From assembly GCA_013141125.1 (NCBI GenBank), contig JABFRO010000001.1, positions 1,550,001 through 1,614,000 on the forward strand: a DNA stretch of 64,000 bases, written 5' to 3'. How positions within the stretch are numbered: the first letter of the stretch is position 1; each line of letters begins with the position of its first letter. The notes below the pieces were generated by a model that searched no databases, was not told the origin of the DNA, and saw only the letters and a list, made by a program, of their open reading frames with translations. The position numbers and the translations under genes were made by a program. Positions 1 through 64,000 of this stretch are shown here, piece by piece. Source of the stretch: Methylophilaceae bacterium (GTDB lineage: Bacteria > Pseudomonadota > Gammaproteobacteria > Burkholderiales > Methylophilaceae).

Positions 1-767
1 ACGATTCTGGCTCCATTCATGACAGCTATCACGGATGCAGACAAGCTCGCATACTGGCGCTCGTAAACAGAGTCTGCGCCCATTATCTGCCCTAGCACAG
101 ACTTACGCGAGAGACCAACCAGTAACGGACGTCCCAATTCTGTAAGGCTTTGTAAATCTTTCAACAGAGCGATATTGTGCAATGTGCGCTTGCCAAAACC
201 AAAACCTGGATCTAGCACTATGCGATTTTTCTCAATACCAGCCTTTTCTGCTGCTGCCATGCGTACGCTTAAAAAACTTTTAACCTCTAGCACAACATCG
301 TTATATTGCGGGTTAATTTGCATGGTCTGAGGATGGCCTTGCATATGCATCAGACACACACCGACATTACTTTGCGCCACTATTTCCAACGCTCCCGGCT
401 CTTGTAACGCGCGTATATCATTAACAATATCAACACCGGCAAGAATAGCTGCGCGCATCACTTCAGGTTTATAAGTATCAATGGACAAGGGCACATCAGA
501 AACTCTGGAAAGCTTTTCAATGACGGGTAACACGCGATCCAACTCTTCCTGCAAACTCACTGGCGTGGCACCCGGGCGGGTAGATTCACCACCAATATCC
601 AAAATATCAGCGCCTTCTGCAATTAAATGCATGGCATGCTCTACCGCCTGATCCGTAGAAACATACTTTCCGCCGTCAGAAAATGAATCTGGCGTGACAT
701 TGACAATCCCCATGACAAGAGGGTATCGCAAATCCAGCACATATTTGCCACAATAAAAAGAGTACAT
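1..767 (-). CDS. folP: Dihydropteroate synthase, 3' end cut by window edge
   Basis: Reading the minus strand from base 767 gives MYSFYCGKYVLDLRYPLVMG, then IVNVTPDSFSDGG and GGESTRPGA, the pterin and phosphate loop motifs of dihydropteroate synthase. Later come SIDTYK, LMHMQG and DPGFGFGK, all canonical. The enzyme joins p-aminobenzoate to hydroxymethyl-dihydropterin diphosphate in cytosolic folate synthesis. The gene runs off the left edge, so the last few dozen residues are missing. A start at base 791 is also in frame, but that ATG directly follows the T-run of the ftsH terminator, so 767 is preferred. ftsH-folP is a common proteobacterial order. Confidence 0.95.
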   Translation of the reverse strand, partial: MYSFYCGKYVLDLRYPLVMGIVNVTPDSFSDGGKYVSTDQAVEHAMHLIAEGADILDIGGESTRPGATPVSLQEELDRVLPVIEKLSRVSDVPLSIDTYKPEVMRAAILAGVDIVNDIRALQEPGALEIVAQSNVGVCLMHMQGHPQTMQINPQYNDVVLEVKSFLSVRMAAAEKAGIEKNRIVLDPGFGFGKRTLHNIALLKDLQSLTELGRPLLVGLSRKSVLGQIMGADSVYERQYASLSASVIAVMNGARI

Positions 768-791
768 AAGGTTTGCCGTAAAAATGGACAT

Positions 792-842
792 AAAAAAACC
801 ACTGCATACCAAGCATTAATTTTGCTCAGAAAACAGTGGTTT
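792..842 (-). terminator. Rho-independent terminator after ftsH
   Basis: On the minus strand a 9-bp perfect stem (AAACCACTG / CAGTGGTTT) with a loop of about 29 nt is followed at once by seven T. It lies 14 bases past the ftsH stop and immediately before folP, so folP expression would need readthrough or a promoter close to this point. Confidence 0.75.
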
Positions 843-855
843 AAAATTTAATGTT

Positions 856-2748
856 TTAGGATTTGGTTGCGGGCTGAGGCGCTGGAGTAGCTGTGGGTCC
901 AGTTGAGCCCGAGCTGTCTTTAGGCGTGTTGACCGTTGCTTGCGTTGGCTTGGGTGAACGTGGCGCGAGACCTGCCATGATGTCATTGATCTGATCGGCA
1001 TCAATGGTTTCCCACTCCAACAAGGCCGTCACCATGGCTTCCACCTTATCCCGGTTGGATTCAAGCAGTGTGCGTGCAACCGCATACTGCTCGTCCAGAA
1101 TTCGGCGGATTTCAGAATCAACTTTTTGCTGCGTAGCTTCGGAGATGCTTTTAGCCGACATTCTACCAAAAAAGGAATCCTGGTCATTGTCTACATAAAC
1201 CATAGTACCCATGGCATCCGACATGCCATATTTAGTCACCATATCCCGCGCCAAGCGGGTTGCGCGTTCAAAGTCATTGGATGCCCCTGTCGACATTTGA
1301 TGCATGAAAATTTCTTCAGCAATGCGGCCGCCAAACAAGATAGAAAGCTCCTCTAACATCTTGTCGCGGTAATTACTGATGCGGTCAAATTCCGGCAGCT
1401 GCCAAGTCAAGCCCAAAGCCCAACCACGCGGCATGATAGTAACCTTATGCACTGGATCTGCCTTTGGTAGCAACTTCGCAACCACTGCATGACCAGATTC
1501 ATGATAAGCCGTATTACGGCGCTCTTCCTCACGCATCACCATGGATTTACGCTCAGGCCCCATGAAGATCTTGTCTTTCGCGTCTTCAAAATCCACCATT
1601 TCTACGGTGCGCTTATTGCGGCTAGCTGCTATCAACGCGGCTTCATTAACAAGATTAGCCAGATCAGCACCGGAGAAACCCGGAGTGCCTCGCGCCAATA
1701 ATTCGGCTTTCACATCAATATCCAGCGGCACCTTACGCATATGCACCATCAATATCTGCTCACGACCACGAATATCGGGCAAGCCTACCATTACTTGCCG
1801 GTCAAAACGACCCGGGCGCAATAACGCCTTATCCAGCACATCAGCTCGATTGGTAGCAGCAATCACAATCACGCCCGTGTTAGCTTCAAACCCGTCCATT
1901 TCAACCAGCAATTGATTAAGCGTTTGCTCACGCTCATCGTTACCGCCCCCTGTACCGCCACCGCGATGACGGCCAACCGCATCAATTTCATCAATGAAGA
2001 TAATACAAGGTGCTGTTTTTTTAGCTTGTTCAAACATGTCGCGCACGCGTGATGCACCCACACCAACAAACATTTCCACAAAATCAGAACCGGAAATGGT
2101 AAAAAAAGGCACCTTGGCTTCGCCAGCGATCGCTTTTGCAAGCAAGGTTTTCCCTGTGCCCGGAGGCCCGACCAACAGCACGCCACGCGGGATACGCGCA
2201 CCCAGTTTTTGAAATTTGCCAGGATCGCGTAAAAACTCCACCAGCTCAGAAACCTGCTCCTTGGATTCATCACAACCCGCTACATCCGCAAAGGTAATAT
2301 GGTTACTGTTTTCATCCAGTTGACGTGCCCGACTTTTACCAAAGGAAAATGCACCACCTTTGCCACCACCTTGCATCTGGCGCATAAAAAACACCCAAAC
2401 ACCGATAAGCAACAACATCGGGAACCATGAAACAAAAATATTCATAAGCAAGGAGGGTTCTTCATCCGCCTTGGCCTCGACCGTCACGTTGTATTTAAGC
2501 AGATCCGAAACCAGCCAGGGATCCGATGGAGCATAAGTATTAAATCTTTTGCCATCACTGCCTACACCGCGCAGCACACGGCCGTCTATTGTCACTTTAG
2601 CAACACGTCCTTGCTTCACGTCATCAAGAAACTGCGAATAAACCACTTGACCATCTGCTGCAGTTTTAGAGCCAAACTGGTTAAATACTGTCATCAGCAC
2701 AAGTGCGACAACAACCCAGATAGCGATATTTTTTACAATATTATTCAA
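856..2748 (-). CDS. ftsH: ATP-dependent zinc metalloprotease FtsH
   Basis: This 630-aa protein has the full FtsH layout. There are two membrane segments, near residues 6-24 and 103-122, enclosing a small periplasmic domain. The AAA+ ATPase follows, with Walker A GPPGTGKT near residue 195, Walker B IIFIDEID and the pore motif FVGVG. Last is an M41 zinc protease with HESGH near residue 420. FtsH extracts and degrades membrane and short-lived soluble proteins at the inner membrane. The loop usually read as GVTMQLPE is GLTWQLPE here, a mild variant. The C-terminal tail is rich in Pro, Thr and Ser, as is common in Betaproteobacteria. The gene lies 46 bases downstream of rlmE, the standard rlmE-ftsH pair. 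Confidence 0.98.
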
Positions 2749-2794
2749 AATCCCGTTCCCTCTTTATGGGCTAATCAATACTTCCATTCTAAAC

Positions 2795-3460
2795 TTATTT
2801 TAATAAGCTCGCCGCACTCTCTACTACAACCTCATCGCTGGGGCTTTTGCGCCTCAACCCCAGCAAATATAATTCACTACTACGGTCACGCGACGCTTTC
2901 GGCTTGCGCGTGACTACTTTCTCAAAGTCATCGCGCATGGCACGCACCATGTCATCAAAACCAGTACCTACAAAAACTTTGACTAGAAAATTGCCTTCTG
3001 GTTTCAACCATTTCAAGCTAAATTCCAAGGCCAACTCGGTTAAATAAAAGGAACTGGCCTGATCCACCATGTTAATTCCACTCATATTGGGGGCCATATC
3101 AGCAATTACAAGATCTACGGACTTACCATTCAGCTTTTTTTCCAACGCATGTAAAGTCACCTCTTCACGAAAATCTCCCTGTATAAAAGCCACCCCATTT
3201 ATCGGCTGCATTTCCAACAAATCCAGCGCAATCACCTGACCTTTTCCCTGTAAGCGCTGCATAACCACTTGCGACCAGCTACCCGGCGTAGCGCCCAAGT
3301 CAACTACCGTCATGCCAGGTTTGATTAATTGATCTTTTTCATCAATTTCAATCAGCTTGTAAGCGGAGCGGGCACGATAACCCTCTCGCTGCGCCCGCTT
3401 GACGAACTCGTCATTCAGATGCTCATGCATCCAGGCCTTGCTGGTTGGTCTTGGTTTCAC
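2795..3460 (-). CDS. rlmE: 23S rRNA (uridine-2'-O)-methyltransferase RlmE
   Basis: This 221-aa RrmJ/FtsJ-family protein methylates U2552 of 23S rRNA, a late step in 50S assembly. The SAM-binding motif DLGATPGSWSQ sits near residue 54. The catalytic-tetrad surroundings RSAYKLIEID, IADMAPNMSG and FLVKVF are present. Length is close to the family norm of about 210. It is divergent from yhbY, with a 62-base gap that must hold both promoters, and it precedes ftsH as in most proteobacteria. Confidence 0.97.
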   Translation of the reverse strand: MKPRPTSKAWMHEHLNDEFVKRAQREGYRARSAYKLIEIDEKDQLIKPGMTVVDLGATPGSWSQVVMQRLQGKGQVIALDLLEMQPINGVAFIQGDFREEVTLHALEKKLNGKSVDLVIADMAPNMSGINMVDQASSFYLTELALEFSLKWLKPEGNFLVKVFVGTGFDDMVRAMRDDFEKVVTRKPKASRDRSSELYLLGLRRKSPSDEVVVESAASLLK

Positions 3461-3522
3461 GTTAATTTGACTTTCATGTTAAACTGCGCATCCTCATTTA
3501 AAATCAACCCATTCAACCAGTT

Positions 3523-3828
3523 ATGTCAGAACTTAAGCAGCCACTCAATTCCAAACAAATTAGCCAGTTACGTGCTCTAGGCCACGCTCTGAATGCCGTC
3601 GTGATGATAGGTAACAATGGTCTAACTGAAAAAGTATTGCACGAAGTTGATGTCAGCTTGAAAGCGCATGAGCTGATAAAAATTAAAGTATTGGGTGATG
3701 ATCGTGCTTTGCGTATTCAAATATTAGAGGCAATCTGCAATCAATTAAATGCGGTTGCCGTACATCATATTGGCAAGCAGCTTGTGATTTATCGTAAAGC
3801 GGACAAGCCAAAAATCGTATTGGCTTAA
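3523..3828 (+). CDS. yhbY: CRS1-YhbY-domain ribosome assembly RNA-binding protein
   Basis: This 101-aa protein is one CRM (CRS1-YhbY) domain. It contains LRALGHALNAVVMIGNNGLT near residue 15 and the strand segment KAHELIKIKVLG. The GxxG loop of the family appears as IGNNG. YhbY associates with pre-50S particles in E. coli. The gene is divergent from rlmE, another 50S maturation factor, an arrangement widely kept in Beta- and Gammaproteobacteria. No clear terminator was seen after it. Confidence 0.93.
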   Translation: MSELKQPLNSKQISQLRALGHALNAVVMIGNNGLTEKVLHEVDVSLKAHELIKIKVLGDDRALRIQILEAICNQLNAVAVHHIGKQLVIYRKADKPKIVLA

Positions 3829-3896
3829 TGTTGGTCTAGCGACTTCCAAGCAAAGCATAGATAGCGTTCAGCGAGTTATGGTTTAGCCATTTAATT

Positions 3897-4379
3897 TCAA
3901 CGGCCTGGCTTCAACACAAGAAAAACCCCGAGCAGGCTTTCAATCAAATAAGCAATGCTCGCTACGCCATGCCAAACCTTAAATTTGCTGGAAAAAACAC
4001 TCTGCATGACATCGGTCGGCATGGCTTGCGCTTTAAGCCCGGCAAGTAGCGATCCAATGCCAAAATGGCCAGCTAAAGCAAGCAACAGCATCAGCAGTAC
4101 AATCCAGAAAAAACCTTGCTTTAGTGCACTAGCACCATTCATAACCAAACGCTGTATCAGCAAATAAAAACCGCAAGTTATGCCTACGTAGGCGACCAAA
4201 CTGAACATTTTTCCTGCCAACATACCAGCCACTGATCTATCTTGCAATGCATTAAACAAAGTGGGTGCAGCGAGATAGCCTATGCTCCACAAAGCACCTA
4301 CCCAAGCAGTGATCGCTATGGTAGCGAGTTTATCTGACCAATGATTCACGAAAGTTTCAGTATTAAATATACTGAACAT
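3897..4379 (-). CDS. DUF4149 family membrane protein
   Basis: This 160-aa, strongly hydrophobic protein has about four membrane helices. It matches the DUF4149 pattern by its GALWSIGYLAAPTLF segment near residue 28 and a long C-terminal helix. Its ATG overlaps the 3' end of greA by 17 bases, so the two are translationally linked. In many Betaproteobacteria a DUF4149 gene follows greA. Function unknown; presumably an inner-membrane protein. Confidence 0.85.
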   Translation of the reverse strand: MFSIFNTETFVNHWSDKLATIAITAWVGALWSIGYLAAPTLFNALQDRSVAGMLAGKMFSLVAYVGITCGFYLLIQRLVMNGASALKQGFFWIVLLMLLLALAGHFGIGSLLAGLKAQAMPTDVMQSVFSSKFKVWHGVASIAYLIESLLGVFLVLKPGR

Positions 4380-4839
4380 TCAGCACTTCATAGGAGCGCA
4401 AGCCACCTGGCGCCATAACTTCGGCGACATCTCCTGCTGATTTTCCTATTAATGCACGAGCGATAGGCGAGCTGACAGAAACCTTTCCTGATTTGATGTC
4501 TGCCTCGTCATCGCCAACGATCTGGTAGGTAGTGATGCCGCCGCTATCTATATCTTCCATTTCTACAGTTGCGCCAAAGACACATCTTCCCTCAGCATCC
4601 AAAGTTGAAGGATCAAAAATCTGCATCACAGATATTTTGGCCTCAAGCTCGGCAATGCGGCCCTCTATAAAGCTTTGTCGCTCTTTTGCTGCATCATAAT
4701 CGGCATTTTCCGAGAGATCACCTTGTGCCCGCGCCTCAGCAATGGCCTGAATTATCTCAGGTCGATCTACACTACGCAAACGCTGCAACTCCTGCTTGAG
4801 AAGCTCTGCGCCTTTAATTGTGACTGGGATTATATTCAT
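4363..4839 (-). CDS. greA: Transcription elongation factor GreA
   Basis: This 158-aa, full-length GreA has an N-terminal coiled coil (about residues 1-75). The acidic tip GDLSENADYDAAKERQ near residue 40 carries the Asp and Glu that enter the RNA polymerase secondary channel. A C-terminal FKBP-like domain contains YQIVGDDEAD and ISSPIARAL-type sequence (here VSSPIARALIGK). GreA stimulates cleavage of backtracked transcripts. It lies downstream of carB, the usual carAB-greA order, but a terminator-like hairpin at 4914-4945 stands between them. Confidence 0.97.
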   Translation of the reverse strand: MNIIPVTIKGAELLKQELQRLRSVDRPEIIQAIAEARAQGDLSENADYDAAKERQSFIEGRIAELEAKISVMQIFDPSTLDAEGRCVFGATVEMEDIDSGGITTYQIVGDDEADIKSGKVSVSSPIARALIGKSAGDVAEVMAPGGLRSYEVLNVQYI

Positions 4840-4913
4840 TTTAATTCCTATCTTTAATTTCTTGATCCAGCAGCCTAGGTGTTATATTAATTTCATAGAC
4901 AACAACCAGACCA

Positions 4914-4945
4914 AAACAAAAACCACACCTGCAAGCAAGCGTGGC
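4914..4945 (-). terminator. Terminator-like hairpin after carB
   Basis: On the minus strand CCACGC and GTGTGG form a 6-bp stem (one G-U pair) around a 10-nt loop, followed by TTTTTGTTTT. It lies 20 bases past the carB stop and would end the carAB transcript before greA. Confidence 0.6.
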
Positions 4946-4965
4946 TTAATAATTGAGTTTGTATT

Positions 4966-7900
4966 TTACTTTAAGAGCTGCAAATGCAAGCTCTGTAAAG
5001 ATTGCACACCTAGTCCGTGCATGTGAGCCATACCCAAGCAGGCCGCTTTAGCACCCGCCATAGTAGTGTAATAAGTTACTTTGTGTTGCAAAGCGCTACG
5101 GCGGATTTCGTAGGAATCCTGCACCGCGCGCTTGTCATCCGCCACATTTACAATAAAACTGATTTCGCCATTTTTTATCATGTCTACGATATGGGGTCGG
5201 CCTTCAGCCACTTTATTAACCGGTGTAACCGCCAACCCAGCCTCAGCCAATGCTCCTGCCGTACCACGTGTAGCCACAATCTGAAAACCCAGCTCTGCAA
5301 GCGCTTGTCCAATTTCAATGACTTTCTCACGGTCTTCCTTGCGCACACTGATAAAAGCTTTACCACCAGAGGGGAGCTTGGCACTCGCGCCCAGTTGTGA
5401 TTTCACAAAAGCACCAGCAAAAGTTTGGCCTATGCCCATCACTTCACCGGTCGATTTCATTTCCGGCCCAAGAATGGTATCTACACCGGGAAATTTGATA
5501 AAAGGAAATACCGCTTCTTTTACCGAGTAATAGGGCGGTATGATTTCTTTGGTAACCCCTTGATCTTTCAGTTTTTGGCCTATCATGCAACGCGCAGCTA
5601 TTTTAGCCAATTGCAAACCGCAGGCTTTGGAAACGAATGGTACGGTACGTGATGCACGCGGATTCACCTCCAACACATAGACAGTTTCACCTTGAATGGC
5701 AAATTGTACATTCATTAAACCAACCACACCCAATGCCTTTGCCATTTTTACAGACTGATCGCGCAACTCGTCTTGAATTTTATCCGAAAGGCTATAAGGC
5801 GGGAGCGAACAGGCCGAATCGCCAGAGTGTACACCCGCTTGCTCAACGTGCTCCATAATGCCACCAATGATGACTTCATCGCCATCACAGAGTGCATCTA
5901 CATCAACTTCTTTTGCATCATTCAAAAAGCGATCCAGCAACACGGGAGACTCGTTGGAAACCTTGACGGCTTCTCGCATGTAACGCTCCAATTGCGATTG
6001 CTCCTGCACGATTTCCATCGCCCGTCCACCTAACACGTAGCTGGGTCGCACCACCAATGGATAACCAATTTCCTGCGCTAAACGCAAAGCCTCTTCCGGC
6101 GTTCTTGCAGTGCGGTTTGGTGGCTGTTTCAGGCCAATAGTCTGCAGCATTTGTTGAAAACGCTCACGATCTTCCGCACGATCAATGGCATCAGGCGTCG
6201 TGCCTATAATAGGCACCCCTGCCTTTTCCAAGTCACGCGCCAACTTCAGTGGAGTTTGGCCACCATACTGCACAATCACTCCAATTGGTTTTTCCAGCGC
6301 GACAATTTCCAGCACATCCTCTAGCGTTACCGGCTCAAAATACAACCGGTCTGAAGTATCGTAATCCGTTGAAACAGTTTCAGGATTACAGTTAACCATA
6401 ATGGTTTCATAACCATCTTCACGCATGGCAAATGCCGCATGTACACAACAATAATCAAACTCAATACCTTGACCAATACGATTTGGCCCACCACCTAACA
6501 CCATGATTTTTTTATTATTAGTGGGAAGCGCTTCACACTCTTCTTCATAAGTCGAATACATGTAAGCGGTACTGGTGGCAAACTCGGCTGCGCAAGTATC
6601 CACTCGCTTGTAAACGGGTCGCACATTAAGTGCCTGCCTATAGGCGCGTACCGCATGCTGATCGGTACCTAATAGCTTCGCCAGCCTTCTATCGGCAAAA
6701 CCTCTACGCTTAAGCTGGAATAAGGCATTTTTATCCAAATCCGCCAGACTGCGATTATTTAATGCTTTTTCACGCAAAACAATGTCTTCAATCTGCACGA
6801 GAAACCAAGGATCTATTTTAGAGTAATCATGGACTTGCGCTACCGTCATGCCTGCACGAAAGGCATCACCCACATACCATATACGCTCAGGGCCTGCTTC
6901 TCCCAACTCCTGATGAATCTGATCAATGTCTGTGGTTTTTTCATCCAGGCCATCCACCCCCACCTCCAAGCCGCGCAGTGCTTTCTGGAATGATTCCTGA
7001 AAAGTGCGGCCAATCGCCATCACCTCTCCCACTGATTTCATTTGCGTGGTTAAGCGTGAATCAGCTTGCGGAAATTTTTCAAAGGCAAAACGTGGAATTT
7101 TGGTGACCACATAATCAATTGAAGGCTCAAATGAGGCAGGCGTGGCACCACCAGTAATTTCGTTTCTTAACTCATCCAGGGTGAAGCCTACGGCCAATTT
7201 GGCTGCAATTTTAGCAATCGGAAAACCAGTCGCTTTAGAGGCCAATGCCGACGAGCGTGAAACGCGAGGATTCATCTCGATCACGATCATGCGGCCATCT
7301 TGAGGATTAATGGCATATTGCACGTTAGAGCCGCCAGTATCCACGCCGATTTCACGCAACACTGCCAATGAGGCATTACGCATGATTTGATACTCTTTAT
7401 CAGTCAGCGTTTGCGCAGGCGCTACAGTAATTGAGTCGCCAGTATGCACACCCATTGGGTCAAGGTTTTCAATGGAGCAAATGATAATGCAGTTGTCCGC
7501 TGAATCGCGCACCACTTCCATTTCATACTCTTTCCAACCGAGCAGAGATTCTTCTATCAATAACTCTTTCGTTGGCGAGGCTTCCAAGCCACGCTCACAA
7601 ATAGTAATAAATTCTTCACGGTTATAGGCAATACCGCCACCGCTACCACCCATGGTAAATGAAGGGCGAATAATAGTCGGATAACCAATGCCGATTTGCA
7701 CTTGTAGCGCTTCTTCCATACTGTGCGCCATGGAAGAACGCGCGGAACCCAGACCAATTTTAGTCATGGCTTCCTTGAATTTTTGGCGATCCTCGGCTTT
7801 ATCAATCGCCTCTTTACTGGCACCTATCAGCTCGACATTATATTTAGCCAGCACGCCATGCTTATCCAAATCCAGCGCGCAATTTAATGCGGTTTGGCCA

Positions 7901-8172
7901 CCCATGGTCGGCAGCAACGCATCCGGGCGTTCGAGTGCTATGATTTTCTCAACCACTTGCCAGGTTACCGGCTCGATATAAGTTGCATCCGCCATTTCAG
8001 GGTCGGTCATGATGGTGGCCGGATTGGAGTTCACCAAAATGACACGATAACCTTCTTCGCGCAGCGCCTTGCAAGCCTGGGCACCGGAATAATCGAATTC
8101 ACACGCCTGGCCAATAACAATGGGGCCGGCACCTATAATAAGGATGGATTTAATGTCTGTACGTTTTGCCAT
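4966..8172 (-). CDS. carB: Carbamoyl-phosphate synthase large subunit
   Basis: This 1068-aa protein has the internal duplication of CarB. Two ATP-grasp halves each open with a recognisable motif: [20 protein letters not shown] near residue 10 and [20 protein letters not shown] near residue 560. The C-terminal 140 residues form the MGS-like allosteric domain. CarB makes carbamoyl phosphate from bicarbonate, two ATP and CarA-derived ammonia, feeding pyrimidine and arginine synthesis. It follows carA after 86 bases that hold a dispersed palindromic repeat. Length is normal (about 1070). Confidence 0.98.
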
Positions 8173-8195
8173 AATTTTATGGTCGTTATGAGGAT

Positions 8196-8267
8196 AGTCG
8201 TTAGTCGTTAGTTAAATGGCTGCAACAAGGCTTTCAACTTACGACTAAAGTCTAACGTCTAACGACT
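8196..8267. repeat. Dispersed inverted repeat, GTCGTTAG family, copy 1
   Basis: Left arm 8196-8211 (AGTCGTTAGTCGTTAG) and the reverse complement of right arm 8252-8267 match at 15 of 16 positions, with a 40-nt loop. A related copy sits at 46991-47082. The right arm overlaps the end of carA and supplies its last codons, including the stop, so the element probably entered at the carA/carB junction. It resembles a REP- or MITE-like non-coding repeat; no transposase was seen near it. Confidence 0.65.
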
Positions 8268-9389
8268 TCTTTCCATTAACTCAATAAATCGATCAAATAG
8301 ATAACTCATTTCGTGCGGGCCTGGACTGGCTTCCGGGTGCCCCTGGAAACTGAAGGCCGGTTTATCCGTAAGTGCAATGCCTTGCAGACTACCGTCGAAT
8401 AATGAAATATGGGTGGTTTTAACATTGGCAGGCAAGGTCGCTGCATCAACCGCAAATCCGTGATTTTGGCTGGTAATGAAAACGCGCTTGTCATCAACAT
8501 CCTGCACCGGATGATTGGCACCGTGGTGACCAAATTTCATTTTCAGCGTTTTAGCGCCACTAGCCAACGCCAACAGCTGATGGCCTAAACAGATTCCAAA
8601 GATTGGAATGCCGGTAGTTATCAAGGTTTTAATTGTACTGATTGCGTAATCACAGGCCGCCGGATCACCGGGGCCATTGGAAAGAAAAATGCCATCCGGC
8701 TTTAGCGCAAGTGCATCATCTGCAGTGGCTTGTGCAGGTAATACGGTCACCTTGCAACCTCTTGCCACCAGCATACGTAAAATATTGCGCTTTACGCCAT
8801 AATCAAAAGCCACCACATGATATTGCGAAGCCCCTGCCGGGGCATAGCCCTGACCAAGCGACCACTCAGCTTCATCAAACGTATAAGCCTGTTTACAGCT
8901 CACCACTTTAGCCAAATCTACGCCAGACAAACCCGGAAAAGCGCGCGCCAATTCCAGCGCCTTCGCTTCGTCGATCTCTCCAGCGACAATACAGCCAGCT
9001 TGCGCACCTTTCTCACGCAGCAAACGTGTGAGTTTACGTGTATCAATATCAGCTATAGCAACTATATTAGCTGCAGCAAGATATTCAGCCAGCGTTTTCT
9101 CACTACGCCAATTGCTGACAGTGAGTGGCAAATCGCGAATAATCAATCCGCTAGCATAAATTTGATCCGATTCCACATCTTCCGAATTGATGCCAGTATT
9201 TCCAATGTGGGGATAAGTCAGTGTAACAATTTGTCTGGTGTAAGAAGGGTCGGTGAGAATTTCCTGATACCCCGTCATCGAGGTGTTAAAAACCACCTCG
9301 CCTACAGTTACGCCCGGGGCACCAATTGAAATACCACGAAACACAGTTCCATCAGCAAGTACAAGCACAGCTGGCAGGGTTTGCGGCAA
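8259..9389 (-). CDS. carA: Carbamoyl-phosphate synthase small (glutaminase) subunit
   Basis: The CarA N-terminal domain ([27 protein letters not shown]) is followed by a class I glutamine amidotransferase domain. The nucleophile Cys lies in [12 protein letters not shown] and the His/Glu pair in [12 protein letters not shown] start it at the TTG at 9389, which has AAGGAG seven bases upstream and gives [15 protein letters not shown], the usual family N-terminus (376 aa). An ATG at 9467 would add 26 residues, but it lies inside a hairpin only about 11 bases from the predicted transcription start and has no ribosome-binding site. The final codons and stop lie within a dispersed repeat. Confidence 0.95.
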
Positions 9390-9442
9390 ATCGTAACTCC
9401 TTGTAATTATTAGATTATCTCTTTGCATATAGCAGACATAGT

Positions 9443-9475
9443 AAAGCGGGAGGAGTTCATCACTCATCCCGCTTT
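9443..9475 (-). promoter_or_regulatory. 5' leader hairpin of the carAB transcript
   Basis: A perfect 9-bp inverted repeat (AAAGCGGGA / TCCCGCTTT, 15-nt loop) begins a few bases after the predicted carA transcription start. On the minus strand no T-run follows, so it is not a simple terminator. It could stabilise the mRNA or take part in leader regulation. On the plus strand it is followed by TTTTAATTTT, but no plus-strand gene ends here. Confidence 0.5.
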
Positions 9476-9485
9476 TAATTTTCCT

Positions 9486-9514
9486 ATTATAGCTTAAGTT
9501 CGCTGGCTCATCAA
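9486..9514 (-). promoter_or_regulatory. Predicted sigma-70 promoter of carAB
   Basis: On the minus strand TTGATG (complement of 9509-9514) and a perfect TATAAT (complement of 9486-9491) are separated by exactly 17 bases. Transcription would begin near 9479, giving a leader of about 90 nt before the TTG start of carA. Confidence 0.65.
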
Positions 9515-9534
9515 TCTAATGCCAAATCAGCGAT

Positions 9535-10386
9535 TTAGTCACCAACCTTAAGCCTCCCACCCTTGCCCAGGCCGCCCTTAACAGTTTGCGCCTTGTAGTT
9601 GCGCAATGATTGCACTAATTGATTGTAAGAATCCATAAAAGCCGCAGCCAAAACTTTTCCTTGTGGCGTCCGACTATAGGCACCTGCTCCTGCACCTCCA
9701 CCACCACCTGCCGTGCCGCCCAGAATCCCGCCCATCATATTCCAATCCGTCTTAGACGCACTACCTTCTGACACGCCTATTTGCACCAAAGAACGGTTAT
9801 CAGTCAATGTGAGCAGGGTGCTGGCTTCACGTGTTTTTAAGCCGCCAGCCACGCTACCCAATACTGCACCACCAAAACCACCCACCAAACCGCCCACTCC
9901 TGCCGCTAAACCTCCCGTGTCACTTTCACTGAAAACAATTTCAGGCTGGATTGAGTAATCTGCTGCCACAATCCCCTTACCACCCGTTTTTCTGCTAGTT
10001 TTGCTACCAGCACGCAATTCACCGCTTCGATCCAAATCTGTTTCCAAACTCTTATTACGCATAACAGCCGCACTACGTCCCACAACAACGAAGCAGTTGG
10101 ATTGCTGCACAAGCAATTTCAGTAGAGTTGCACTTGGCGGCAACTTGTATTGACCTTGCAGCGTTCTAAACCAGTCAGCACTCTCATCCTCAATAAAGCT
10201 TACCGTACCAAGTGGCTCTGCACATTTCTCCAGCGCAGTATTTACATTACTACTGGCACTACCTGCCGCGCTACCTGTTGCTACAGTTTTAGCTGCGGGA
10301 GCACCCATTTTCATTTCGGTTGTTGCGCAGCCAGAGAACATTGTAACCGCCACTGCACCGGTCAACACCAAACGATTGATCTTCAT
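9535..10386 (-). CDS. CsgG/HfaB-like lipoprotein
   Basis: This 283-aa protein begins with a lipoprotein signal ending FSGCATTE, lipobox Cys near residue 20. The central part (about residues 55-170) has the look of CsgG-like outer-membrane lipoproteins: GTVSFIEDE, LKLLVQQSNCFVVVGR and GIVAADYSIQPEIVF. Two glycine-rich stretches (about 165-190 and 220-240) resemble membrane-spanning glycine-zipper segments. It is predicted to sit in the cell envelope. No curli genes are nearby, so a curli-export role is not supported. It lies upstream of carA in the same direction, but carA has its own promoter. Confidence 0.7.
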   Translation of the reverse strand: MKINRLVLTGAVAVTMFSGCATTEMKMGAPAAKTVATGSAAGSASSNVNTALEKCAEPLGTVSFIEDESADWFRTLQGQYKLPPSATLLKLLVQQSNCFVVVGRSAAVMRNKSLETDLDRSGELRAGSKTSRKTGGKGIVAADYSIQPEIVFSESDTGGLAAGVGGLVGGFGGAVLGSVAGGLKTREASTLLTLTDNRSLVQIGVSEGSASKTDWNMMGGILGGTAGGGGGAGAGAYSRTPQGKVLAAAFMDSYNQLVQSLRNYKAQTVKGGLGKGGRLKVGD

Positions 10387-10543
10387 AGTTCACCCCTAAA
10401 AACAATATTGATATGCGAAAATAGAAACTGATAAATCCAAACCTTACCGTGATTGATGAAATTCAATCACATTTATCCTGCCTTATACTATCCAAGAAAG
10501 ACTATAAAACACTACGATTGCACGCAGACGCAAAGTAACTGCG

Positions 10544-10762
10544 TCAATAATCACTTTGATGCCCTGTAGAGTAATCCATAGGAACATCATTTTGCCACTC
10601 CCCACACTTTTCACAGCGATGGTCATTCATGGTTTGGCATAAAACCAGACGGTCATGACCACAGTAACGACAAGTTAATATTGATTTGCTGGAAGATTTA
10701 AGTACCGCCTCATGGTGTTCTGTGGCCACCCTGGAACTCCCTAGCCCGTATTTATTGTCCAT
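10544..10762 (-). CDS. Small zinc-ribbon protein
   Basis: I place the start at the ATG at 10762, which has GGAGGA four bases upstream. This gives 72 aa beginning MDNKYGLGSSRV. Two CxxC knuckles (CRYCGHD and CEKCGEW) about 20 residues apart form a likely structural zinc site. The longer in-frame reading to 10888 adds sequence with no family character. Function unknown. It starts 129 bases after the stop of the CorC-like gene, on the same strand. Confidence 0.6.
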   Translation of the reverse strand: MDNKYGLGSSRVATEHHEAVLKSSSKSILTCRYCGHDRLVLCQTMNDHRCEKCGEWQNDVPMDYSTGHQSDY

Positions 10763-10890
10763 GGCATCCTCCATAGTGAATTGGCTGTTAGTTAACTGGA
10801 TATTTGAATATAAAAACACGTGAATTATATTAAACCAAATCACACCAGGCATGCCAGAGAAATGATGGTTAATTCCACGCCAATCCAACG

Positions 10891-12150
10891 CTAACGATAC
10901 ACTCTTACGCTCTTCACGACTCTATCTTGTGTTTGAATGATTTCAAGCGTATGGGTTTGAATTTTAAAACTGGTTCCCGGCTCGGGAATATCTTCGAAAT
11001 ACTCCAGTATCAAACCATTAAGTGTGCGTGGGCCGTCCAGGGGCAAATTGAGCTTTAGTTTTTTATTGAGATCACGCAAATTACTACTGCCATCCACCAG
11101 CCAACTACCATCCTCTTCCTCACGATAGCCATTGTTGCGCAAAGGTGATTGTGTGGTGAATTCCCCAATAATCTCTTCGAGAATATCTTCCAGTGTCACC
11201 AGCCCCTTCAACTCTCCGTATTCATCCACCACCAGCGCGATGCGTTGCTGGTTCTCCTGAAACTGTTGCATTTGTGTATAGAGTGGTGTGCCAGATGGGA
11301 TAAAATAAGGATCGGTCATGACCTCCTTCAACCCGGCCAAATCCAACTTTCCTTCTTGCAATTGATGCATGACCTTACGCAGATGAATAATGCCGATAAT
11401 TTCCCCTGCCGACCCTTGCCGCACGGGTAACCTGGTGTGCTGACTGGTTGATATATGACGCAAAATATCTTCCAGCGGTGCCTCCAGATTAATCACTTCA
11501 ATCTGGATATGCGCGGTCATCACATCATCGACTATCGTTTTTTCCAAATCAAACAGGTTCAACAGGATAGCTCTGTGCTTTTTGGGAATATAACCACCCG
11601 CTTCGGTGACGATGCTGCGCAATTCCTCCATGCTGATTGCATGGCTGGACTCGGCAAAATTGGTTTTGATGCGTAACAAACTTAGCAGTGCTTTTACAAA
11701 TAAATTTGTAAACCAGATCGCCGGATAAAGAATTTTTATCAGCGGGTAAAGTACAAAGCTATAGGCGAATGCAAGTTTTTCGGCGTGGGCAGCGGCAATC
11801 ACTTTGGGTGTGATTTCGCCGAAAATCAAAATCACAAAGGTGACTGCAACCGGCCCGAGAATTAAGCCCAGTTTGCCTTCACCCAGCAATTGCATACTGA
11901 TGCTCTCACTAATGGTGGCTATGGCAACCGCTGCAAAAGTGTTGCCGAGTAAAATTGCGCCCAGCAGCTGATCTGTTTTTGCGAGCAGTGCGCTGGCGAG
12001 TCGCGCGCCACGGTGACCATCGTTGGCCAGATGTCGCAACCGATAGCGATTAAGCGACATCAGGCTGGTTTCAGCGCTGGAAAAAAATGCAGAGAGTAGA
12101 AGCAGCAAAGCCAGTATGGCTAGCCGAGAAGCTAAAGGTATATCGTCCAA
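10891..12150 (-). CDS. CNNM/CorC-type transporter with CBS pair
   Basis: This 419-aa protein has an N-terminal DUF21/CNNM domain with about four membrane helices (FFSSAETSLMSLNRYRLRHL near residue 22). A CBS pair follows (about 205-325, with HTRLPVRQG and RIALVVDEYGELKGLVTLED). The C-terminal CorC_HlyC domain ends near residue 415. It resembles YfjD, usually linked to magnesium or cobalt export or magnesium homeostasis in the inner membrane. Substrate is not determinable from sequence. Confidence 0.9.
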   Translation of the reverse strand: MDDIPLASRLAILALLLLLSAFFSSAETSLMSLNRYRLRHLANDGHRGARLASALLAKTDQLLGAILLGNTFAAVAIATISESISMQLLGEGKLGLILGPVAVTFVILIFGEITPKVIAAAHAEKLAFAYSFVLYPLIKILYPAIWFTNLFVKALLSLLRIKTNFAESSHAISMEELRSIVTEAGGYIPKKHRAILLNLFDLEKTIVDDVMTAHIQIEVINLEAPLEDILRHISTSQHTRLPVRQGSAGEIIGIIHLRKVMHQLQEGKLDLAGLKEVMTDPYFIPSGTPLYTQMQQFQENQQRIALVVDEYGELKGLVTLEDILEEIIGEFTTQSPLRNNGYREEEDGSWLVDGSSNLRDLNKKLKLNLPLDGPRTLNGLILEYFEDIPEPGTSFKIQTHTLEIIQTQDRVVKSVRVYR

Positions 12151-12207
12151 GTAGGGTCGTACTCAATCACGCAGATGAGGCAGTTTCCGTGGGAAGCACT
12201 CATCTTG

Positions 12208-13143
12208 TCAAGGCTGGCTTTCGTCACTTGGCTTTTTTTCTGCGCCAGTAATCAGGTTTTCTCGTGAAACACCCAGATACATCACTATCGGACTGGCCAC
12301 CAGCACCGAAGAATAAATGCCGAACAAAATACCGATAGTTAATGCCAGTGAAAAATTATGTAGCACTTCACCGCCAAAAATCAGCATAGACAACACCATT
12401 AATTGCGTACAAAAGTGGGTAATGACGGTACGCGACATGGTGCGGGTAATGGCATTATTGATAACTTCCGGCACACTGGCTTTGCGCATTTTGCGAAAGT
12501 TTTCACGCACCCGGTCAAACACCACAACCGATTCATTCACCGAATAGCCCAATACCGCCAATACAGCCGCCAACACGGTAAGGTTAAATTCCCACTGAAA
12601 AAAGGCAAAAAATCCTAAAATAATTACCACATCGTGCATATTGGCAAGAATGGCCGCCACCGCAAAACGCCACTCGAAACGCAACGAAAGATAGCCCATG
12701 ATGCCGATACTGACAAGTAACAGCGCCAGTGCACCACTTTCATAAAGTTCCTGGCCAACTTGGGGACCGACAAATTCAACGCGATTCATTTGCACGGAGC
12801 TATCTGAGTTTTTTAGCGCGCTTAATACTTGCTCAGACAGCTGGGCAGTCGTCAATCCGGTTTTCACCGGTAAGCGAATCAGAACGTCTGTACTGCTGCC
12901 GAAGTTTTGTACGGTAGCATCCTTGAGGCCGATAGCATCAACGGTACCGCGTATTTTTCCAAGGTCGGCCGCTTGTGGATAGCTGACCTCCATCATGGTG
13001 CCGCCGGTAAAATCAACGCCAAGATTGAGACCCTTTATCGCCAAAAAAGCAACAGACAACAAAAAGGTAATGAGTGAAATCGAGGTGGTTAAACGACCAT
13101 AACTCATGAATGGGATGTCTTTTTTGATTCTAAATAATTCCAT
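12208..13143 (-). CDS. secF: Protein translocase subunit SecF
   Basis: This 311-aa SecF has a first membrane helix near residues 18-38, then a periplasmic domain opening with LGVDFTGGTMMEVSY. Five more helices include VLGYSVNESVVVFDRVRENF near residue 205 and the conserved TRTMSRTVITH segment. With SecD it forms the RND-like complex that uses the proton gradient to pull preproteins out on the periplasmic side. It follows secD after 57 bases; yajC-secD-secF is one operon. Confidence 0.97.
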   Translation of the reverse strand: MELFRIKKDIPFMSYGRLTTSISLITFLLSVAFLAIKGLNLGVDFTGGTMMEVSYPQAADLGKIRGTVDAIGLKDATVQNFGSSTDVLIRLPVKTGLTTAQLSEQVLSALKNSDSSVQMNRVEFVGPQVGQELYESGALALLLVSIGIMGYLSLRFEWRFAVAAILANMHDVVIILGFFAFFQWEFNLTVLAAVLAVLGYSVNESVVVFDRVRENFRKMRKASVPEVINNAITRTMSRTVITHFCTQLMVLSMLIFGGEVLHNFSLALTIGILFGIYSSVLVASPIVMYLGVSRENLITGAEKKPSDESQP

Positions 13144-13200
13144 AATTTTTATACTCTTTATATGTTGTGCTAACGGAGACTGGTAATTTGCAAAACCAGT

Positions 13201-15030
13201 TTATCCAATAGAAAGCTTGCTCACTTTACGACGATAGCCATAAACCAGATTCACCACGGCGCGCGAAATCACTACGGCACTGAACATGGAAGTCAAAATC
13301 CCCAACACATGCACCACGGCAAAACCCTTAACCGGGCCGGTACCAAACATGAATAGCGCCAAACCGGCAATCATGGTGGTCACGTTGGAATCCAGAATTG
13401 TCCCGAACGCACGCTCATAACCCGCGCTGATGGCCGCCTGCGGCGAGTTGCCGTTGCGCAATTCATCGCGTATGCGTTCGTTAATGAGCACATTGGCATC
13501 AATCGCCATCCCCAGCGTTAGCGCCACGGCTGCCAAACCAGGCAAGGTAAGCGTGGCTTGCAACATGGACAGCAAAGCCACCAGCAACAACAGGTTAATG
13601 CCCAGAGCCAGCACAGAAATAGTGCCAAATACCGTGTAATAAATCACCATAAAAACCGCAATGGCGGCAAAACCCCACAGCGTGGAATGCACGCCGCGTT
13701 TGATATTTTCTTCGCCCATGCTGGGACCAACGGTGCGCTCTTCAATAATTTCCATAGGCGCAGCCAGTGCGCCCGCACGTAACAGCAAGGCGATATCAGT
13801 CGCCTCCTGCGCGTTGTCCATGCCGGAAATTTGCACCCGTCCGCCGCCGATTTCCTCATTAATAACGGGCGCGGTAATGACTTCAGCCTTGCCTTTTTCC
13901 ACCAGCAATATCGCCATGCGCTTCTTTACGTTATCCCGTGTCAGCTGTTGAAAAACACGTGAGCCACGCCCGTCAAAGGTCACATTCACCACAGAGCCGC
14001 CATTTTGCTGATCGACTCCAGGGCCGGCATCGGTAATGTATTCACCGGTCAACGGTACATTTTTCTTGACCAAAAGGGGAATGCCGTTGCGATCAACAAA
14101 GAACTCGTCACCAAAAGGCACTTGCCCCTTGGCGGCATTTTCCAGCGTAGTGGCATCGCTTTTTTCTTCATCCACCAAACGAATTTCCAATGTAGCGGTA
14201 CGACCCAGCAACTCTTTCGCCTTGGCCGTATCCTGCACACCCGGCAGTTGCACCACAATACGTTCAGCGCCTTGTTGCTGAATAACCGGTTCTGCTACGC
14301 CCAGCTCATTGATGCGATTATGCAAGGTCTGGATATTTTGTTTAATGGCAAATTCCTGAATACGTTTTTGCGCAGGAACGCCCATACTTGCGGTGAGCAG
14401 CTTCTCAACGCCGTTGTCAGATTGCTTCAGCGTCAGGTCGGGATAACTTTTCCCGATTTCTTTTTCAGCCTTGGCGAGCTCAACCTCATCCTTGAATTTC
14501 ACCTGAACCGATTGGCCTTCGCGCGAAACGCCCAGGTAAGCAATACGCTTTTCGCGCATCACACTACGCAAATCGCCTACATATCGCTCTGCCGCCTTGT
14601 CAATGGCGGCCTTCATATCCACTTGCAGCAAGAAATGCACACCTCCGCGCAAATCCAGACCTAAATACATGGGCAGTGCGCCTATGCTACGCAGCCAAGC
14701 CGGTGAGCGAGATTGCAGATTTAGCGCAATGAGGTAATCCTTGCCCAGACCTGCCTGCAATATATCCTTGGCTCTAATTTGCGTATCGGGATTGGCAAAA
14801 CGCACTTTTACGCCGCTGGCATCCAAAAATACCGCATCGTATTGAATTTTCTCCTGCTTCAATACATTTTCAACCTGTCCCAGCAAAGCGGGATCCAGAG
14901 TGGCACTTTTCTTGACGGTAGTAATTTGTACGGCTGGCGATTCACCGAAAATATTCGGTAGTGAATAAAGTATGCCCAGAATAAGTGCTGCCAGCACTAG
15001 CATATATTTCCACGTTGGATAGCGGTTCAT
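13201..15030 (-). CDS. secD: Protein translocase subunit SecD
   Basis: This 609-aa SecD has an N-terminal helix (about 8-25), a large periplasmic region and the marker LGLDLRGGVHFLLQVD near residue 125. Five C-terminal helices include GMAIDANVLINERIRDEL near residue 515 and SNVTTMIAGLALF, the Asp-containing segments linked to proton coupling. Length fits the family (about 615). It is 72 bases downstream of yajC. A 219-codon open frame on the opposite strand is a shadow. Confidence 0.97.
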   Translation of the reverse strand: MNRYPTWKYMLVLAALILGILYSLPNIFGESPAVQITTVKKSATLDPALLGQVENVLKQEKIQYDAVFLDASGVKVRFANPDTQIRAKDILQAGLGKDYLIALNLQSRSPAWLRSIGALPMYLGLDLRGGVHFLLQVDMKAAIDKAAERYVGDLRSVMREKRIAYLGVSREGQSVQVKFKDEVELAKAEKEIGKSYPDLTLKQSDNGVEKLLTASMGVPAQKRIQEFAIKQNIQTLHNRINELGVAEPVIQQQGAERIVVQLPGVQDTAKAKELLGRTATLEIRLVDEEKSDATTLENAAKGQVPFGDEFFVDRNGIPLLVKKNVPLTGEYITDAGPGVDQQNGGSVVNVTFDGRGSRVFQQLTRDNVKKRMAILLVEKGKAEVITAPVINEEIGGGRVQISGMDNAQEATDIALLLRAGALAAPMEIIEERTVGPSMGEENIKRGVHSTLWGFAAIAVFMVIYYTVFGTISVLALGINLLLLVALLSMLQATLTLPGLAAVALTLGMAIDANVLINERIRDELRNGNSPQAAISAGYERAFGTILDSNVTTMIAGLALFMFGTGPVKGFAVVHVLGILTSMFSAVVISRAVVNLVYGYRRKVSKLSIG

Positions 15031-15102
15031 GAGGGTAGCTCGCGATGTTTAGAGTAAGACGATTTGAAGGTGTTTTACAGCGTTGGGTCTAAAGCGTGTT
15101 GC

Positions 15103-15423
15103 CTAAAGCGTTTTAATAGTACCTTTGGGCAGCAACGTTTGTATGGCGTTTTTTTGCACGGTGATAACGGTTCCGGCAGCGATTTCCAGACCAACAAAGC
15201 TTTCATCCACTTTCGTCAGCTTGCCAACCAAGCCACCAGTAGTGGTCACTTCATCGCCTTTTTGCAAGGCCGCCAGCATGTTACGTTGCTCTTTGGCTTG
15301 TTTCATTTGCGGACGAATCAGCATGAACCAGAATAAAACAAAAATAACGATCAACGGCACAAAGCTCATATAGTCAGGAGTAGCGGCAGCGCCAGGCGCT
15401 GCAAATGCAGTAGTAATCAACAC
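15103..15423 (-). CDS. yajC: Preprotein translocase accessory subunit YajC
   Basis: This 106-aa protein has one membrane helix (FVPLIVIFVLFWFMLIRPQ, about 21-39) followed by a charged segment and the YajC core KGDEVTTTGGLVGKLTKV. YajC copurifies with SecDF. It starts the yajC-secD-secF block and lies 68 bases downstream of tgt, as in most proteobacteria. Confidence 0.96.
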   Translation of the reverse strand: MLITTAFAAPGAAATPDYMSFVPLIVIFVLFWFMLIRPQMKQAKEQRNMLAALQKGDEVTTTGGLVGKLTKVDESFVGLEIAAGTVITVQKNAIQTLLPKGTIKTL

Positions 15424-15491
15424 AGGGTAGTTTCCTTTTTAATACACATTAAGTAATGGTTGAAGCGCGAAATTCTAGCACAGAGTACCCG

Positions 15492-16637
<1,146 letters not shown>

Positions 16638-16702
16638 CTAACATAGAGCGTTAGCATCCCGCCGCTCTTTGCTATACTGCGACACCACTTTCAAGGATGA
16701 AC

Positions 16703-17485
16703 ATGATGGCTGAAACCCCTGTTAAACCGCGCCGTTATCGGCTGCTGCGCGAATCCGGCCTGCGCGAACGCAGCATCTATCTGCTGCCCAATGCCTTTAC
16801 CACCGCCGCCCTGTTTGCCGGGTTTTATGCCATTGTGCAGGCCATGAATGGCCACTATGAACATGCCGCTGTCGCCATATTCATTGCCATGGTGCTCGAT
16901 GGCCTGGATGGCCGTGTGGCACGCCTGACCAATACCCAAAGCGCATTCGGCGCTGAATACGACAGCCTGGCCGACATGGTCTCGTTTGGCGTGGCACCCG
17001 CGCTGGTGCTATATGTGTGGGCGCTGCAACCTTTGGGCAAATTGGGCTGGATAGCCGCATTCATCTATTGCGCCTGCGCAGCGCTGCGGCTGGCGCGCTT
17101 CAACGTCAAAATTGATGAAATCGATAAACGCTTCTTTCAAGGCCTGCCCAGCCCGGCGGCGGCCTCCATTCTGGCCGGCATGGTCTGGGTCGCCTTTGAC
17201 AACGGCATCAGCGGCAATGAAGTATTTTTCGGCGTGATAAAAATGAACTGGCTGGCTTGGGGCATCACCCTGTTTGCCGGGCTTTCCATGGTGACCGACT
17301 TGCGCTATTACAGCGGCAAGGAAATCAACTTCCGCAAAAGCGTACCGTTTTTCGTCATCCTGCTCATCGTTCTGGCATTTGTGCTGATTTCCTACAGCCC
17401 GCCGGAAGTATTATTTATCGCCGCCCTGATTTACGGCCTATCCGGCTATCTCTACTGGGCAAAACAAAAACTGCAACGCAAATAA
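16703..17485 (+). CDS. pssA: CDP-diacylglycerol-serine O-phosphatidyltransferase
   Basis: This integral membrane protein of about 260 aa has roughly eight helices. The CDP-alcohol phosphatidyltransferase signature spans residues of about 54-80, seen as DGLDGRVARLT followed by GAEYDSLADMVSFG, with all the conserved Asp and Gly residues. It makes phosphatidylserine, the precursor of phosphatidylethanolamine. AAGGA at 16693-16697 best serves the ATG at 16703 or 16706; the ATG at 16697 is too close. It lies 13 bases before ispD. Confidence 0.93.
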   Translation: MMAETPVKPRRYRLLRESGLRERSIYLLPNAFTTAALFAGFYAIVQAMNGHYEHAAVAIFIAMVLDGLDGRVARLTNTQSAFGAEYDSLADMVSFGVAPALVLYVWALQPLGKLGWIAAFIYCACAALRLARFNVKIDEIDKRFFQGLPSPAAASILAGMVWVAFDNGISGNEVFFGVIKMNWLAWGITLFAGLSMVTDLRYYSGKEINFRKSVPFFVILLIVLAFVLISYSPPEVLFIAALIYGLSGYLYWAKQKLQRK

Positions 17486-17498
17486 CCTGATTTACACT

Positions 17499-18191
17499 AT
17501 GTCAAAATTCCATGTCATCATCCCTGCCGCCGGCTCCGGTAGCCGCATGGGCAGCCAAATTCCCAAACAGTATTTGTTACTGGGTGGCCGCCCGCTCATT
17601 CAAACCACGCTCGCCGTTTTTGTAAATTGCCCGCGCATCAGCTCGCTCACATTGGTTATCAGCCCTGAAGACCAACTGTGGGATGACGCGAATATCCCGC
17701 TGGCGGACAAAGTCAAGCTGGTGCGCCAAGGCGGTGCCACCAGAGCCGCCACCGTGCTCAACGGCTTGCATGCACTACAAGAGCAAGCACAGCCCGACGA
17801 CTGGATACTAGTACACGATGCCGCCCGCCCCGGCCTCAGCGCCGCCATGCTCAACCAGTTATTGGACACCCTGAAAGATGATGCTATCGGCGGCCTGCTC
17901 GCCGTGCCACTGGCTGATACGCTGAAGCGCGCCGACCACGAACAACGCGTCGCCAGCACCGAACCGCGCGACGGCCTGTGGCTGGCACAAACCCCGCAAA
18001 TGTTTCGTTATGATCTACTCAAACGCGCCCTGATCGCCTGCGGCGACAAACCCACCGACGAAGCGCAAGCGGTGGAAGCACTGGGATTCAAACCCAAACT
18101 GGTGGCAGGTGAATTGCGCAATTTGAAGATTACTTACCCGCAGGATTTAGTGCTGGCGGAAGCGATATTGAGAGCTGAGTGTGCTGAATAG
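17499..18191 (+). CDS. ispD: 2-C-methyl-D-erythritol 4-phosphate cytidylyltransferase
   Basis: This 230-aa IspD couples CTP to MEP in the non-mevalonate isoprenoid pathway. The nucleotide-binding loop PAAGSGSRMGSQIPKQYL is at the N-terminus. LVHDAARPGL near residue 104 and the C-terminal AVEALGFKPKLVAGE region are canonical. Its usual partner ispF is not adjacent: a 2.9-kb segment with two toxin-antitoxin pairs and a PEP-CTERM gene separates them. Confidence 0.97.
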   Translation: MSKFHVIIPAAGSGSRMGSQIPKQYLLLGGRPLIQTTLAVFVNCPRISSLTLVISPEDQLWDDANIPLADKVKLVRQGGATRAATVLNGLHALQEQAQPDDWILVHDAARPGLSAAMLNQLLDTLKDDAIGGLLAVPLADTLKRADHEQRVASTEPRDGLWLAQTPQMFRYDLLKRALIACGDKPTDEAQAVEALGFKPKLVAGELRNLKITYPQDLVLAEAILRAECAE

Positions 18192-18193
18192 CT

Positions 18194-18238
18194 TTTGCAT
18201 GAGTATTAGAAGCAGGATAAAATCTCCCGCAACGGGAG
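18194..18238 (+). promoter_or_regulatory. higBA promoter with palindromic operator
   Basis: TTGCAT (18194-18199) and TAAAAT (18217-18222) are spaced 17 bases apart. They are followed directly by the palindrome TCTCCCG-CAA-CGGGAGA (18222-18238). The position, overlapping the -10 end and the expected start, fits an autorepression site for HigA. The right half also supplies the GGGAGAAG ribosome-binding site of higB. Confidence 0.5.
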
Positions 18239-18247
18239 AAGCGAAAT

Positions 18248-18556
18248 ATGCGGGTAATTGCCAAAAGTACTTTGCTTAAATTTTGGAGCAAGCCGGAATA
18301 CAACGATGCCGAAGGTGCCCTGCGTAGCTGGTATGACGAAGCCATCAAGGCCAACTGGAAAACCCCGCAAAATATAAAAGAAACTTACAGAAACGCCAGC
18401 ATTTGCGCTAATAACCGTGTCGTATTCAATATCGCTGGCAACAAATATCGGCTGGTCGTGGAGTTGCAATATCAGGCAGAAATTGTTTGGGTAAAATTCG
18501 TTGGTACCCATGCGCAATACGACCAAATCAACGTGGAGAGTATCAATGAATATTAA
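18248..18556 (+). CDS. higB: Type II toxin HigB (mRNA interferase)
   Basis: This 102-aa protein is of the HigB_toxin family, a RelE-like fold that cleaves mRNA on the ribosome. Visible family features are the WYDEAIKANWKTPQNIKETY stretch near residue 28, NNRVVFNIAGNKYRLVVEL, and a C-terminal VKFVGTHAQYDQIN ending. Toxin-first order with the antitoxin ORF overlapping by 11 bases is typical of higBA. A ribosome-binding site (GGGAGAAG) precedes the ATG. Confidence 0.9.
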   Translation: MRVIAKSTLLKFWSKPEYNDAEGALRSWYDEAIKANWKTPQNIKETYRNASICANNRVVFNIAGNKYRLVVELQYQAEIVWVKFVGTHAQYDQINVESINEY

Positions 18557-18902
18557 ACCCATCCGAAACGATGAAGACCTGGGCGCAGCTTTCAGGCAAC
18601 TGGAACTCGTGTTCCAGGCGCAATCTGGAACGCCAGAAGCTGACGAAATGGAAATTCTGGTAACACTCATCGAAGCCTATGAACACAAACATTATCCGAT
18701 TAGCCCTGCTAATCCGGTCGAAGCGATCAAATTCAGAATGGAACAACTGGGGCTTACGCAAAAAGACCTTGAGCCGTTTATTGGCTCCAGTGGACGCGTA
18801 TCTGAAGTATTGAATCACAAGCGCAGGCTGAGTCTGCGCATGGTAAAACGACTTCACGAAGGGCTGCATATTCCTTATGAAAGTTTGTTATCTGCGGCCT
18901 GA
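18546..18902 (+). CDS. higA: Antitoxin HigA, XRE-type
   Basis: This 118-aa antitoxin starts at the ATG at 18546, within the last codons of higB. The C-terminal half is an XRE helix-turn-helix: MEQLGLTQKDLEPFIGSSGR, then EVLNHKRRLSLRMVKRLHEG. The N-terminal half with IEAYEHKHYPI is typical of the HigB2-partner subfamily. It should neutralise HigB and repress the operon. Open frame extends upstream to 18501, but inside higB and without a better start. Confidence 0.9.
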   Translation: MNIKPIRNDEDLGAAFRQLELVFQAQSGTPEADEMEILVTLIEAYEHKHYPISPANPVEAIKFRMEQLGLTQKDLEPFIGSSGRVSEVLNHKRRLSLRMVKRLHEGLHIPYESLLSAA

Positions 18903-18919
18903 AATATATAAATCAACAA

Positions 18920-18937
18920 AGCGGCATTTCTGCCGCT
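18920..18937 (+). terminator. Hairpin after higA
   Basis: AGCGGCA and TGCCGCT form a perfect 7-bp stem around TTTC, 18 bases past the higA stop. No strong T-run follows, so termination is likely weak or the hairpin serves RNA stability. Confidence 0.4.
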
Positions 18938-18992
18938 CTGTATTGAAAAGTAAAGCCAGATCAAGTCAAGTTGAAATAAACCCTAACCCCAG

Positions 18993-19844
18993 TTAAACAA
19001 TTTTGCGGTTTCTTTGTAGCCTCAAGCCAAGAAGCCCAATCCCCCAAAGAGCGAGAGTGGTTGGCTCAGGTATGGTAAAGGATTGTAGCTTGGATATATA
19101 AGCACCGGTGGTGGGATCCAGGTATGGCCCAGTGCCAGTAAGTACGGTAGTAAAATCCGAAGTGTCAAGCTTGTTCACGGAGCTAAACCCAAAAATGTAG
19201 GTGCCTGAATTAGGCATAAATTCCAAATTACTCACGGTAAATTTGCCGTTGATGACACTCACATCCGAGGCGAGTGGTTCATTGTAAGAGTAGACACCAC
19301 AAGGATTGCCGCCCTTAACGAGTTCAGGGGTTGCGCCGTTGCCCGGCCCGCATTCCGAACCTACGCTGTTAAAGGAATAATCAGAGAAAACACCCCATTG
19401 AAATGGAACATTTCCAGCGATGAATTCCGGGCTATTCAGGGTAAATGACAGGTTGCTAATGGCTCCCGGTCCATCATAAAGCAGTGCAAAAAGATATAAA
19501 TAACCGAAATTAATCAGATTGGTTGCTGTGTGTTGAACCGGGTTATTGGGGCTTGGTGAGCCATTGCCCGGTGTAAAGGAAGCTAACCCGGTACTACCGT
19601 CGCTTGTGTAAGCCGATAAACCAAACGGATCAGCGTCATTCGCTTTAGCGGGGGGGGGGGTAGCAGCGAAAACAGCTTGGGATATGGAGAATATTCCACC
19701 AAAGGCATTAAAATTTTCCTTTCCTGAGTATTCCGAGAGCGGCGCAGCACTCACCGCATTGATATTGCCAAATAGTGCCAGTACGGCAATAGCACAAACA
19801 GAAAGCCGAGTATTTCCAGTTTTATTGCAATAATTCATCAACAT
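18993..19844 (-). CDS. PEP-CTERM sorting domain protein
   Basis: This secreted protein of about 283 aa starts at the ATG at 19844, six bases after AGGAG. It has a signal peptide ending near AVSAAPL. Its C-terminus carries the PEP-CTERM tripartite signal: PEPTTLALWGIGLLGL, a hydrophobic helix, then LQRNRK. Such proteins are processed by exosortase EpsH and displayed or released as extracellular matrix components. The body is rich in Gly, Ser and Asn with no recognised domain. An 11-base C homopolymer sits near codon 65 of the reading frame and could make expression phase-variable. No exosortase gene is in the window. Confidence 0.8.
   Translation of the reverse strand: MLMNYCNKTGNTRLSVCAIAVLALFGNINAVSAAPLSEYSGKENFNAFGGIFSISQAVFAATPPPAKANDADPFGLSAYTSDGSTGLASFTPGNGSPSPNNPVQHTATNLINFGYLYLFALLYDGPGAISNLSFTLNSPEFIAGNVPFQWGVFSDYSFNSVGSECGPGNGATPELVKGGNPCGVYSYNEPLASDVSVINGKFTVSNLEFMPNSGTYIFGFSSVNKLDTSDFTTVLTGTGPYLDPTTGAYISKLQSFTIPEPTTLALWGIGLLGLRLQRNRKIV
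19650..19660 (-). repeat. Homopolymeric C11 tract inside a PEP-CTERM gene
   Basis: Eleven consecutive C on the coding strand encode Thr-Pro-Pro-Pro in the N-terminal quarter of the mature protein. Tracts of this length are prone to slipped-strand errors, and a one-base change would truncate the protein soon after. The tract is in frame in this sequence. Confidence 0.9.
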
Positions 19845-19850
19845 GACCAT

Positions 19851-20319
19851 CTCCTAAACTCAAAATTGAGAAAATCAAAACGGCGGATTCAATAATCAAT
19901 TGCAATTGTTGTTTAGTCGCCATTTTAATGGTATTCGTTAAACCGTAATTGTGAATTTAAGCTTTAACGTGAAGCCAGAATACGCGCATTCAGACTTATA
20001 CTCTATACGTATAAATACCTATACCACTCAGAAAAACCTCGATGGTGAAGTCCGTAATCTGCGGTAACTTCGGTTTGATCATTTCGATATTTTCAGCCCG
20101 AACTTCATTTTTCTCGACTGGCAGGGCTCTAATCAGACATTACCTCAGCCCGCCATATCAACCCGTCTGCAAGATTAGCCTGGCAGCGCTGTCCGTGCAT
20201 CCTCTGAAAGAGATTTATTAGCGACTTTACCCATCCACTGTGACTATCGGATAGGATGAAAATCACGCCTTTTAGCCGTGTGGCTGCAAAATCAGCCCAG
20301 TCAAAAACAAAAATTAAAA
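19851..20319. other. Intergenic region between PEP-CTERM gene and vapC
   Basis: About 470 bases without a convincing gene. It must hold the promoter of the PEP-CTERM gene. A 67-codon minus-strand open frame at 20129-20332 shows no family signature or ribosome-binding site and is not called. ATACGTATAAATACCTATAC-like AT-rich sequence at about 20003-20024 is the only promoter-like stretch noticed. Confidence 0.5.
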
Positions 20320-20724
20320 TCATTCCACCCAATTCTCCAAACTCAAACCCGGCACACGCTCAAATTCGCGCACATTATTGGTCACCAAAATCAAGCCTTG
20401 CGCCCGGGCGTGGGCAGCTATCCATAAGTCATTATTGCCAATCGGCGTACCGGCGTGCTGTAAGTGCGCGCGAATATCGCCGTAATGCAAACTTACCTCC
20501 TGATTCATTTCCAGTACGGGGATGGCCAGACTCAGTTTTTCCAATGCCTCTGACACTTTTTTTCTGTGCTGGCTTTTATGCGCGCCAAACTGCAATTCGC
20601 CAAAGGTGATGACGGACATGGCAACTTCACCTTCTGCCAAGGCTTGAAAGCGTTGAATGAGCGCCGGATGTTGCTGCTTGGTCAGGTAGATGCAAATGTT
20701 GGTATCCAGCAAGTATTTGGCCAT
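20320..20724 (-). CDS. vapC: Type II toxin VapC, PIN-domain ribonuclease
   Basis: This 134-aa PIN-domain protein opens with MAKYLLDTNICIYL, giving the first catalytic Asp. FGELQFG near residue 42 supplies the Glu, and NDLWIAAHA near residue 99 the third acidic residue; the C-terminal LVTNNVREFERVPGL is typical. VapC toxins cut tRNA or rRNA. Its ATG overlaps the vapB stop by one base (TAATG), the standard coupled arrangement. Confidence 0.93.
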   Translation of the reverse strand: MAKYLLDTNICIYLTKQQHPALIQRFQALAEGEVAMSVITFGELQFGAHKSQHRKKVSEALEKLSLAIPVLEMNQEVSLHYGDIRAHLQHAGTPIGNNDLWIAAHARAQGLILVTNNVREFERVPGLSLENWVE

Positions 20725-20969
20725 TACAAATTCTCGCGCTCTTGTGGCGGAGTGTCTTCGCGATCCTCTTGCAAAAAGTCGCCAGCAAACAAGTCAGCAC
20801 CCAGGCTGGCAAAAATCTCCAGTGCATCTGCTGGTGTGTAACGTTTTTCTCGCAACACAACTTCATCACCGCGCTGAAAAATCTCCACTTCTTTGGATTT
20901 AAAACGAAACTCCTTGGGCAATCTGAGCGCTTGGCTATTACCGGATTGAAACACACGTGCCATTGTCAT
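20724..20969 (-). CDS. vapB: Antitoxin VapB
   Basis: This 81-aa antitoxin has an N-terminal AbrB/SpoVT-like DNA-binding fold (RVFQSGNSQALRLPKEFRF). The acidic C-terminal tail (FLQEDREDTPPQ) would wrap around VapC. AAGGAGG lies eight bases before the ATG at 20969. It is cotranscribed with vapC and should autorepress through the upstream inverted repeat. Confidence 0.92.
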   Translation of the reverse strand: MTMARVFQSGNSQALRLPKEFRFKSKEVEIFQRGDEVVLREKRYTPADALEIFASLGADLFAGDFLQEDREDTPPQERENL

Positions 20970-20988
20970 TGCAGAATCCTCCTTGATT

Positions 20989-21003
20989 TATACAAAAAGT
21001 ATA
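20989..21003 (-). promoter_or_regulatory. Candidate vapBC operator
   Basis: A 5-bp perfect inverted repeat TATAC-AAAAA-GTATA lies 20 bases upstream of the vapB start, overlapping an AT-rich TGTATAAAT sequence on the minus strand that could be the -10 region. It is short, so the assignment as a VapB-binding site rests mainly on position. Confidence 0.4.
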
Positions 21004-21154
21004 TACGCGTAAGATTTAATGTCAAATCATGATTCCATCATTGTGGCCTTGGCTTTAAAGGTAAAATTACAGGCATCGGGGCAGAATGAATACATGCAGA
21101 TCACCGCGTAATTTTCCCCCACGCAATTTCCCCATTTATCAAGAAAGTTTACAT

Positions 21155-21634
21155 ATGTTAAGAATTGGTCATGGTTTCGATGTACATCAGTTGGTGCAAG
21201 GCCGTTGCTGCATCATAGGCGGGGTGGATATTCCACATGAAAAAGGGTTGGACGGGCATTCGGATGCGGATGTTTTATTGCACGCGATTTGCGATGCCTT
21301 GCTGGGCGCGGCGGCGCTGGGCGATATAGGCAAACACTTTCCGCCTACCGATGATCGCTATAAAGGCATAGATTCGCGCCAGCTGTTGCGCCATGTGGCG
21401 GCTTTGCTCAAGGATAAGGGCTACATCACCGGCAATATAGATGCCACAGTGATGGCCGAAGCGCCCAAGTTATCCAAACACACGGCGCAGATGTGCGCTT
21501 ATATCGCCAGCGATTGCGGGATAGCGGTTGATGCGGTGAATGTAAAGGCCACCACAACAGAACGCCTGGGTTTTACCGGGCGCGGTGAAGGCATTGCGGC
21601 CGAGGCAGTGTGCTTGATTCAGAAACTGGCTTAG
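21155..21634 (+). CDS. ispF: 2-C-methyl-D-erythritol 2,4-cyclodiphosphate synthase
   Basis: The start at 21155 gives 159 aa, the normal IspF length, beginning [13 protein letters not shown] with the metal-binding Dx[21 protein letters not shown] supplies the third metal ligand and active-site residues, and [19 protein letters not shown] closes the protein. The enzyme cyclises CDP-ME-2-phosphate in isoprenoid synthesis. Upstream in-frame codons to 21086 have no ribosome-binding site or homology. It lies downstream of the vapBC insert instead of directly after ispD. Confidence 0.96.
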
Positions 21635-22096
21635 CGGCCTATTATTTTGCTACGTCAATAAACCATGAGCAAATTGAACCCGCTCATGGTTTAGCAGCTT
21701 TACGAACACTCCGATTATTTAAAACAAATTCAATAACCAATGCTCGCTCTATCCATTGGGCGCATCTCCAATCCCCCAAAAGTTTGATCCGCAAGCATTT
21801 AGCCGAAATTCTCCATTAGAAAATTGCTCAAATGGCAGGATCTCGGATTAGTGATCCGAACTAACCAAGCCCGGATAAATTCGCTTGACACCATCCGACC
21901 TTATAGGTATCTTTTAAATACCTATATAAATCCAATTAAGTCCATACACTTGGCTATTTAAAGCAAAAAATAACCAAGATTGTAAGTGCTTGGTGAACAA
22001 TACCCTTTGGATTTATGTGATTACATACTACAAACATCTTAAACCCGACATTTCCGCAACGCGGAATTTATTTTCAATACTTGCGAGGCCATACCA
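21635..22096. other. Intergenic region between ispF and a PEP-CTERM gene
   Basis: About 460 bases with no supported gene; all frames are broken by stops. An inverted repeat ATAGGTAT / ATACCTAT at about 21903-21925 (loop about 7 nt) could be a regulatory site. The stretch just before 22097 supplies GCGAGG as a ribosome-binding site for the following gene. Confidence 0.5.
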
Positions 22097-22711
22097 ATGA
22101 AAACTATTAGCTCAGCTTTAGCCTTACTCCTATGCACCACTGGCACAGCCGCAAATGCGGAAACAATCGTCAATATCCAAGGCTTTGGTGACGGCATTAG
22201 CTCCGGTTCAGGAGCTAATATTTACAGTTATCCGGTAGCGGTTGGCACTAGCGTGAGCTTGCAAAATCCGGTTTTAGTTGACTTTTCCGCTGGCGATTAT
22301 TTGCTATCGGATGCGTGGGGGCAGCCGGGTGCCTTATATGACACCTGGAATTTCCAGGCTTCCGCCCCAGGAAGTTGGGCAAGTCACTATGTAGTGGCAA
22401 CACCTGGCACAAATGGAAATTACAACATTTTGTTAGATGCTGTGTCATTACTGGATACCACCTGCAAAAATCATTTTTGCGCTTGGGATACACAGGCGCA
22501 AGCAAGAGATGCTTTTCTTGCCACAGCTCCTTTTCACCTGCATCTGGATCATGCCACAACCCTGGCTTTTGCATCCGCCGACTATTATCTACCCGACAAT
22601 CTTGGTGGTATTTCCATCAGTGTAACAGCCGTTCCAGAGCCATCATTATTCGTACTTTATAGCTTGGGTCTGTTAGGTCTTGGAATTTTGCGCAGAAAAA
22701 ACCCGACATGA
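22097..22711 (+). CDS. PEP-CTERM sorting domain protein
   Basis: This 204-aa protein has a signal peptide (about residues 1-21, ending TAANAE) and a C-terminal PEP-CTERM signal, VPEPSLFVLYSLGLLGLGIL then RRK. It would be exported by Sec, sorted by exosortase and released to the matrix. The body has a Cys pair (DTTCKNHFCAW) that could form a disulfide and an FHLHLDH stretch. No further domain is recognised. One of three unrelated PEP-CTERM proteins in the window. Confidence 0.8.
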   Translation: MKTISSALALLLCTTGTAANAETIVNIQGFGDGISSGSGANIYSYPVAVGTSVSLQNPVLVDFSAGDYLLSDAWGQPGALYDTWNFQASAPGSWASHYVVATPGTNGNYNILLDAVSLLDTTCKNHFCAWDTQAQARDAFLATAPFHLHLDHATTLAFASADYYLPDNLGGISISVTAVPEPSLFVLYSLGLLGLGILRRKNPT

Positions 22712-22743
22712 GCGCCATTCCAATCTGAAATCAAATAAGAATT

Positions 22744-25308
22744 TCAAACCATCCCCTTCAATCTATACAGCACTTCCAGCGCCTGTTTCGGTGTGAGTTC
22801 ATCCGGGGTGATGGTTTCCAGTTCGCTTATCGCCGGATGCAGCACCGGCTCAACCGTATTTTCTACCTGCGCAAACATATCCGCCTGCGGGCCGGCTGCA
22901 ATATTTTGCTGTTCCAGTTGCACCAGTTTGCGTTTGGCGGCGCTGATGACGGATTTGGGGATACCCGCCAGTTGCGCCACTTGCAGGCCGTAGCTCTGGC
23001 TGGCTGGGCCTTCTTCCACGCTGTGCAAAAACACAATGCCGTTACCGTGCTCTACCGCGTCCAGATGCACATTGGCGGCCTGCTTGAAATCTTCCACCAG
23101 CCGCGTCAGCTCAAAATAATGCGTGGCGAATAAAGTATAGCTGCGGTTTTTTTCCAGCAATTGTTTGGCACAGGCCCAGGCCAGCGCCAAACCGTCAAAG
23201 GTAGACGTGCCACGCCCGATTTCGTCCAATAACACCAGACTGTGCGCGGTGGCGTTATGCAGAATATTGGCGGTTTCCGTCATTTCCACCATGAAGGTGG
23301 AACGTCCGCCCGCCAGATCATCGGAGGCACCGATACGCGTAAAAATACGGTCGATTTCACCTATTTTCGCGCTGCTTGCCGGAACAAAACAGCCGCAGTG
23401 TGCGAGCAAAACAATGAGCGCGGTTTGCCGCATATACGTAGATTTACCGCCCATATTCGGCCCGGTAATCAATAATAATTGTCTGTACGGCGTGAGTGTG
23501 ACCTCATTGGCAATAAAGGGCTGGGCGATTTGCTCCACCACCGGATGACGACCGCCAATAATGCGTATGCCCGCCTCCTGCGTGAATTCAGGCGCAACAT
23601 AATCCAGCGCTTCGGCGCGCTCGGCAAAGCTGCATAGCACATCCAGCCTGGCGACGGCGCTGGCGTTTTTTTGCAGTGGCGTGATGTGTTCCGCCAACGC
23701 ATTCAGCACTTCATCATACAGCCATTTTTCGCGTGCCAAAGCGCGGTCATTGGCAGACAACACCTTGTCTTCAAAGGCTTTCAGTTCCGGGGTGATAAAG
23801 CGCTCGGCATTTTTAAGCGTCTGGCGGCGGCGATATTCCGTAGGCGCGTTTTCGGCCTGGGCGCGGCTGATTTCTATATAAAAACCATGCACACTGTTGT
23901 ATTCCACTTTCAGATTGGCAAGGCCGGTGCGCTCGCGCTCGGCGGCCTCATATTGCAGCAAAAAATCCCCGCAATTAGCTTGCAGACCGCGCAGCTCGTC
24001 CAGCTCGGCATCGTAACCATCGGCAATCACGCCGCCTTCGCGCAATACGCTGGCTGGCTCGGCCTTGATTGCAGCTTGCAGAAAACAGAATGCGGATTCC
24101 GGCAATTGCAGATCAGCACTCAAGGTTTGCAGCAGAGCCGCATCCAAAGCCGCCAATCCCGCTTGCAACAGCGGCAATTGCTGCAAACTCTCGCGCAAGC
24201 CGGATAAATCGCGCGGCCTGGCCGTTTTCAGCGCAATGCGCGTGGTGATGCGCTCAATATCGCCAATGGCACGCAAACTTTGGCGCAATCCGGCATAAGC
24301 GCCCTGCTCGATTAAAGTGGCAACTGCCGCGCTTCTTTCGGTAATCGCCAGCCGCGCGCGCAAGGGATGATGCAGCCAATGCCGCAACAACCGCGCCCCC
24401 ATGGCGGTTTGCGTGGTGTTGAGCAGCGAATACAAAGTGGGACTAACCTCGCCGCGCAAAGTCAGATCAATCTCCAGATTGCGCCGCGTGGCGGCATCCA
24501 GCTGAATAAACTGGCTGGCTTGTTCCACACTGAGGCCGTTGATATGCGCCAAAGTAGTACGCTGGGTATTCTTCACATAATCCAGCAAGGCACCCGCCGC
24601 CGCCAGCGCCGCGTGTAAATCTGCACAGCCAAAACCATTCAAATCATAGGTGTTGAACTGTTTGCTTAAACTTTGTCTGGCTGAATCCAGATCGAACTGC
24701 CAGGCGCTCAAACGCTTTTTAGGACACGGCGTAGCCTCTATCGCGGCATGGGTAAAATCATCCGCCAGCAACAATTCCGCCGGGGCAATCCGCTCCAGCT
24801 CCTGCGCCAATAAACCCGGCGCAATTTCACTCAAAATAAACTGCCCGGAAGCCAGATTGATACGCGCCAGCCCGATCACACTTTCCCCCGCACAAATCGC
24901 CAGCAGCCAGTTATCGCGCGTGTCATCCAAAAGTGCGCTATCGGTCAGCGTACCGGGGGTCAAAATGCGCGTCACCTGCCGCTCCACCGGGCCTTTGCTT
25001 TTGGCCGGGTCGCCCACCTGCTCGCAAATCGCCACCGCCTCGCCCAGTTTGGTCAGCTTGGCCAGATACTGCTCCGCCGCATGATACGGCACCCCCGCCA
25101 TCTTGATCGGCTCGCCGTTCGATGCCCCGCGCCGCGTCAGCGTAATCCCCAGCAACCGCGCCGCCTTCTCCGCATCCTCATGAAACAGCTCATAAAAATC
25201 CCCCATACGATAAAACAGCAACATATCGGGATGCTGCGCCTTGATGCGGAAGTATTGCTGCATCATGGGAGTGTGGTTGGATGGCACGCCTTGTTCTTCT
25301 TTGGTCAT
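22744..25308 (-). CDS. mutS: DNA mismatch repair protein MutS
   Basis: This 854-aa MutS has the mismatch-reading motif in [13 protein letters not shown] (the Phe-x-Glu) near residue 36. The connector, lever and clamp domains follow, then the ABC-type ATPase with [15 protein letters not shown] near residue 615, and [18 protein letters not shown]. Length is standard. The ATG begins only three bases after the hsdR stop with no clear ribosome-binding site of its own except inside hsdR. Transcription may therefore come from the upstream restriction-modification operon or from a promoter within hsdR. Confidence 0.98.
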
Positions 25309-25311
25309 ATC

Positions 25312-28300
25312 TTAAACATTTACTTTGGTAGTTGAAGTTGCATTGCCAGCTGTGCGAATTTGGTTGTAAACCGCACGCATCAGATGACTGGCGGCAATAT
25401 TTCGGAACGCCTCATCGTTCATCAATCGAACGAATATTTCTTCGTTACCATCCATGCGCTCAACAAACAGATTTTCCAGTTGCTTGTTAAATACCGGCTC
25501 AAAGTTTTCAATACTGTTGGCCATGACCGCCTGTCGCAACTGCTCATTAGCAACAGCGGTTTCGCGAACCTGATCAAAAAACAATTGGTCGGCAGGTGTG
25601 AATTCAGTGCCGAAGCGCTCATTGAGCTTGCCAACCAGCGTCGAAAGCTGCACTTCTTCATCCGCTTGTCCTGTGCCAACTTCGGTCGGGCCGTAAAGTG
25701 CTTCAGTTTCGCCCACCTTGAGATCAATCGCTCCTTCACTGATTTTTTGCAGCCGGTAATACTTCAACTCGACTTCATCATCGACATGAATTATTCGCGT
25801 ATCTAAGGAATACGGTAGCTTGGTCAACAAAAAGCGTGCATAGGTATAGAGCTTTTCGTGATCCGAATCCTGATACGGAATTATCTGCGACACAAAACCA
25901 TACAGATTGCGAAAGCTGGCCAACTGCCCCTTGAACAGATTCTGATCTTCCTCGCCCAGTTTTTTGTAGCGCTCAACGGCCAAATCCAGCAAGCCGTTCA
26001 ACTTTTTATGTTCGCCACCAGTAGGATTCATACGGTTGCGGAACCAGATTTCACACCAGACACTTACTTCTGCTCCCGTAAATATCTGCCAACCAGCCAG
26101 CGTGTGCGCCAGAGTGTTGAGCTGCTGCGGATCAGTATCATCGCCCTTGGGGGTCACCGCATAATAAGGCTTGAAAGCGATGTAAATATCCTCCGGTTCG
26201 TTGACAAAATCGAGCACAAAGGTATCCGTTTTGCCGCGTGTGGTGCGGTTCAGGCGCGATAAGGTTTGCACCGCCTGTATGCCCGAAAGGCGTTTGTCCA
26301 CATACATGCTATGCAGCAAAGGCTGATCAAATCCGGTCTGGTACTTTTCAGCCACCAGCAACACCTGATATTCCTCGGTATTAAATTTCTCCGGCAACTC
26401 GGATTCCTTGATGCCATTATTCATGTTTACTTCGGTGAACTTCTTGTCCACAAACTCCTTGAGCGAAATCTCGCCCGAAAAAGCCACCAGTGACTTAACA
26501 TCGGTATAGCCCTTGTCCTTGATGTACTTATCGAATCCCAGCTTGTAGCGCACGGCGTGTTCGCGCGATCCAGTCACCACCATGGCTTTTGCCCGGCCAC
26601 CAATCTTGTGACGGGTATGGGTACGAAAATGCTCAACGATCACTTCGACCTTCTGTGCGATTTCATAATCATGAAATTCAACAAAACGCGCCAGCGCACG
26701 AGCGGCCTTGCGGCGTGGCACTTCCGGGTCTTGCTCAATTTTCTGAATCAATTTGTAATAGCGCTTATAGCAAGTATAGTGCGCCAACACATCGTGAATA
26801 AAACCCTCTTCGATGGCTTGGCGCATGCTGTAGTGATGGAACGGTGCTTTACCGTTGGAGCCAGGCTCGTTAAAAACGGCCAGCGTTTTGAATTTTGGCG
26901 TTGCGGTGAAGGCAAAAAAACTCAAATTAGGCTGCTTGGCACGTTTGAGCTGCTCGCGTAGCAGTTCCTTCTTCGCCTCTTCGCTCAAGGCCTCGTCATC
27001 CATATCAAGTAGCTGCTCGGCAATGGCGGATTCAATGCCGTCCTTGTTCAAAATCTTGCGCAGCTCCATCGCGGTTTCGCCGCTTTGCGAACTGTGCGCC
27101 TCGTCCACGATGACCGCGAAACGCTTGCCCGCAGTCGAAATGTCGATGCCACGGCCGCTGGCCTCCAGCGTGCGGATGGCTTGGGTGATGAAGGGGAATT
27201 TCTGTATGGTGGAAATGATGATAGGCACACCATCGGCCAGCGCCTTCGCCAGTTGCTGTGTATTTTCGTCGATCTTTTGTACCACGCCCAGCTTGTGCTC
27301 AAACTGAAAAATGGTGTCCTGCAATTGCTGATCCAACACGCGCCGGTCGGTAATCACGACCACTGAATGAAAAATTTTCTCGTTGTTCACATCGTGCAGG
27401 CTTGATAGCCGGTGCGCCAGCCAGGCAATCGAATTCGATTTACCGGAACCTGCGGAATGCTGGATCAGATAATTATGCCCCGAGCCATGCGCTTGCGCGT
27501 GGAAAGTACAAGCACGCACAGAATCCAGCTGATGATAACGAGGGAAAATCATGGATTCTTTGCGGTGGCGCTTGATACCCTTCTCGGTCACCAGTGTTTT
27601 TTCTTCCACATCCAGATGCATAAAGCGCGCAAGAATATCCATCAGACTATCCCGCGTTAATGCCTTGTGCCAAAGGTAAGAAGTGCGCACGTCTCCATCA
27701 ACGGCTGGATTCCCCGCGCCGTGGTCTTGGCCGAGGTTAAAAGGCAGAAAGAAAGTATCCTTGCCCTCCAGCCTGGTGGTCATGAACACCAGCTCGGTAT
27801 CCACCGCGAAATGCACCAGGCAGCGCTGCTTGAAGGCGAACAACAGCTCCTTGGGGTCGCGCTCAAACCGATACTGATACTTGGCGTTTTCCACGTTCCA
27901 GCGCGTGGCCGACATCGGATTTTTCAGCTCCAGCGTCGCTACCGGCAGACCATTCACCGCCAGCACCACATCGGGGATGGCCCCGCTTTTGGTGTTGACC
28001 TGACGCGTAATGGTCAAACGGTTATCCTTGAAACGCTCGCTGGCAAGCGGGTCCAACCCCGTGTTGGGGGCAAAGTAAGCCAGACGCACGGTCTTGCCCA
28101 CACACTTGAAACCCTCACGCAAAATCGCCAGCGCACCTTTGGCGGCAAGCTCTTTCACCAAGCTATCCAGCAACATCGCGGAAGCCTTGGCGGCATCCAG
28201 TTGAGTTAGGCGCGCCCAAATTTTTGGCTGGGTCTTCTGCACAAAGGCAATGACATCGGACGGAAACAGCGCGGCCTCCGCATCGTAGCCGTGCGGATCA

Positions 28301-28371
28301 CCTTTCTCGTACCCGCCGCTGGCGATCAGCGCGTGTTCGATGTCTTTTTCAAAATCGATTTCCTTATGCAT
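25312..28371 (-). CDS. hsdR: Type I restriction enzyme R subunit HsdR
   Basis: This 1019-aa HsdR has an N-terminal PD-(D/E)xK nuclease with PDVVLAVNGLP then ATLELKNP near residue 140. Two RecA-like motor domains follow, with Walker A HSAGSGKSNSIAW near residue 310, VDEAHSSQSGE (DEAH box) and SRLNRTTRGKTDTFVLDF (motif VI). A C-terminal helical domain would bind HsdM. It translocates DNA and cuts unmodified DNA at a distance, as part of an R2M2S complex with hsdM and hsdS upstream. It is separated from dinD by a 190-base gap holding REP-like hairpins. Confidence 0.97.
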   Translation of the reverse strand: MHKEIDFEKDIEHALIASGGYEKGDPHGYDAEAALFPSDVIAFVQKTQPKIWARLTQLDAAKASAMLLDSLVKELAAKGALAILREGFKCVGKTVRLAYFAPNTGLDPLASERFKDNRLTITRQVNTKSGAIPDVVLAVNGLPVATLELKNPMSATRWNVENAKYQYRFERDPKELLFAFKQRCLVHFAVDTELVFMTTRLEGKDTFFLPFNLGQDHGAGNPAVDGDVRTSYLWHKALTRDSLMDILARFMHLDVEEKTLVTEKGIKRHRKESMIFPRYHQLDSVRACTFHAQAHGSGHNYLIQHSAGSGKSNSIAWLAHRLSSLHDVNNEKIFHSVVVITDRRVLDQQLQDTIFQFEHKLGVVQKIDENTQQLAKALADGVPIIISTIQKFPFITQAIRTLEASGRGIDISTAGKRFAVIVDEAHSSQSGETAMELRKILNKDGIESAIAEQLLDMDDEALSEEAKKELLREQLKRAKQPNLSFFAFTATPKFKTLAVFNEPGSNGKAPFHHYSMRQAIEEGFIHDVLAHYTCYKRYYKLIQKIEQDPEVPRRKAARALARFVEFHDYEIAQKVEVIVEHFRTHTRHKIGGRAKAMVVTGSREHAVRYKLGFDKYIKDKGYTDVKSLVAFSGEISLKEFVDKKFTEVNMNNGIKESELPEKFNTEEYQVLLVAEKYQTGFDQPLLHSMYVDKRLSGIQAVQTLSRLNRTTRGKTDTFVLDFVNEPEDIYIAFKPYYAVTPKGDDTDPQQLNTLAHTLAGWQIFTGAEVSVWCEIWFRNRMNPTGGEHKKLNGLLDLAVERYKKLGEEDQNLFKGQLASFRNLYGFVSQIIPYQDSDHEKLYTYARFLLTKLPYSLDTRIIHVDDEVELKYYRLQKISEGAIDLKVGETEALYGPTEVGTGQADEEVQLSTLVGKLNERFGTEFTPADQLFFDQVRETAVANEQLRQAVMANSIENFEPVFNKQLENLFVERMDGNEEIFVRLMNDEAFRNIAASHLMRAVYNQIRTAGNATSTTKVNV

Positions 28372-28447
28372 CTTTTCCCCTCAAATAGTCCAACGGGTTG
28401 TTGAACAAATGGCGCAAGCACCGCTTGCACTGAATGAAATATCAACT

Positions 28448-28534
28448 GTCATTCCGGGCTTGACCCGGAATCTAGCCATAACAAACATCGGCGCGCTTTG
28501 CGCGCCACTGGATACCCGCCTTCGCAGGTATGAC
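28448..28534. repeat. REP-like triple-hairpin repeat between dinD and hsdR
   Basis: Three stem-loops in a row: TTCCGGG-CTTGA-CCCGGAA at about 28451-28470, GGCGCGC-TTT-GCGCGCC at about 28490-28506, and ATACCCGC / GCAGGTAT at about 28512-28530. The whole is bounded by GTCAT and ATGAC. This is the layout of the dispersed 'GTCATTCC...GGAATC...GGTATGAC' palindromes common in Betaproteobacteria. It may act as an mRNA stabiliser or attenuator within the hsd operon. Confidence 0.7.
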
Positions 28535-28563
28535 GCGAAACTTTATTGATGGTATGGCTGCAA

Positions 28564-29404
28564 TCACTTCTTCTTATCCAGCTTCTTCTTCGCGCTTGCT
28601 ACCTGCTTGATGCTTTGCTCAGGTGTCGGCAATGCTTCCGGCATCGTCCCGCCTAACTCCTGAATGGTTTGCCTGACTTTTTTCCCCACTTCAAAATGGG
28701 TTTGATTGGCTTGTTGCTTTCCTTGGATATGATCACGACGCAACTTTTCTTCTGCCTGCGTGGCGCGGAACAAATTCGCGGCCAACTCCGTACTACCCAT
28801 GTGGTCGAGAATTTTCTGACTCTTCTTCAACCCCTTGCGCGCATGAATATCCTTAGCCCCCAAGCCGCCATACAAACCCTGATAGCCATGATCCTGAAAA
28901 ATCGTAATCCAGCGGCGTTTCAACGCCTGCATCCTTCGCGGCTGCGGCGAGATGCTTGTTGTGTTCGGCCAATTCATTGCGAATCGCCAGCCGTTTTTCA
29001 TCTTCGGAAAGCTGGGCAAATTTTGCGTTGTCCTCCAGCTCTTGCCGCCGAGTTTGCAACGCAAAATAAGTTTGACCGTTCGCAATCACAGGTTTGGACG
29101 GATCACCGTTCTGCACAATCAGATAACAGGCATAACGGGATAGCCGCACATCCTCCACCTCGCGTTGCGCGCCAGAACCAATCTCGACCATTTCGAGGAT
29201 ATCCTCGAAATGGTCTAAAACCGCATAACCACTGGCTTTGCAGGCTTTCTGCGCCTTGGCGATAACGGGCAAAAAATGTCGGTATTCGGAATACTCCAAC
29301 ACCTTACCCAGTTGGCGTGCCGACCAAAATTCATTGCCCGCCTCGTCAAGCTGACGAATCCCCTCAAAACCAACATGCTTTGGATTGATACTATTTTTAG
29401 CCAT
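28564..29404 (-). pseudogene. dinD: DinD/RhuM-like DNA damage-inducible protein, frameshifted
   Basis: The 5' part (from the ATG at 29404) reads MAKNSINPKHVGFEGIRQLD, then WSARQLGKVLEYSEYRHFLP, and ends after a stop beyond ETPLDYD. The 3' part continues the same family in another frame with IFQDHGYQGLYGGLGAKDIH and runs to 28564. Joined, they make one DinD protein of about 280 aa. Homologues normally read LDYxIFQDHGYQG, so the lesion near 28906 looks like a 2-base loss. DinD-like genes are frequent cargo in type I restriction operons; E. coli DinD is SOS-induced and has been reported to inhibit RecA. The ATG overlaps the hsdS stop by 8 bases. A sequencing error cannot be excluded. Confidence 0.85.
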
Positions 29405-30755
29405 GAGTCACCTCCTTGACGTTGGTTCGGTTTGGAATCTGGAAATTGCGCACATCGATCTTTCCGGTCACGGCGTTGGTAATCAGGGCGCTTCTATATT
29501 CTGCTAGAGCGGAAATTACATCATCAACCTTCGTCGCCTGCTCATCTATCTTGGCAGTAATTTTGGAGATGTTTTCGAGGATAGCGTCCTGTTCATCCAT
29601 TGGGGGAAGTGGAATGACTGTGTTGGTCATGTACCCCATTTCAATGCTCTCCACAGTGCAACCTTGTTTGCTCCAAAGAGGCAAGAGCCCGTCTTGCAGC
29701 CCACTGATAAACCAATGAATAAAACCCGGACGCAGGCAATCACTAGCGACAAGGGCTTTCATGTCTTGATTCAGCGAGACTTCAACAGTATTGCGAGCGA
29801 CCGGAATGGTGTGGCGAAGAATTCCAGATCGAACAACAATGAGCACTGAATCAACTGGAACAATTTTTGTGGCGCTTTCCGCAACACCTAAGTCGGTCAA
29901 ATAATCCTCGGTCGCCGCAATGAAATCGCACTTCATATCCTTCGGTGATACCCACGGTATTTCTCCGTTCCAATACTCTGGCTTTCCGGTATTTGGAGTT
30001 CCGCCGCCGAGTGTCGACACGACAAACTTAAGTCGCTTGGCTTCCCAATGTGCTGGAATTTCCCCCAACCAAGCCACTCCCGAATCCTTCATCGGCGCTG
30101 CGGGATCAAGCCCCTTGGTAACGGCATGGCTGATCAGTGCCGTGCGCTTTTCGGCCAGCTTATCGAGCAAGGCTTGCTGCTTGGCGATCAAGGCATCGAT
30201 TTGCGCGGTTTTGAAATCAAGGAAGCGGGCGATGGCTTGTTGCACACCAAGAGTGGGCAAGCCTGCTCGAAAATCCTTAAAGAAAGTCTCAGGCACCCGC
30301 TTTTGTCCACCAGCGCCATACATTTCAGACTCGCCGAGTTTTCGGAATAAATCAGAAATTGTCAGGTAGAATAAAAATTGTGGCTCAAGCTGATCAGGAT
30401 TTGCACGCAATACATGTAGCTCGGTGGTGCCGAAAGCTGTCTTGTTAGTCAAACCTTTTGCCAAGGCTGCTTTTCCGTTTTCAAAGCACGGGGTGATTTT
30501 TGCCACCACCACATCATCATCGCAAAAATAGGTATAGCCACTGCCGATTTCACTCAGCTCTTTTTCTTCATCCAGACGAATTCCACCGTATTCGCCGACC
30601 GCATCCATTGTCACGAAAGAAACTAGGTCAGAACCATCCAACTCTATCTCGCTCTTGCTTGGATTCATTTTTATGGCGAATCGCAGGCGCATCCCTTCCC
30701 ATGTAACAGGAAAGCCTTCAGACGAGTGTTGGGGATAGGCGGGGTATCGAGCCAT
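29397..30755 (-). CDS. hsdS: Type I restriction specificity subunit HsdS
   Basis: This 452-aa HsdS has two target-recognition domains, about 20-170 and 220-375. Each is followed by a conserved helical spacer: FLDFKTAQIDALIAKQQALL near residue 185 and ISKITAKIDEQATKVDDVIS near residue 395. These set the distance between the two half-sites. The start is the ATG at 30755, overlapping the stop of the 34-codon ORF as TGATG. It determines the sequence methylated by HsdM and cut by HsdR; the recognition site cannot be read from sequence alone. Confidence 0.95.
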   Translation of the reverse strand: MARYPAYPQHSSEGFPVTWEGMRLRFAIKMNPSKSEIELDGSDLVSFVTMDAVGEYGGIRLDEEKELSEIGSGYTYFCDDDVVVAKITPCFENGKAALAKGLTNKTAFGTTELHVLRANPDQLEPQFLFYLTISDLFRKLGESEMYGAGGQKRVPETFFKDFRAGLPTLGVQQAIARFLDFKTAQIDALIAKQQALLDKLAEKRTALISHAVTKGLDPAAPMKDSGVAWLGEIPAHWEAKRLKFVVSTLGGGTPNTGKPEYWNGEIPWVSPKDMKCDFIAATEDYLTDLGVAESATKIVPVDSVLIVVRSGILRHTIPVARNTVEVSLNQDMKALVASDCLRPGFIHWFISGLQDGLLPLWSKQGCTVESIEMGYMTNTVIPLPPMDEQDAILENISKITAKIDEQATKVDDVISALAEYRSALITNAVTGKIDVRNFQIPNRTNVKEVTHG

Positions 30756-30808
30756 CAAACCACCTCCGCCAACATCTCTTGTTCCAACAGGCTATTCTCA
30801 CTGGCTAT
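30753..30808 (-). repeat. Duplicate of the hsdM 3' end (copy next to hsdS)
   Basis: Bases 30753-30808 match 31998-32063, the true end of hsdM, apart from one 9-base gap and several substitutions. The encoded peptide ends LEQEMLAEVV against LEQEIMAMLAEVV in HsdM. The two copies flank the 76-codon ORF and the Abi gene, so that segment was probably inserted at the old hsdM-hsdS junction. Confidence 0.8.
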
Positions 30809-30859
30809 CACCATTAGCGAGCATGGTAGTGGCTTAATGCACGCATCATTTAGTCTCAT
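30755..30859 (-). CDS. 34-codon ORF bridging abi and hsdS
   Basis: The ATG (30857-30859) overlaps the abi stop as ATGA and its stop overlaps the hsdS start as TGATG, so ribosomes could pass from abi to hsdS without release. The C-terminal part (VIASENSLLEQEMLAEVV) is a degenerate copy of the HsdM C-terminus. The first 14 codons are unrelated. It is most likely a coupling relic rather than a functional protein. Confidence 0.5.
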   Translation of the reverse strand: MRLNDACIKPLPCSLMVIASENSLLEQEMLAEVV

Positions 30860-31773
30860 AGCGTTTGCTCCAGCCAAATCGCTCGCTGTGCCCAACCCTG
30901 CGGAAAGCCCATTTCCGTCACATCAATCTGCGGGGTGGCCCGGATCAATGCCTGCAGGCGTTTGCGCCAGGTTGAAGCCGGGCTGATGCGGGTGAGCAAA
31001 TAAGCCAGCATGGTCAGGGTGTTGTAGAGTTTGCGGTCTTGCGCGGGGTTGAACATGGCGGCCAACCCAACGGGCTTTTTGCCTGGAATCTGCATTTTCA
31101 GTGATAGTTTGCGGTTCCACATGCGGCCATGATGGGCGCAATGGTTGCGCACGACAGAGAGGTGGTGAGCAAAAGACACCAGCACCTTTTCATCCAGCCC
31201 ATAAGTCTCCGCAATGTCTTGCCGGTCTTTGGGTATGCGCAGATTTTGTAGCCAGCGTGACAGGTGTCCCAGTGTCATCATTTCACACGCCACCCACAGC
31301 GGCGGGCTGGTGAGTTGCGGGTATTGACGGCGGTAGTGTTCGGCGAAGGTTTCGTGGCTGCGGCTGTATTCCTTAATTAGCTCATCACGGCTTTGTTGCC
31401 ACAACTGTGGCTTGGAAAAATGCGTCGGCTCTTCGTGGGCAAAGGCACCGTAACGCAGGCTTAGCGCATTGGACAGACGTGCGCGCAGTGAGATTTCCAC
31501 GCGTTCGATAGCATCAATTAACAACAAGCGCAGCTCACGGTCAAAATCATAGATAGTCAGTACGGTGGTGAAATCCGCCCCGGCGGAAAAAGCATGGTCA
31601 TCGTCTCTGGTAGTCGCCTGCTCAAACGGCAGCCAGTAGGCACGCAAGCGGTAATAACTAATGTGCTGAAGATAGTGGTGCGCCTGCGCTCGGTCGGCAA
31701 TGTGCAGGCCGCGTTTGATGAGTAAATCAACTTGCTGGCTGGTGGTGAGCGGCGGTTTTTCATAGCAGGTCAT
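30856..31773 (-). CDS. Abi_2 family (AbiD/AbiF-like) abortive infection protein
   Basis: This 305-aa protein begins MTCYEKPPLTTSQQVDLLIK, with the Abi_2 signature HYLQHISYYRLRAYWLPFE near residue 40 and IERVEISLRARLS near residue 105. The segment VVRNHCAHHGRMWNR near residue 212 contains the R-N-x3-H motif of HEPN-type ribonucleases, the superfamily to which Abi_2 belongs. It probably acts as a phage-triggered RNase that halts the infected cell. It sits inside the hsdM-hsdS junction, flanked by a duplicated hsdM end. The start at 31773 overlaps the preceding ORF stop as ATGA. Confidence 0.85.
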   Translation of the reverse strand: MTCYEKPPLTTSQQVDLLIKRGLHIADRAQAHHYLQHISYYRLRAYWLPFEQATTRDDDHAFSAGADFTTVLTIYDFDRELRLLLIDAIERVEISLRARLSNALSLRYGAFAHEEPTHFSKPQLWQQSRDELIKEYSRSHETFAEHYRRQYPQLTSPPLWVACEMMTLGHLSRWLQNLRIPKDRQDIAETYGLDEKVLVSFAHHLSVVRNHCAHHGRMWNRKLSLKMQIPGKKPVGLAAMFNPAQDRKLYNTLTMLAYLLTRISPASTWRKRLQALIRATPQIDVTEMGFPQGWAQRAIWLEQTL

Positions 31774-32000
31774 GAGCAAACCCCAGGCATAAAAAAATCA
31801 CCAGAGCGCCCTGATGTGTGAGACAGGACGGGAGTGGAGGTGAATTTCAGTGCTGGACTGTAGCCAGAAAAAGTAACCCCCCTGGTGCGCATCGTGGAGA
31901 GGCGTGGGGGGTGTTGTTGCGTCGAATTATACGCAAATGCAGGGCGATACACCAGTAAAAAACAGGCGGTTTCTGCGGGGTAAGCATTTGGGCACATCAT
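31770..32000 (-). CDS. 76-codon ORF between hsdM and abi
   Basis: The ATG at 32000 overlaps the hsdM stop as TGATG and its stop overlaps the abi ATG as ATGA. It encodes MMCPNAYPAETACFLL and later MRTRGVTFSGYSPALKF and GRSGDFFMPGVCS. I do not recognise the family. A TATAAT on the minus strand near 31926-31931 lies inside it, so the stretch could equally be a promoter region for abi. The unbroken coupled frame is the main support for translation. Confidence 0.4.
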   Translation of the reverse strand: MMCPNAYPAETACFLLVYRPAFAYNSTQQHPPRLSTMRTRGVTFSGYSPALKFTSTPVLSHTSGRSGDFFMPGVCS

Positions 32001-32063
32001 CAAACCACCTCTGCCAACATCGCCATAATCTCTTGTTCCAACTGGCTAATCTCGCCCGCAATC
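31998..32063 (-). repeat. Original hsdM 3' end (partner copy)
   Basis: This is the intact coding end of hsdM that matches 30753-30808. Together the two copies bracket 1.2 kb carrying the 76-codon ORF and abi. Confidence 0.8.
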
Positions 32064-34252
32064 ACTTCCAGCGGACGTGGCGGCTGGTAGACATAAAAGT
32101 GGCGATTGAGCGGAATTTCATAGCCCACTTTGGTTTTGTCGTGGGCTATCCACGCATCGGGTACATGCGGCAACACTTCGGCCTTCAGATAGTCTTCGCA
32201 ATGATCTTGCACCAAGGCCAGCAGCGCGTCATGCCCGGTTTCGTTATCAAAACCCAGTGGCAGCGGCAAGGCAATGTCATCCGGTAATGCCACGATTTCG
32301 GTATCGCGCAAATCAGCATCCACTTCCGGCTTACCTTTGACATCCAGGCAAATATCGGCTTGGGGGTCACGCTCCGAAAGTGCGGCAAGTATGGCTTTTT
32401 TGATGGGCGCGCCGATTTTGATGCTGGCATCCTCCAACACCCTATCCAATACCGCCTCGAATGCCGGGCGATTGCAATACAGGGTTTCGCCATTCAGTTC
32501 ACTGAGTGCGGCTTTGATGGCGGCCTGGATTTGTTCACCGGCGGCAGTTTCGGCTTTATGTGCGGCATCGTCCTTGCGTTTTTTGCTGCTGGCTAGATTG
32601 GCGAAGGCACTCTGCTCATCCAGTTTGGCAATGCGCTCGGCGCTGATCTGAAAGTTCAGGCGCAGCGGACGCTCTACGGTGATCTTGAGGAAGCCAAATT
32701 CACGGTTGTCGAAGAGCTTGCTGCAAACCCGGCGTTCAGGCTTGCCGACTGATTTATTGTCTTGGGGCAGCACTTCACTCATCCCTTCGTGCTCGTGCTC
32801 GGCATAGAGGCGCACCAATTCTTTGATGTGGTCATCCGAGAGCTCATTGCGCTTGTTGCCCAAACTCTTGTCCATTTTCTTGAAATGGCGTGTGCCGTCG
32901 ATCAACTGCACCTTGCCTAGTCGATGCGCGGGCTTTTTATTGGTGACGATCCAGACGTAGGTGTAAATGCCGGTGTTGTAGAACATCTGGTCAGGCAGGG
33001 CAACGACGGCATCGAGCATATCGCGCTCGATGATCCAGCGGCGGATATTAGACTCGCCCGATCCGGCATCGCCGGTGAACAGGGGTGAGCCGTTAAAGAC
33101 GATGGCAATTTTGGAGCCGTCTCCGCCCGCGTTCTTTCCATCCACCCACTGGGGCGGGTTGTGCATTTTGGAAATCATATGCTGCAAAAACAGCAAAGAA
33201 CCATCGTTGATGCGCGGCAAGCCCGCGCCAAAGCGACCAGAGAAGCCTTGGTCGTTGCATTCCTGCTTTACAAAATCTTCTTCCGGTTTCCATTCCACAC
33301 CAAAGGGCGGATTGGCCAGCATGTAATGGAATTTCTTGTCCGGGTGGCCATCGTGCGGCACAAAGCCGTTGGTTTTGTTCTTGGCATCCTTGATGCCCAG
33401 CGTGTCACCATAAATCAGATTATTGATCGGCTCGTCTTTAATCAGCAAGTCAGAGCAGCAGATGGCGTAGGACTCGGGGTTGTATTCCTGACCGAACAAC
33501 TCGATGTTGGCATCGGGATTGAGACCCGTCGTATAGCCATCCCCACAAATGAACTTCTCGGATTCGGACAACATGCCGCCAGTACCGGCAGTAGGGTCGT
33601 ACACACTGCGGTAGATGCCTTTTTCGTAGATGCCATCCTCACCCGTAAAAAGCAGTTGCACCATCAGGCGAATCACTTCACGCGGGGTGAAGTGATCTCC
33701 AGCCTCTTCATTGGCTTGCTCGTTGAACTTGCGCACCAGCTCTTCAAACAAATAGCCCATTTGCAAATTGTTGATGACCTTGGGCGATAAATTGATTTCA
33801 CCTGAGCAGAATTCCCTAATAATCAGGAACAACCGGTTGGCCTCATCCAGTTTGGCGATCTCGGTATCAAATTCAAATTTGTCAAAAATATCGCGGGCGC
33901 GGGGTGAAAAACCCTGAATGTAGGCAATCAGGTTGCCTGCGATATTGGGTGCATCGCCCAGCAGCTTCTCAAACGTGAAGCCGCTGATATTGAACAGCTC
34001 CTGCTTGCGGCCTTCGGCGGCGACACGTGATAACGCTTTTTCCAGTGCAGGGCCGGTGATGCCTTTATCTTCCAAGCGTTTTTTCTCATCCAGCACCTTC
34101 TGCTTGTTCTCGGCCAACACCAGATCAAAGCGGCGCAACACAATCAGCGGCAACATCACACGGCGGTATTGCGGCGGACGATAGGGGCCACGCAGTTTGT
34201 TGGCAATATTCCAAATGAAGCCAACCAGGTTTTGGTGTTGTACGTTTTGCAT
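32000..34252 (-). CDS. hsdM: Type I DNA methyltransferase subunit HsdM
   Basis: This 750-aa N6-adenine methyltransferase has an N-terminal HsdM helical domain beginning MQNVQHQNLVGFIWNIANKL. SAM-binding motif I is DPTAGTGGMLSES near residue 215 and catalytic motif IV is ANPPFGVEW near residue 315. A long C-terminal extension with charged helices follows. I prefer the start at 34252 over the upstream in-frame ATG at 34312, whose first 20 residues lack family character. With HsdS it methylates host DNA. It is the first gene of the operon and is divergent from ovoA. Confidence 0.95.
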   Translation of the reverse strand: MQNVQHQNLVGFIWNIANKLRGPYRPPQYRRVMLPLIVLRRFDLVLAENKQKVLDEKKRLEDKGITGPALEKALSRVAAEGRKQELFNISGFTFEKLLGDAPNIAGNLIAYIQGFSPRARDIFDKFEFDTEIAKLDEANRLFLIIREFCSGEINLSPKVINNLQMGYLFEELVRKFNEQANEEAGDHFTPREVIRLMVQLLFTGEDGIYEKGIYRSVYDPTAGTGGMLSESEKFICGDGYTTGLNPDANIELFGQEYNPESYAICCSDLLIKDEPINNLIYGDTLGIKDAKNKTNGFVPHDGHPDKKFHYMLANPPFGVEWKPEEDFVKQECNDQGFSGRFGAGLPRINDGSLLFLQHMISKMHNPPQWVDGKNAGGDGSKIAIVFNGSPLFTGDAGSGESNIRRWIIERDMLDAVVALPDQMFYNTGIYTYVWIVTNKKPAHRLGKVQLIDGTRHFKKMDKSLGNKRNELSDDHIKELVRLYAEHEHEGMSEVLPQDNKSVGKPERRVCSKLFDNREFGFLKITVERPLRLNFQISAERIAKLDEQSAFANLASSKKRKDDAAHKAETAAGEQIQAAIKAALSELNGETLYCNRPAFEAVLDRVLEDASIKIGAPIKKAILAALSERDPQADICLDVKGKPEVDADLRDTEIVALPDDIALPLPLGFDNETGHDALLALVQDHCEDYLKAEVLPHVPDAWIAHDKTKVGYEIPLNRHFYVYQPPRPLEVIAGEISQLEQEIMAMLAEVV

Positions 34253-34391
34253 GGATTCTTTTTCGATGTGGATTATTCGCCCTGATGATACCAACGTTTG
34301 ATTCGTATTCAACGCCTAACACAGACCTTATATTATTTTAACTTGGTCTGGATATTCCTCATTTACTGAACTTTGGCGTTAAAATAAAACA

Positions 34392-36488
34392 ATGAACACG
34401 ACACCAAACAATCTATTCCCCAGAACGCCTCTACTCACTGGCAATGAAGCCAGCGCCAAACGTGAGGAAATACGCGCTTATTTTCATGCCACGCTGGATA
34501 GGTATGAGCAGTTGTTTGAGACGTTGCGTAACGATGAGGCGTATTACGAAAAACCGATCACTTTGCGGCATCCGCTGATTTTTTATTTTGGGCATACGGC
34601 GACTTTTTTCATTAATAAATTGCTGCTGGCGGGGTTGATTGCCGGGCGCATTAATCCGCATCTGGAATCCATGTTTGCGGTGGGCGTGGATGAAATGAGC
34701 TGGGATGATTTGAACACCACGCATTACGATTGGCCTGCCGTGGATGAGGTGCGCCACTATCGCCAGCAAATGCGCGCCGTGGTCAATCAGCTGATAACGG
34801 AGCTACCACTGACCTTGCCCATAGACTGGAATAGCCCGTGGTGGACAATACTCATGGGCATAGAGCATGAGCGCATTCATCTGGAAACGTCATCGGTGCT
34901 GATACGTCAGCAGCGCCTGCATTATGTAGAGCCGCATCCGGCTTGGCAGCCTTGTCGCAATAGTGGAATCGCCCCGCAAAATGTGCTGGTGCAGGTGGCG
35001 GCTGGCACGGTGACATCGGGCAAGGCAGAAACCGACTGTACTTATGGCTGGGATAATGAATATGGACATCATGTGGCCGATGTGGCGGCGTTTCAGGCCT
35101 GCCGTTATCTGGTCAGCAATCAGGAGTTTCTGGCTTTTGTCGAGGCTGGTGGCTATGGCAAAACCGAGTACTGGCTGGAAGAAGGCCACGCCTGGCGTAC
35201 GCATACGCTGGCGGAACATCCTACATTCTGGATCAAACAAAGTTCTGGCTGGGCTTTACGTCTGATGACCGAGGAAGTGCCCATGCCCTGGGATTGGCCG
35301 GTGGACGTGAATTATCACGAGGCCAAGGCTTTTTGTAACTGGAAGGCGGCGCAGATCAATCAGCCTGTGCGCCTGCCGACCGAGGATGAATGGCTGCGGC
35401 TGTATGATGTCGCAGGCTTGGCCGAAGTGCCGCGAGCAGCGCAGGCGGCGGGCAATATCCATCTGGATTATTACGCTTCCAGCTGCCCGGTGAATATCTT
35501 TGCACAAGGCGAATTTTTCGATACGGAAACGCCAATTTATCCGTTTGACGGTTTCAAGGTGCATCCGCATTACGATGATTTTACCGTGCCGACCTACGAT
35601 GGGCGGCATAATCTGTTCAAGGGCGGCTCTTGGATTTCCTGCGGCAATGAGGCTTTAAAAAGTGCGCGCTATGCCTTCCGCCGCCATTTCTTCCAACATG
35701 CCGGATTTCGCTACGTGGTGGGTGCCGCGCCTGCCGAACTACCGGCTTCCAATTATGAAACTGACAAATTGCTGTCGGAATATGCCGAATTTCATTACGG
35801 TGCCAGTTATTACAACGTGCCCAACTTCCCCGCCACGCTGGCGCAAATCGGCATTGCGGCCATGGGCAACAAACCCGCACGCAAAGCGCTGGATCTGGGC
35901 TGTGCGTCCGGCCGTGCCACGTTTGAACTGGCACGGCATTTTGAGCAGGTCACCGGCATAGATTTTTCCACACGTTTTATTGGTCAGGGCGTGCAACTCG
36001 CTGCGCAAGGCCATCTGCGCTATACCCTTGTGGACGAAGGCGAGCTGGTTTCCTATCATGAATGCAATCTGACGGATTTGGGTCTACAGGCCGTTAAACA
36101 TAAAGTCGCGTTTTTTCAGGGCGATGCCTGCAATCTCAAGCCCTTATTTTCCGGCTATGACTTCATCCTTGCCGCCAACCTGATTGACCGTTTATACGAC
36201 CCCGCCAAACTACTCACCACCATTCATAACCGTTTGAATATCGGCGGCTTGTTGATGATAACTTCGCCTTATACCTGGCTGGAAGAACACACGCCGAAAG
36301 AAGCCTGGCTAGGCGGCTTCAAGCGCGATGGTGAAAATGTCAGCACGCTGGATGGCCTGAAAGCCATTTTGGGGCAGCATTTCAAACTGGTGCAAGAGCC
36401 GCAGGCAGTGCCGTTTGTCATACGCGAAACCAAGCGCAAATTTCAGCACAGCTTATCGGATGTGACGATTTGGGAACGTGTGGTTTGA
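34392..36488 (+). CDS. ovoA: 5-histidylcysteine sulfoxide synthase/methyltransferase OvoA
   Basis: This 698-aa protein has the three-part OvoA layout. First is a DinB-like domain (about 20-175) with an HxxxExH iron site seen as GIEHERIHLETSS near residue 157. An FGE-sulfatase domain follows (about 190-450, ending FKGGSWISCGNEALKSARYAFRRHF). Last is a C-terminal SAM methyltransferase (about 470-698, motif ALDLGCASGRATFEL). OvoA couples cysteine to the C5 of histidine with O2, and the methyltransferase later N-methylates thiohistidine, giving ovothiol. The fused methyltransferase and C5-type domain order separate it from ergothioneine EgtB. It overlaps the next gene, a matching C-S lyase. Confidence 0.9.
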   Translation: MNTTPNNLFPRTPLLTGNEASAKREEIRAYFHATLDRYEQLFETLRNDEAYYEKPITLRHPLIFYFGHTATFFINKLLLAGLIAGRINPHLESMFAVGVDEMSWDDLNTTHYDWPAVDEVRHYRQQMRAVVNQLITELPLTLPIDWNSPWWTILMGIEHERIHLETSSVLIRQQRLHYVEPHPAWQPCRNSGIAPQNVLVQVAAGTVTSGKAETDCTYGWDNEYGHHVADVAAFQACRYLVSNQEFLAFVEAGGYGKTEYWLEEGHAWRTHTLAEHPTFWIKQSSGWALRLMTEEVPMPWDWPVDVNYHEAKAFCNWKAAQINQPVRLPTEDEWLRLYDVAGLAEVPRAAQAAGNIHLDYYASSCPVNIFAQGEFFDTETPIYPFDGFKVHPHYDDFTVPTYDGRHNLFKGGSWISCGNEALKSARYAFRRHFFQHAGFRYVVGAAPAELPASNYETDKLLSEYAEFHYGASYYNVPNFPATLAQIGIAAMGNKPARKALDLGCASGRATFELARHFEQVTGIDFSTRFIGQGVQLAAQGHLRYTLVDEGELVSYHECNLTDLGLQAVKHKVAFFQGDACNLKPLFSGYDFILAANLIDRLYDPAKLLTTIHNRLNIGGLLMITSPYTWLEEHTPKEAWLGGFKRDGENVSTLDGLKAILGQHFKLVQEPQAVPFVIRETKRKFQHSLSDVTIWERVV

Positions 36489-37666
36489 ACTTCGACTTCG
36501 ATAAAGTGATAGAGCGTAGCGGTACCGCCAGCCTGAAATATGACGCACGCCAGGAAATATTCGGCAACGCGGATGTTGTCCCGCTATGGGTGGCGGATAT
36601 GGACTTCGCCACGCCGCTCACTGTCACGCAGGCGCTGATTGAACGCGCCGCGCATCCCATCTATGGCTATACGGTTTTTCCTGAAAGCCTGTATGAGGCG
36701 CTAATAGACTGGCTAAAGCGGCGCTTTGATTGGACGGTGAAACGCGAGTGGATAGTGATGAGCCCAGGCGTAGTGCCTTCGCTGCACGCGGCTTGTCTGG
36801 CTTATGCGCAGGCGGGTGAATCCGTCATTATTCAGCCGCCGGTGTATTTTCCATTTTTTTCCTCGGTTAGCAATACTGGCAGACAAGTGCTGCAAAATCC
36901 GCTGCGTTTTGAAAACGGACGTTACGAAATTGATTTTGACCATCTTAAACAATGTGCCGCTAAAGCCAAGCTGTTATTGCTGTGCTCACCGCATAATCCG
37001 ATCAGCCGCGTGTGGCGTAAAGATGAATTGGAGCGCTTGTTAAGCATTGCGCAAAAACATAATCTGCTGATTTTTTCCGATGAAATTCACGCCGATCTCA
37101 TCTACCCCGATTTTCAGCATTTTCCGCTCGCCGCACTGGCTGAAAACCCCGCCAACATCATCACCGCCATAGCCCCCAGCAAAACCTTCAATATCGCCGG
37201 CCTCAATCTTTCCGCATTGATTATTGCCGATGCCGCTCAGCGTAAAGCCATCACTTCCGCTTTCGATCAACTGCATGTCAGCCCATCCAACCCGTTCAGC
37301 ATCACCGCCTTTGAAGCGGCTTACCGTGCCGGCGAACCCTGGCTGGACGCGCTGCTGGTTTACTTGCAGGAAACGCGCGATTTTGTACACGCTTATTTGC
37401 AACAGCATTTACCAAAAATTCAACTGATTGCGGCCGAAGGCACTTATTTACTGTGGCTGGATTGCCGCGACTTGGGCATGACAGACGCGCAGCTGAAACG
37501 TTTTTTTGTAGAGGAAGCAGGCCTAGGGTTAAGCCCCGGCACTCTGTTTGGTCAGCAAGGCAGCGGCTTTATGCGCATGAATATCGGTGCGCCGCGTGAA
37601 GTTATCAGGCAAGCGCTGGAGAGGGTTGTGCTAGCGCAAAATCAAAGAAATCCATCCCCAAAATAA
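36485..37666 (+). CDS. ovoB: OvoB-type PLP-dependent C-S lyase (PatB/MalY fold)
   Basis: This 393-aa fold-type I aminotransferase-like lyase starts at a TTG overlapping the ovoA stop by four bases, giving the PatB-like N-terminus MNFDFDKVIERSGTASLKYD. WVADMDFATPL, SPGVVPSLHAACLAY and IAPSKTFNIAGLNLSALII (PLP-binding Lys in the last) are family marks. In ovothiol synthesis OvoB cleaves the histidyl-cysteine sulfoxide made by OvoA. The coupling of the two genes supports that role over cystathionine beta-lyase. An earlier in-frame TTG at 36470 is possible but gives a less typical start. Confidence 0.85.
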   Translation: MNFDFDKVIERSGTASLKYDARQEIFGNADVVPLWVADMDFATPLTVTQALIERAAHPIYGYTVFPESLYEALIDWLKRRFDWTVKREWIVMSPGVVPSLHAACLAYAQAGESVIIQPPVYFPFFSSVSNTGRQVLQNPLRFENGRYEIDFDHLKQCAAKAKLLLLCSPHNPISRVWRKDELERLLSIAQKHNLLIFSDEIHADLIYPDFQHFPLAALAENPANIITAIAPSKTFNIAGLNLSALIIADAAQRKAITSAFDQLHVSPSNPFSITAFEAAYRAGEPWLDALLVYLQETRDFVHAYLQQHLPKIQLIAAEGTYLLWLDCRDLGMTDAQLKRFFVEEAGLGLSPGTLFGQQGSGFMRMNIGAPREVIRQALERVVLAQNQRNPSPK

Positions 37667-37785
37667 TCAAAGTTTACAATTGAACAAGTGAATTTTCGGA
37701 AAAAATTTTGATTGATTCGCAAATCAAAATAAACCATAATAACTTTGTGGTTAATATCAATGTAAACACTTTAGGGAGAAATGTT

Positions 37786-38184
37786 ATGGCGTTAATTACC
37801 TGGACAGCAGCTCAATATGGCACTAATGTTGGTTTTGCCGATGAGGAGCATAAGATTTTATTCGGTAAATTGAATAGTCTGTACGACCTTGCGACAAGTG
37901 GTGCAGCACGCACCGCTATTGGCGCACAATTGGATGATTTAATAGCCTATGTAGTTGGGCATTTTGCGCACGAAGAATCAGAAATGAAAGCAAAGGGCTA
38001 TGCAACTTTTGATGCACACAAAGCTGAACATGTGGCACTGGTTGGGATTTGTGCGGATTTACAAAAAAAATTCCATGCTAGTGAAGCTGAAGTAACGGAA
38101 GAAGTAGGGCAATTGGTAAAAGGTTGGTTAGATAACCATATCCCCAAATTTGACATGGCTTATGCAGGCGCATTAAATAGCTGA
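37786..38184 (+). CDS. Bacteriohemerythrin
   Basis: This 132-aa single-domain hemerythrin starts at the ATG at 37786 after AGGGAGAA. Iron ligands are in DEEHKILF, HFAHEESEM, HKAEHVAL and NHIPKFDMAY, the full H...HxxxE...HxxxH...HxxxxD set of the di-iron O2-binding site. It probably binds, stores or senses oxygen in the cytoplasm. It lies 119 bases after ovoB on the same strand and is followed by its own terminator. A longer in-frame reading to 37708 has no support. Confidence 0.93.
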   Translation: MALITWTAAQYGTNVGFADEEHKILFGKLNSLYDLATSGAARTAIGAQLDDLIAYVVGHFAHEESEMKAKGYATFDAHKAEHVALVGICADLQKKFHASEAEVTEEVGQLVKGWLDNHIPKFDMAYAGALNS

Positions 38185-38212
38185 TAGTTTTAGCGAATGA
38201 CATTGATAAAAA

Positions 38213-38239
38213 GACTTGCAAATATCGCAAGCCTTTTTT
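38213..38239 (+). terminator. Terminator of the bacteriohemerythrin gene
   Basis: CTTGC (38215-38219) pairs with GCAAG (38227-38231), extendable by further pairs, and is followed by six T. It lies 29 bases past the hemerythrin stop. Confidence 0.75.
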
Positions 38240-38344
38240 GTTGGGCGCAAATCGTGCCTATCCGCAATTGAAGCTACAAGCAATGACAGCACACACACGC
38301 ACTCAACCTCAGCTGTTTTGTAGCGGAAGAACATTCGGGCAAGC

Positions 38345-38390
38345 GTTTATTCCGGACAGTAGCGCGCCTTCGCAGGGATGTCGAATAAAC
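38345..38390. repeat. Imperfect inverted repeat at the 3' side of the permease pseudogene
   Basis: GTTTATTC at 38345-38352 pairs with GAATAAAC at 38383-38390, extended inward by GGACA / TGTC with a small bulge. The interior holds CGCGCCTTCGCAGGGATGTC, resembling the ends of the local REP-type repeats. It could end minus-strand transcription of the permease remnant or be another degenerate copy. Confidence 0.5.
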
Positions 38391-38406
38391 AATGCCTTCT
38401 GGGTTA

Positions 38407-39793
38407 TTAACTGTTTTTGGCAAGTTTGCTATGACGCAGCGAATAGGTGAAATAAACGATCAATCCTATTGTTAGCCATACAATAAAACGTAGCCAAGTG
38501 CTTTGTGGCAAAAAAGCCATCAATGCACCGCATGACAACATGCCAAGCACTGGAAATGTAAAATTGAACGGTGTCTTGAAAGGCCGATGCAAGTCAGGCT
38601 GGCGGATGCGCAGCACAATTACGCCAAAACAAACCAGAACAAATGCGGCCAGCGTACCTATATTTACCAGCTCCGCCAATGCGCCAAGGGGGAAAAGCCC
38701 GGCCCCCAAAGCCATGACGATACCGCACAGGACAATCACGCGCTCCGGGGTCTGAGATTTAGGATTGACTTCAGCAAAAAATGGGGAAAGCAACCCATCG
38801 CGTGACATGGCAAAAATAATGCGGGTAAGGCCGTAATACAAAACCAGCATGACAGTAGTCAGCCCTGCAATCACGCCTGTGGAAACCAGCGCAGAAGACC
38901 AGTTGTATCCCAAAAGCTGCAATGCGTGTGCTACGGGTGAAGATACATTGAGCGCGCTGTAAGGCACGATGCCGGTGAGAAGGCCGGATACAATAATGTA
39001 AATGATGGTGCAGATACCCAGTGAGCTGATGATAGCGATGGGAACATCACGTTGTGGGTTCCTGGCTTCTTCCGCCGCCGTGGAGACCGCATCAAATCCC
39101 ACATAGGCAAAAAACACCATGGAGGCACCCGCCAGCACACCTATTGTTTTGCCATCCGCCAGGGTTTCAAACCAGCCAAAAGGCATGAATGGATGCCAGT
39201 TTGCCGGATTGACGTTAAACGCGGCTATCGCGACAAATACGGTGATGGTGAGTAATTTCACAAATACCATGGCCGCATTGAGTTGTGAGCTTTGCTTGAT
39301 GCCGATAATCAGCATCCCCATCAGGATAAGAATAATGGCGCTAGCGGGAAGATTGATGATGCCCCCCAATTGCGGGGCTTTGGTCAGTGCGTCCGGCAAT
39401 CCCATGCCCATGGCAGTGAGAGCGTTGTTGAAATAACCAGACCAGCCGTTGGCCACGGCCGCGACTGAAACACTATATTCCAGCAGTAGAATCCAGCCGA
39501 TAATCCAGGCCACAATTTCACCAAAAGCCATATGCACTACCGCAGCCACCGACCGACGCTGCCAGCTCTGAATAGGCAAATGCGGCAAACGCGCAGGCAA
39601 ATCCAGAGATAATGAACGACAGTACCACTGCCGGGCCTGCCTGATTGGCAGCAGCGATTCCCGTAAGTACAAAAATGCCTGTACCGATAATGGCACCAAT
39701 GCCAAGAAGAGTAAGATCCAAAGCAGAAAGACATCGCTTTAAACCCGCGTTTTCAGTTTCAACAGGTTTGGTACGGAAGATGGAAAGTGCCAT
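38407..39793 (-). pseudogene. APC-family amino acid permease, frameshifted
   Basis: The 5' frame (from 39793) encodes DLTLLGIGAIIGTGIFVLTG and then AYSELAASVGGCGSAYG before a stop at 39518. The same family continues in another frame from about 39530: FGEIVAWIIGWILLLEYSVS, then VFFAYVGFDAVSTAAEEARN, to the stop at 38407. Homologues carry four or five extra residues between SAYG and FGE, so a deletion of 3n+2 bases (probably 14) is likely, not a single-base error. The rest, about 12 helices, is intact. It resembles YfnA-like cationic amino acid transporters. As it stands no full-length transporter can be made unless translation shifts frame. Confidence 0.85.
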
Positions 39794-39812
39794 GTTTGAC
39801 TCCTTGATGTTT

Positions 39813-39980
39813 CCTGATTAGCAAGAGGCTTCAGCCAAGCCCGAATTGTTGTGCGTCATTTCGTGCTTGACTTTGAGCCTGCCCCATACCGCGATACGGG
39901 GGAATCCAGTGACTTTTTACGACACCAGATGCCGACTTTCGTCGGCATGACGGCTTGGCTGAAGCCTCTTGCTAATCAGG
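39813..39980. mobile_element. 168-bp MITE-like element with perfect 29-bp inverted ends
   Basis: Bases 39813-39841 and 39952-39980 are exact inverted repeats of 29 bp (beginning CCTGATTAGCAAGAGGCTTC). Between them lies a 110-bp core with a hairpin GCCGAC-TTTC-GTCGGC bounded by GTCAT/ATGAC, similar to other REP-like sequences in this window. There is no coding capacity. It lies between the start of the permease pseudogene and the end of dedA, and may also end dedA transcription. No clear target duplication was seen. Confidence 0.75.
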
Positions 39981-39987
39981 TGATGTT

Positions 39988-40632
39988 TTAATAAAAACGG
40001 GATTTCATCACATGTTTTATAAATACCCAGGCCGCTGGCAGGCCGGGAATAATAATCATCGCCAGGGCGACCAAGGTAAAGTGGGCTTTAACCCACGGCT
40101 GGTTGCCGACTAAAAAACCCAATGCCGTCAATCCGCATACCCAAAGCAATCCGCCGATGATATTGTATAAAGCAAACTTGGGATAAGACATCTGAGCCAC
40201 CCCTGCCACAAATGGAGTAAAAGTACGAATAAATGGCATAAATCGCCCAACTACAATCGTAATGGGCCCATGTTTTTCATAAAACGCATTGGTTTTATTG
40301 AATGCGTCTTTATTAAACCAGCGCGAAGTTTCCCAGGAAAATACTTTTGGTCCTATCCACCTGCCAATTGAATAGTTCAGTGCATCTCCTGTAATTGCGG
40401 CAATGGACAACAAAATCATTAACGTGGGCAAGCTCATTCCACCAATTGCGGCAACGGTTCCGGCAACAAACAATAGCGAATCACCTGGCAAAAAAGGCAT
40501 GACAACGAAAGCGGTTTCTACAAAAATGACAACGAACAGAATGGCGTAAATCCATATCCCCCAAGTAGCTGCAACAATTTCCAGATGTTTATCCAGATGT
40601 AAAACAATATCGACAAGGCTTGAAAGGTTCAT
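39988..40632 (-). CDS. DedA family (VTT domain) membrane protein
   Basis: This 214-aa inner-membrane protein has about five hydrophobic segments. The VTT-domain marks are FLPGDSLLFVAGTVAA near residue 47, IGRWIGPKVFSWE near residue 90 and VGRFMPFIRTFTPFVAGVAQ near residue 127; the last holds the conserved Arg residues. DedA proteins are linked to lipid scrambling or undecaprenyl phosphate recycling and membrane potential maintenance. Expressed alone; the stop lies 8 bases from the inverted-repeat element. Confidence 0.92.
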   Translation of the reverse strand: MNLSSLVDIVLHLDKHLEIVAATWGIWIYAILFVVIFVETAFVVMPFLPGDSLLFVAGTVAAIGGMSLPTLMILLSIAAITGDALNYSIGRWIGPKVFSWETSRWFNKDAFNKTNAFYEKHGPITIVVGRFMPFIRTFTPFVAGVAQMSYPKFALYNIIGGLLWVCGLTALGFLVGNQPWVKAHFTLVALAMIIIPGLPAAWVFIKHVMKSRFY

Positions 40633-40979
40633 AATTAATTTTTATCAGAATCAGAAGGGTAAGACAAGAGCCATGCCAAAAAACGATGCCAAGTATAGCA
40701 TCCAAGTAAAATTAGCATCCCCATTTAAGCGTTGAATGAGGATGGAGAATTCAGGACATTCGCAAGAGTGTTCAATATCAAAGGCGATGCGAGAGCTGCG
40801 GAATTGGCACAAATTCGGGCGAAGTTGGCGATGCTGGTTTAGATGGATTTCAAAGGCTTATTTTTACCACCCCTAACTGCACAGCTTTTTCACGCGGTCA
40901 GTTATTTTCTAATACATGATTTGTATGATATTTGGCTCATGAAGAAACGGAGATATTTGCAAGCCTTTATATTGAATGC
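40633..40979. other. Decayed intergenic region upstream of a DUF167 remnant
   Basis: About 350 bases without an intact gene. A plus-strand frame reads GDARAAELAQIRAKLAMLV to a stop near 40840, which looks like the end of an older gene. The frame after it (from 40843) runs into the DUF167 remnant. I cannot assign the older gene. Degenerating coding sequence seems more likely than regulation. Confidence 0.4.
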
Positions 40980-41241
40980 CATAAAACATTTCTGCGCTTG
41001 GGATGGTGAAACCTTGTTAATTAATATCCTCGAAACCCTCAGTACCAAGCAAGATGCCATCAACAAACCCAAAGGCAATCAACTCAAAGTCAGCGTCACC
41101 ACCGCCCGTTGGTGGCAGGCTGCGCCACTAATCATATAGTTAAACTTTTGGCAGAATGAAATCAACAAACAACTGCACATCAAAGCGCCAAAGAAATTGC
41201 CTGCGGTGATTGGCAAGCATAGCCTTGATAGAATGAAGTGA
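40980..41241 (+). pseudogene. DUF167 (YggU-like) remnant
   Basis: In successive frames the plus strand reads CAWDGETLLINIL, KPKGNQLKVSVTTA, then VAGCATNHIVKLLAE after a one-base shift, then NKQLHIKAPKKLPAVIG after another. Together these follow the DUF167 order (W-x-G..L.L.I, G..LK..V.A.P..GKA...., ..LA.., terminal basic strand). Two frameshifts and substitutions such as the lost GKA lysine show decay. DUF167 genes normally follow yggT/proC; neither is intact here. Confidence 0.55.
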
Positions 41242-41285
41242 ACGTATCCCCTTGATTCTGCTTTGTTCCATCAAGGCTTGTAAGA

Positions 41286-42152
41286 TTAAGCAGTCTTACG
41301 GCGACGTACCATGAAACTCACCAGCCCCAAACCTGCCATCAACATGGCGTAGGTTTCAGGTTCAGGAACGGCTGTGATCTGAATAATTTCGGTCGAGACA
41401 CCGAGGGTGTAAAGTGAATACAGTCGACCTTGATTATCAAATGTAAGCTCCGTACTGCCTGTTCCTCCAAGAGTTGCTATGAGTTTAGCCGTTGAGGGAT
41501 TGTAGTCCTCTACAGAGGAGAACTCGTAAATCGAATTACCAAGAAATGATCCATACTGATCCGGGGTAGTCGAGACAAAGATATTTGCTGATGAATCAGC
41601 GGCAATTCCACGCAGAGGCAAGTTGGAGATTACAATCGATAGAGAATTGTCGGCATTCAGTTTATATACATTACCAAAGTCAAGATTACTCGCCAACCGT
41701 CCGGTAAACAAAATGTCTGCCCTTGCATCGATGCCTGTAGGTCTGAAATCAGGAAGCTTTTTGATCAAGGCTGCTGTTGCAGCATCATAAATTCCTCCTC
41801 TATTACTATCTGCAGAAGACACGGCAGCGATTAATTGATTCCCATGAAAATCCAGCCCAGAGAGAGCGCCGCCGAAAGGGGTGTATGAATATGCAGTGCT
41901 GCTCGTGGTGTAATTGGATGCCGCAAAAAACTCAGAGATGTCAATTGTTCCTGTATTGTCGTCTGCAGTTGATGAAGCAAACAGATTCATTGAATTATCG
42001 AAGGCAAAAGCTCTAGCATCAAAAGACAAGGTTGTAAAAGATGTTGCGGCATAACCAGTATCCAGATAGGTCGTGGTGAAGGCCAAGGCAGGCGCTGAAG
42101 CACTCAAAGTTAACATGCCAAACACAAAAGAAGTGGAAATGGCTTTCCTCAT
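41286..42152 (-). CDS. PEP-CTERM sorting domain protein, beta-propeller-like
   Basis: This 288-aa protein has a signal peptide (ending near APALAF, residue 25) and a C-terminal PEP-CTERM signal, VPEPETYAMLMAGLGLVSFM then RRRK. The body has repeats of the kind NLFASSTADD, GLDFHGNQLIAAVSSAD, GIAADSSANIFVST and LTFDNQGRLYSLY, suggesting NHL/SMP-30-like propeller blades. It is predicted to be exported and sorted by exosortase. GGAGAA lies five bases before the ATG. It stands alone. Confidence 0.8.
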   Translation of the reverse strand: MRKAISTSFVFGMLTLSASAPALAFTTTYLDTGYAATSFTTLSFDARAFAFDNSMNLFASSTADDNTGTIDISEFFAASNYTTSSTAYSYTPFGGALSGLDFHGNQLIAAVSSADSNRGGIYDAATAALIKKLPDFRPTGIDARADILFTGRLASNLDFGNVYKLNADNSLSIVISNLPLRGIAADSSANIFVSTTPDQYGSFLGNSIYEFSSVEDYNPSTAKLIATLGGTGSTELTFDNQGRLYSLYTLGVSTEIIQITAVPEPETYAMLMAGLGLVSFMVRRRKTA

Positions 42153-42455
42153 GATTTTTCTCCAGTAAATTTAAATGGTTTTATTTAACCCAGCGCTTTG
42201 TTTTATTAACTTTGTGGCAGTGATTAGAAGGCTAAACCTGTAACAACTTGATGTAAAACATCATTTTAAAGATTAGTCCGAATGGACTAGTCAAAAAAAC
42301 AACGGGTGGCAAACTCAATCGATAAGCTGCATGTTAGCGCCTCCAAGCACTTCAAAAAGCACGCCCACGAAACTTTCCCTTTTCATAAGGATGGGTAAAA
42401 ACAGCCGACATGTTAAAATTCGCCCCATCATTTTTAATCTTCTGGAAATCACACT
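42153..42455. other. Divergent intergenic region before glyA
   Basis: About 300 bases between a PEP-CTERM gene (minus) and glyA (plus). A hairpin TAGTCC-GAAT-GGACTA (42272-42287) and a palindrome TGATG-TAAAA-CATCA near 42250-42264 are visible and could be regulatory for the minus-strand gene. ATGTTAAAATTCG near 42409 is the best -10-like sequence for glyA. No riboswitch is recognised. Confidence 0.4.
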
Positions 42456-43703
42456 ATGTTTAGCCGAGAAAAAACCTTAAGCGTTGCCGATCCCGAGTTG
42501 TGGAAATCTATTGAAAACGAGCGTGTGCGGCAGGATCATCATATCGAGCTGATTGCTTCGGAAAACTATACCAGCCCGGCGGTGATGGAGGCGCAGGGTT
42601 CGCAATTGACCAACAAATATGCGGAAGGTTATCCGGGCAAGCGTTTTTACGGCGGCTGTGAGTTTGTTGACCAGATAGAACAACTGGCGATTGATCGGGT
42701 GAAATCGCTGTATGGTGCGGAATACGCCAATGTGCAGCCGCATTCTGGCTCGCAAGCCAATCAGGCGGTGTATTTTTCCATACTCAAACCGGGCGATACC
42801 GTGATGGGCATGAACCTGGGGCATGGCGGGCATTTGACGCACGGTTCACCGGCTAATCTTTCCGGCAAGTTGTTCAATATTGTGCCTTACGGTTTGAACG
42901 CGCAGGAAGAAATTGATTACGACGAAATGGAGCGCATTGCGCTGGAATGCAAGCCTAAGCTGCTGATAGGCGGCGCGAGTGCTTATGCGCTACGTTTTGA
43001 TTGGGCGCGTATGGCGGAAATTGCCAAAAAAGTGGGCGCTTATTTCATGGTGGATATGGCGCATTATTCGGGTTTGATTGCTGCTGGCGTTTATCCCAAT
43101 CCAGTGCCGCATGCCGATTTTGTCACTTCCACCACGCACAAAACTCTACGCGGGCCACGCGGCGGCATTATTCTGGCCAAAGCCGAATTTGAAAAATCCA
43201 TCAATTCCAATGTGTTTCCATCATTGCAAGGCGGCCCTTTGATGCATGTGATCGCCGGTAAAGCCACCGCGTTTCTGGAAGCGCAAAAACCGGAATTCAG
43301 GTTTTATCAGGAGCAAGTACTGAAAAATGCCGTGGTGCTGGCACAAACGCTGGCCGAACGCGGCTTGCGCATTATTTCCGGCCGCACTGAATCGCATATG
43401 TTTCTGGTGGATTTACGCCCCAAAGGTTTGACCGGCAAAGCCGCCGATGCTGCATTGGGTTTGGCGGATATTACCGTGAATAAAAACGCCATCCCCAATG
43501 ACCCGGAAAGTCCGTTTGTCACTTCAGGCATCCGCATCGGTTCACCGGCAATTACCACACGCGGCTTCAAGGAAGAAGAAGCCAAACAAGTCGCGCATTT
43601 GATTGCAGACGTGCTGGATAATCCAAGCGATGCCGCTGTAATTGCCGCGACCAAGGATAAGGTACATGCCTTGACCAGCCGTTTTCCGGTGTATGGTAAT
43701 TAA
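42456..43703 (+). CDS. glyA: Serine hydroxymethyltransferase
   Basis: This 415-aa PLP enzyme interconverts serine and glycine with tetrahydrofolate, the main source of one-carbon units. [19 protein letters not shown] near residue 30, the PLP lysine in [17 protein letters not shown] near residue 228, and [12 protein letters not shown] are canonical. Followed three bases later by nrdR, a pairing common in Betaproteobacteria. Confidence 0.98.
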
Positions 43704-43706
43704 CAG

Positions 43707-44150
43707 GTGAAATGTCCTTTTTGCGGCGCGCAGGATACTCAGGTCATTGATTCAAGAGTCAATGACGAAGGTAATAGCATACGCCGTCGTCGCCGTTGTG
43801 CCAGTTGCGATAAACGCTTTACCACGTATGAAACGGCAGAGTTGCATCTGCCGCAAGTGGTGAAGCAGAATGGCACGCGCGAGGAGTTCAGCCGCACCAA
43901 GCTACGCTTGTCGTTTACGCGTGCCCTGCACAAACGGCCAGTGCCTACCGAATACGTAGATAAAGCTATCGAGCGTATCGTGCAAAAAATACTGGCTCAG
44001 GGCGAGCGCGAGATTCTGGCGCGCGATTTGGGCGAAATCGTCATGCAAGAATTGCGGTTGATGGATAAAGTGGCGTATATCCGCTTTGCCTCGGTGTATC
44101 GCAGTTTTCAGGATGTGGACGATTTTAGTGACGTGATTCGAGATCTGTAG
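43707..44150 (+). CDS. nrdR: Transcriptional repressor NrdR
   Basis: This 147-aa protein starts with GTG three bases after the glyA stop. The N-terminal zinc ribbon shows MKCPFCG and [16 protein letters not shown]. The ATP-cone domain (about 46-136) contains [16 protein letters not shown]. NrdR senses dATP/ATP and represses ribonucleotide reductase operons through NrdR boxes. No such box is evident in this window. Probably cotranscribed with glyA. Confidence 0.97.
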
Positions 44151-44184
44151 CGAAAACCGATGCCATTCGGATTGATTGCCGTCA

Positions 44185-46971
44185 CTAATGTGCACTTTCC
44201 CAATTACGCCCTACTCCCACCTCTGCCAGCAAAGGCACATCCAGTTTTGCCACATTCTGCATTAATTGCGGCAAGGTGGTTTTGACCAGTTCCAGTTCAC
44301 TCTCCGGCACTTCCAGCACCAGCTCATCGTGTACCTGCATGATGAGTTTGCTGTGCAGTTTTTCATGCACCAGCCAGCCTTGCACGGCGATCATGGCCAG
44401 TTTGATGAGGTCGGCGGCGGTGCCCTGCATAGGGGCGTTGATGGCGGCGCGTTCGGCTCCGGCGCGTCTTTGGCCGTTGGCGCTGTTGATTTCCGGCACC
44501 CATAAGCGGCGGCCAAAATAGGTTTCCACATACCCCTTGGCTTTGGCGATGGCGCGCGTATTGTCCATATATTGCCGCACGCCGGGATAGCGCGCGAAGT
44601 AGCGTTCAATATAGCTTTGCGCGGCACTGCGTTCAATATTGAGATTTTGCGCCAAACCGAAAGCACTCATGCCGTAAATCAGGCCGAAGTTGATGACTTT
44701 GGCATAGCGCCGCTGTTCATGGCTAACCGCCTCGCGCTCCACGCCAAACACTTCGGCGGCAGTGGCGCGGTGAATATCTTCCCCAGCGGCAAAGGCCTTG
44801 AGCAGGCCTGCATCCTGCGATAAATGCGCCATGATGCGCAGCTCAATTTGTGAATAGTCGGCGGAAATAATCACGCTGCCCGCTGGCGCAATAAAGGCTT
44901 CGCGGATGCGGCGGCCTTCCTGCGTTCTGACCGGGATGTTTTGCAGATTAGGATCTGAACTGGCCAGGCGGCCGGTAATCGCCACCGCCTGGTTATAGCT
45001 GGTATGCACACGGCCGGTTTGCGCATTGACCATTTTCGGCAGTTTGTCGGTATAGGTGGATTTGAGTTTGGCCAGACCGCGATATTCCAGCAACAGTTTC
45101 GGCAGCGGATAATTCAACGCCAGCTCCTGCAACACATCTTCATCGGTGGAAGGTGTGCCGCTGGGCGTTTTTTTCAAAGGCTTGATGCCCAGCTTGCCAA
45201 ACAGAATCTCCTGCAATTGTTTGGGTGAAGCCAGATTGAAAGGCTGCCCTGCCAGCGCATAAGCCTGATTCTCCAGCGCAAGGAGCTTTATGCCGATCTC
45301 ATTGCTTTGCGCATTAAGCATGTCGCAGTCTATCAACACGCCGTTGCGCTCTATGGTAAACAGCACGCCGGCGCTGGGCATTTCAATCTGACTGTAAATG
45401 AAGTTCAACTTGCTGTCATGCGCGATTTGCGGATACATGGCTAGGTGCAGTTGCAAAGTAATATCCGCATCTTCGGCGGCATATTCGGCGGCGACTTCCA
45501 CCGTGACCTGATTGAAACCCACCTGCTTGGCACCTTTGCCCGCCACCTCTTCAAAACTGATGGTTTTTACGCCCAAATGCCGCTCGGCCAAAGCATCCAT
45601 ACCATGCGTTTTGTGCGATTCAACCACGTAGGATTGCAACATGGTGTCGTGCGCAATACCATTCAGGGCAATACCATGATTGGCTAACACATGCTGGTCG
45701 TATTTGAGGTTCTGGCCGACTTTCTTGATGTTGGCATTTTCCAGAAGCGGCTGTATTTTGGCCAGAGTGGCGGCAAAATCCAGCTGCGGCGGCGCATCAA
45801 AATAATCATGCTTTAACGGTAAATAAGCGGCGCTACCGGCTTCCACGCTGAAAGACATGCCTACCAACTTGGCTGTCATCGGGTCTAGCGAGGTGGTTTC
45901 GGTATCAAAACAGACCAGCGCGGCGGCATTCAACTTTTCCAGCCAGGTGTCCAGTTGTTCATTAGTTAAAATGGTTTCAAAGTTGCGGGTGGTGACGGCG
46001 GTGTAAGGCGCAACTACAGCCTCCCCTCGCCCACTGGGAGAGGGGTCGGGGGTGAGGGCGGGTAGAGGGATGAGCGTAGCGGAGGGTGTTTTTTGAATAC
46101 CGTCCGCCATGCCATCCAGTTCGCGCCGCCAGCTTTTAAACTCAAAGCGCTCAAACAGCTCCGCCAGCTTGGGTTTATCAATGGCTTGCGGTGCCAAATC
46201 GCTCAAATTCTCCTGTATTCCAACATCGCAACGTATGGTAATCAGCTCGCGCGCGGTCGGCAGCCAGGGCAAGGCTTTGCGTAAGTTTTCACCCACCACG
46301 CCTTTTATTTCATCCGCGTGCGTTACTATGTTATCCAACGAGCCGTATTGTGTGAGCCATTTAACCGCCGTTTTAGGCCCGACTTTTTCCACGCCGGGCA
46401 CGTTGTCCACGGTGTCACCAATCAAGGTCAGGTAATCCACGATCAGACTGGGCGGTATGCCGAATTTCTTTTCCACACCGGCCACGTCCAGCACATCATC
46501 CACTTTGCGGAAGGCATCGCGCATGGTGTTGACGACGGTAATGTGCGCATTTACCAGCTGCGCGATATCCTTGTCGCCGGTGGAAATAATCACTTTCACG
46601 CCTTCTCGCTCGGCCTGTTTGGCGAGTGCGCCGATAACGTCATCCGCCTCTACACCTTCTATCATAAGCAGCGGCCAGCCCAGCGCCTTGATCGCCTCGT
46701 GCAAGGGCGCTATTTGCGGGCGCAAATCATCCGGCATGGCGGCGCGGTTGGCTTTATATTCCGGGTAGATGTCATCGCGGAAAGTTTTGCCTTTGGCATC
46801 AAAAACACACGCGCTATAATCGGAAGGGTAATCTTTATGCAAGCGGCGCAGCATGTTGAGCACGCCCTGAATGGCACCGGTAGGTTCATTCTGGCTATTG
46901 CGTAAATCCGGCATGGCATGAAATGCACGGTAAAGATAGGACGAGCCGTCCACTAATAACAAAGTTTTCAT
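44185..46971 (-). CDS. polA: DNA polymerase I
   Basis: This 928-aa protein has all three domains. The 5'-3' exonuclease (about 1-285) has DGSSYLYRAFHA and GVEADDVIGALA. The 3'-5' exonuclease (about 330-515) keeps VCFDTETTSLDPM, so proofreading appears intact. The polymerase has SADYSQIELRIMAHLS near residue 700, YAKVINFGLIYGMSAFGLAQ and MQVHDELVLEVPE. In the linker near residue 308 the protein reads LTPDPSPSGRGE, the translation of a REP-like repeat at 46021-46065. It converges with nrdR. Confidence 0.98.
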   Translation of the reverse strand: MKTLLLVDGSSYLYRAFHAMPDLRNSQNEPTGAIQGVLNMLRRLHKDYPSDYSACVFDAKGKTFRDDIYPEYKANRAAMPDDLRPQIAPLHEAIKALGWPLLMIEGVEADDVIGALAKQAEREGVKVIISTGDKDIAQLVNAHITVVNTMRDAFRKVDDVLDVAGVEKKFGIPPSLIVDYLTLIGDTVDNVPGVEKVGPKTAVKWLTQYGSLDNIVTHADEIKGVVGENLRKALPWLPTARELITIRCDVGIQENLSDLAPQAIDKPKLAELFERFEFKSWRRELDGMADGIQKTPSATLIPLPALTPDPSPSGRGEAVVAPYTAVTTRNFETILTNEQLDTWLEKLNAAALVCFDTETTSLDPMTAKLVGMSFSVEAGSAAYLPLKHDYFDAPPQLDFAATLAKIQPLLENANIKKVGQNLKYDQHVLANHGIALNGIAHDTMLQSYVVESHKTHGMDALAERHLGVKTISFEEVAGKGAKQVGFNQVTVEVAAEYAAEDADITLQLHLAMYPQIAHDSKLNFIYSQIEMPSAGVLFTIERNGVLIDCDMLNAQSNEIGIKLLALENQAYALAGQPFNLASPKQLQEILFGKLGIKPLKKTPSGTPSTDEDVLQELALNYPLPKLLLEYRGLAKLKSTYTDKLPKMVNAQTGRVHTSYNQAVAITGRLASSDPNLQNIPVRTQEGRRIREAFIAPAGSVIISADYSQIELRIMAHLSQDAGLLKAFAAGEDIHRATAAEVFGVEREAVSHEQRRYAKVINFGLIYGMSAFGLAQNLNIERSAAQSYIERYFARYPGVRQYMDNTRAIAKAKGYVETYFGRRLWVPEINSANGQRRAGAERAAINAPMQGTAADLIKLAMIAVQGWLVHEKLHSKLIMQVHDELVLEVPESELELVKTTLPQLMQNVAKLDVPLLAEVGVGRNWESAH
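46021..46065. repeat. REP-like palindrome inserted in frame in polA
   Basis: The core CCCCTCGCCCACTGGGAGAG, continued by GGG, is an imperfect palindrome (CCCCTC / GAGGGG with inner CCCA / TGGG). On the polA strand it translates as LTPDPSPSGRGE, the familiar product when this class of dispersed repeat is read through. It falls in the linker between the 5' nuclease and proofreading domains, where an insertion is tolerated. Confidence 0.75.
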
Positions 46972-46990
46972 TGTGTGTCTTTTTTAATTA

Positions 46991-47082
46991 TTGGTGGATA
47001 GTCGTTAATCGGTAGTTAATAGTTGAAACCCAAAAACTACCGACTATCCACTAACGACTACCCACTACCCACTACCTACTAC
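46991..47082. repeat. Dispersed inverted repeat, GTCGTTAG family, copy 2
   Basis: The left part (46991-47024, with ATAGTCGTTAATCGGTAGTT) and the right part (47033-47082, whose complement reads TAGTCGTTAGTGGATAGTCG then GTAGTT) form a long imperfect hairpin. The right end carries a short tandem array of CCCACTA units. It shares the TAGTCGTTA core with 8196-8267. It fills the gap between divergent polA and the LOG gene. Confidence 0.65.
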
Positions 47083-47098
47083 AAAATAAGGTTCCGAA

Positions 47099-47827
47099 AT
47101 GTCTGCTGCAAAAAAATTTCCCAAGGCCAATTGCGCCGAAACCATAGGCGGAGACCACACGGCGCGCGAATCCTGGCACGCGTTCGAGATTATGTCAGAA
47201 TTCGTCGATGCAACAGAACATCTGAAAGAAATCATCCCCGCTGTTTCCATTTTTGGCAGCGCACGCACCGATCCCAACCATCCCTATTATCAAAAAGCCG
47301 AAGAAATTGCGCGCCAGCTTTCCGATTCCGGCTTTAGCGTTATTTCCGGCGGTGGCCCTGGCATTATGGAAGCCGCCAACAAGGGCGCTTTTTATGGAAA
47401 ATCGCCCAGCATAGGCCTCAATATCGAACTGCCGCATGAACAGAACAACAATGATTTTCAGGATGTCAGCCATAGCTTTCACCACTTTTTCATGCGCAAG
47501 GTGATGTTCGTCAAATATGCGTCGGCCTATGTGGTCATGCCCGGCGGCTTTGGCACATTGGATGAATTGATGGAAGCGCTGACGCTGGTGCAAACCGGCA
47601 AGACGCGCAAAATCCCCATCATCCTGGTGCATTCACCCTTCTGGTGCGGGCTAGTGGATTGGCTACGAAATAGACTGGTCGCCGAAGGTATGGTCTCGGC
47701 CGATGACATGGATTTGATTCAAGTAATTGATGATCCGAAGCAAATCGTGGAAGCCATTTTCAAACATTACGAAACACGTGGCTTTGAGCTTTCTGCCAGC
47801 GAGCGCGAGATACAACTCTATTTGTAA
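47099..47827 (+). CDS. LOG family (TIGR00730) Rossmann-fold protein
   Basis: This 242-aa protein has the LOG/lysine-decarboxylase-like fold. ISGGGPGIMEAANKGAFYGK near residue 84 and PGGFGTLDELMEALTLVQTG near residue 149 form the nucleotide-binding and catalytic signature. Members hydrolyse nucleoside 5'-monophosphates, in plants activating cytokinins and in bacteria recycling or clearing nucleotides. The exact substrate here is not determinable. A strong terminator follows. Confidence 0.9.
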   Translation: MSAAKKFPKANCAETIGGDHTARESWHAFEIMSEFVDATEHLKEIIPAVSIFGSARTDPNHPYYQKAEEIARQLSDSGFSVISGGGPGIMEAANKGAFYGKSPSIGLNIELPHEQNNNDFQDVSHSFHHFFMRKVMFVKYASAYVVMPGGFGTLDELMEALTLVQTGKTRKIPIILVHSPFWCGLVDWLRNRLVAEGMVSADDMDLIQVIDDPKQIVEAIFKHYETRGFELSASEREIQLYL

Positions 47828-47857
47828 TTATTACAATGAAATTCACATCAGCCAGAA

Positions 47858-47889
47858 ACAAAAAAGCTCCTTAATAGGAGCTTTTTTTG
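47858..47889 (+). terminator. Terminator between LOG gene and tRNA-Lys
   Basis: AAAAAAGCTCCT-TAAT-AGGAGCTTTTTTT: an 8-bp GC-containing stem extended by an A/T tract on both sides, so it can work in both directions. It ends the LOG gene and, on the other strand, the tRNA transcript. Confidence 0.9.
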
Positions 47890-47908
47890 CTTTTGCTAAC
47901 AGATAGCT

Positions 47909-47984
47909 TGGTAGGGGATGGCGGGATCGAACCGCCGACAAATGGATTAAGAGTCCACTGCTCTACCAGCTGAGCTAATCCCCC
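47909..47984 (-). tRNA. tRNA-Lys (anticodon CUU)
   Basis: The 76-nt minus-strand sequence folds into a cloverleaf. The acceptor arm is GGGGGAT / ATCCCCT and the D arm contains AGCTCAGCTGGTAGAGC. The anticodon loop is CTCTTAA with CUU at 34-36, and the T arm has GGTTCGATCC. CCA is encoded. It reads lysine AAG codons. Confidence 0.95.
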
Positions 47985-48078
47985 AATGCCATGTTTAGAC
48001 AAGACCGCGATTATCTAGGGAATCGTCCATTCTGTCAAACAGTAGTCATTTTGCACGGCAGCTGCCATCCATCATTTA

Positions 48079-51000
48079 TTAGCTCAAATCCTTAAACAAC
48101 ACTTTGATGAAGTCAGCTCTATCCAGTATGTCTTCCAGGTTAATGGTGACGCGCAACTTGTCCGGGCCATTCATGCGAAAGCGTTTGTCGCGTTGCAATA
48201 TGGCGACCAGTTTGCTTGGGTCCAGCTCGCTGGTTTGACTAAAATGCAGTTGGATTATTTCGCTACTGGCATCAATTTTGATAATGCCCAGCGCTTTGGC
48301 GGCAACACGCAAACGGTGGCTGGCGAGTAGCGCTTCACCTTGTGTCGGCAACAGGCCAAAACGGTCGATCAGCTCTTCCTGTAGCGTATCCAGCTGGTCA
48401 TCATCAGTACAGTTGGCCAGACGTTTGTACAGCACCAGACGCTCATGCACATCGGGGCAGTAATCATTGGTAAGCAAGGCGGGCGTGTGCAGATTGATTT
48501 CGGTGGTAATGCCCAGCGGCGCGCTGACATCCGGCTCCTTGCCTGCTTTCAGGCTTTTAACCGCATGGGCGAGCATTTCGGAATAAAGATGAAAGCCGAT
48601 TTCCTGCATTTCGCCGCTTTGCGAATCGCCCAATAATTCGCCCGCACCGCGAATTTCCAGATCATGCATGGCCAGATGAAAACCCGCGCCCAAATCTTCC
48701 AGCAGCTGAATAGCATCCAGACGCTTTTGCGCTTGCGGCGTGATGTTTCTATCCGGGTCGGTAAGCAGATAGGCATAGGCCTGATGATGTGAACGCCCGA
48801 CGCGGCCGCGCAGCTGATGCATTTGCGCCAGACCGAATTTATCGGCGCGGTTCATGATGATGGTGTTGGCAGTGGGCACGTCAATACCGGTTTCGATAAT
48901 GGTAGTGCACAGCAGCAAATTGAAGCGCTGATGGTAAAAATCACGCATCACGTGTTCCAGCTCGCGTTCGCGCAATTGGCCGTGGGCAATGCCTATGCGC
49001 GCCTCGGGCAGAATGCGTTCCAGCTTTTCGCGCATGACAAATATAGTATCCACTTCATTATGCAGAAAATACATTTGTCCGCCGCGCTTGAATTCACGCA
49101 TGGCGGCCTCGCGGATAATGCCTTCCGAATAGGCGCAAGCAAAGGTTTTGATAGACAGGCGCTTTTGCGGCGGCGTGGTTATCATGGAAAACTCGCGCAA
49201 GCCTTCCATCGCCATCGACAGGGTGCGCGGTATCGGCGTAGCGGTGAGAGTGAGCACATCCACCTCGGCACGCATGGCCTTGAGTTGCTCTTTCTGGCGT
49301 ACGCCGAATCTATGCTCTTCGTCCAATATCACTAACCCCAAATTTTTGAATTTCACATCTTTCTGGATTAATCTATGGGTACCGATGATGATGTCTATGC
49401 TGCCATCAGCCAGCCCCTTAAGCGCTTCGGCTTGTTCCTTGGCAGTGCGAAAACGTGAAATTTCGGCGATCTTGATCGGCCATTCGGCAAATCTATCGGA
49501 AAAATTATTGAAATGCTGTTCAGCTAAAAGTGTAGTCGGCACCAGCACCGCCACTTGTCGCCCACCCATGACGGCAACGAAGGCCGCACGCAAGGCGACT
49601 TCGGTCTTGCCAAAACCGACATCGCCGCACACCAGCCTGTCCATGGGCTTGCCGGACTGCATGTCGTTAATCACGGCTTCAATCGCCGATTGCTGATCCG
49701 GCGTTTCTTCAAACTGAAAACCATCGGCAAAGGTTTCATAATCCTGCAAACTCAAGGTAAATGCATGGCCTTTGCGCGCGGCACGTTGTGCGTAAAGATT
49801 GAGCAATTCGGCTGCGGTATCGCGGATTTGTTTGAGCGCTTTTTTCTTGGCCTTTTCCCAATGGCCGCTGCCTAATCTATGCAGCGGTGCAGATTCCGGC
49901 GGGCCACCGGAATAGCGTGAAATCAGGAATAGCTGCGAAACCGGCACATACAACTTGTCGTCACCATAGTATTCCAGTAGCAAAAATTCGGTTTCGCCTT
50001 CGCCGAAATCCAGATTGACCAAGCCCCTATAACGTCCCACGCCGTGCTGCTCATGCACCACCGGGTCATCTTCGCGCAGCTCGGACAAGTCTTTCAACAT
50101 GCCTTCGGTACTGCGCGCCTTGTCCTTGTCGCGGCGGCGCTGTTGACGTACTTGCGCGGCGTATAGCTCGGTCTCGGTGATGATAATGAAGTCATCGCTG
50201 ACCAGACCACCATGCAGCGGCGAAATACCCAGCATCAAGCGCGCTTTGGAAGAGGAGAACTCGTCCCAGGTTTCACAGGTTTTCGGCTGCAAACCATGAT
50301 TGCCCAGCAATTGCAGCATGGTTTCGCGGCGACCCAGCCCTTCCCCAGCAATTAAAATGCGCTGCTTGTTTTGGCTGATGAAATCCTGCAATTTGTGCAA
50401 AGGCTGTTCTGCGCGCCGCTCAATATTGAGGTCGGGCAAGCCGCTGCTCATGCCTTCGGTGTTCAAATACAAACGTGCATAGCGATGCGTCTGGCTGAAA
50501 AAATCGTCGGTTTTAATCAGCAAGCGTTCCGGTGGCAAGATGGGGCGCTCGGGATCATGCGACTGCAATTTAAAACGCGATTGCGCTTCCGTCCAGAAAA
50601 TTTGCGCCGCCTGATCCAGATTGCCATGCAAACAAAGCAGCGCATTGTCAGGCAGATAATCCAGCAACGTAGCCGTTTTTTCAAAAAACAGCGGCAAATA
50701 CCATTCTATGCCGCCACTGGCGATACCCTTGCTGACATCCTTGTAAATACGGCTACGTGAAGGATCGCCCTCAAACGCTTCGCGGAAACTCTGCCGAAAC
50801 AAGGCGATGCCTTTGTCATCTAGCGGAAACTCACGCGCGGGCAGCAAGCGAATCTCGCCCACCGGATACAGGCTGCGCTGTGTATCCACATCAAAGGTGC
50901 GGATAGACTCAATCTCGTCATCAAACAAATCCAGCCGATACGGCAACGCACTGCCCATGGGGAACAAATCCACCAGACCACCGCGCACGCTGAATTCGCC

Positions 51001-51504
51001 CGGACTAATCACCTGGCTGACATGGTGATAACCGGCCTCGGCACATTGAATACGCAAGGCCTCCAGATCCAGCTTCTGACTTTTCTTCAGCATGAAAGTA
51101 TGTGCTGCCAGATAAGCCTGCGCCGGTAATCGTAACAAGGCCGTGCCTGCGGGCACAATAATCACATCACAAGCGTTCTGGCTGATTTGATACAGCGTCG
51201 CCAGGCGCTCTGAGGTTAAATCGGGATGCGGAGAAAAATGGTCGTAAGGCAGCGTCTCCCAATCCGGCAGCAAATGCACGGCTAGCGCCGGTGCAAACCA
51301 GGGAATTTCCTCCAGCAACCGCTGCGCTTCAAACGCACTGGCCGTGATAATCACCAAAGGCGTTTTGAGGGATTTGCCGGAAGGTTTGATTTTACTAACA
51401 AGCTGTGTGGCCAGCTGCGCCAATGCCAGACTATCCGCACCGGAGGCTAGCGGATTGACACGTTCAGAAGAACCGGGTGCCGGAATAGGCAAGGAAAACT
51501 GCAT
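48079..51504 (-). CDS. mfd: Transcription-repair coupling factor Mfd
   Basis: This 1141-aa Mfd has a UvrB-like N-terminal module (LLPDWETLPYDHFSPHPDL near residue 80) and an RNA polymerase-interacting domain near 470-540 (VHEQHGVGRYRGLVNLDFGE). The RecG-like helicase has GDVGFGKTEVALRAAF near residue 622, DEEHRFGVRQKEQL and QLRGRVGRSHHQAYAYLL. A TRCF C-terminal domain completes it. It removes stalled RNA polymerase at lesions and recruits UvrA. Length and order are standard. Confidence 0.98.
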   Translation of the reverse strand: MQFSLPIPAPGSSERVNPLASGADSLALAQLATQLVSKIKPSGKSLKTPLVIITASAFEAQRLLEEIPWFAPALAVHLLPDWETLPYDHFSPHPDLTSERLATLYQISQNACDVIIVPAGTALLRLPAQAYLAAHTFMLKKSQKLDLEALRIQCAEAGYHHVSQVISPGEFSVRGGLVDLFPMGSALPYRLDLFDDEIESIRTFDVDTQRSLYPVGEIRLLPAREFPLDDKGIALFRQSFREAFEGDPSRSRIYKDVSKGIASGGIEWYLPLFFEKTATLLDYLPDNALLCLHGNLDQAAQIFWTEAQSRFKLQSHDPERPILPPERLLIKTDDFFSQTHRYARLYLNTEGMSSGLPDLNIERRAEQPLHKLQDFISQNKQRILIAGEGLGRRETMLQLLGNHGLQPKTCETWDEFSSSKARLMLGISPLHGGLVSDDFIIITETELYAAQVRQQRRRDKDKARSTEGMLKDLSELREDDPVVHEQHGVGRYRGLVNLDFGEGETEFLLLEYYGDDKLYVPVSQLFLISRYSGGPPESAPLHRLGSGHWEKAKKKALKQIRDTAAELLNLYAQRAARKGHAFTLSLQDYETFADGFQFEETPDQQSAIEAVINDMQSGKPMDRLVCGDVGFGKTEVALRAAFVAVMGGRQVAVLVPTTLLAEQHFNNFSDRFAEWPIKIAEISRFRTAKEQAEALKGLADGSIDIIIGTHRLIQKDVKFKNLGLVILDEEHRFGVRQKEQLKAMRAEVDVLTLTATPIPRTLSMAMEGLREFSMITTPPQKRLSIKTFACAYSEGIIREAAMREFKRGGQMYFLHNEVDTIFVMREKLERILPEARIGIAHGQLRERELEHVMRDFYHQRFNLLLCTTIIETGIDVPTANTIIMNRADKFGLAQMHQLRGRVGRSHHQAYAYLLTDPDRNITPQAQKRLDAIQLLEDLGAGFHLAMHDLEIRGAGELLGDSQSGEMQEIGFHLYSEMLAHAVKSLKAGKEPDVSAPLGITTEINLHTPALLTNDYCPDVHERLVLYKRLANCTDDDQLDTLQEELIDRFGLLPTQGEALLASHRLRVAAKALGIIKIDASSEIIQLHFSQTSELDPSKLVAILQRDKRFRMNGPDKLRVTINLEDILDRADFIKVLFKDLS

Positions 51505-51684
51505 GACGAGTGGCCGTAAATTCAGTAATGATTAAACGACGTATTATAGCGGTTGCAATGAGGTGGTGCTGGTATGAGCAGGAGCTATTTAAACATACTC
51601 ACCCTGCCAGTGATTACCCAACGATGAAAATAGCGCAAAACTCAGAACACCCTCTAATTTGCACATCACTCACGTAATTCTGAT

Positions 51685-52035
51685 CTACTTTTCCCCTAAC
51701 AGTTGCTTGATTTGCGCTTCCGCTGCCACCCAGTAATCGGATGAATTGCCGCTAAATCCATGTTGTTCGGCGATATAATAGGCCGCTTCTTCTACCATAC
51801 GGTAGCGCGTTTCAGCATCTGGTGCTGCTGTGGCTTCTTTTTTAACACGCGGTTTTCTGGGGGCGGCGGGCTTTTTTTCCGTAGCGGGTTTGGCTTCTGC
51901 TTCAGGTTTTTCCGCTGTGGCTTTTTTCGCCACGGCAGGTTTTTTTGCAGCCGCCGCTTTTTTAGGCGCTGCTTTTTTCTTTTCTTCCGCTGCTGTTACG
52001 GCTTCACTATTGGTTTCAATATTGGTTTCACTCAT
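51685..52035 (-). CDS. DUF2934 protein with histone H1-like lysine/alanine tail
   Basis: This 116-aa protein has two parts. Residues 18-70 are a Lys/Ala/Pro-rich low-complexity tail (KKAAPKKAAAAKKPAVAKKA) like those of bacterial histone H1-type proteins. Residues 77-116 form a DUF2934 domain (RYRMVEEAAYYIAEQHGF, then YWVAAEAQIKQLL). The basic tail suggests nucleic-acid binding; the DUF2934 role is unknown. It stands alone between mfd and tldD. Confidence 0.8.
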   Translation of the reverse strand: MSETNIETNSEAVTAAEEKKKAAPKKAAAAKKPAVAKKATAEKPEAEAKPATEKKPAAPRKPRVKKEATAAPDAETRYRMVEEAAYYIAEQHGFSGNSSDYWVAAEAQIKQLLGEK

Positions 52036-52184
52036 GATCGTTAATCCTGTTCAATAAATGCGTTTGTCTAGCAAGGGTATAGGGCAAAGCGCTTGATCGG
52101 CTGATTTTGAACACGTTAAATAAATCAACACCGCTTAGAGGGTTAATATACCTGAAAGCACATGAAGGTTTTGTGAAGTTTTAT

Positions 52185-53660
52185 TCAAGCGGTTCCGCCT
52201 ACCGTCAGGCCGTCAATGCGCAAGGTAGGTTGCCCCACCCCTACCGGTACACTTTGGCCATCTTTGCCACAGGTGCCTACACCGGGATCAAGCTGCATAT
52301 CATTGCCTATCATGGAAACGCGGGTAAGCACATCCGGGCCGTTGCCGATGAGGGTGGCGCCTTTGACCGGATACGTTAGCTTGCCGTCTTCTATCATCCA
52401 AGCTTCTGCGGCTGAGAACACAAATTTCCCGCTGGTAATATCCACTTGGCCACCGCCAAAGTTGGCCGCGTACAAACCTTTTTTAACCGATCTGATAATT
52501 TCTTCCGGGGATTTATCGCCATTGAGCATATAGGTATTGGTCATGCGCGGCATGGGGATGTGCGCATAGGATTCGCGGCGCGCGTTGCCGGTGACAGCCG
52601 TGTTCATGAGTCTGGCATTGAGAGTATCTTGCAAATAGCCTTTGAGAATGCCATTCTCGATCAGCACGGTACGCTGGGTGGGATTACCTTCATCGTCCAC
52701 ATTCAATGAACCGCGACGTTCGGCAATAGTGCCGTCATCTACCACCGTCACGCCATCGGCGGCAACTTTCTGTCCAATGCGACCAGAAAAAGCCGAACTG
52801 CCCTTGCGATTAAAATCGCCTTCCAGACCGTGGCCAATGGCTTCATGCAGCAAAATTCCCGGCCAGCCTGCGCCCAGCACCACCGTCATGCTACCGGCGG
52901 GTGCAGCTTGCGCATTAAGATTGGTAAGTGCCTGATGCACGGCTTTCTGCGCGTAATCCTGCAAGACATCGTCGGTAAAATAGCTATAATCGAAGCGACC
53001 ACCACCACCGGCCATGCCCTGCTCGCGGCGACCGTCCTGCTCGGCTATCACCTGTATTGAAAGCCTGACCAGCGGCCGCACATCGGCGGCGACTACGCCA
53101 TCATGACGCACCACCAGCATGACTTCATATTCTGCGGCAACGGAAGCCATGACTTGGGTAATGCGCGAATCAAGCTTGCGCGCAAAGCCTTCCAGCCTTT
53201 CCAGCAAGTTAACCTTGGCATCGGCACTCAAGGAGGCAATCGGATCATTGGGCAAATAAAGTTGCCGTGTTGGTACGCGCTGAATCAACCCGGTGCGATG
53301 CTCGCCACCGGTACTGGCAATAGCGCGTGTGGCATTGGCAGCTTGTTGCAGCGCGGGCAAACTGATGTCATCCGAGTAGGCAAAAGCGGTTTTTTCACCG
53401 CTCACCGCGCGCACACCCACGCCTTGATCTATGCTGAAATTGCCGGATTTGACCTGGCCTTCTTCCAGCCCCCAGCTCTCGGAGCGACTATATTGAAAAT
53501 ACAAATCCGCATAATCCACTCGGTGTGACATGATGCCGCCCAATACACCCTGCAAGGCAGGCAGATCAAGATCATACGGAGCGAGCAAGGCCTCGGACGC
53601 GGTTTTGTAACGCGCATCTTTATCCAGACTTTGATTGGATGACTTGATCTCTGCTTGCAT
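52185..53660 (-). CDS. tldD: Metalloprotease TldD
   Basis: This 491-aa TldD has the zinc motif in [20 protein letters not shown] near residue 270 and the C-terminal [20 protein letters not shown]. With TldE/PmbA it forms a heterodimeric protease that degrades unfolded peptides and matures microcin B17 and CcdA in E. coli. The partner gene is not in this window. Near-normal length (E. coli about 481). Confidence 0.97.
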
Positions 53661-53694
53661 GGTTGGTACCTTTATTTTTTAGGTGGCGGGCGTT

Positions 53695-54021
53695 TCAAAA
53701 ACTGCCCGTCATTATCAATCTGAAAAGATAGAAAGCTCCTATCGTCATCATGATATAGAGCGGCAAATCACCGCGAGAAGAAGCTTTTCTTGTAGGGGAG
53801 GTCATCCAGCGATTGAGCCCATAGGCTGCAAATATCAAAAGAAAAATGGACACCATCCCCATGGTGGAAGAAAACATTTTGGCTAACAGTTGTGTCAACC
53901 AACCATCATCACGAAACACCGAAATAGACAAACCAATGATGCCTATTAACAAAAGAGCCAGACGCACAATGGCGAATAGCGTTGCCAGTAAATTATCAGA
54001 TTTGGTTTCACGCGTCATCAT
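53695..54021 (-). CDS. Small membrane protein, unrecognised
   Basis: This 108-aa protein has three hydrophobic segments (about 14-34, 52-70 and 86-104) separated by short charged loops. I do not recognise the family. It lies 26 bases after the nlpD stop and 34 bases before tldD on the same strand, at the position where rpoS stands in many proteobacteria, but it has no sigma-factor features. Confidence 0.65.
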   Translation of the reverse strand: MMTRETKSDNLLATLFAIVRLALLLIGIIGLSISVFRDDGWLTQLLAKMFSSTMGMVSIFLLIFAAYGLNRWMTSPTRKASSRGDLPLYIMMTIGAFYLFRLIMTGSF

Positions 54022-54047
54022 GCAGCTCTATAGGGTGGCCTGAGCAT

Positions 54048-55028
54048 TTAATTATTACTGAGGTATTTTGCCGGGTCTACCGATTTTCCCTGGCGCCTGA
54101 TCTCGAAATGCAACTTAACCTGATCGGCATCGCTATTGCCCATTTCGGAAATTTTCTGGCCTTTGCTCACTTGCTGCCCTTCTTTGACCAGAATCTGGCT
54201 GTTATGCGCATATACCGACAAATAGGTCTTATTGTGTTTAATAATGACCAGTTTGCCATAGCCACGCAAATCCGAGCCGCTGTAAATCACCTTGCCTGCG
54301 GCCGAGGCTGTAACCGCCTGACCTTGCTTGCCGCTGATATCTATGCCCTTATTGCTGCTTTCATTAAAACCAGAGACCACCTTACCCGCCGTTGGCCATG
54401 CCCAGATAACATCATCTTCACCATTGGTCACTGCCATATTTTCAGGCTTTATCGGTGCGGGCTTTACCGGCTCAACCTTGGCAGACTCTACCTTGGCCGC
54501 TACGGGGGAAGCCACTTCCACCGGCTTTACCGGTTTATTTGGAGCAAGTAAAGTCGCCAGCGCTTTGTCACTATAAGGCTCACGTAACGCCTTGGGTTCA
54601 CTTAACAGGGGTGGAACGGTTATCGCCGCAGATGCCGGTGCTGAAGTGGATTTAGTAATAGCCGTTTCAGAACTCAAAGGTTTGATAATGACATTGGCAT
54701 CGTTGTTGGGCTCTTCAGCGGCGCTAGCTGTGTTGCCAACAGCGGTATTTGTTTCCTTTATTTTTAACAGCTGACCAAGACGAATCACATAAGGTGCAGG
54801 AATATTGTTGAGCTGAGCGATTTCTTTATAATCGTAGCCATACTCAAGGCCTATGCTGTAAAGCGTATCGTTTTTCTTAACCATGTAAGTATCAGGGCGC
54901 CAGTCCTTTTCAGAGGCTTTGTGAGCAACTCTGGAAGGCTTTGGGGCTGTTTGACGTTCAACAATCGGAGCCGGTGCGTGGCTAGCGCAACCGGTGAGCA
55001 GCATCAAAATCAAAAGAACATAACGCAT
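54048..55028 (-). CDS. nlpD: NlpD-like LysM/LytM lipoprotein
   Basis: This 326-aa lipoprotein has lipobox LLTGCASHA near residue 14, a LysM domain (about 46-92, KKNDTLYSIGLEYG), a variable Pro/Lys linker and a C-terminal LytM/M23 domain (about 205-325). The M23 metal ligands are degenerate. The usual HxxxD is KGIDISG and the HxH is YAHNS, as in E. coli NlpD; only LHFEIR keeps its His. It probably activates a periplasmic amidase at division instead of cutting peptidoglycan. Its start overlaps the pcm stop by one base. Confidence 0.92.
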   Translation of the reverse strand: MRYVLLILMLLTGCASHAPAPIVERQTAPKPSRVAHKASEKDWRPDTYMVKKNDTLYSIGLEYGYDYKEIAQLNNIPAPYVIRLGQLLKIKETNTAVGNTASAAEEPNNDANVIIKPLSSETAITKSTSAPASAAITVPPLLSEPKALREPYSDKALATLLAPNKPVKPVEVASPVAAKVESAKVEPVKPAPIKPENMAVTNGEDDVIWAWPTAGKVVSGFNESSNKGIDISGKQGQAVTASAAGKVIYSGSDLRGYGKLVIIKHNKTYLSVYAHNSQILVKEGQQVSKGQKISEMGNSDADQVKLHFEIRRQGKSVDPAKYLSNN

Positions 55029-55684
55029 TAGCTTGTCCCACCTAACAACGGGACAAACTTGACGGCTTCCAGCTTGGTTTGCAAAAAGCCGCTTTCTGTG
55101 CGCTCAACCAAAATCAGAATTTGCTCGTCAACCCCAACCGGAATCACCATACGCCCGCCAACCGCCAATTGTTGCAATAGCTCAGGTGGGATATGCGTTG
55201 CTGCAGCCGTCACCAGAATGCCATCAAAAGGTGCCAGCTCTGGCAAACCCATATTGCCATCCGCGTGCTTTAAATGGATATTACGCAACTTGAGTTCACG
55301 TAAATGAATACGGGCTTTAAACAGCAAAGGCTTGATGCGCTCAACTGAATAAACTTCTTTTGCCACTTTGGAAAGTATCGCCGTTTGATAGCCACAACCC
55401 GTACCGATTTCCAGGACTTTATCCAGCACATTTTGCTTACGCAACACCTCCGTCATGCGCGCCACAATATAAGGCTGTGAAATGGTTTGCCCAAAACCTA
55501 TAGGCAACGCAGTGTCTTCATAAGCGCGCGAAGACAACGCCTCGTCCACAAAACGATGGCGCGGTGTCCCTAGTATTGCAGAGAGCACTACTTCGTCGCG
55601 TATACCCTCCTCGCGCAAACGCGCTATCAGACGATCGCGGGTACGCTGCGAAGTCATGCCTATACCGCGTTGTTCTACATTCAT
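55028..55684 (-). CDS. pcm: Protein-L-isoaspartate O-methyltransferase
   Basis: This 218-aa SAM enzyme repairs isoaspartyl residues in aged proteins. [20 protein letters not shown] near residue 60 and the SAM motif [18 protein letters not shown] near residue 89 are canonical, with [18 protein letters not shown] later. It is part of surE-pcm-nlpD. The ATG at 55684 gives [19 protein letters not shown]; an internal start at GMTSQ is possible. Confidence 0.96.
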
Positions 55685-55712
55685 GGTAAAAAATTCATTG
55701 TGTTGATTAAAC

Positions 55713-56456
55713 TCATAGACCCAGCCAGCTGTTCAACTGTTCCAATTGTTTGAATTGCGTGAGATCTATTTGCAAAGGTGTCAGCGACACTTTTTGTTGA
55801 GTGATGGCGAAAAAATCCGTGCCTTTGCCTGCATCCTGCGCACTGCCAGCCGCACCCACCCAGTAAACCGTTTCACCTCTGGGAGTAGTGGCTTTAATCA
55901 CCGGCTCTGCCTTGTGGCGCTTGCCCAAACGTGTCACTTCCAAACCTTTTAAATCCGCATATGGAATATCAGGCACATTGACATTAATAAGCATGGGCGG
56001 AGGAAGAATGGTTTGTTGATGGCGCTTTACCAAATCGACCACAACTTTTGCCGCCGTTTCATAATACCTGACACCATGTTGCGACATGGAAACCGCGATC
56101 GAGGGAATGCCCAACAAATAGCCTTCCATGGCAGCAGCCACCGTGCCGGAGTAAATCGTATCGTCACCCATGTTGGCACCGTCATTAATGCCGGAAATAA
56201 CCATATCCGGCAATTCATCCAGCAGCCCGGTAACCGCCAGATGCACACAATCGGTAGGCGTACCGTTTACATAGTAAAATCCGTTACCCGCTTGGCGTAC
56301 ACTTAAAGGACGATCCAGCGTAAGCGAGTTACTGGCACCGCTACGATTGCGCTCAGGTGCCACCACCACAATTTCAGCGAGTGAAGATAGGTGTTCGGCC
56401 AGAATACTCAGCCCGGGAGCAAAGTAACCATCATCATTGGAAAGTAGTATGCGCAT
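55713..56456 (-). CDS. surE: 5'/3'-nucleotidase SurE
   Basis: This 247-aa survival protein E starts with [16 protein letters not shown], which holds the metal-binding Asp pair. [19 protein letters not shown] near residue 34 and [20 protein letters not shown] near residue 87 complete the active site. It dephosphorylates nucleoside monophosphates. First gene of surE-pcm-nlpD; the next reading frame follows 28 bases later. Confidence 0.97.
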
Positions 56457-56497
56457 GGCACCAATTATAGCTAAGTTTTAGTTATAACGAAGTTTTA

Positions 56498-56890
56498 CTA
56501 CGCAGAATGAGCCATGCGGCTATTTGCTGCGCCAGCCAGACGCGCGTAGAAAATGGCACACATAAAAAATATAACGCTAAGCACGGCTTCCAGCAAAGCC
56601 AGCCGTGATGAAAGCCCCTGATCAGCCCAGGCGCGCACGACACCTTCAGTAAAATAAATCAGGATAAACATGCTAGCCCACTGATAGGTATAGCGTTTTC
56701 CACGCAAAATACCGAACAAAGGCAGTAGCAATGGCAAGGTTTTCAGGATCAGTGTAGAACCGCCAGGCTTTAACGGTGCCAACCAGCCCTCCCATGCCAG
56801 ACTAAGCATAATCAGTGCAATCAGACTGATACTTGCGCCTGTGTGCATTAGCTTAAGGCGATATAGCTTTGTTATATTTTTGCTTTCCAT
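56498..56890 (-). CDS. DUF2069 family membrane protein
   Basis: About 130 aa with four hydrophobic helices. GKRYTYQWASMFILIYFTEG near residue 67 is the DUF2069 signature. The start is placed at 56890 (MESKNITKLYR); two further in-frame ATGs upstream, to 56920, are possible. Function unknown. It lies 30 bases downstream of a VOC-fold gene. Confidence 0.8.
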   Translation of the reverse strand: MESKNITKLYRLKLMHTGASISLIALIMLSLAWEGWLAPLKPGGSTLILKTLPLLLPLFGILRGKRYTYQWASMFILIYFTEGVVRAWADQGLSSRLALLEAVLSVIFFMCAIFYARLAGAANSRMAHSA

Positions 56891-56920
56891 ACGAGAATAA
56901 AGCATCCTGCAATAAAGCAA

Positions 56921-57286
56921 CTAAAAAAACTCCAGCGCATTGCCATCAGGATCACGGCAAAACAACGCAGCACGCCCGGATTTGCTCATGCTATAGGGCA
57001 CACCCGCCTGTTCCAGCGCCTCTTTTACGGCATCTATATTGGCAACAGATAGCGCCACATGGTGATCACGACCGCCATGTTCAGGTCGAATAGAAGCTGC
57101 ATCAGGGTTAGGCACTGCCATCAGGTGAATCTGGTTGTTGCCTATGTCATACCACACCCCTTCGAAGCCAAAATCCGGGCGCAATGCGTTGGGCTTTAGA
57201 CCAAGCAAACCTTCGTAAAACGCACGAGATTTGGCCAAATCCGAGATAATCAAACCAGCATGCAAAAGTTGTTTTATTTCTATCAT
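56921..57286 (-). CDS. VOC (glyoxalase/bleomycin-resistance) fold protein
   Basis: This 121-aa protein has two beta-alpha-beta-beta-beta units. LLHAGLIISDLAKSRAFYEG opens the first, and the metal-binding pattern includes His in LLHAG, His in DHHVALSV and Glu in DPDGNALEFF. It belongs to the broad glyoxalase I/dioxygenase superfamily. The ending GNALEFF is typical; the substrate is unknown. Confidence 0.88.
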   Translation of the reverse strand: MIEIKQLLHAGLIISDLAKSRAFYEGLLGLKPNALRPDFGFEGVWYDIGNNQIHLMAVPNPDAASIRPEHGGRDHHVALSVANIDAVKEALEQAGVPYSMSKSGRAALFCRDPDGNALEFF

Positions 57287-57523
57287 GATTTAGGCACCTC
57301 TCAATTCAAGTTTACCAGGCAGACAAGACACGCATAAAAAATTATGACGCGACATTAGGCTTATGGCTAGGGGAAAATGCAGCTTCAATCAAGCTAAGAT
57401 CAGGAGGCCGCAGCTAGTTATTTCATGAGAACAGCGGTAGGTTGACGCACTGTTTTAGGCAAGTAATCAGCTAAGCTGATACTCAAAAAATCAAACAAAT
57501 AACGACGTTTTTAATTGTTGTCT

Positions 57524-57865
57524 TTATGTTCTAAACATAAAATATACTGCACCCATCAAGCACAAACCTGCCCATAAAAAATCCAGCTTCATGGGTTGAT
57601 GCATATAGTAGATGGCAAATGGCACAAACACCGCCAACGTAATCACTTCCTGCAGAATTTTCAACTGCGCCAAGGAAAGCGCTGTGTAACCTATACGATT
57701 AGCTGGCACTTGAAACAGATACTCAAACAAGGCAATGCCCCAGCTTATAAACGCTGCCACATACCAAGGCTTGTCATTGAGATTTTTTAGATGTGCATAC
57801 CAAGCAAATGTCATAAAGACATTGGAGACAGTGAGCAATAAAATAGTTTTAAGAGCTACTGGCAT
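57524..57865 (-). CDS. DUF486 family small membrane protein
   Basis: This 113-aa protein has four membrane helices, with the DUF486 marks FMTFAWYAHLKNL near residue 17, YLFQVPANRIGY near residue 49 and the ending LMGAVYFMFR. It is distantly EmrE-like in topology. Function unknown. The 237 bases before it, up to the VOC gene, hold only a short palindrome TCAGC-TAA-GCTGA near 57469. Confidence 0.88.
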   Translation of the reverse strand: MPVALKTILLLTVSNVFMTFAWYAHLKNLNDKPWYVAAFISWGIALFEYLFQVPANRIGYTALSLAQLKILQEVITLAVFVPFAIYYMHQPMKLDFLWAGLCLMGAVYFMFRT

Positions 57866-57965
57866 TTAAAAAGTGAGCCTTACAAACAATATACGCAGGG
57901 GTACCTATTAAATTAGCCCATTACGCCATTAATCTGCATGGAACCACATTCACTACGCCCAACCA

Positions 57966-58307
<342 letters not shown>

Positions 58308-58365
58308 TCAGATGTTTCTCTAATTAATTTTGGCGGTAGTGCCATTCAACAAACATATTCAGAAA

Positions 58366-58410
58366 TTACAAAACAACTCACAGAGCAGGTTTAAAACCTG
58401 CCGCTGTGAG
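58366..58410 (-). terminator. Strong hairpin ending the chaperonin transcript
   Basis: On the minus strand CTCACAG pairs with CTGTGAG (outer) and GCAGGTTT with AAACCTGC (inner), followed by TTGTTTTGT. It lies 34 bases past the stop of the 102-aa zinc protein and would end the regulator-chaperonin transcript before glnB. Confidence 0.65.
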
Positions 58411-58444
58411 CTTTCAACAAAATAGCCGTTGATTATATTCGCAC

Positions 58445-58753
58445 TCAATCAATCGGGCTTACCACTGGCGTATCTGTATTAATCTTTTCTTTGCAAGCTG
58501 GGCAAGCATACCAACTATCGGCATTGTCTGTAACACTAAAATCATCATGCTCATCAGTTTCCATTGGCACCAGCTTCTTACCAGAACCACCCCAACCGCA
58601 AGCCGGGCATCGGTACATGGATTTATTCACACGATCAAGATATTTCTGAAAAGCGACATAACTCATCTTTTTGATGTCCATCCGCGCCGAGCTGATATGC
58701 CAGCGTATCCCAACATCTTCGTCATCGCAGCCTTTATCTATTTCTTTTGACAT
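58445..58753 (-). CDS. 102-aa zinc-ribbon protein beside MmoG-like chaperonin
   Basis: The first half is charged (KEIDKGCDDEDVGIRWHISS). The second has two CPAC knuckles (YRCPACGWGG near residue 48 and YACPACKEKI near residue 83), likely a zinc ribbon or rubredoxin-like knuckle. I do not recognise a named family. It is the last gene of the minus-strand run, 109 bases after the chaperonin and before a strong hairpin, suggesting an assembly or metal-delivery role in di-iron monooxygenase biogenesis. That role is inferred only from position. Confidence 0.75.
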   Translation of the reverse strand: MSKEIDKGCDDEDVGIRWHISSARMDIKKMSYVAFQKYLDRVNKSMYRCPACGWGGSGKKLVPMETDEHDDFSVTDNADSWYACPACKEKINTDTPVVSPID

Positions 58754-58862
58754 ACAACCTCCCGCCTAGTCTCACACCACAATTAAAACGCACGATTGTT
58801 TTTATCGTAAGCAATCCTGCGCCCCTCTCCTCTACAACATTGGCTTTCAGGTGGATCCTGAT

Positions 58863-60545
58863 TTATGGCGCTCTTGGGTCTTCGCGCGTATCAGCCGCCC
58901 ACTGCGGATCGAACGAATCCCATGCCTCTGTATCACGAATGGCGGTAATTACCGTTTCAGAAGTTAGCATGGTACCGATAACTCCTACTGATTTCTCCAG
59001 TGCTAAACGAATAACTTTAGTCGCATCCAACACACCCTTATCATAAGCATTGCCATAAGTTTCAGTGCTGGCATCAAACACCGCAAACGGGTCATCTTGC
59101 AACGACATGGCATGTTGCACAACATCCGCACTTAAACCTGCATTTGAGGCAATCAATCGAAGCGGTGCAGCAAGCGCTTCACGCATTACCGCAATGCCGC
59201 GATCTTGATCCGGGTTTGCGCCTGCTAAACCTTCCAGCACTTTTATGCTTTTAAACAAAGCCGCACCGCCGCCTGGCACCACGCCCTCTTCTATTGCCGC
59301 TGAAACGGAATTCCACGCATTTTCAACACGTACCATGCGTTCTTTAATTTCAATATCAAAACAACCGCCTACATGAATAACACCAATTGCACCACTCAAA
59401 TTGGCAATACGTTCTTCCAGATCTTCCGCCTCTGCCAGATTACCCGTTGGTGAACCATCACCCGGTTTACGGCCACGATAATAAGCCGCCTCTTTTTCCA
59501 ATCCAACAATACGTTCAGCAATCGCTGTTTTATCACCAATGCCGCCAATAATAGTCGAAATCTCTTCCTTGATAATAGCTTTGGTGGCTTGCCCCATATC
59601 TTCCAGCGTTACGTTTTCCGGGTCTTCACCGTTGGCTTTAAGGAAAACCTTCCCCCCTGTCAGCATCGCCAAATCCATCAAGCGCGCGGGTCGATGATCG
59701 CCATAGCCGGGCGGTTTAATGGCACACACCTTAAGTACACCACGCCCATGATTCATCACGGTTGCAGAAAGAGCCGCATCTATCAGACCTTCACAGACGA
59801 CCAGCAAGGGTCTACCTTCCTCGCCAGCAATCTCAAATGCGGGAATCAACTGATCGATATTATGTATTTCTTCATCGTAGAACAAAATCAGCGGATTTTC
59901 CAGTTCGGCCACGTGGCGAGCATGATCCGTTACCAAACTTGGTGAAGCATAACCTTGATTGTATTGAATACCTTCAATCACCTCCAACACGTCTTCACGG
60001 CCATCGCCCATTTCGATGTTCAATATACAGTTATTACCCAAGCGTTTAACCGCACCTGCAATTAGCTCACCCACTTCCTTTTCGCGTGAGGAGATCGTGC
60101 CGATTTGATTCATCACCGCTTCAGTGGTGCCATCCTGCGCCATGGCTTTAAGGTTTTCAACTACAAGCAAGCAAGCTTTATCCATGCCTTTTTTAATATG
60201 CATAGGGTCTGCACCCGCCGCAATAGACTTCAACGCTTCTTTTGCCATGCGATGCGCCAAAACAATCGAACCAGTCGTGCCATCACCTGCTTCACGCGAA
60301 ACACTATTGGCAACATCACGCAACATGCGGGCACCCAAATCGACAATCGGATCCTCTAACGAAATGGCATTTGCAACCGTCACACCATCACGGCTGATAA
60401 TAGGAGCAATACCAGCCGTACGGTGCTGAATAATGACGGATGGTCCGGCCGGACCAAACGTCACACTTACCGCACGTGCCAGCAAATCAATACCTTGCGC
60501 CATTTGAATGCGCGCATCCTTACTTTGAATCACTTCTTTTGCCAT
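58863..60545 (-). CDS. Divergent GroEL-type chaperonin, MmoG/BmoG-like
   Basis: This 560-aa chaperonin starts at the ATG at 60545 (MAKEVIQSKDARIQMAQGID). It keeps SRDGVTVANAISLEDP and GDGTTGSIVLAHRMA (ATP-site Asp) and VPGGGAALFKSI near the C-terminus. It differs from housekeeping GroEL in several places: FGPAGPSVII replaces LGPKGRNVVL, and GDGTTT is GDGTTG. It also lacks the C-terminal GGM repeats and ends DPRAP. The same divergence and position next to a sigma-54 activator are known for MmoG and BmoG, which are needed for folding or regulation of soluble methane and butane monooxygenase. No groES is adjacent. Confidence 0.85.
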   Translation of the reverse strand: MAKEVIQSKDARIQMAQGIDLLARAVSVTFGPAGPSVIIQHRTAGIAPIISRDGVTVANAISLEDPIVDLGARMLRDVANSVSREAGDGTTGSIVLAHRMAKEALKSIAAGADPMHIKKGMDKACLLVVENLKAMAQDGTTEAVMNQIGTISSREKEVGELIAGAVKRLGNNCILNIEMGDGREDVLEVIEGIQYNQGYASPSLVTDHARHVAELENPLILFYDEEIHNIDQLIPAFEIAGEEGRPLLVVCEGLIDAALSATVMNHGRGVLKVCAIKPPGYGDHRPARLMDLAMLTGGKVFLKANGEDPENVTLEDMGQATKAIIKEEISTIIGGIGDKTAIAERIVGLEKEAAYYRGRKPGDGSPTGNLAEAEDLEERIANLSGAIGVIHVGGCFDIEIKERMVRVENAWNSVSAAIEEGVVPGGGAALFKSIKVLEGLAGANPDQDRGIAVMREALAAPLRLIASNAGLSADVVQHAMSLQDDPFAVFDASTETYGNAYDKGVLDATKVIRLALEKSVGVIGTMLTSETVITAIRDTEAWDSFDPQWAADTREDPRAP

Positions 60546-60640
60546 TTGCTTTCCCATTCCTTGTTAATGCATTGTTATATCGGTAGTGTGTTACTGCATC
60601 AAACCTACCACCTCTTGATATTAAATCAAATAAAGTACTC

Positions 60641-60967
60641 CTAATCGTCATCCAGTGAAGGTAGCTTGCCATCAATTATTTCTTTCATGCACACTCGACC
60701 CAGCAACACTCGCTGCGCGCGCGCGCGGTTCAAACGGTGAAAAATCGTTACCCATGCTCTATCATGGCTACTCAATGACCGCTCAAATTCTTCTACTTCA
60801 CGCATAGGCAAATCACCACTCAGACGCAAATGCTGGTATTCCTCAAGCTCGGCCACTCGCTCCTCGCCCAGCCTTTCCACATAGTCCGCCTGTCGCTCGG
60901 CAAGCATTAAAATAGTCGCATCCAATTCTTTCGCCATATCTTCGGCAAATGTATCTCGCTCTTCCAT
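60641..60967 (-). CDS. 108-aa helical protein between MmoR-like and MmoG-like genes
   Basis: An acidic, almost all-helical protein, from MEERDTFAEDMAKELDATIL to a LPSLDDD tail, with a coiled-coil-like stretch at residues 22-47 (ERQADYVERLGEERVAELEE). AAAGGAG precedes the ATG with good spacing. It lacks the features of MmoD and I do not recognise a family. It lies 18 bases downstream of the activator and 95 before the chaperonin, so it is very likely part of that operon. Confidence 0.75.
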   Translation of the reverse strand: MEERDTFAEDMAKELDATILMLAERQADYVERLGEERVAELEEYQHLRLSGDLPMREVEEFERSLSSHDRAWVTIFHRLNRARAQRVLLGRVCMKEIIDGKLPSLDDD

Positions 60968-60985
60968 ATTAATCTCCTTTGCTAT

Positions 60986-63115
60986 TTACCAACTTCGTGT
61001 TGGCTTTCTAATCCCATACTTGGCTATTTTTTGATAAAGCGTGCTACGCGTAATACCTAATTTTTTGGCCGCATTAGAAACATTCCAGTCCGCATCACGC
61101 AAGGCGGAAAGCACAGCCTGTTGCTCCCAATCGCTTAAAGCACTCAGTTTTGGCACATCACGCGGACGCGCTTCCTGTATGGGGGCTTCAAAGTCAGGCT
61201 GCGGCGCATAAGTCTGCGTGGAAATATCCTCATAAACTTTAACGGTAGGATCAGTTTCCGCCAGAAAATCTGGTGGCAAATCGTCAATAAGAATCTCTGC
61301 GTCACGGCTCATGAAAATAGCGGCCTTAAGCACATTGTAAAGCTGACGAATATTTCCCGGCCAGGGATGTCGCAGAAACAGCTCTACCACTTCATCACTC
61401 AAAAATTTATCGGCTTCAGAAAATCCTGCCAATTTTTTTTCCTGCTCAAAAATGCTTTTAATCAGATGAATTTTGTCTGGGCGCTCACGTAAAGAGGGAA
61501 TCCATATCTGCGCGCCGTTCAAGCGATAATAAAGGTCGCGCCGGAACGTGCCATTGGCGACATTGTCGCGCAAACTTGCATTGGTAGCAGCAATCACCTG
61601 CACATCCACCTTGATAGGCTTAACACCGCCAACAGGCACAACCTCTGACGATTCCAGCACACGCAACAACGTAGACTGAAGCTCAAAACGCATATCGCCG
61701 ATTTCATCCAGAAAAATGGTTCCGCCGGATGCAAGTTGAAACTTGCCTGGTCGTCCTTCCTTATTTGCACCAGTAAAACTACCGGAGGCATAACCAAACA
61801 ATTCGCTCTCAATCAAATCACGGGGAATAGACGCGCAGTTAATCGCCACCAAAGGACCATTACGCCTGGGGCCGGACTTATGCGCCAACTGCACCATGTA
61901 TTCCTTACCGACGCCGGATTCACCAATCACCAACACCGGAATTTTGCGCTCTTGCAAGGCCACCATTTTTTTAAGCAGAGAATCCACAATCGCATCGCGC
62001 CCACCAGTCGCACTTTCAGAAGCCTCCAGCGGCTTAATGAAAGTTTTTGGAGTGCGCAATTCCATTGCCCGCGCACGCGCCAGCGCAAAGCTATCGGCAA
62101 CACGATCCTTGAGAGAAGTAGACCGCAGGCCTCCATTTAAACCATCCGCCTCCAAACCAGGCTCAATCAACAACTTGGCACCCATAGTTGTTGTGACTTC
62201 GACTTCCACCTGACCCTTGGTTTGCGCCATGAATATAGAGCTTAGACTCGTTCCCAGCGTGTACTCAAGAGTTTGACCTATCACTTGAGCTATCGCCTCA
62301 ACCCCCAGCAAATCGAGTGCAATAGCATTAATTGCAAGCACCAACTCTTCATTATCAACCACAATCAAACCATCAATCGCCATTTGCTGTGCAAACAAAC
62401 GCTCGCGCGCATCTACCGAACGTAGACGAATTAACCGCCCCTTGGGGTGATGACGCTTAAAAACATCAGATTCAGCCAAAGCACCAGCTATGCGTAGAAA
62501 AGCTACCAACGATTTAGTGGAATTAAGTTGCGGACATACAATGCCTATAACCGCCAGAAGTTTTCCATCAGCCCCCCGAACCGGATAACCTGCGGTTACA
62601 TAATCATGTAACTTATAAAAGAAATGTTCTTTGCCGGTAAAGAAAGCTTGCTTACCCAGCAGGACTGCGCTGCCAATGCCATTATTGCCAATATCACATT
62701 CATTCCAGCTGGCACCAATATTAAACAGATGCTGATCTCCAAAATAATGAAGCGCACTGGCACTGGCTCCGGCACCCACCACATGCATTAAAGTACCATG
62801 GGCATCCGTCAGCAATATCGTAGTATCAGAATCTTGTAATATCGAGTGAACATTGTATGTATGAACGGATAGCGTAGTTTGCAGTTCGAGCGACCAAGTG
62901 CGCTGATCGTGATCTTTATCGGCTTTGGGTTGGGAGAGATCCACACCCGGAATTAATCCATGCTGTTCAACACAACGCTCCCAGGCTTGTGAAACCTCAA
63001 GCCGTATCCAATCAAACCCTTCAGGCAGCCGCTTGGTCTTACGCATCGCATCCCACGCGCGCGTTGTACTATCGCCACCTGGATATAGGGCTATATCGTC
63101 CATTGTGTTAAGCAT
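60986..63115 (-). CDS. Sigma-54-dependent activator, MmoR/AcoR-like
   Basis: This 709-aa regulator has an N-terminal GAF-type sensor (about 80-230, with DAHGTLMHVVG and NECDIGNNGIGSAVLLGKQA) and a PAS-like region (about 245-330). The AAA+ domain spans about 385-610, with Walker A GESGVGKEYM, the sigma-54 contact loop as GSFTGA instead of GAFTGA, and Walker B GGTIFLDEIGDM. A C-terminal Fis-type helix-turn-helix is NVSNAAKKLGITRSTLYQKI. It should switch on a -24/-12 promoter, expected upstream of the hydroxylase genes outside the window. A second in-frame ATG lies four codons in. Confidence 0.9.
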   Translation of the reverse strand: MLNTMDDIALYPGGDSTTRAWDAMRKTKRLPEGFDWIRLEVSQAWERCVEQHGLIPGVDLSQPKADKDHDQRTWSLELQTTLSVHTYNVHSILQDSDTTILLTDAHGTLMHVVGAGASASALHYFGDQHLFNIGASWNECDIGNNGIGSAVLLGKQAFFTGKEHFFYKLHDYVTAGYPVRGADGKLLAVIGIVCPQLNSTKSLVAFLRIAGALAESDVFKRHHPKGRLIRLRSVDARERLFAQQMAIDGLIVVDNEELVLAINAIALDLLGVEAIAQVIGQTLEYTLGTSLSSIFMAQTKGQVEVEVTTTMGAKLLIEPGLEADGLNGGLRSTSLKDRVADSFALARARAMELRTPKTFIKPLEASESATGGRDAIVDSLLKKMVALQERKIPVLVIGESGVGKEYMVQLAHKSGPRRNGPLVAINCASIPRDLIESELFGYASGSFTGANKEGRPGKFQLASGGTIFLDEIGDMRFELQSTLLRVLESSEVVPVGGVKPIKVDVQVIAATNASLRDNVANGTFRRDLYYRLNGAQIWIPSLRERPDKIHLIKSIFEQEKKLAGFSEADKFLSDEVVELFLRHPWPGNIRQLYNVLKAAIFMSRDAEILIDDLPPDFLAETDPTVKVYEDISTQTYAPQPDFEAPIQEARPRDVPKLSALSDWEQQAVLSALRDADWNVSNAAKKLGITRSTLYQKIAKYGIRKPTRSW

Positions 63116-63565
63116 TCGTCAGCACATGTAAATTAAAAATCATCAACTGACACCCTCTGGCAAATGGAATTAGACAAACTTAAGCTATGGCTTATGCAAC
63201 ATTTTCCACTTTAATATTACAACTATGAATTTGCTCTATACCGATATTCACCCGAACAGATAGATAGATACGGCGGCAATAATTCAATGTAGAGCCAGCT
63301 TTAAACCGGGCTCTACCAATATCACTTTTAACCAAGATAAGCCATTAGAAAAAGCACATCATTCCAGCACACGCCGGAATCCAGAGGATTAAAAACTTCA
63401 CGCACAAACGGATAACATCAGGATGCTATCCGCCTGTCCGTGAATTTTTATTGCTGGATACAGACCATTGCCGCTATGACCATCTAATGAATTATTAGGG
63501 TTCAGAACTATTTAAACTTCAATCAATATTGGGTTCTTATTCAAGAATAACAAGCCCGATACATA
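63116..63565. other. Regulator upstream region with nested inverted repeats
   Basis: About 450 bases between the reductase terminator and the activator gene, with no coding sequence. At 63397-63444 TTCACG / CGTGAA encloses CGGATA / TATCCG; flanking GGAATCCAG and GCTGGATAC at about 63376 and 63453 resemble the dispersed REP-type repeats. The region must contain the activator's own promoter. TGGAAAATGTTGC near 63201-63213 on the minus strand resembles a -24/-12 site, but the GG-GC spacing is two bases short. Confidence 0.5.
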
Positions 63566-63592
63566 ACAAAAAGGGCGCATTCAGCGCCCTTC
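63566..63592 (-). terminator. Terminator of the monooxygenase operon
   Basis: On the minus strand AAGGGCGC-TGAAT-GCGCCCTT is an 8-bp GC-rich stem followed by TTTTTG. It lies five bases past the reductase stop, so the structural operon and the regulator-chaperonin operon are separate transcripts. Confidence 0.9.
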
Positions 63593-63596
63593 AAAG

Positions 63597-64000
63597 TTAT
63601 TCGCCGGATGATCCGCTGGCTAGGAACTTCTCGCTGCAGACGTTATCTCTTGGTATACCCAAGTTATCACACATCTGGTTAGTGGCATCCACCATGCCAG
63701 GAGGGCCACACAAATACATATCTGGCTTGGCACCGCTGGCTTCAAGATCGCTCTTCAAAATTTCAACGGCATTGCCTTTGGCACCCGTCCAGCCTTCTTC
63801 CGCATGCCAAACACAGATTTGCGCTGTCAGATTAGGCATTTTCTTGGCTAATGCCGCAATTTCATCCGCGTAGAAAACTTCTTCCTGCTTGTTTACGCCG
63901 TAATATAAGCGTGCTTCATTCGGGTCGCCACGGTCATGCATTTGGCGCAACATAGACATCACCGGTGAAAGACCTGTGCCACCGGCCACAAAGTAACGCG
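63597..64000 (-). CDS. Soluble di-iron monooxygenase reductase, C-terminus, MmoC-like
   Basis: The last 133 codons of a ferredoxin-NAD(P)H reductase-type protein; the rest lies beyond base 64000. VAGGTGLSPVMSMLRQM, RLYYGVNKQEEVFYADEI, LTAQICVWHAEEGWTG, PDMYLCGPPGMVDA and the ending VCSEKFLASG follow the MmoC NAD-binding domain segment by segment. It passes electrons from NADH through FAD and a 2Fe-2S cluster to the hydroxylase. Reductases of phenol or toluene monooxygenases share the fold but have different endings. Substrate of the enzyme cannot be told from this part. Confidence 0.88.
   Translation of the reverse strand, partial: RYFVAGGTGLSPVMSMLRQMHDRGDPNEARLYYGVNKQEEVFYADEIAALAKKMPNLTAQICVWHAEEGWTGAKGNAVEILKSDLEASGAKPDMYLCGPPGMVDATNQMCDNLGIPRDNVCSEKFLASGSSGE

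Follow-up and report, generated by a model that had tools for sequence, protein, structure and literature searches.

The gene cluster at the right-hand edge

The window analysed here, a 64-kb stretch from a Methylophilaceae genome (G000 below), stops inside mmoC, the reductase gene of a soluble methane monooxygenase (sMMO). The genes named from here to the zinc-ribbon-like ORF all lie on the minus strand. The 3' part of mmoC occupies positions 63597 to 64000, and the remainder lies on the same 2.0-Mb contig, to C4:1614652 (window 64652); the full protein has 351 aa with Fer2, FAD and NAD domains. Next comes mmoR (60986 to 63115), a sigma-54-dependent activator with AAA+ and Fis-type HTH domains (Pfam Sigma54_activat, E 3.5e-60; HTH_8, 2e-11). 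It is followed by orf108 (60641 to 60967), which encodes a small all-helical protein of 108 aa, and by mmoG (58863 to 60557), which codes for the cluster's own GroEL-like chaperonin; the genome has a further GroEL in locus L012, and the two are 40% identical. Directly downstream of mmoG lies a zinc-ribbon-like ORF of 102 aa with a CxxC ... CxxC pattern (58445 to 58753); position 58445, its end, is also the left boundary drawn in an earlier note on this DNA.

That note had claimed the end of mmoC, mmoR and mmoG on the minus strand, at the edge of an sMMO-like cluster in a betaproteobacterium, and all of these genes are found there. The C-R-G order it gave holds with a small ORF inserted, C-R-(orf)-G, and the edge is the 3' end of a complete sMMO cluster. 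The backbone it called Nitrosomonadales-like agrees with the NCBI taxonomy, which places the Methylophilaceae in the Nitrosomonadales. The hydroxylase genes it proposed to seek to the right of 64000 follow immediately: mmoD, mmoZ, mmoB, mmoY and two tandem mmoX lie within the next 7 kb. The structural genes mmoX, Y, B, Z, D and C form one run on one strand, the ten-gene order is mmoX1-X2-Y-B-Z-D-C-R-orf108-G, and all ten reading frames are open. The genome is assembled in 4 contigs (99.89% complete, 0.45% contaminated), and the cluster is found 1.61 Mb into one of 2.01 Mb, with NAD-synthase/succinyl-CoA-ligase genes on one side and P-II/SurE genes on the other.

Judged by its sequence, in a comparison that covered methane monooxygenases and phenol/toluene hydroxylases, the enzyme is a true sMMO and not a phenol/toluene enzyme. 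MmoX is 85% identical to that of Methylococcus capsulatus (Bath), whose sMMO has the same subunits and the same active site; the host family is another, and G000 has four mmoX copies. Identity across methanotrophs and Methylococcales-type clusters is 80-86%. We take PDB entries 4gam and 1mty to be MmoX of M. capsulatus (Bath) and 6d7k to be MmoX1 of Methylosinus sporium. In a PDB search MmoX1 scored 1078 bits to methane monooxygenase and at most 67 bits to phenol/toluene hydroxylases, which rules out the latter. Residues E114, E144, H147, E209, E243 and H246, the six di-iron ligands, are retained in all four MmoX copies. The inspected positions agree with M. capsulatus at 26 of 27, and the exception, position 100, is as in M. 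sporium. Position 151 is Cys in 31 of 32 sMMO-type rows (those of G000 included) and Val and Thr in two actinobacterial rows, while Thr replaces it in the close relative L026. Butane monooxygenase (Bmo) has Thr here as well. The earlier note had left the substrate open, with the butane or propane enzymes of the Thauera bmo type in mind. That identity is disfavoured by MmoX identity and active-site residues, judged by Cys151 and likeness to MmoX rather than against Bmo sequences; alkanes, alkenes or co-metabolism stand as a rival, weighed below.

The note had also considered that the reductase might belong to an unrelated dioxygenase or phenol hydroxylase. It matches solved MmoC best (1tvc_A, E 1e-83); benzoate dioxygenase reductase (1krh, 7.8e-50) and toluene-4-monooxygenase reductase (4wqm, 3.8e-26) give weaker matches, and a dioxygenase-reductase origin is ruled out. 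MmoZ, the gamma subunit, matches PF02964 (E 7.4e-69) and the coupling protein MmoB matches PF02406 (E 7.6e-18). MmoD reaches 70.6 bits with TIGR04550 (E 6.8e-20), below the NCBIfam cut-off of 80, and its gene is at the expected place. Counterparts of mmoR are present in those sMMO clusters whose stretch extends far enough, and the GroEL of L026 is 81% identical to that of G000.

Small as it is, orf108 is kept across sMMO clusters. A scan of 39 loci, some of them entered with their second copies too, shows it in 34; it is missing in the lone-mmoX loci L011 and L012, the cut-off locus L025 and the two actinobacterial loci. Its model has four helices (pLDDT 88.6); neither Pfam nor NCBIfam gave a match, nor did a PDB fold search at E <= 0.001. 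The zinc-ribbon-like ORF is conserved directly after mmoG in three clusters of the same clade (L015, L016 and L017, 59-63% identity), with no match in the available stretches of L026, G014 and the Methylococcales-type clusters. Its zinc-ribbon Pfam match of 20.3 bits is under the cut-off of 27, and its model, built on four sequences only, has a pLDDT of 45.6.

Four copies of mmoX

The contig carries four mmoX: the tandem X1 and X2 in the cluster and two lone copies, X3 and X4 (loci L011 and L012), both with open frames. L011 and L012 encode identical MmoX proteins, and the divergence of X2 from the other three copies is about 3%. Sigma-54 promoters were sought by consensus match, and a strong match stands before each of the four genes with a score of 16.5-17.0 of 17.5, reached in each case by 0 of 200 base shuffles. 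In the window and seven 20-kb genome stretches, these four sites are the sole occurrences of the exact motif. A weaker match upstream of mmoB (13.5) is reached by 4.5% of shuffles. The methanotroph rows of the scan are not all strong; L107 scored 12.0, and its mmoX start may be misplaced. ACACTGT words occur upstream of the four promoter matches and could possibly be an MmoR site. A hairpin follows the stop codon of X1, X3 and X4.

We expect mmoX1 and the two lone copies to supply extra alpha subunit in trans, since each has its own sigma-54 match and a hairpin behind its stop, while mmoX2 would head the mmoYBZDC run. The extra copies may serve dosage, or they may provide a second isoform, an option suggested by the 3% divergence of X2. 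It is quite conceivable, if on the whole doubtful, that recombination instead left them behind passively, without any role in the physiology of the cell, and that only the operon copy X2 matters. The mmoX of L011 belongs to a block of 2343 bp that matches the block at L012 with 99.66% identity; a cut lipocalin gene has come along with it, as in an accidental duplication. Near-identity of the copies could also stem from gene conversion, and there is a precedent: Ali et al. 2006, a mutational study, reportedly (by its title) concerns mmoX duplication in M. sporium. However, all four frames are open and preceded by a sigma-54 match, three are followed by the hairpin, and nonsynonymous change is strongly suppressed. 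Across five copy pairs dN/dS is 0.015-0.107, and X3 and X4 differ by 5 synonymous and 0 nonsynonymous changes. The dS of 0.17 between X1 and X2 indicates that this duplication is not brand new, though gene conversion could mask its age.

Relatives and transfer of the cluster

Only 4 of 187 Methylophilaceae genomes carry sMMO, and at this rarity it is not a core trait of the family. The other three, G189 (CAIYLB010000074.1), G190 (CANFZA010000067.1) and G014 (PHCX01000004.1), have the XYBZDC-R-orf108-G order in common with G000. One mmoX was found in each (bins 90-99% complete) versus four in G000. G189 and G190 hold the closest relatives of the G000 enzyme, with MmoX at 89% identity and the zinc-ribbon ORF in common. 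A search for pmoA (PF02461) gave no match in any of the four genomes, while a Methylobacter genome used as positive control did.

The rooted XYBZ tree joins the G000 sMMO to other betaproteobacterial ones with moderate support (91.7/93), though its deep forks are weak, and the unrooted seven-gene tree (20 loci) gives the same split at 100/100. The G014 enzyme, whose cluster sits on a 407-kb contig, groups with M. sporium (100/99) as a separate lineage. A single clade of all six betaproteobacterial-type clusters is rejected by the AU test (p-AU 8e-6). Most simply, these sequences suggest two acquisitions of sMMO in the Methylophilaceae; an old family sMMO later passed to Methylosinus is compatible with the AU test and less simple. 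The rooted tree and the AU test used 25 loci and two PDB sets, the M. capsulatus set without MmoB. The MmoX tree has 34 rows; it omits L012, L100 and L108, whose sequences repeat those of other rows, the second copies of L015, L016 and L020 (L093, L094 and L110), and L025 and L099, which gave no full mmoX. The rpoB tree leaves out G190 and the L026 bin (no rpoB) and G038 (pieces only), and its G049 row, in the wrong reading frame, was disregarded.

Two labels outside the family deserve caution. L017, labelled Glaciimonas, looks misbinned: its stretch has 57.0% G+C against 49.6% in the rpoB stretch of its bin, and the rpoB groups with another family (100/97). For L026, labelled Methylophaga, rpoB was sought in the bin and none was found. 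Seven G000 flanking genes have no counterpart beside other clusters within the short flanks examined.

In G000 mmoR comes before mmoG, whereas Methylococcales-type clusters with mmoR in view read orf108-G-R (the M. capsulatus cluster itself stands outside this comparison). M. sporium has a true sMMO with MmoX 79-80% identical to that of G000. The plasmid-borne sMMO-like enzymes of Rhodococcus sp. WAY2 and Mycolicibacterium chubuense NBB4 have a related alpha subunit and a similar gene set, with GroEL in WAY2, but MmoX is only 51-52% identical, position 151 is Val or Thr, and the order is X-Y-B-C-Z. Their loci also give weak MmoR matches (22 and 31 bits), no orf108 match and no sigma-54 site above shuffles. 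Methylocella, likened here by published description rather than by sequence, has an alphaproteobacterial host; passages of PMC6778391 describe structural genes adjoining mmoR and mmoG, and passages of PMC8782848 describe an sMMO-only methanotroph without pMMO, as G000 likewise appears to be from its lack of a pmoA match.

A candidate methanotroph among methanol users

The methanol dehydrogenase and one-carbon genes that the earlier note proposed to look for are present in the host, a member of the Methylophilaceae. Its genome has mxaF with moxJ and moxG, two further PQQ alcohol dehydrogenases beside MoxJ_2-type proteins, which we infer to be of the xoxF type, and three hps genes over the cut-off. 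Genes for the monooxygenase, methanol dehydrogenase and C1 assimilation thus stand together in one genome. In the proposed scheme MmoX, Y and Z would form the di-iron hydroxylase, MmoB would couple it, and MmoC would relay electrons from NADH, so that methane, O2 and NADH yield methanol. MxaF- and XoxF-type dehydrogenases would convert methanol to formaldehyde, to be fixed by hexulose-phosphate synthase in the RuMP pathway. MmoR with sigma-54 would activate each mmoX promoter and MmoG would aid folding.

We believe with good confidence that a Methylophilaceae bacterium has here acquired, by horizontal transfer, a complete sMMO system that is under selection and probably enables methane oxidation. 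Methane as the physiological substrate, expression and the role of the mmoX copies we infer from the genes themselves. The case is one of a known enzyme in an unexpected host, a candidate betaproteobacterial methanotroph. Its full set of methane-oxidation genes, with the key enzyme gene present four times, makes the organism a possible methane consumer that has so far gone unrecognised.

sMMO acts on a broad range of substrates beyond methane, and this breadth leaves room for alkane, alkene or co-metabolite use. The enzyme, a true sMMO by descent, might then act on short alkanes, alkenes or methylated compounds, or co-metabolically, in a cell that lives on methanol. Sequence alone cannot give the substrate, the close relative L026 has its Thr at position 151, and a passage of PMC10960957 describes the Methylophilaceae as unable to grow on methane. 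We nevertheless consider this rather unlikely: the active-site residues of G000 are those of methanotrophs, its genome supplies the methanol and RuMP genes on which methane use depends, and a scan of eight neighbouring genes (zinc ribbon, DMT-like, P-II, glyoxalase, SurE, NAD synthase, succinyl-CoA ligase, ankyrin) showed no alkane gene among them. That the cluster arrived recently and is silent or decaying would fit the patchy distribution of sMMO, but is very improbable given the open frames of all ten genes and both lone mmoX, dN/dS no higher than 0.107 between the copies, promoter matches before all four, and the age suggested by X1 and X2. Contamination or misassembly can be almost wholly discounted: the named relatives with the same sMMO type are MAGs, the misbinned-looking L017 among them, but the cluster lies deep in a long contig of a nearly complete genome, the four mmoX have distinct flanks on that contig, and G014 provides another Methylophilaceae cluster on a large contig.

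In the textbook view the Methylophilaceae are methanol-fed satellites, living on methanol leaked by methanotrophs. The literature mostly follows this view, to go by the passages available: PMC12482762 terms the family non-MOB and PMC8782848 knows of no Betaproteobacteria that oxidise methane, while PMC11931723 places it among methanotroph families without argument and PMC10960957 lists it among the 'methanotrophs/methylotrophs' labelled by 13CH4. A report of sMMO in the Methylophilaceae was not found among the matches listed in open-licence literature, a search covering passages of articles. On balance we favour the reading that some Methylophilaceae are sMMO-only methanotrophs, the first methane-oxidising betaproteobacterial lineage, that the enzyme was gained at least twice, and that four sigma-54-driven mmoX spread over the chromosome raise hydroxylase output.

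If some Methylophilaceae have a working sMMO, methane surveys by taxonomy or pmoA alone miss them. Their labelling by 13CH4 would not be cross-feeding by default, and part of the label they carry in stable-isotope studies could be direct methane use. The family would offer a natural experiment, in which a methanol/RuMP specialist that was on paper one acquired gene cluster short of methanotrophy gained that cluster and then multiplied the gene for its catalytic subunit.

The cluster and its enzyme

The right end of the window carries, all on the minus strand, the 3' part of mmoC (63597-64000; full gene C4:1613597-1614652, C4 being the contig that holds the window), mmoR (60986-63115), a 108-aa ORF, orf108 (60641-60967), mmoG (58863-60557) and a 102-aa zinc-ribbon-like ORF (58445-58753). 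The earlier note had read the order C-R-G here as the edge of a soluble methane monooxygenase (sMMO)-like cluster, and all five features are present. It also advised looking further right for the hydroxylase genes. These lie on the same contig, in a continuation (L010) whose first 8,001 bases are identical to the window end, again on the minus strand: mmoD (C4:1614727-1615104), mmoZ (C4:1615196-1615720), mmoB (C4:1615731-1616150), mmoY (C4:1616158-1617327) and two mmoX in tandem, mmoX2 (C4:1617443-1619017) and mmoX1 (C4:1619426-1621003), with a NAD-synthase gene next. The window itself spans C4:1550001-1614000. The assembly of this genome (G000) totals 3,206,422 bases over 4 contigs, with a completeness of 99.89% and a contamination of 0.45%.

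A phenol or toluene hydroxylase can be dismissed, since MmoX1 scores at most 67 bits against those and 1078 bits against the solved methane monooxygenase alpha chain (4gam). MmoX1 is 85.1% identical to the M. capsulatus protein and 79.6% to that of M. sporium; against 22 Methylococcales-type rows identity is 82-86%, and against actinobacterial plasmid enzymes 51-52%. Within the Methylophilaceae the values are 89.1 and 88.8% to two genomes and 80.7% to G014 (PHCX01000004.1). All six iron ligands are conserved, as is Cys151, and among 27 positions compared with M. capsulatus the sole difference is position 100, where the residue is that of M. sporium. Cluster proteins match the gamma subunit (PF02964) and MmoB (PF02406) families, the suspected MmoC-like reductase has MmoC as its best match among solved proteins, and MmoD is at its expected place with an NCBIfam score of 70.6 bits against a cut-off of 80. 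The mmoX of L026, a cluster in a MAG labelled Methylophaga sp. LH_M6, is typical and 88% identical to that of G000 except that Thr replaces the active-site Cys151, which could shift substrate range.

Counterparts of orf108 occur at 33 other loci and adjoin mmoG in Methylococcales-type and Methylophilaceae sMMO clusters. Its predicted model is a small four-helix protein, nine residues are invariant across 24 sequences, and it has no family match in Pfam or NCBIfam and no fold match in the PDB at E <= 0.001. We regard it as a candidate sMMO assembly factor.

Elsewhere the window holds type I restriction-modification genes (25312-34312): a restriction-like gene (25312-28371), a specificity gene (29397-30758) and a methyltransferase gene (32000-34312), with an Abi_2/AbiD-like gene (30856-31779) and an abiF RNA (31876-31911) among them. 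At 34392-37666 a DinB_2, FGE-sulfatase and methyltransferase protein is followed by an aminotransferase-fold protein; this pair, presumably ovoA-ovoB, looks like ovothiol synthesis.

Host and origin of the cluster

The backbone had been called Nitrosomonadales-like, in keeping with NCBI taxonomy, which has Methylophilaceae within that order. In rpoB, G000 shows 84-91% identity with eight members of the family, against 76-79% with three genomes from other families of the order (G049 row left out). A profile search finds PF02964 in 4 of 187 Methylophilaceae genomes. Samples of the order (399 genomes) and of the phylum (398 genomes) yield one hit each, both times G000 itself. In the family to which Methylobacter psychrophilus belongs, 33 of 151 genomes have it. 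The other three carriers, G014, G189 (CAIYLB010000074.1) and G190 (CANFZA010000067.1), are assigned to the same family as G000.

The clusters of G000, G014, G189 (L015), G190 (L016), L017 and L026 share the order XYBZDC-R-orf108-G, whereas in Methylococcales-type clusters the order is orf108-G-R wherever R is in view. A single clade of all six of these betaproteobacterial-type clusters is rejected (AU test, delta logL 104.5, p-AU 8e-6). In a rooted XYBZ tree G000 groups with L015, L016, L026 and L017 (support 91.7/93), and G014 groups with M. sporium, the sole alphaproteobacterial row (100/99). An unrooted seven-gene tree, built without PDB rows, splits the G000 group from G014 and the Methylococcales types at 100/100. 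The simplest reading is that the family acquired sMMO at least twice. Among the loci scanned, the zinc-ribbon ORF is confined to one clade of sMMO clusters, directly after mmoG in G000, L015 (10975-11283), L016 (11397-11705) and L017 (20126-20434). L017 (JABBOY010000038.1, labelled Glaciimonas sp. KJS.1) is a complete cluster including this ORF, with two ORFs upstream that are transposase-like by eye; its label is doubtful because the G+C of the stretch is unlike that of the rpoB stretch of its bin.

Four copies of mmoX

PF02332 matches number five in G000 (four mmoX and one mmoY); G014, G189 and G190 have two apiece. The two lone copies, X3 (C4:493603-495180; the lone copies' stretches are L011 and L012) and X4 (C4:1668671-1670248), have identical products and share a 2343 bp block at 99.66% identity; X1 shares 1668 bp with X4 (97.6%) and 1571 bp with X2 (95.35%). 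The X3 block was likely derived from X4, because the lipocalin gene complete next to X4 is cut by the end of the X3 block. Five pairs of copies give dN/dS of 0.015-0.107, and X3 and X4 differ by 5 synonymous and 0 nonsynonymous substitutions. A short, terminator-like inverted repeat (CTCACGCC/GGCGTGAG) lies directly 3' of the stop in X1, X3 and X4. All four copies have a sigma-54 match at -122 to -171, scoring 16.5 to 17.0 of 17.5 and equalled by 0 of 200 base shuffles; exact matches to TTGGCA[CT]N5TTGCT number four across the window and seven 20-kb G000 stretches, always before mmoX. The copies therefore look like alpha-subunit genes each controlled independently under MmoR, a control step that we infer. 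Duplication of mmoX reportedly has precedent, going by the title of an earlier study. Several mmo operons in one Methylocella strain are a precedent as well, as described in part of PMC6778391.

Novelty and probable methane metabolism

As stated in an excerpt of PMC8782848, no Betaproteobacteria are known as methane oxidisers. PMC6794327 gathered reference proteins for methane oxidation while screening Methylophilaceae genomes, and its main text does not contain 'mmoX'. Among the titles and abstract openings listed from an open-licence library we found no report of sMMO in this family. The enzyme is of a known kind; new to us are the host, the presence of two lineages in a single family, and four mmoX copies each with a promoter match.

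None of the four sMMO-bearing family genomes matches PF02461 (pmoA/amoA), which a Methylobacter genome, the positive control, does. A search for methanol and one-carbon genes, as the earlier note had proposed, was productive: above the cut-offs G000 has three hexulose-phosphate synthase genes and three PQQ alcohol dehydrogenases, one adjoining moxJ and moxG (mxaF type) and two adjoining MoxJ_2-type proteins, which we read as xoxF type. One such MoxJ_2-type periplasmic protein (L090:2784-4469) has a C-terminal part that matches ankyrin-repeat models. On paper, going by its genes, G000 would have the path from methane through methanol and formaldehyde as far as entry into the RuMP cycle, sMMO included, and its sMMO likely oxidizes methane.
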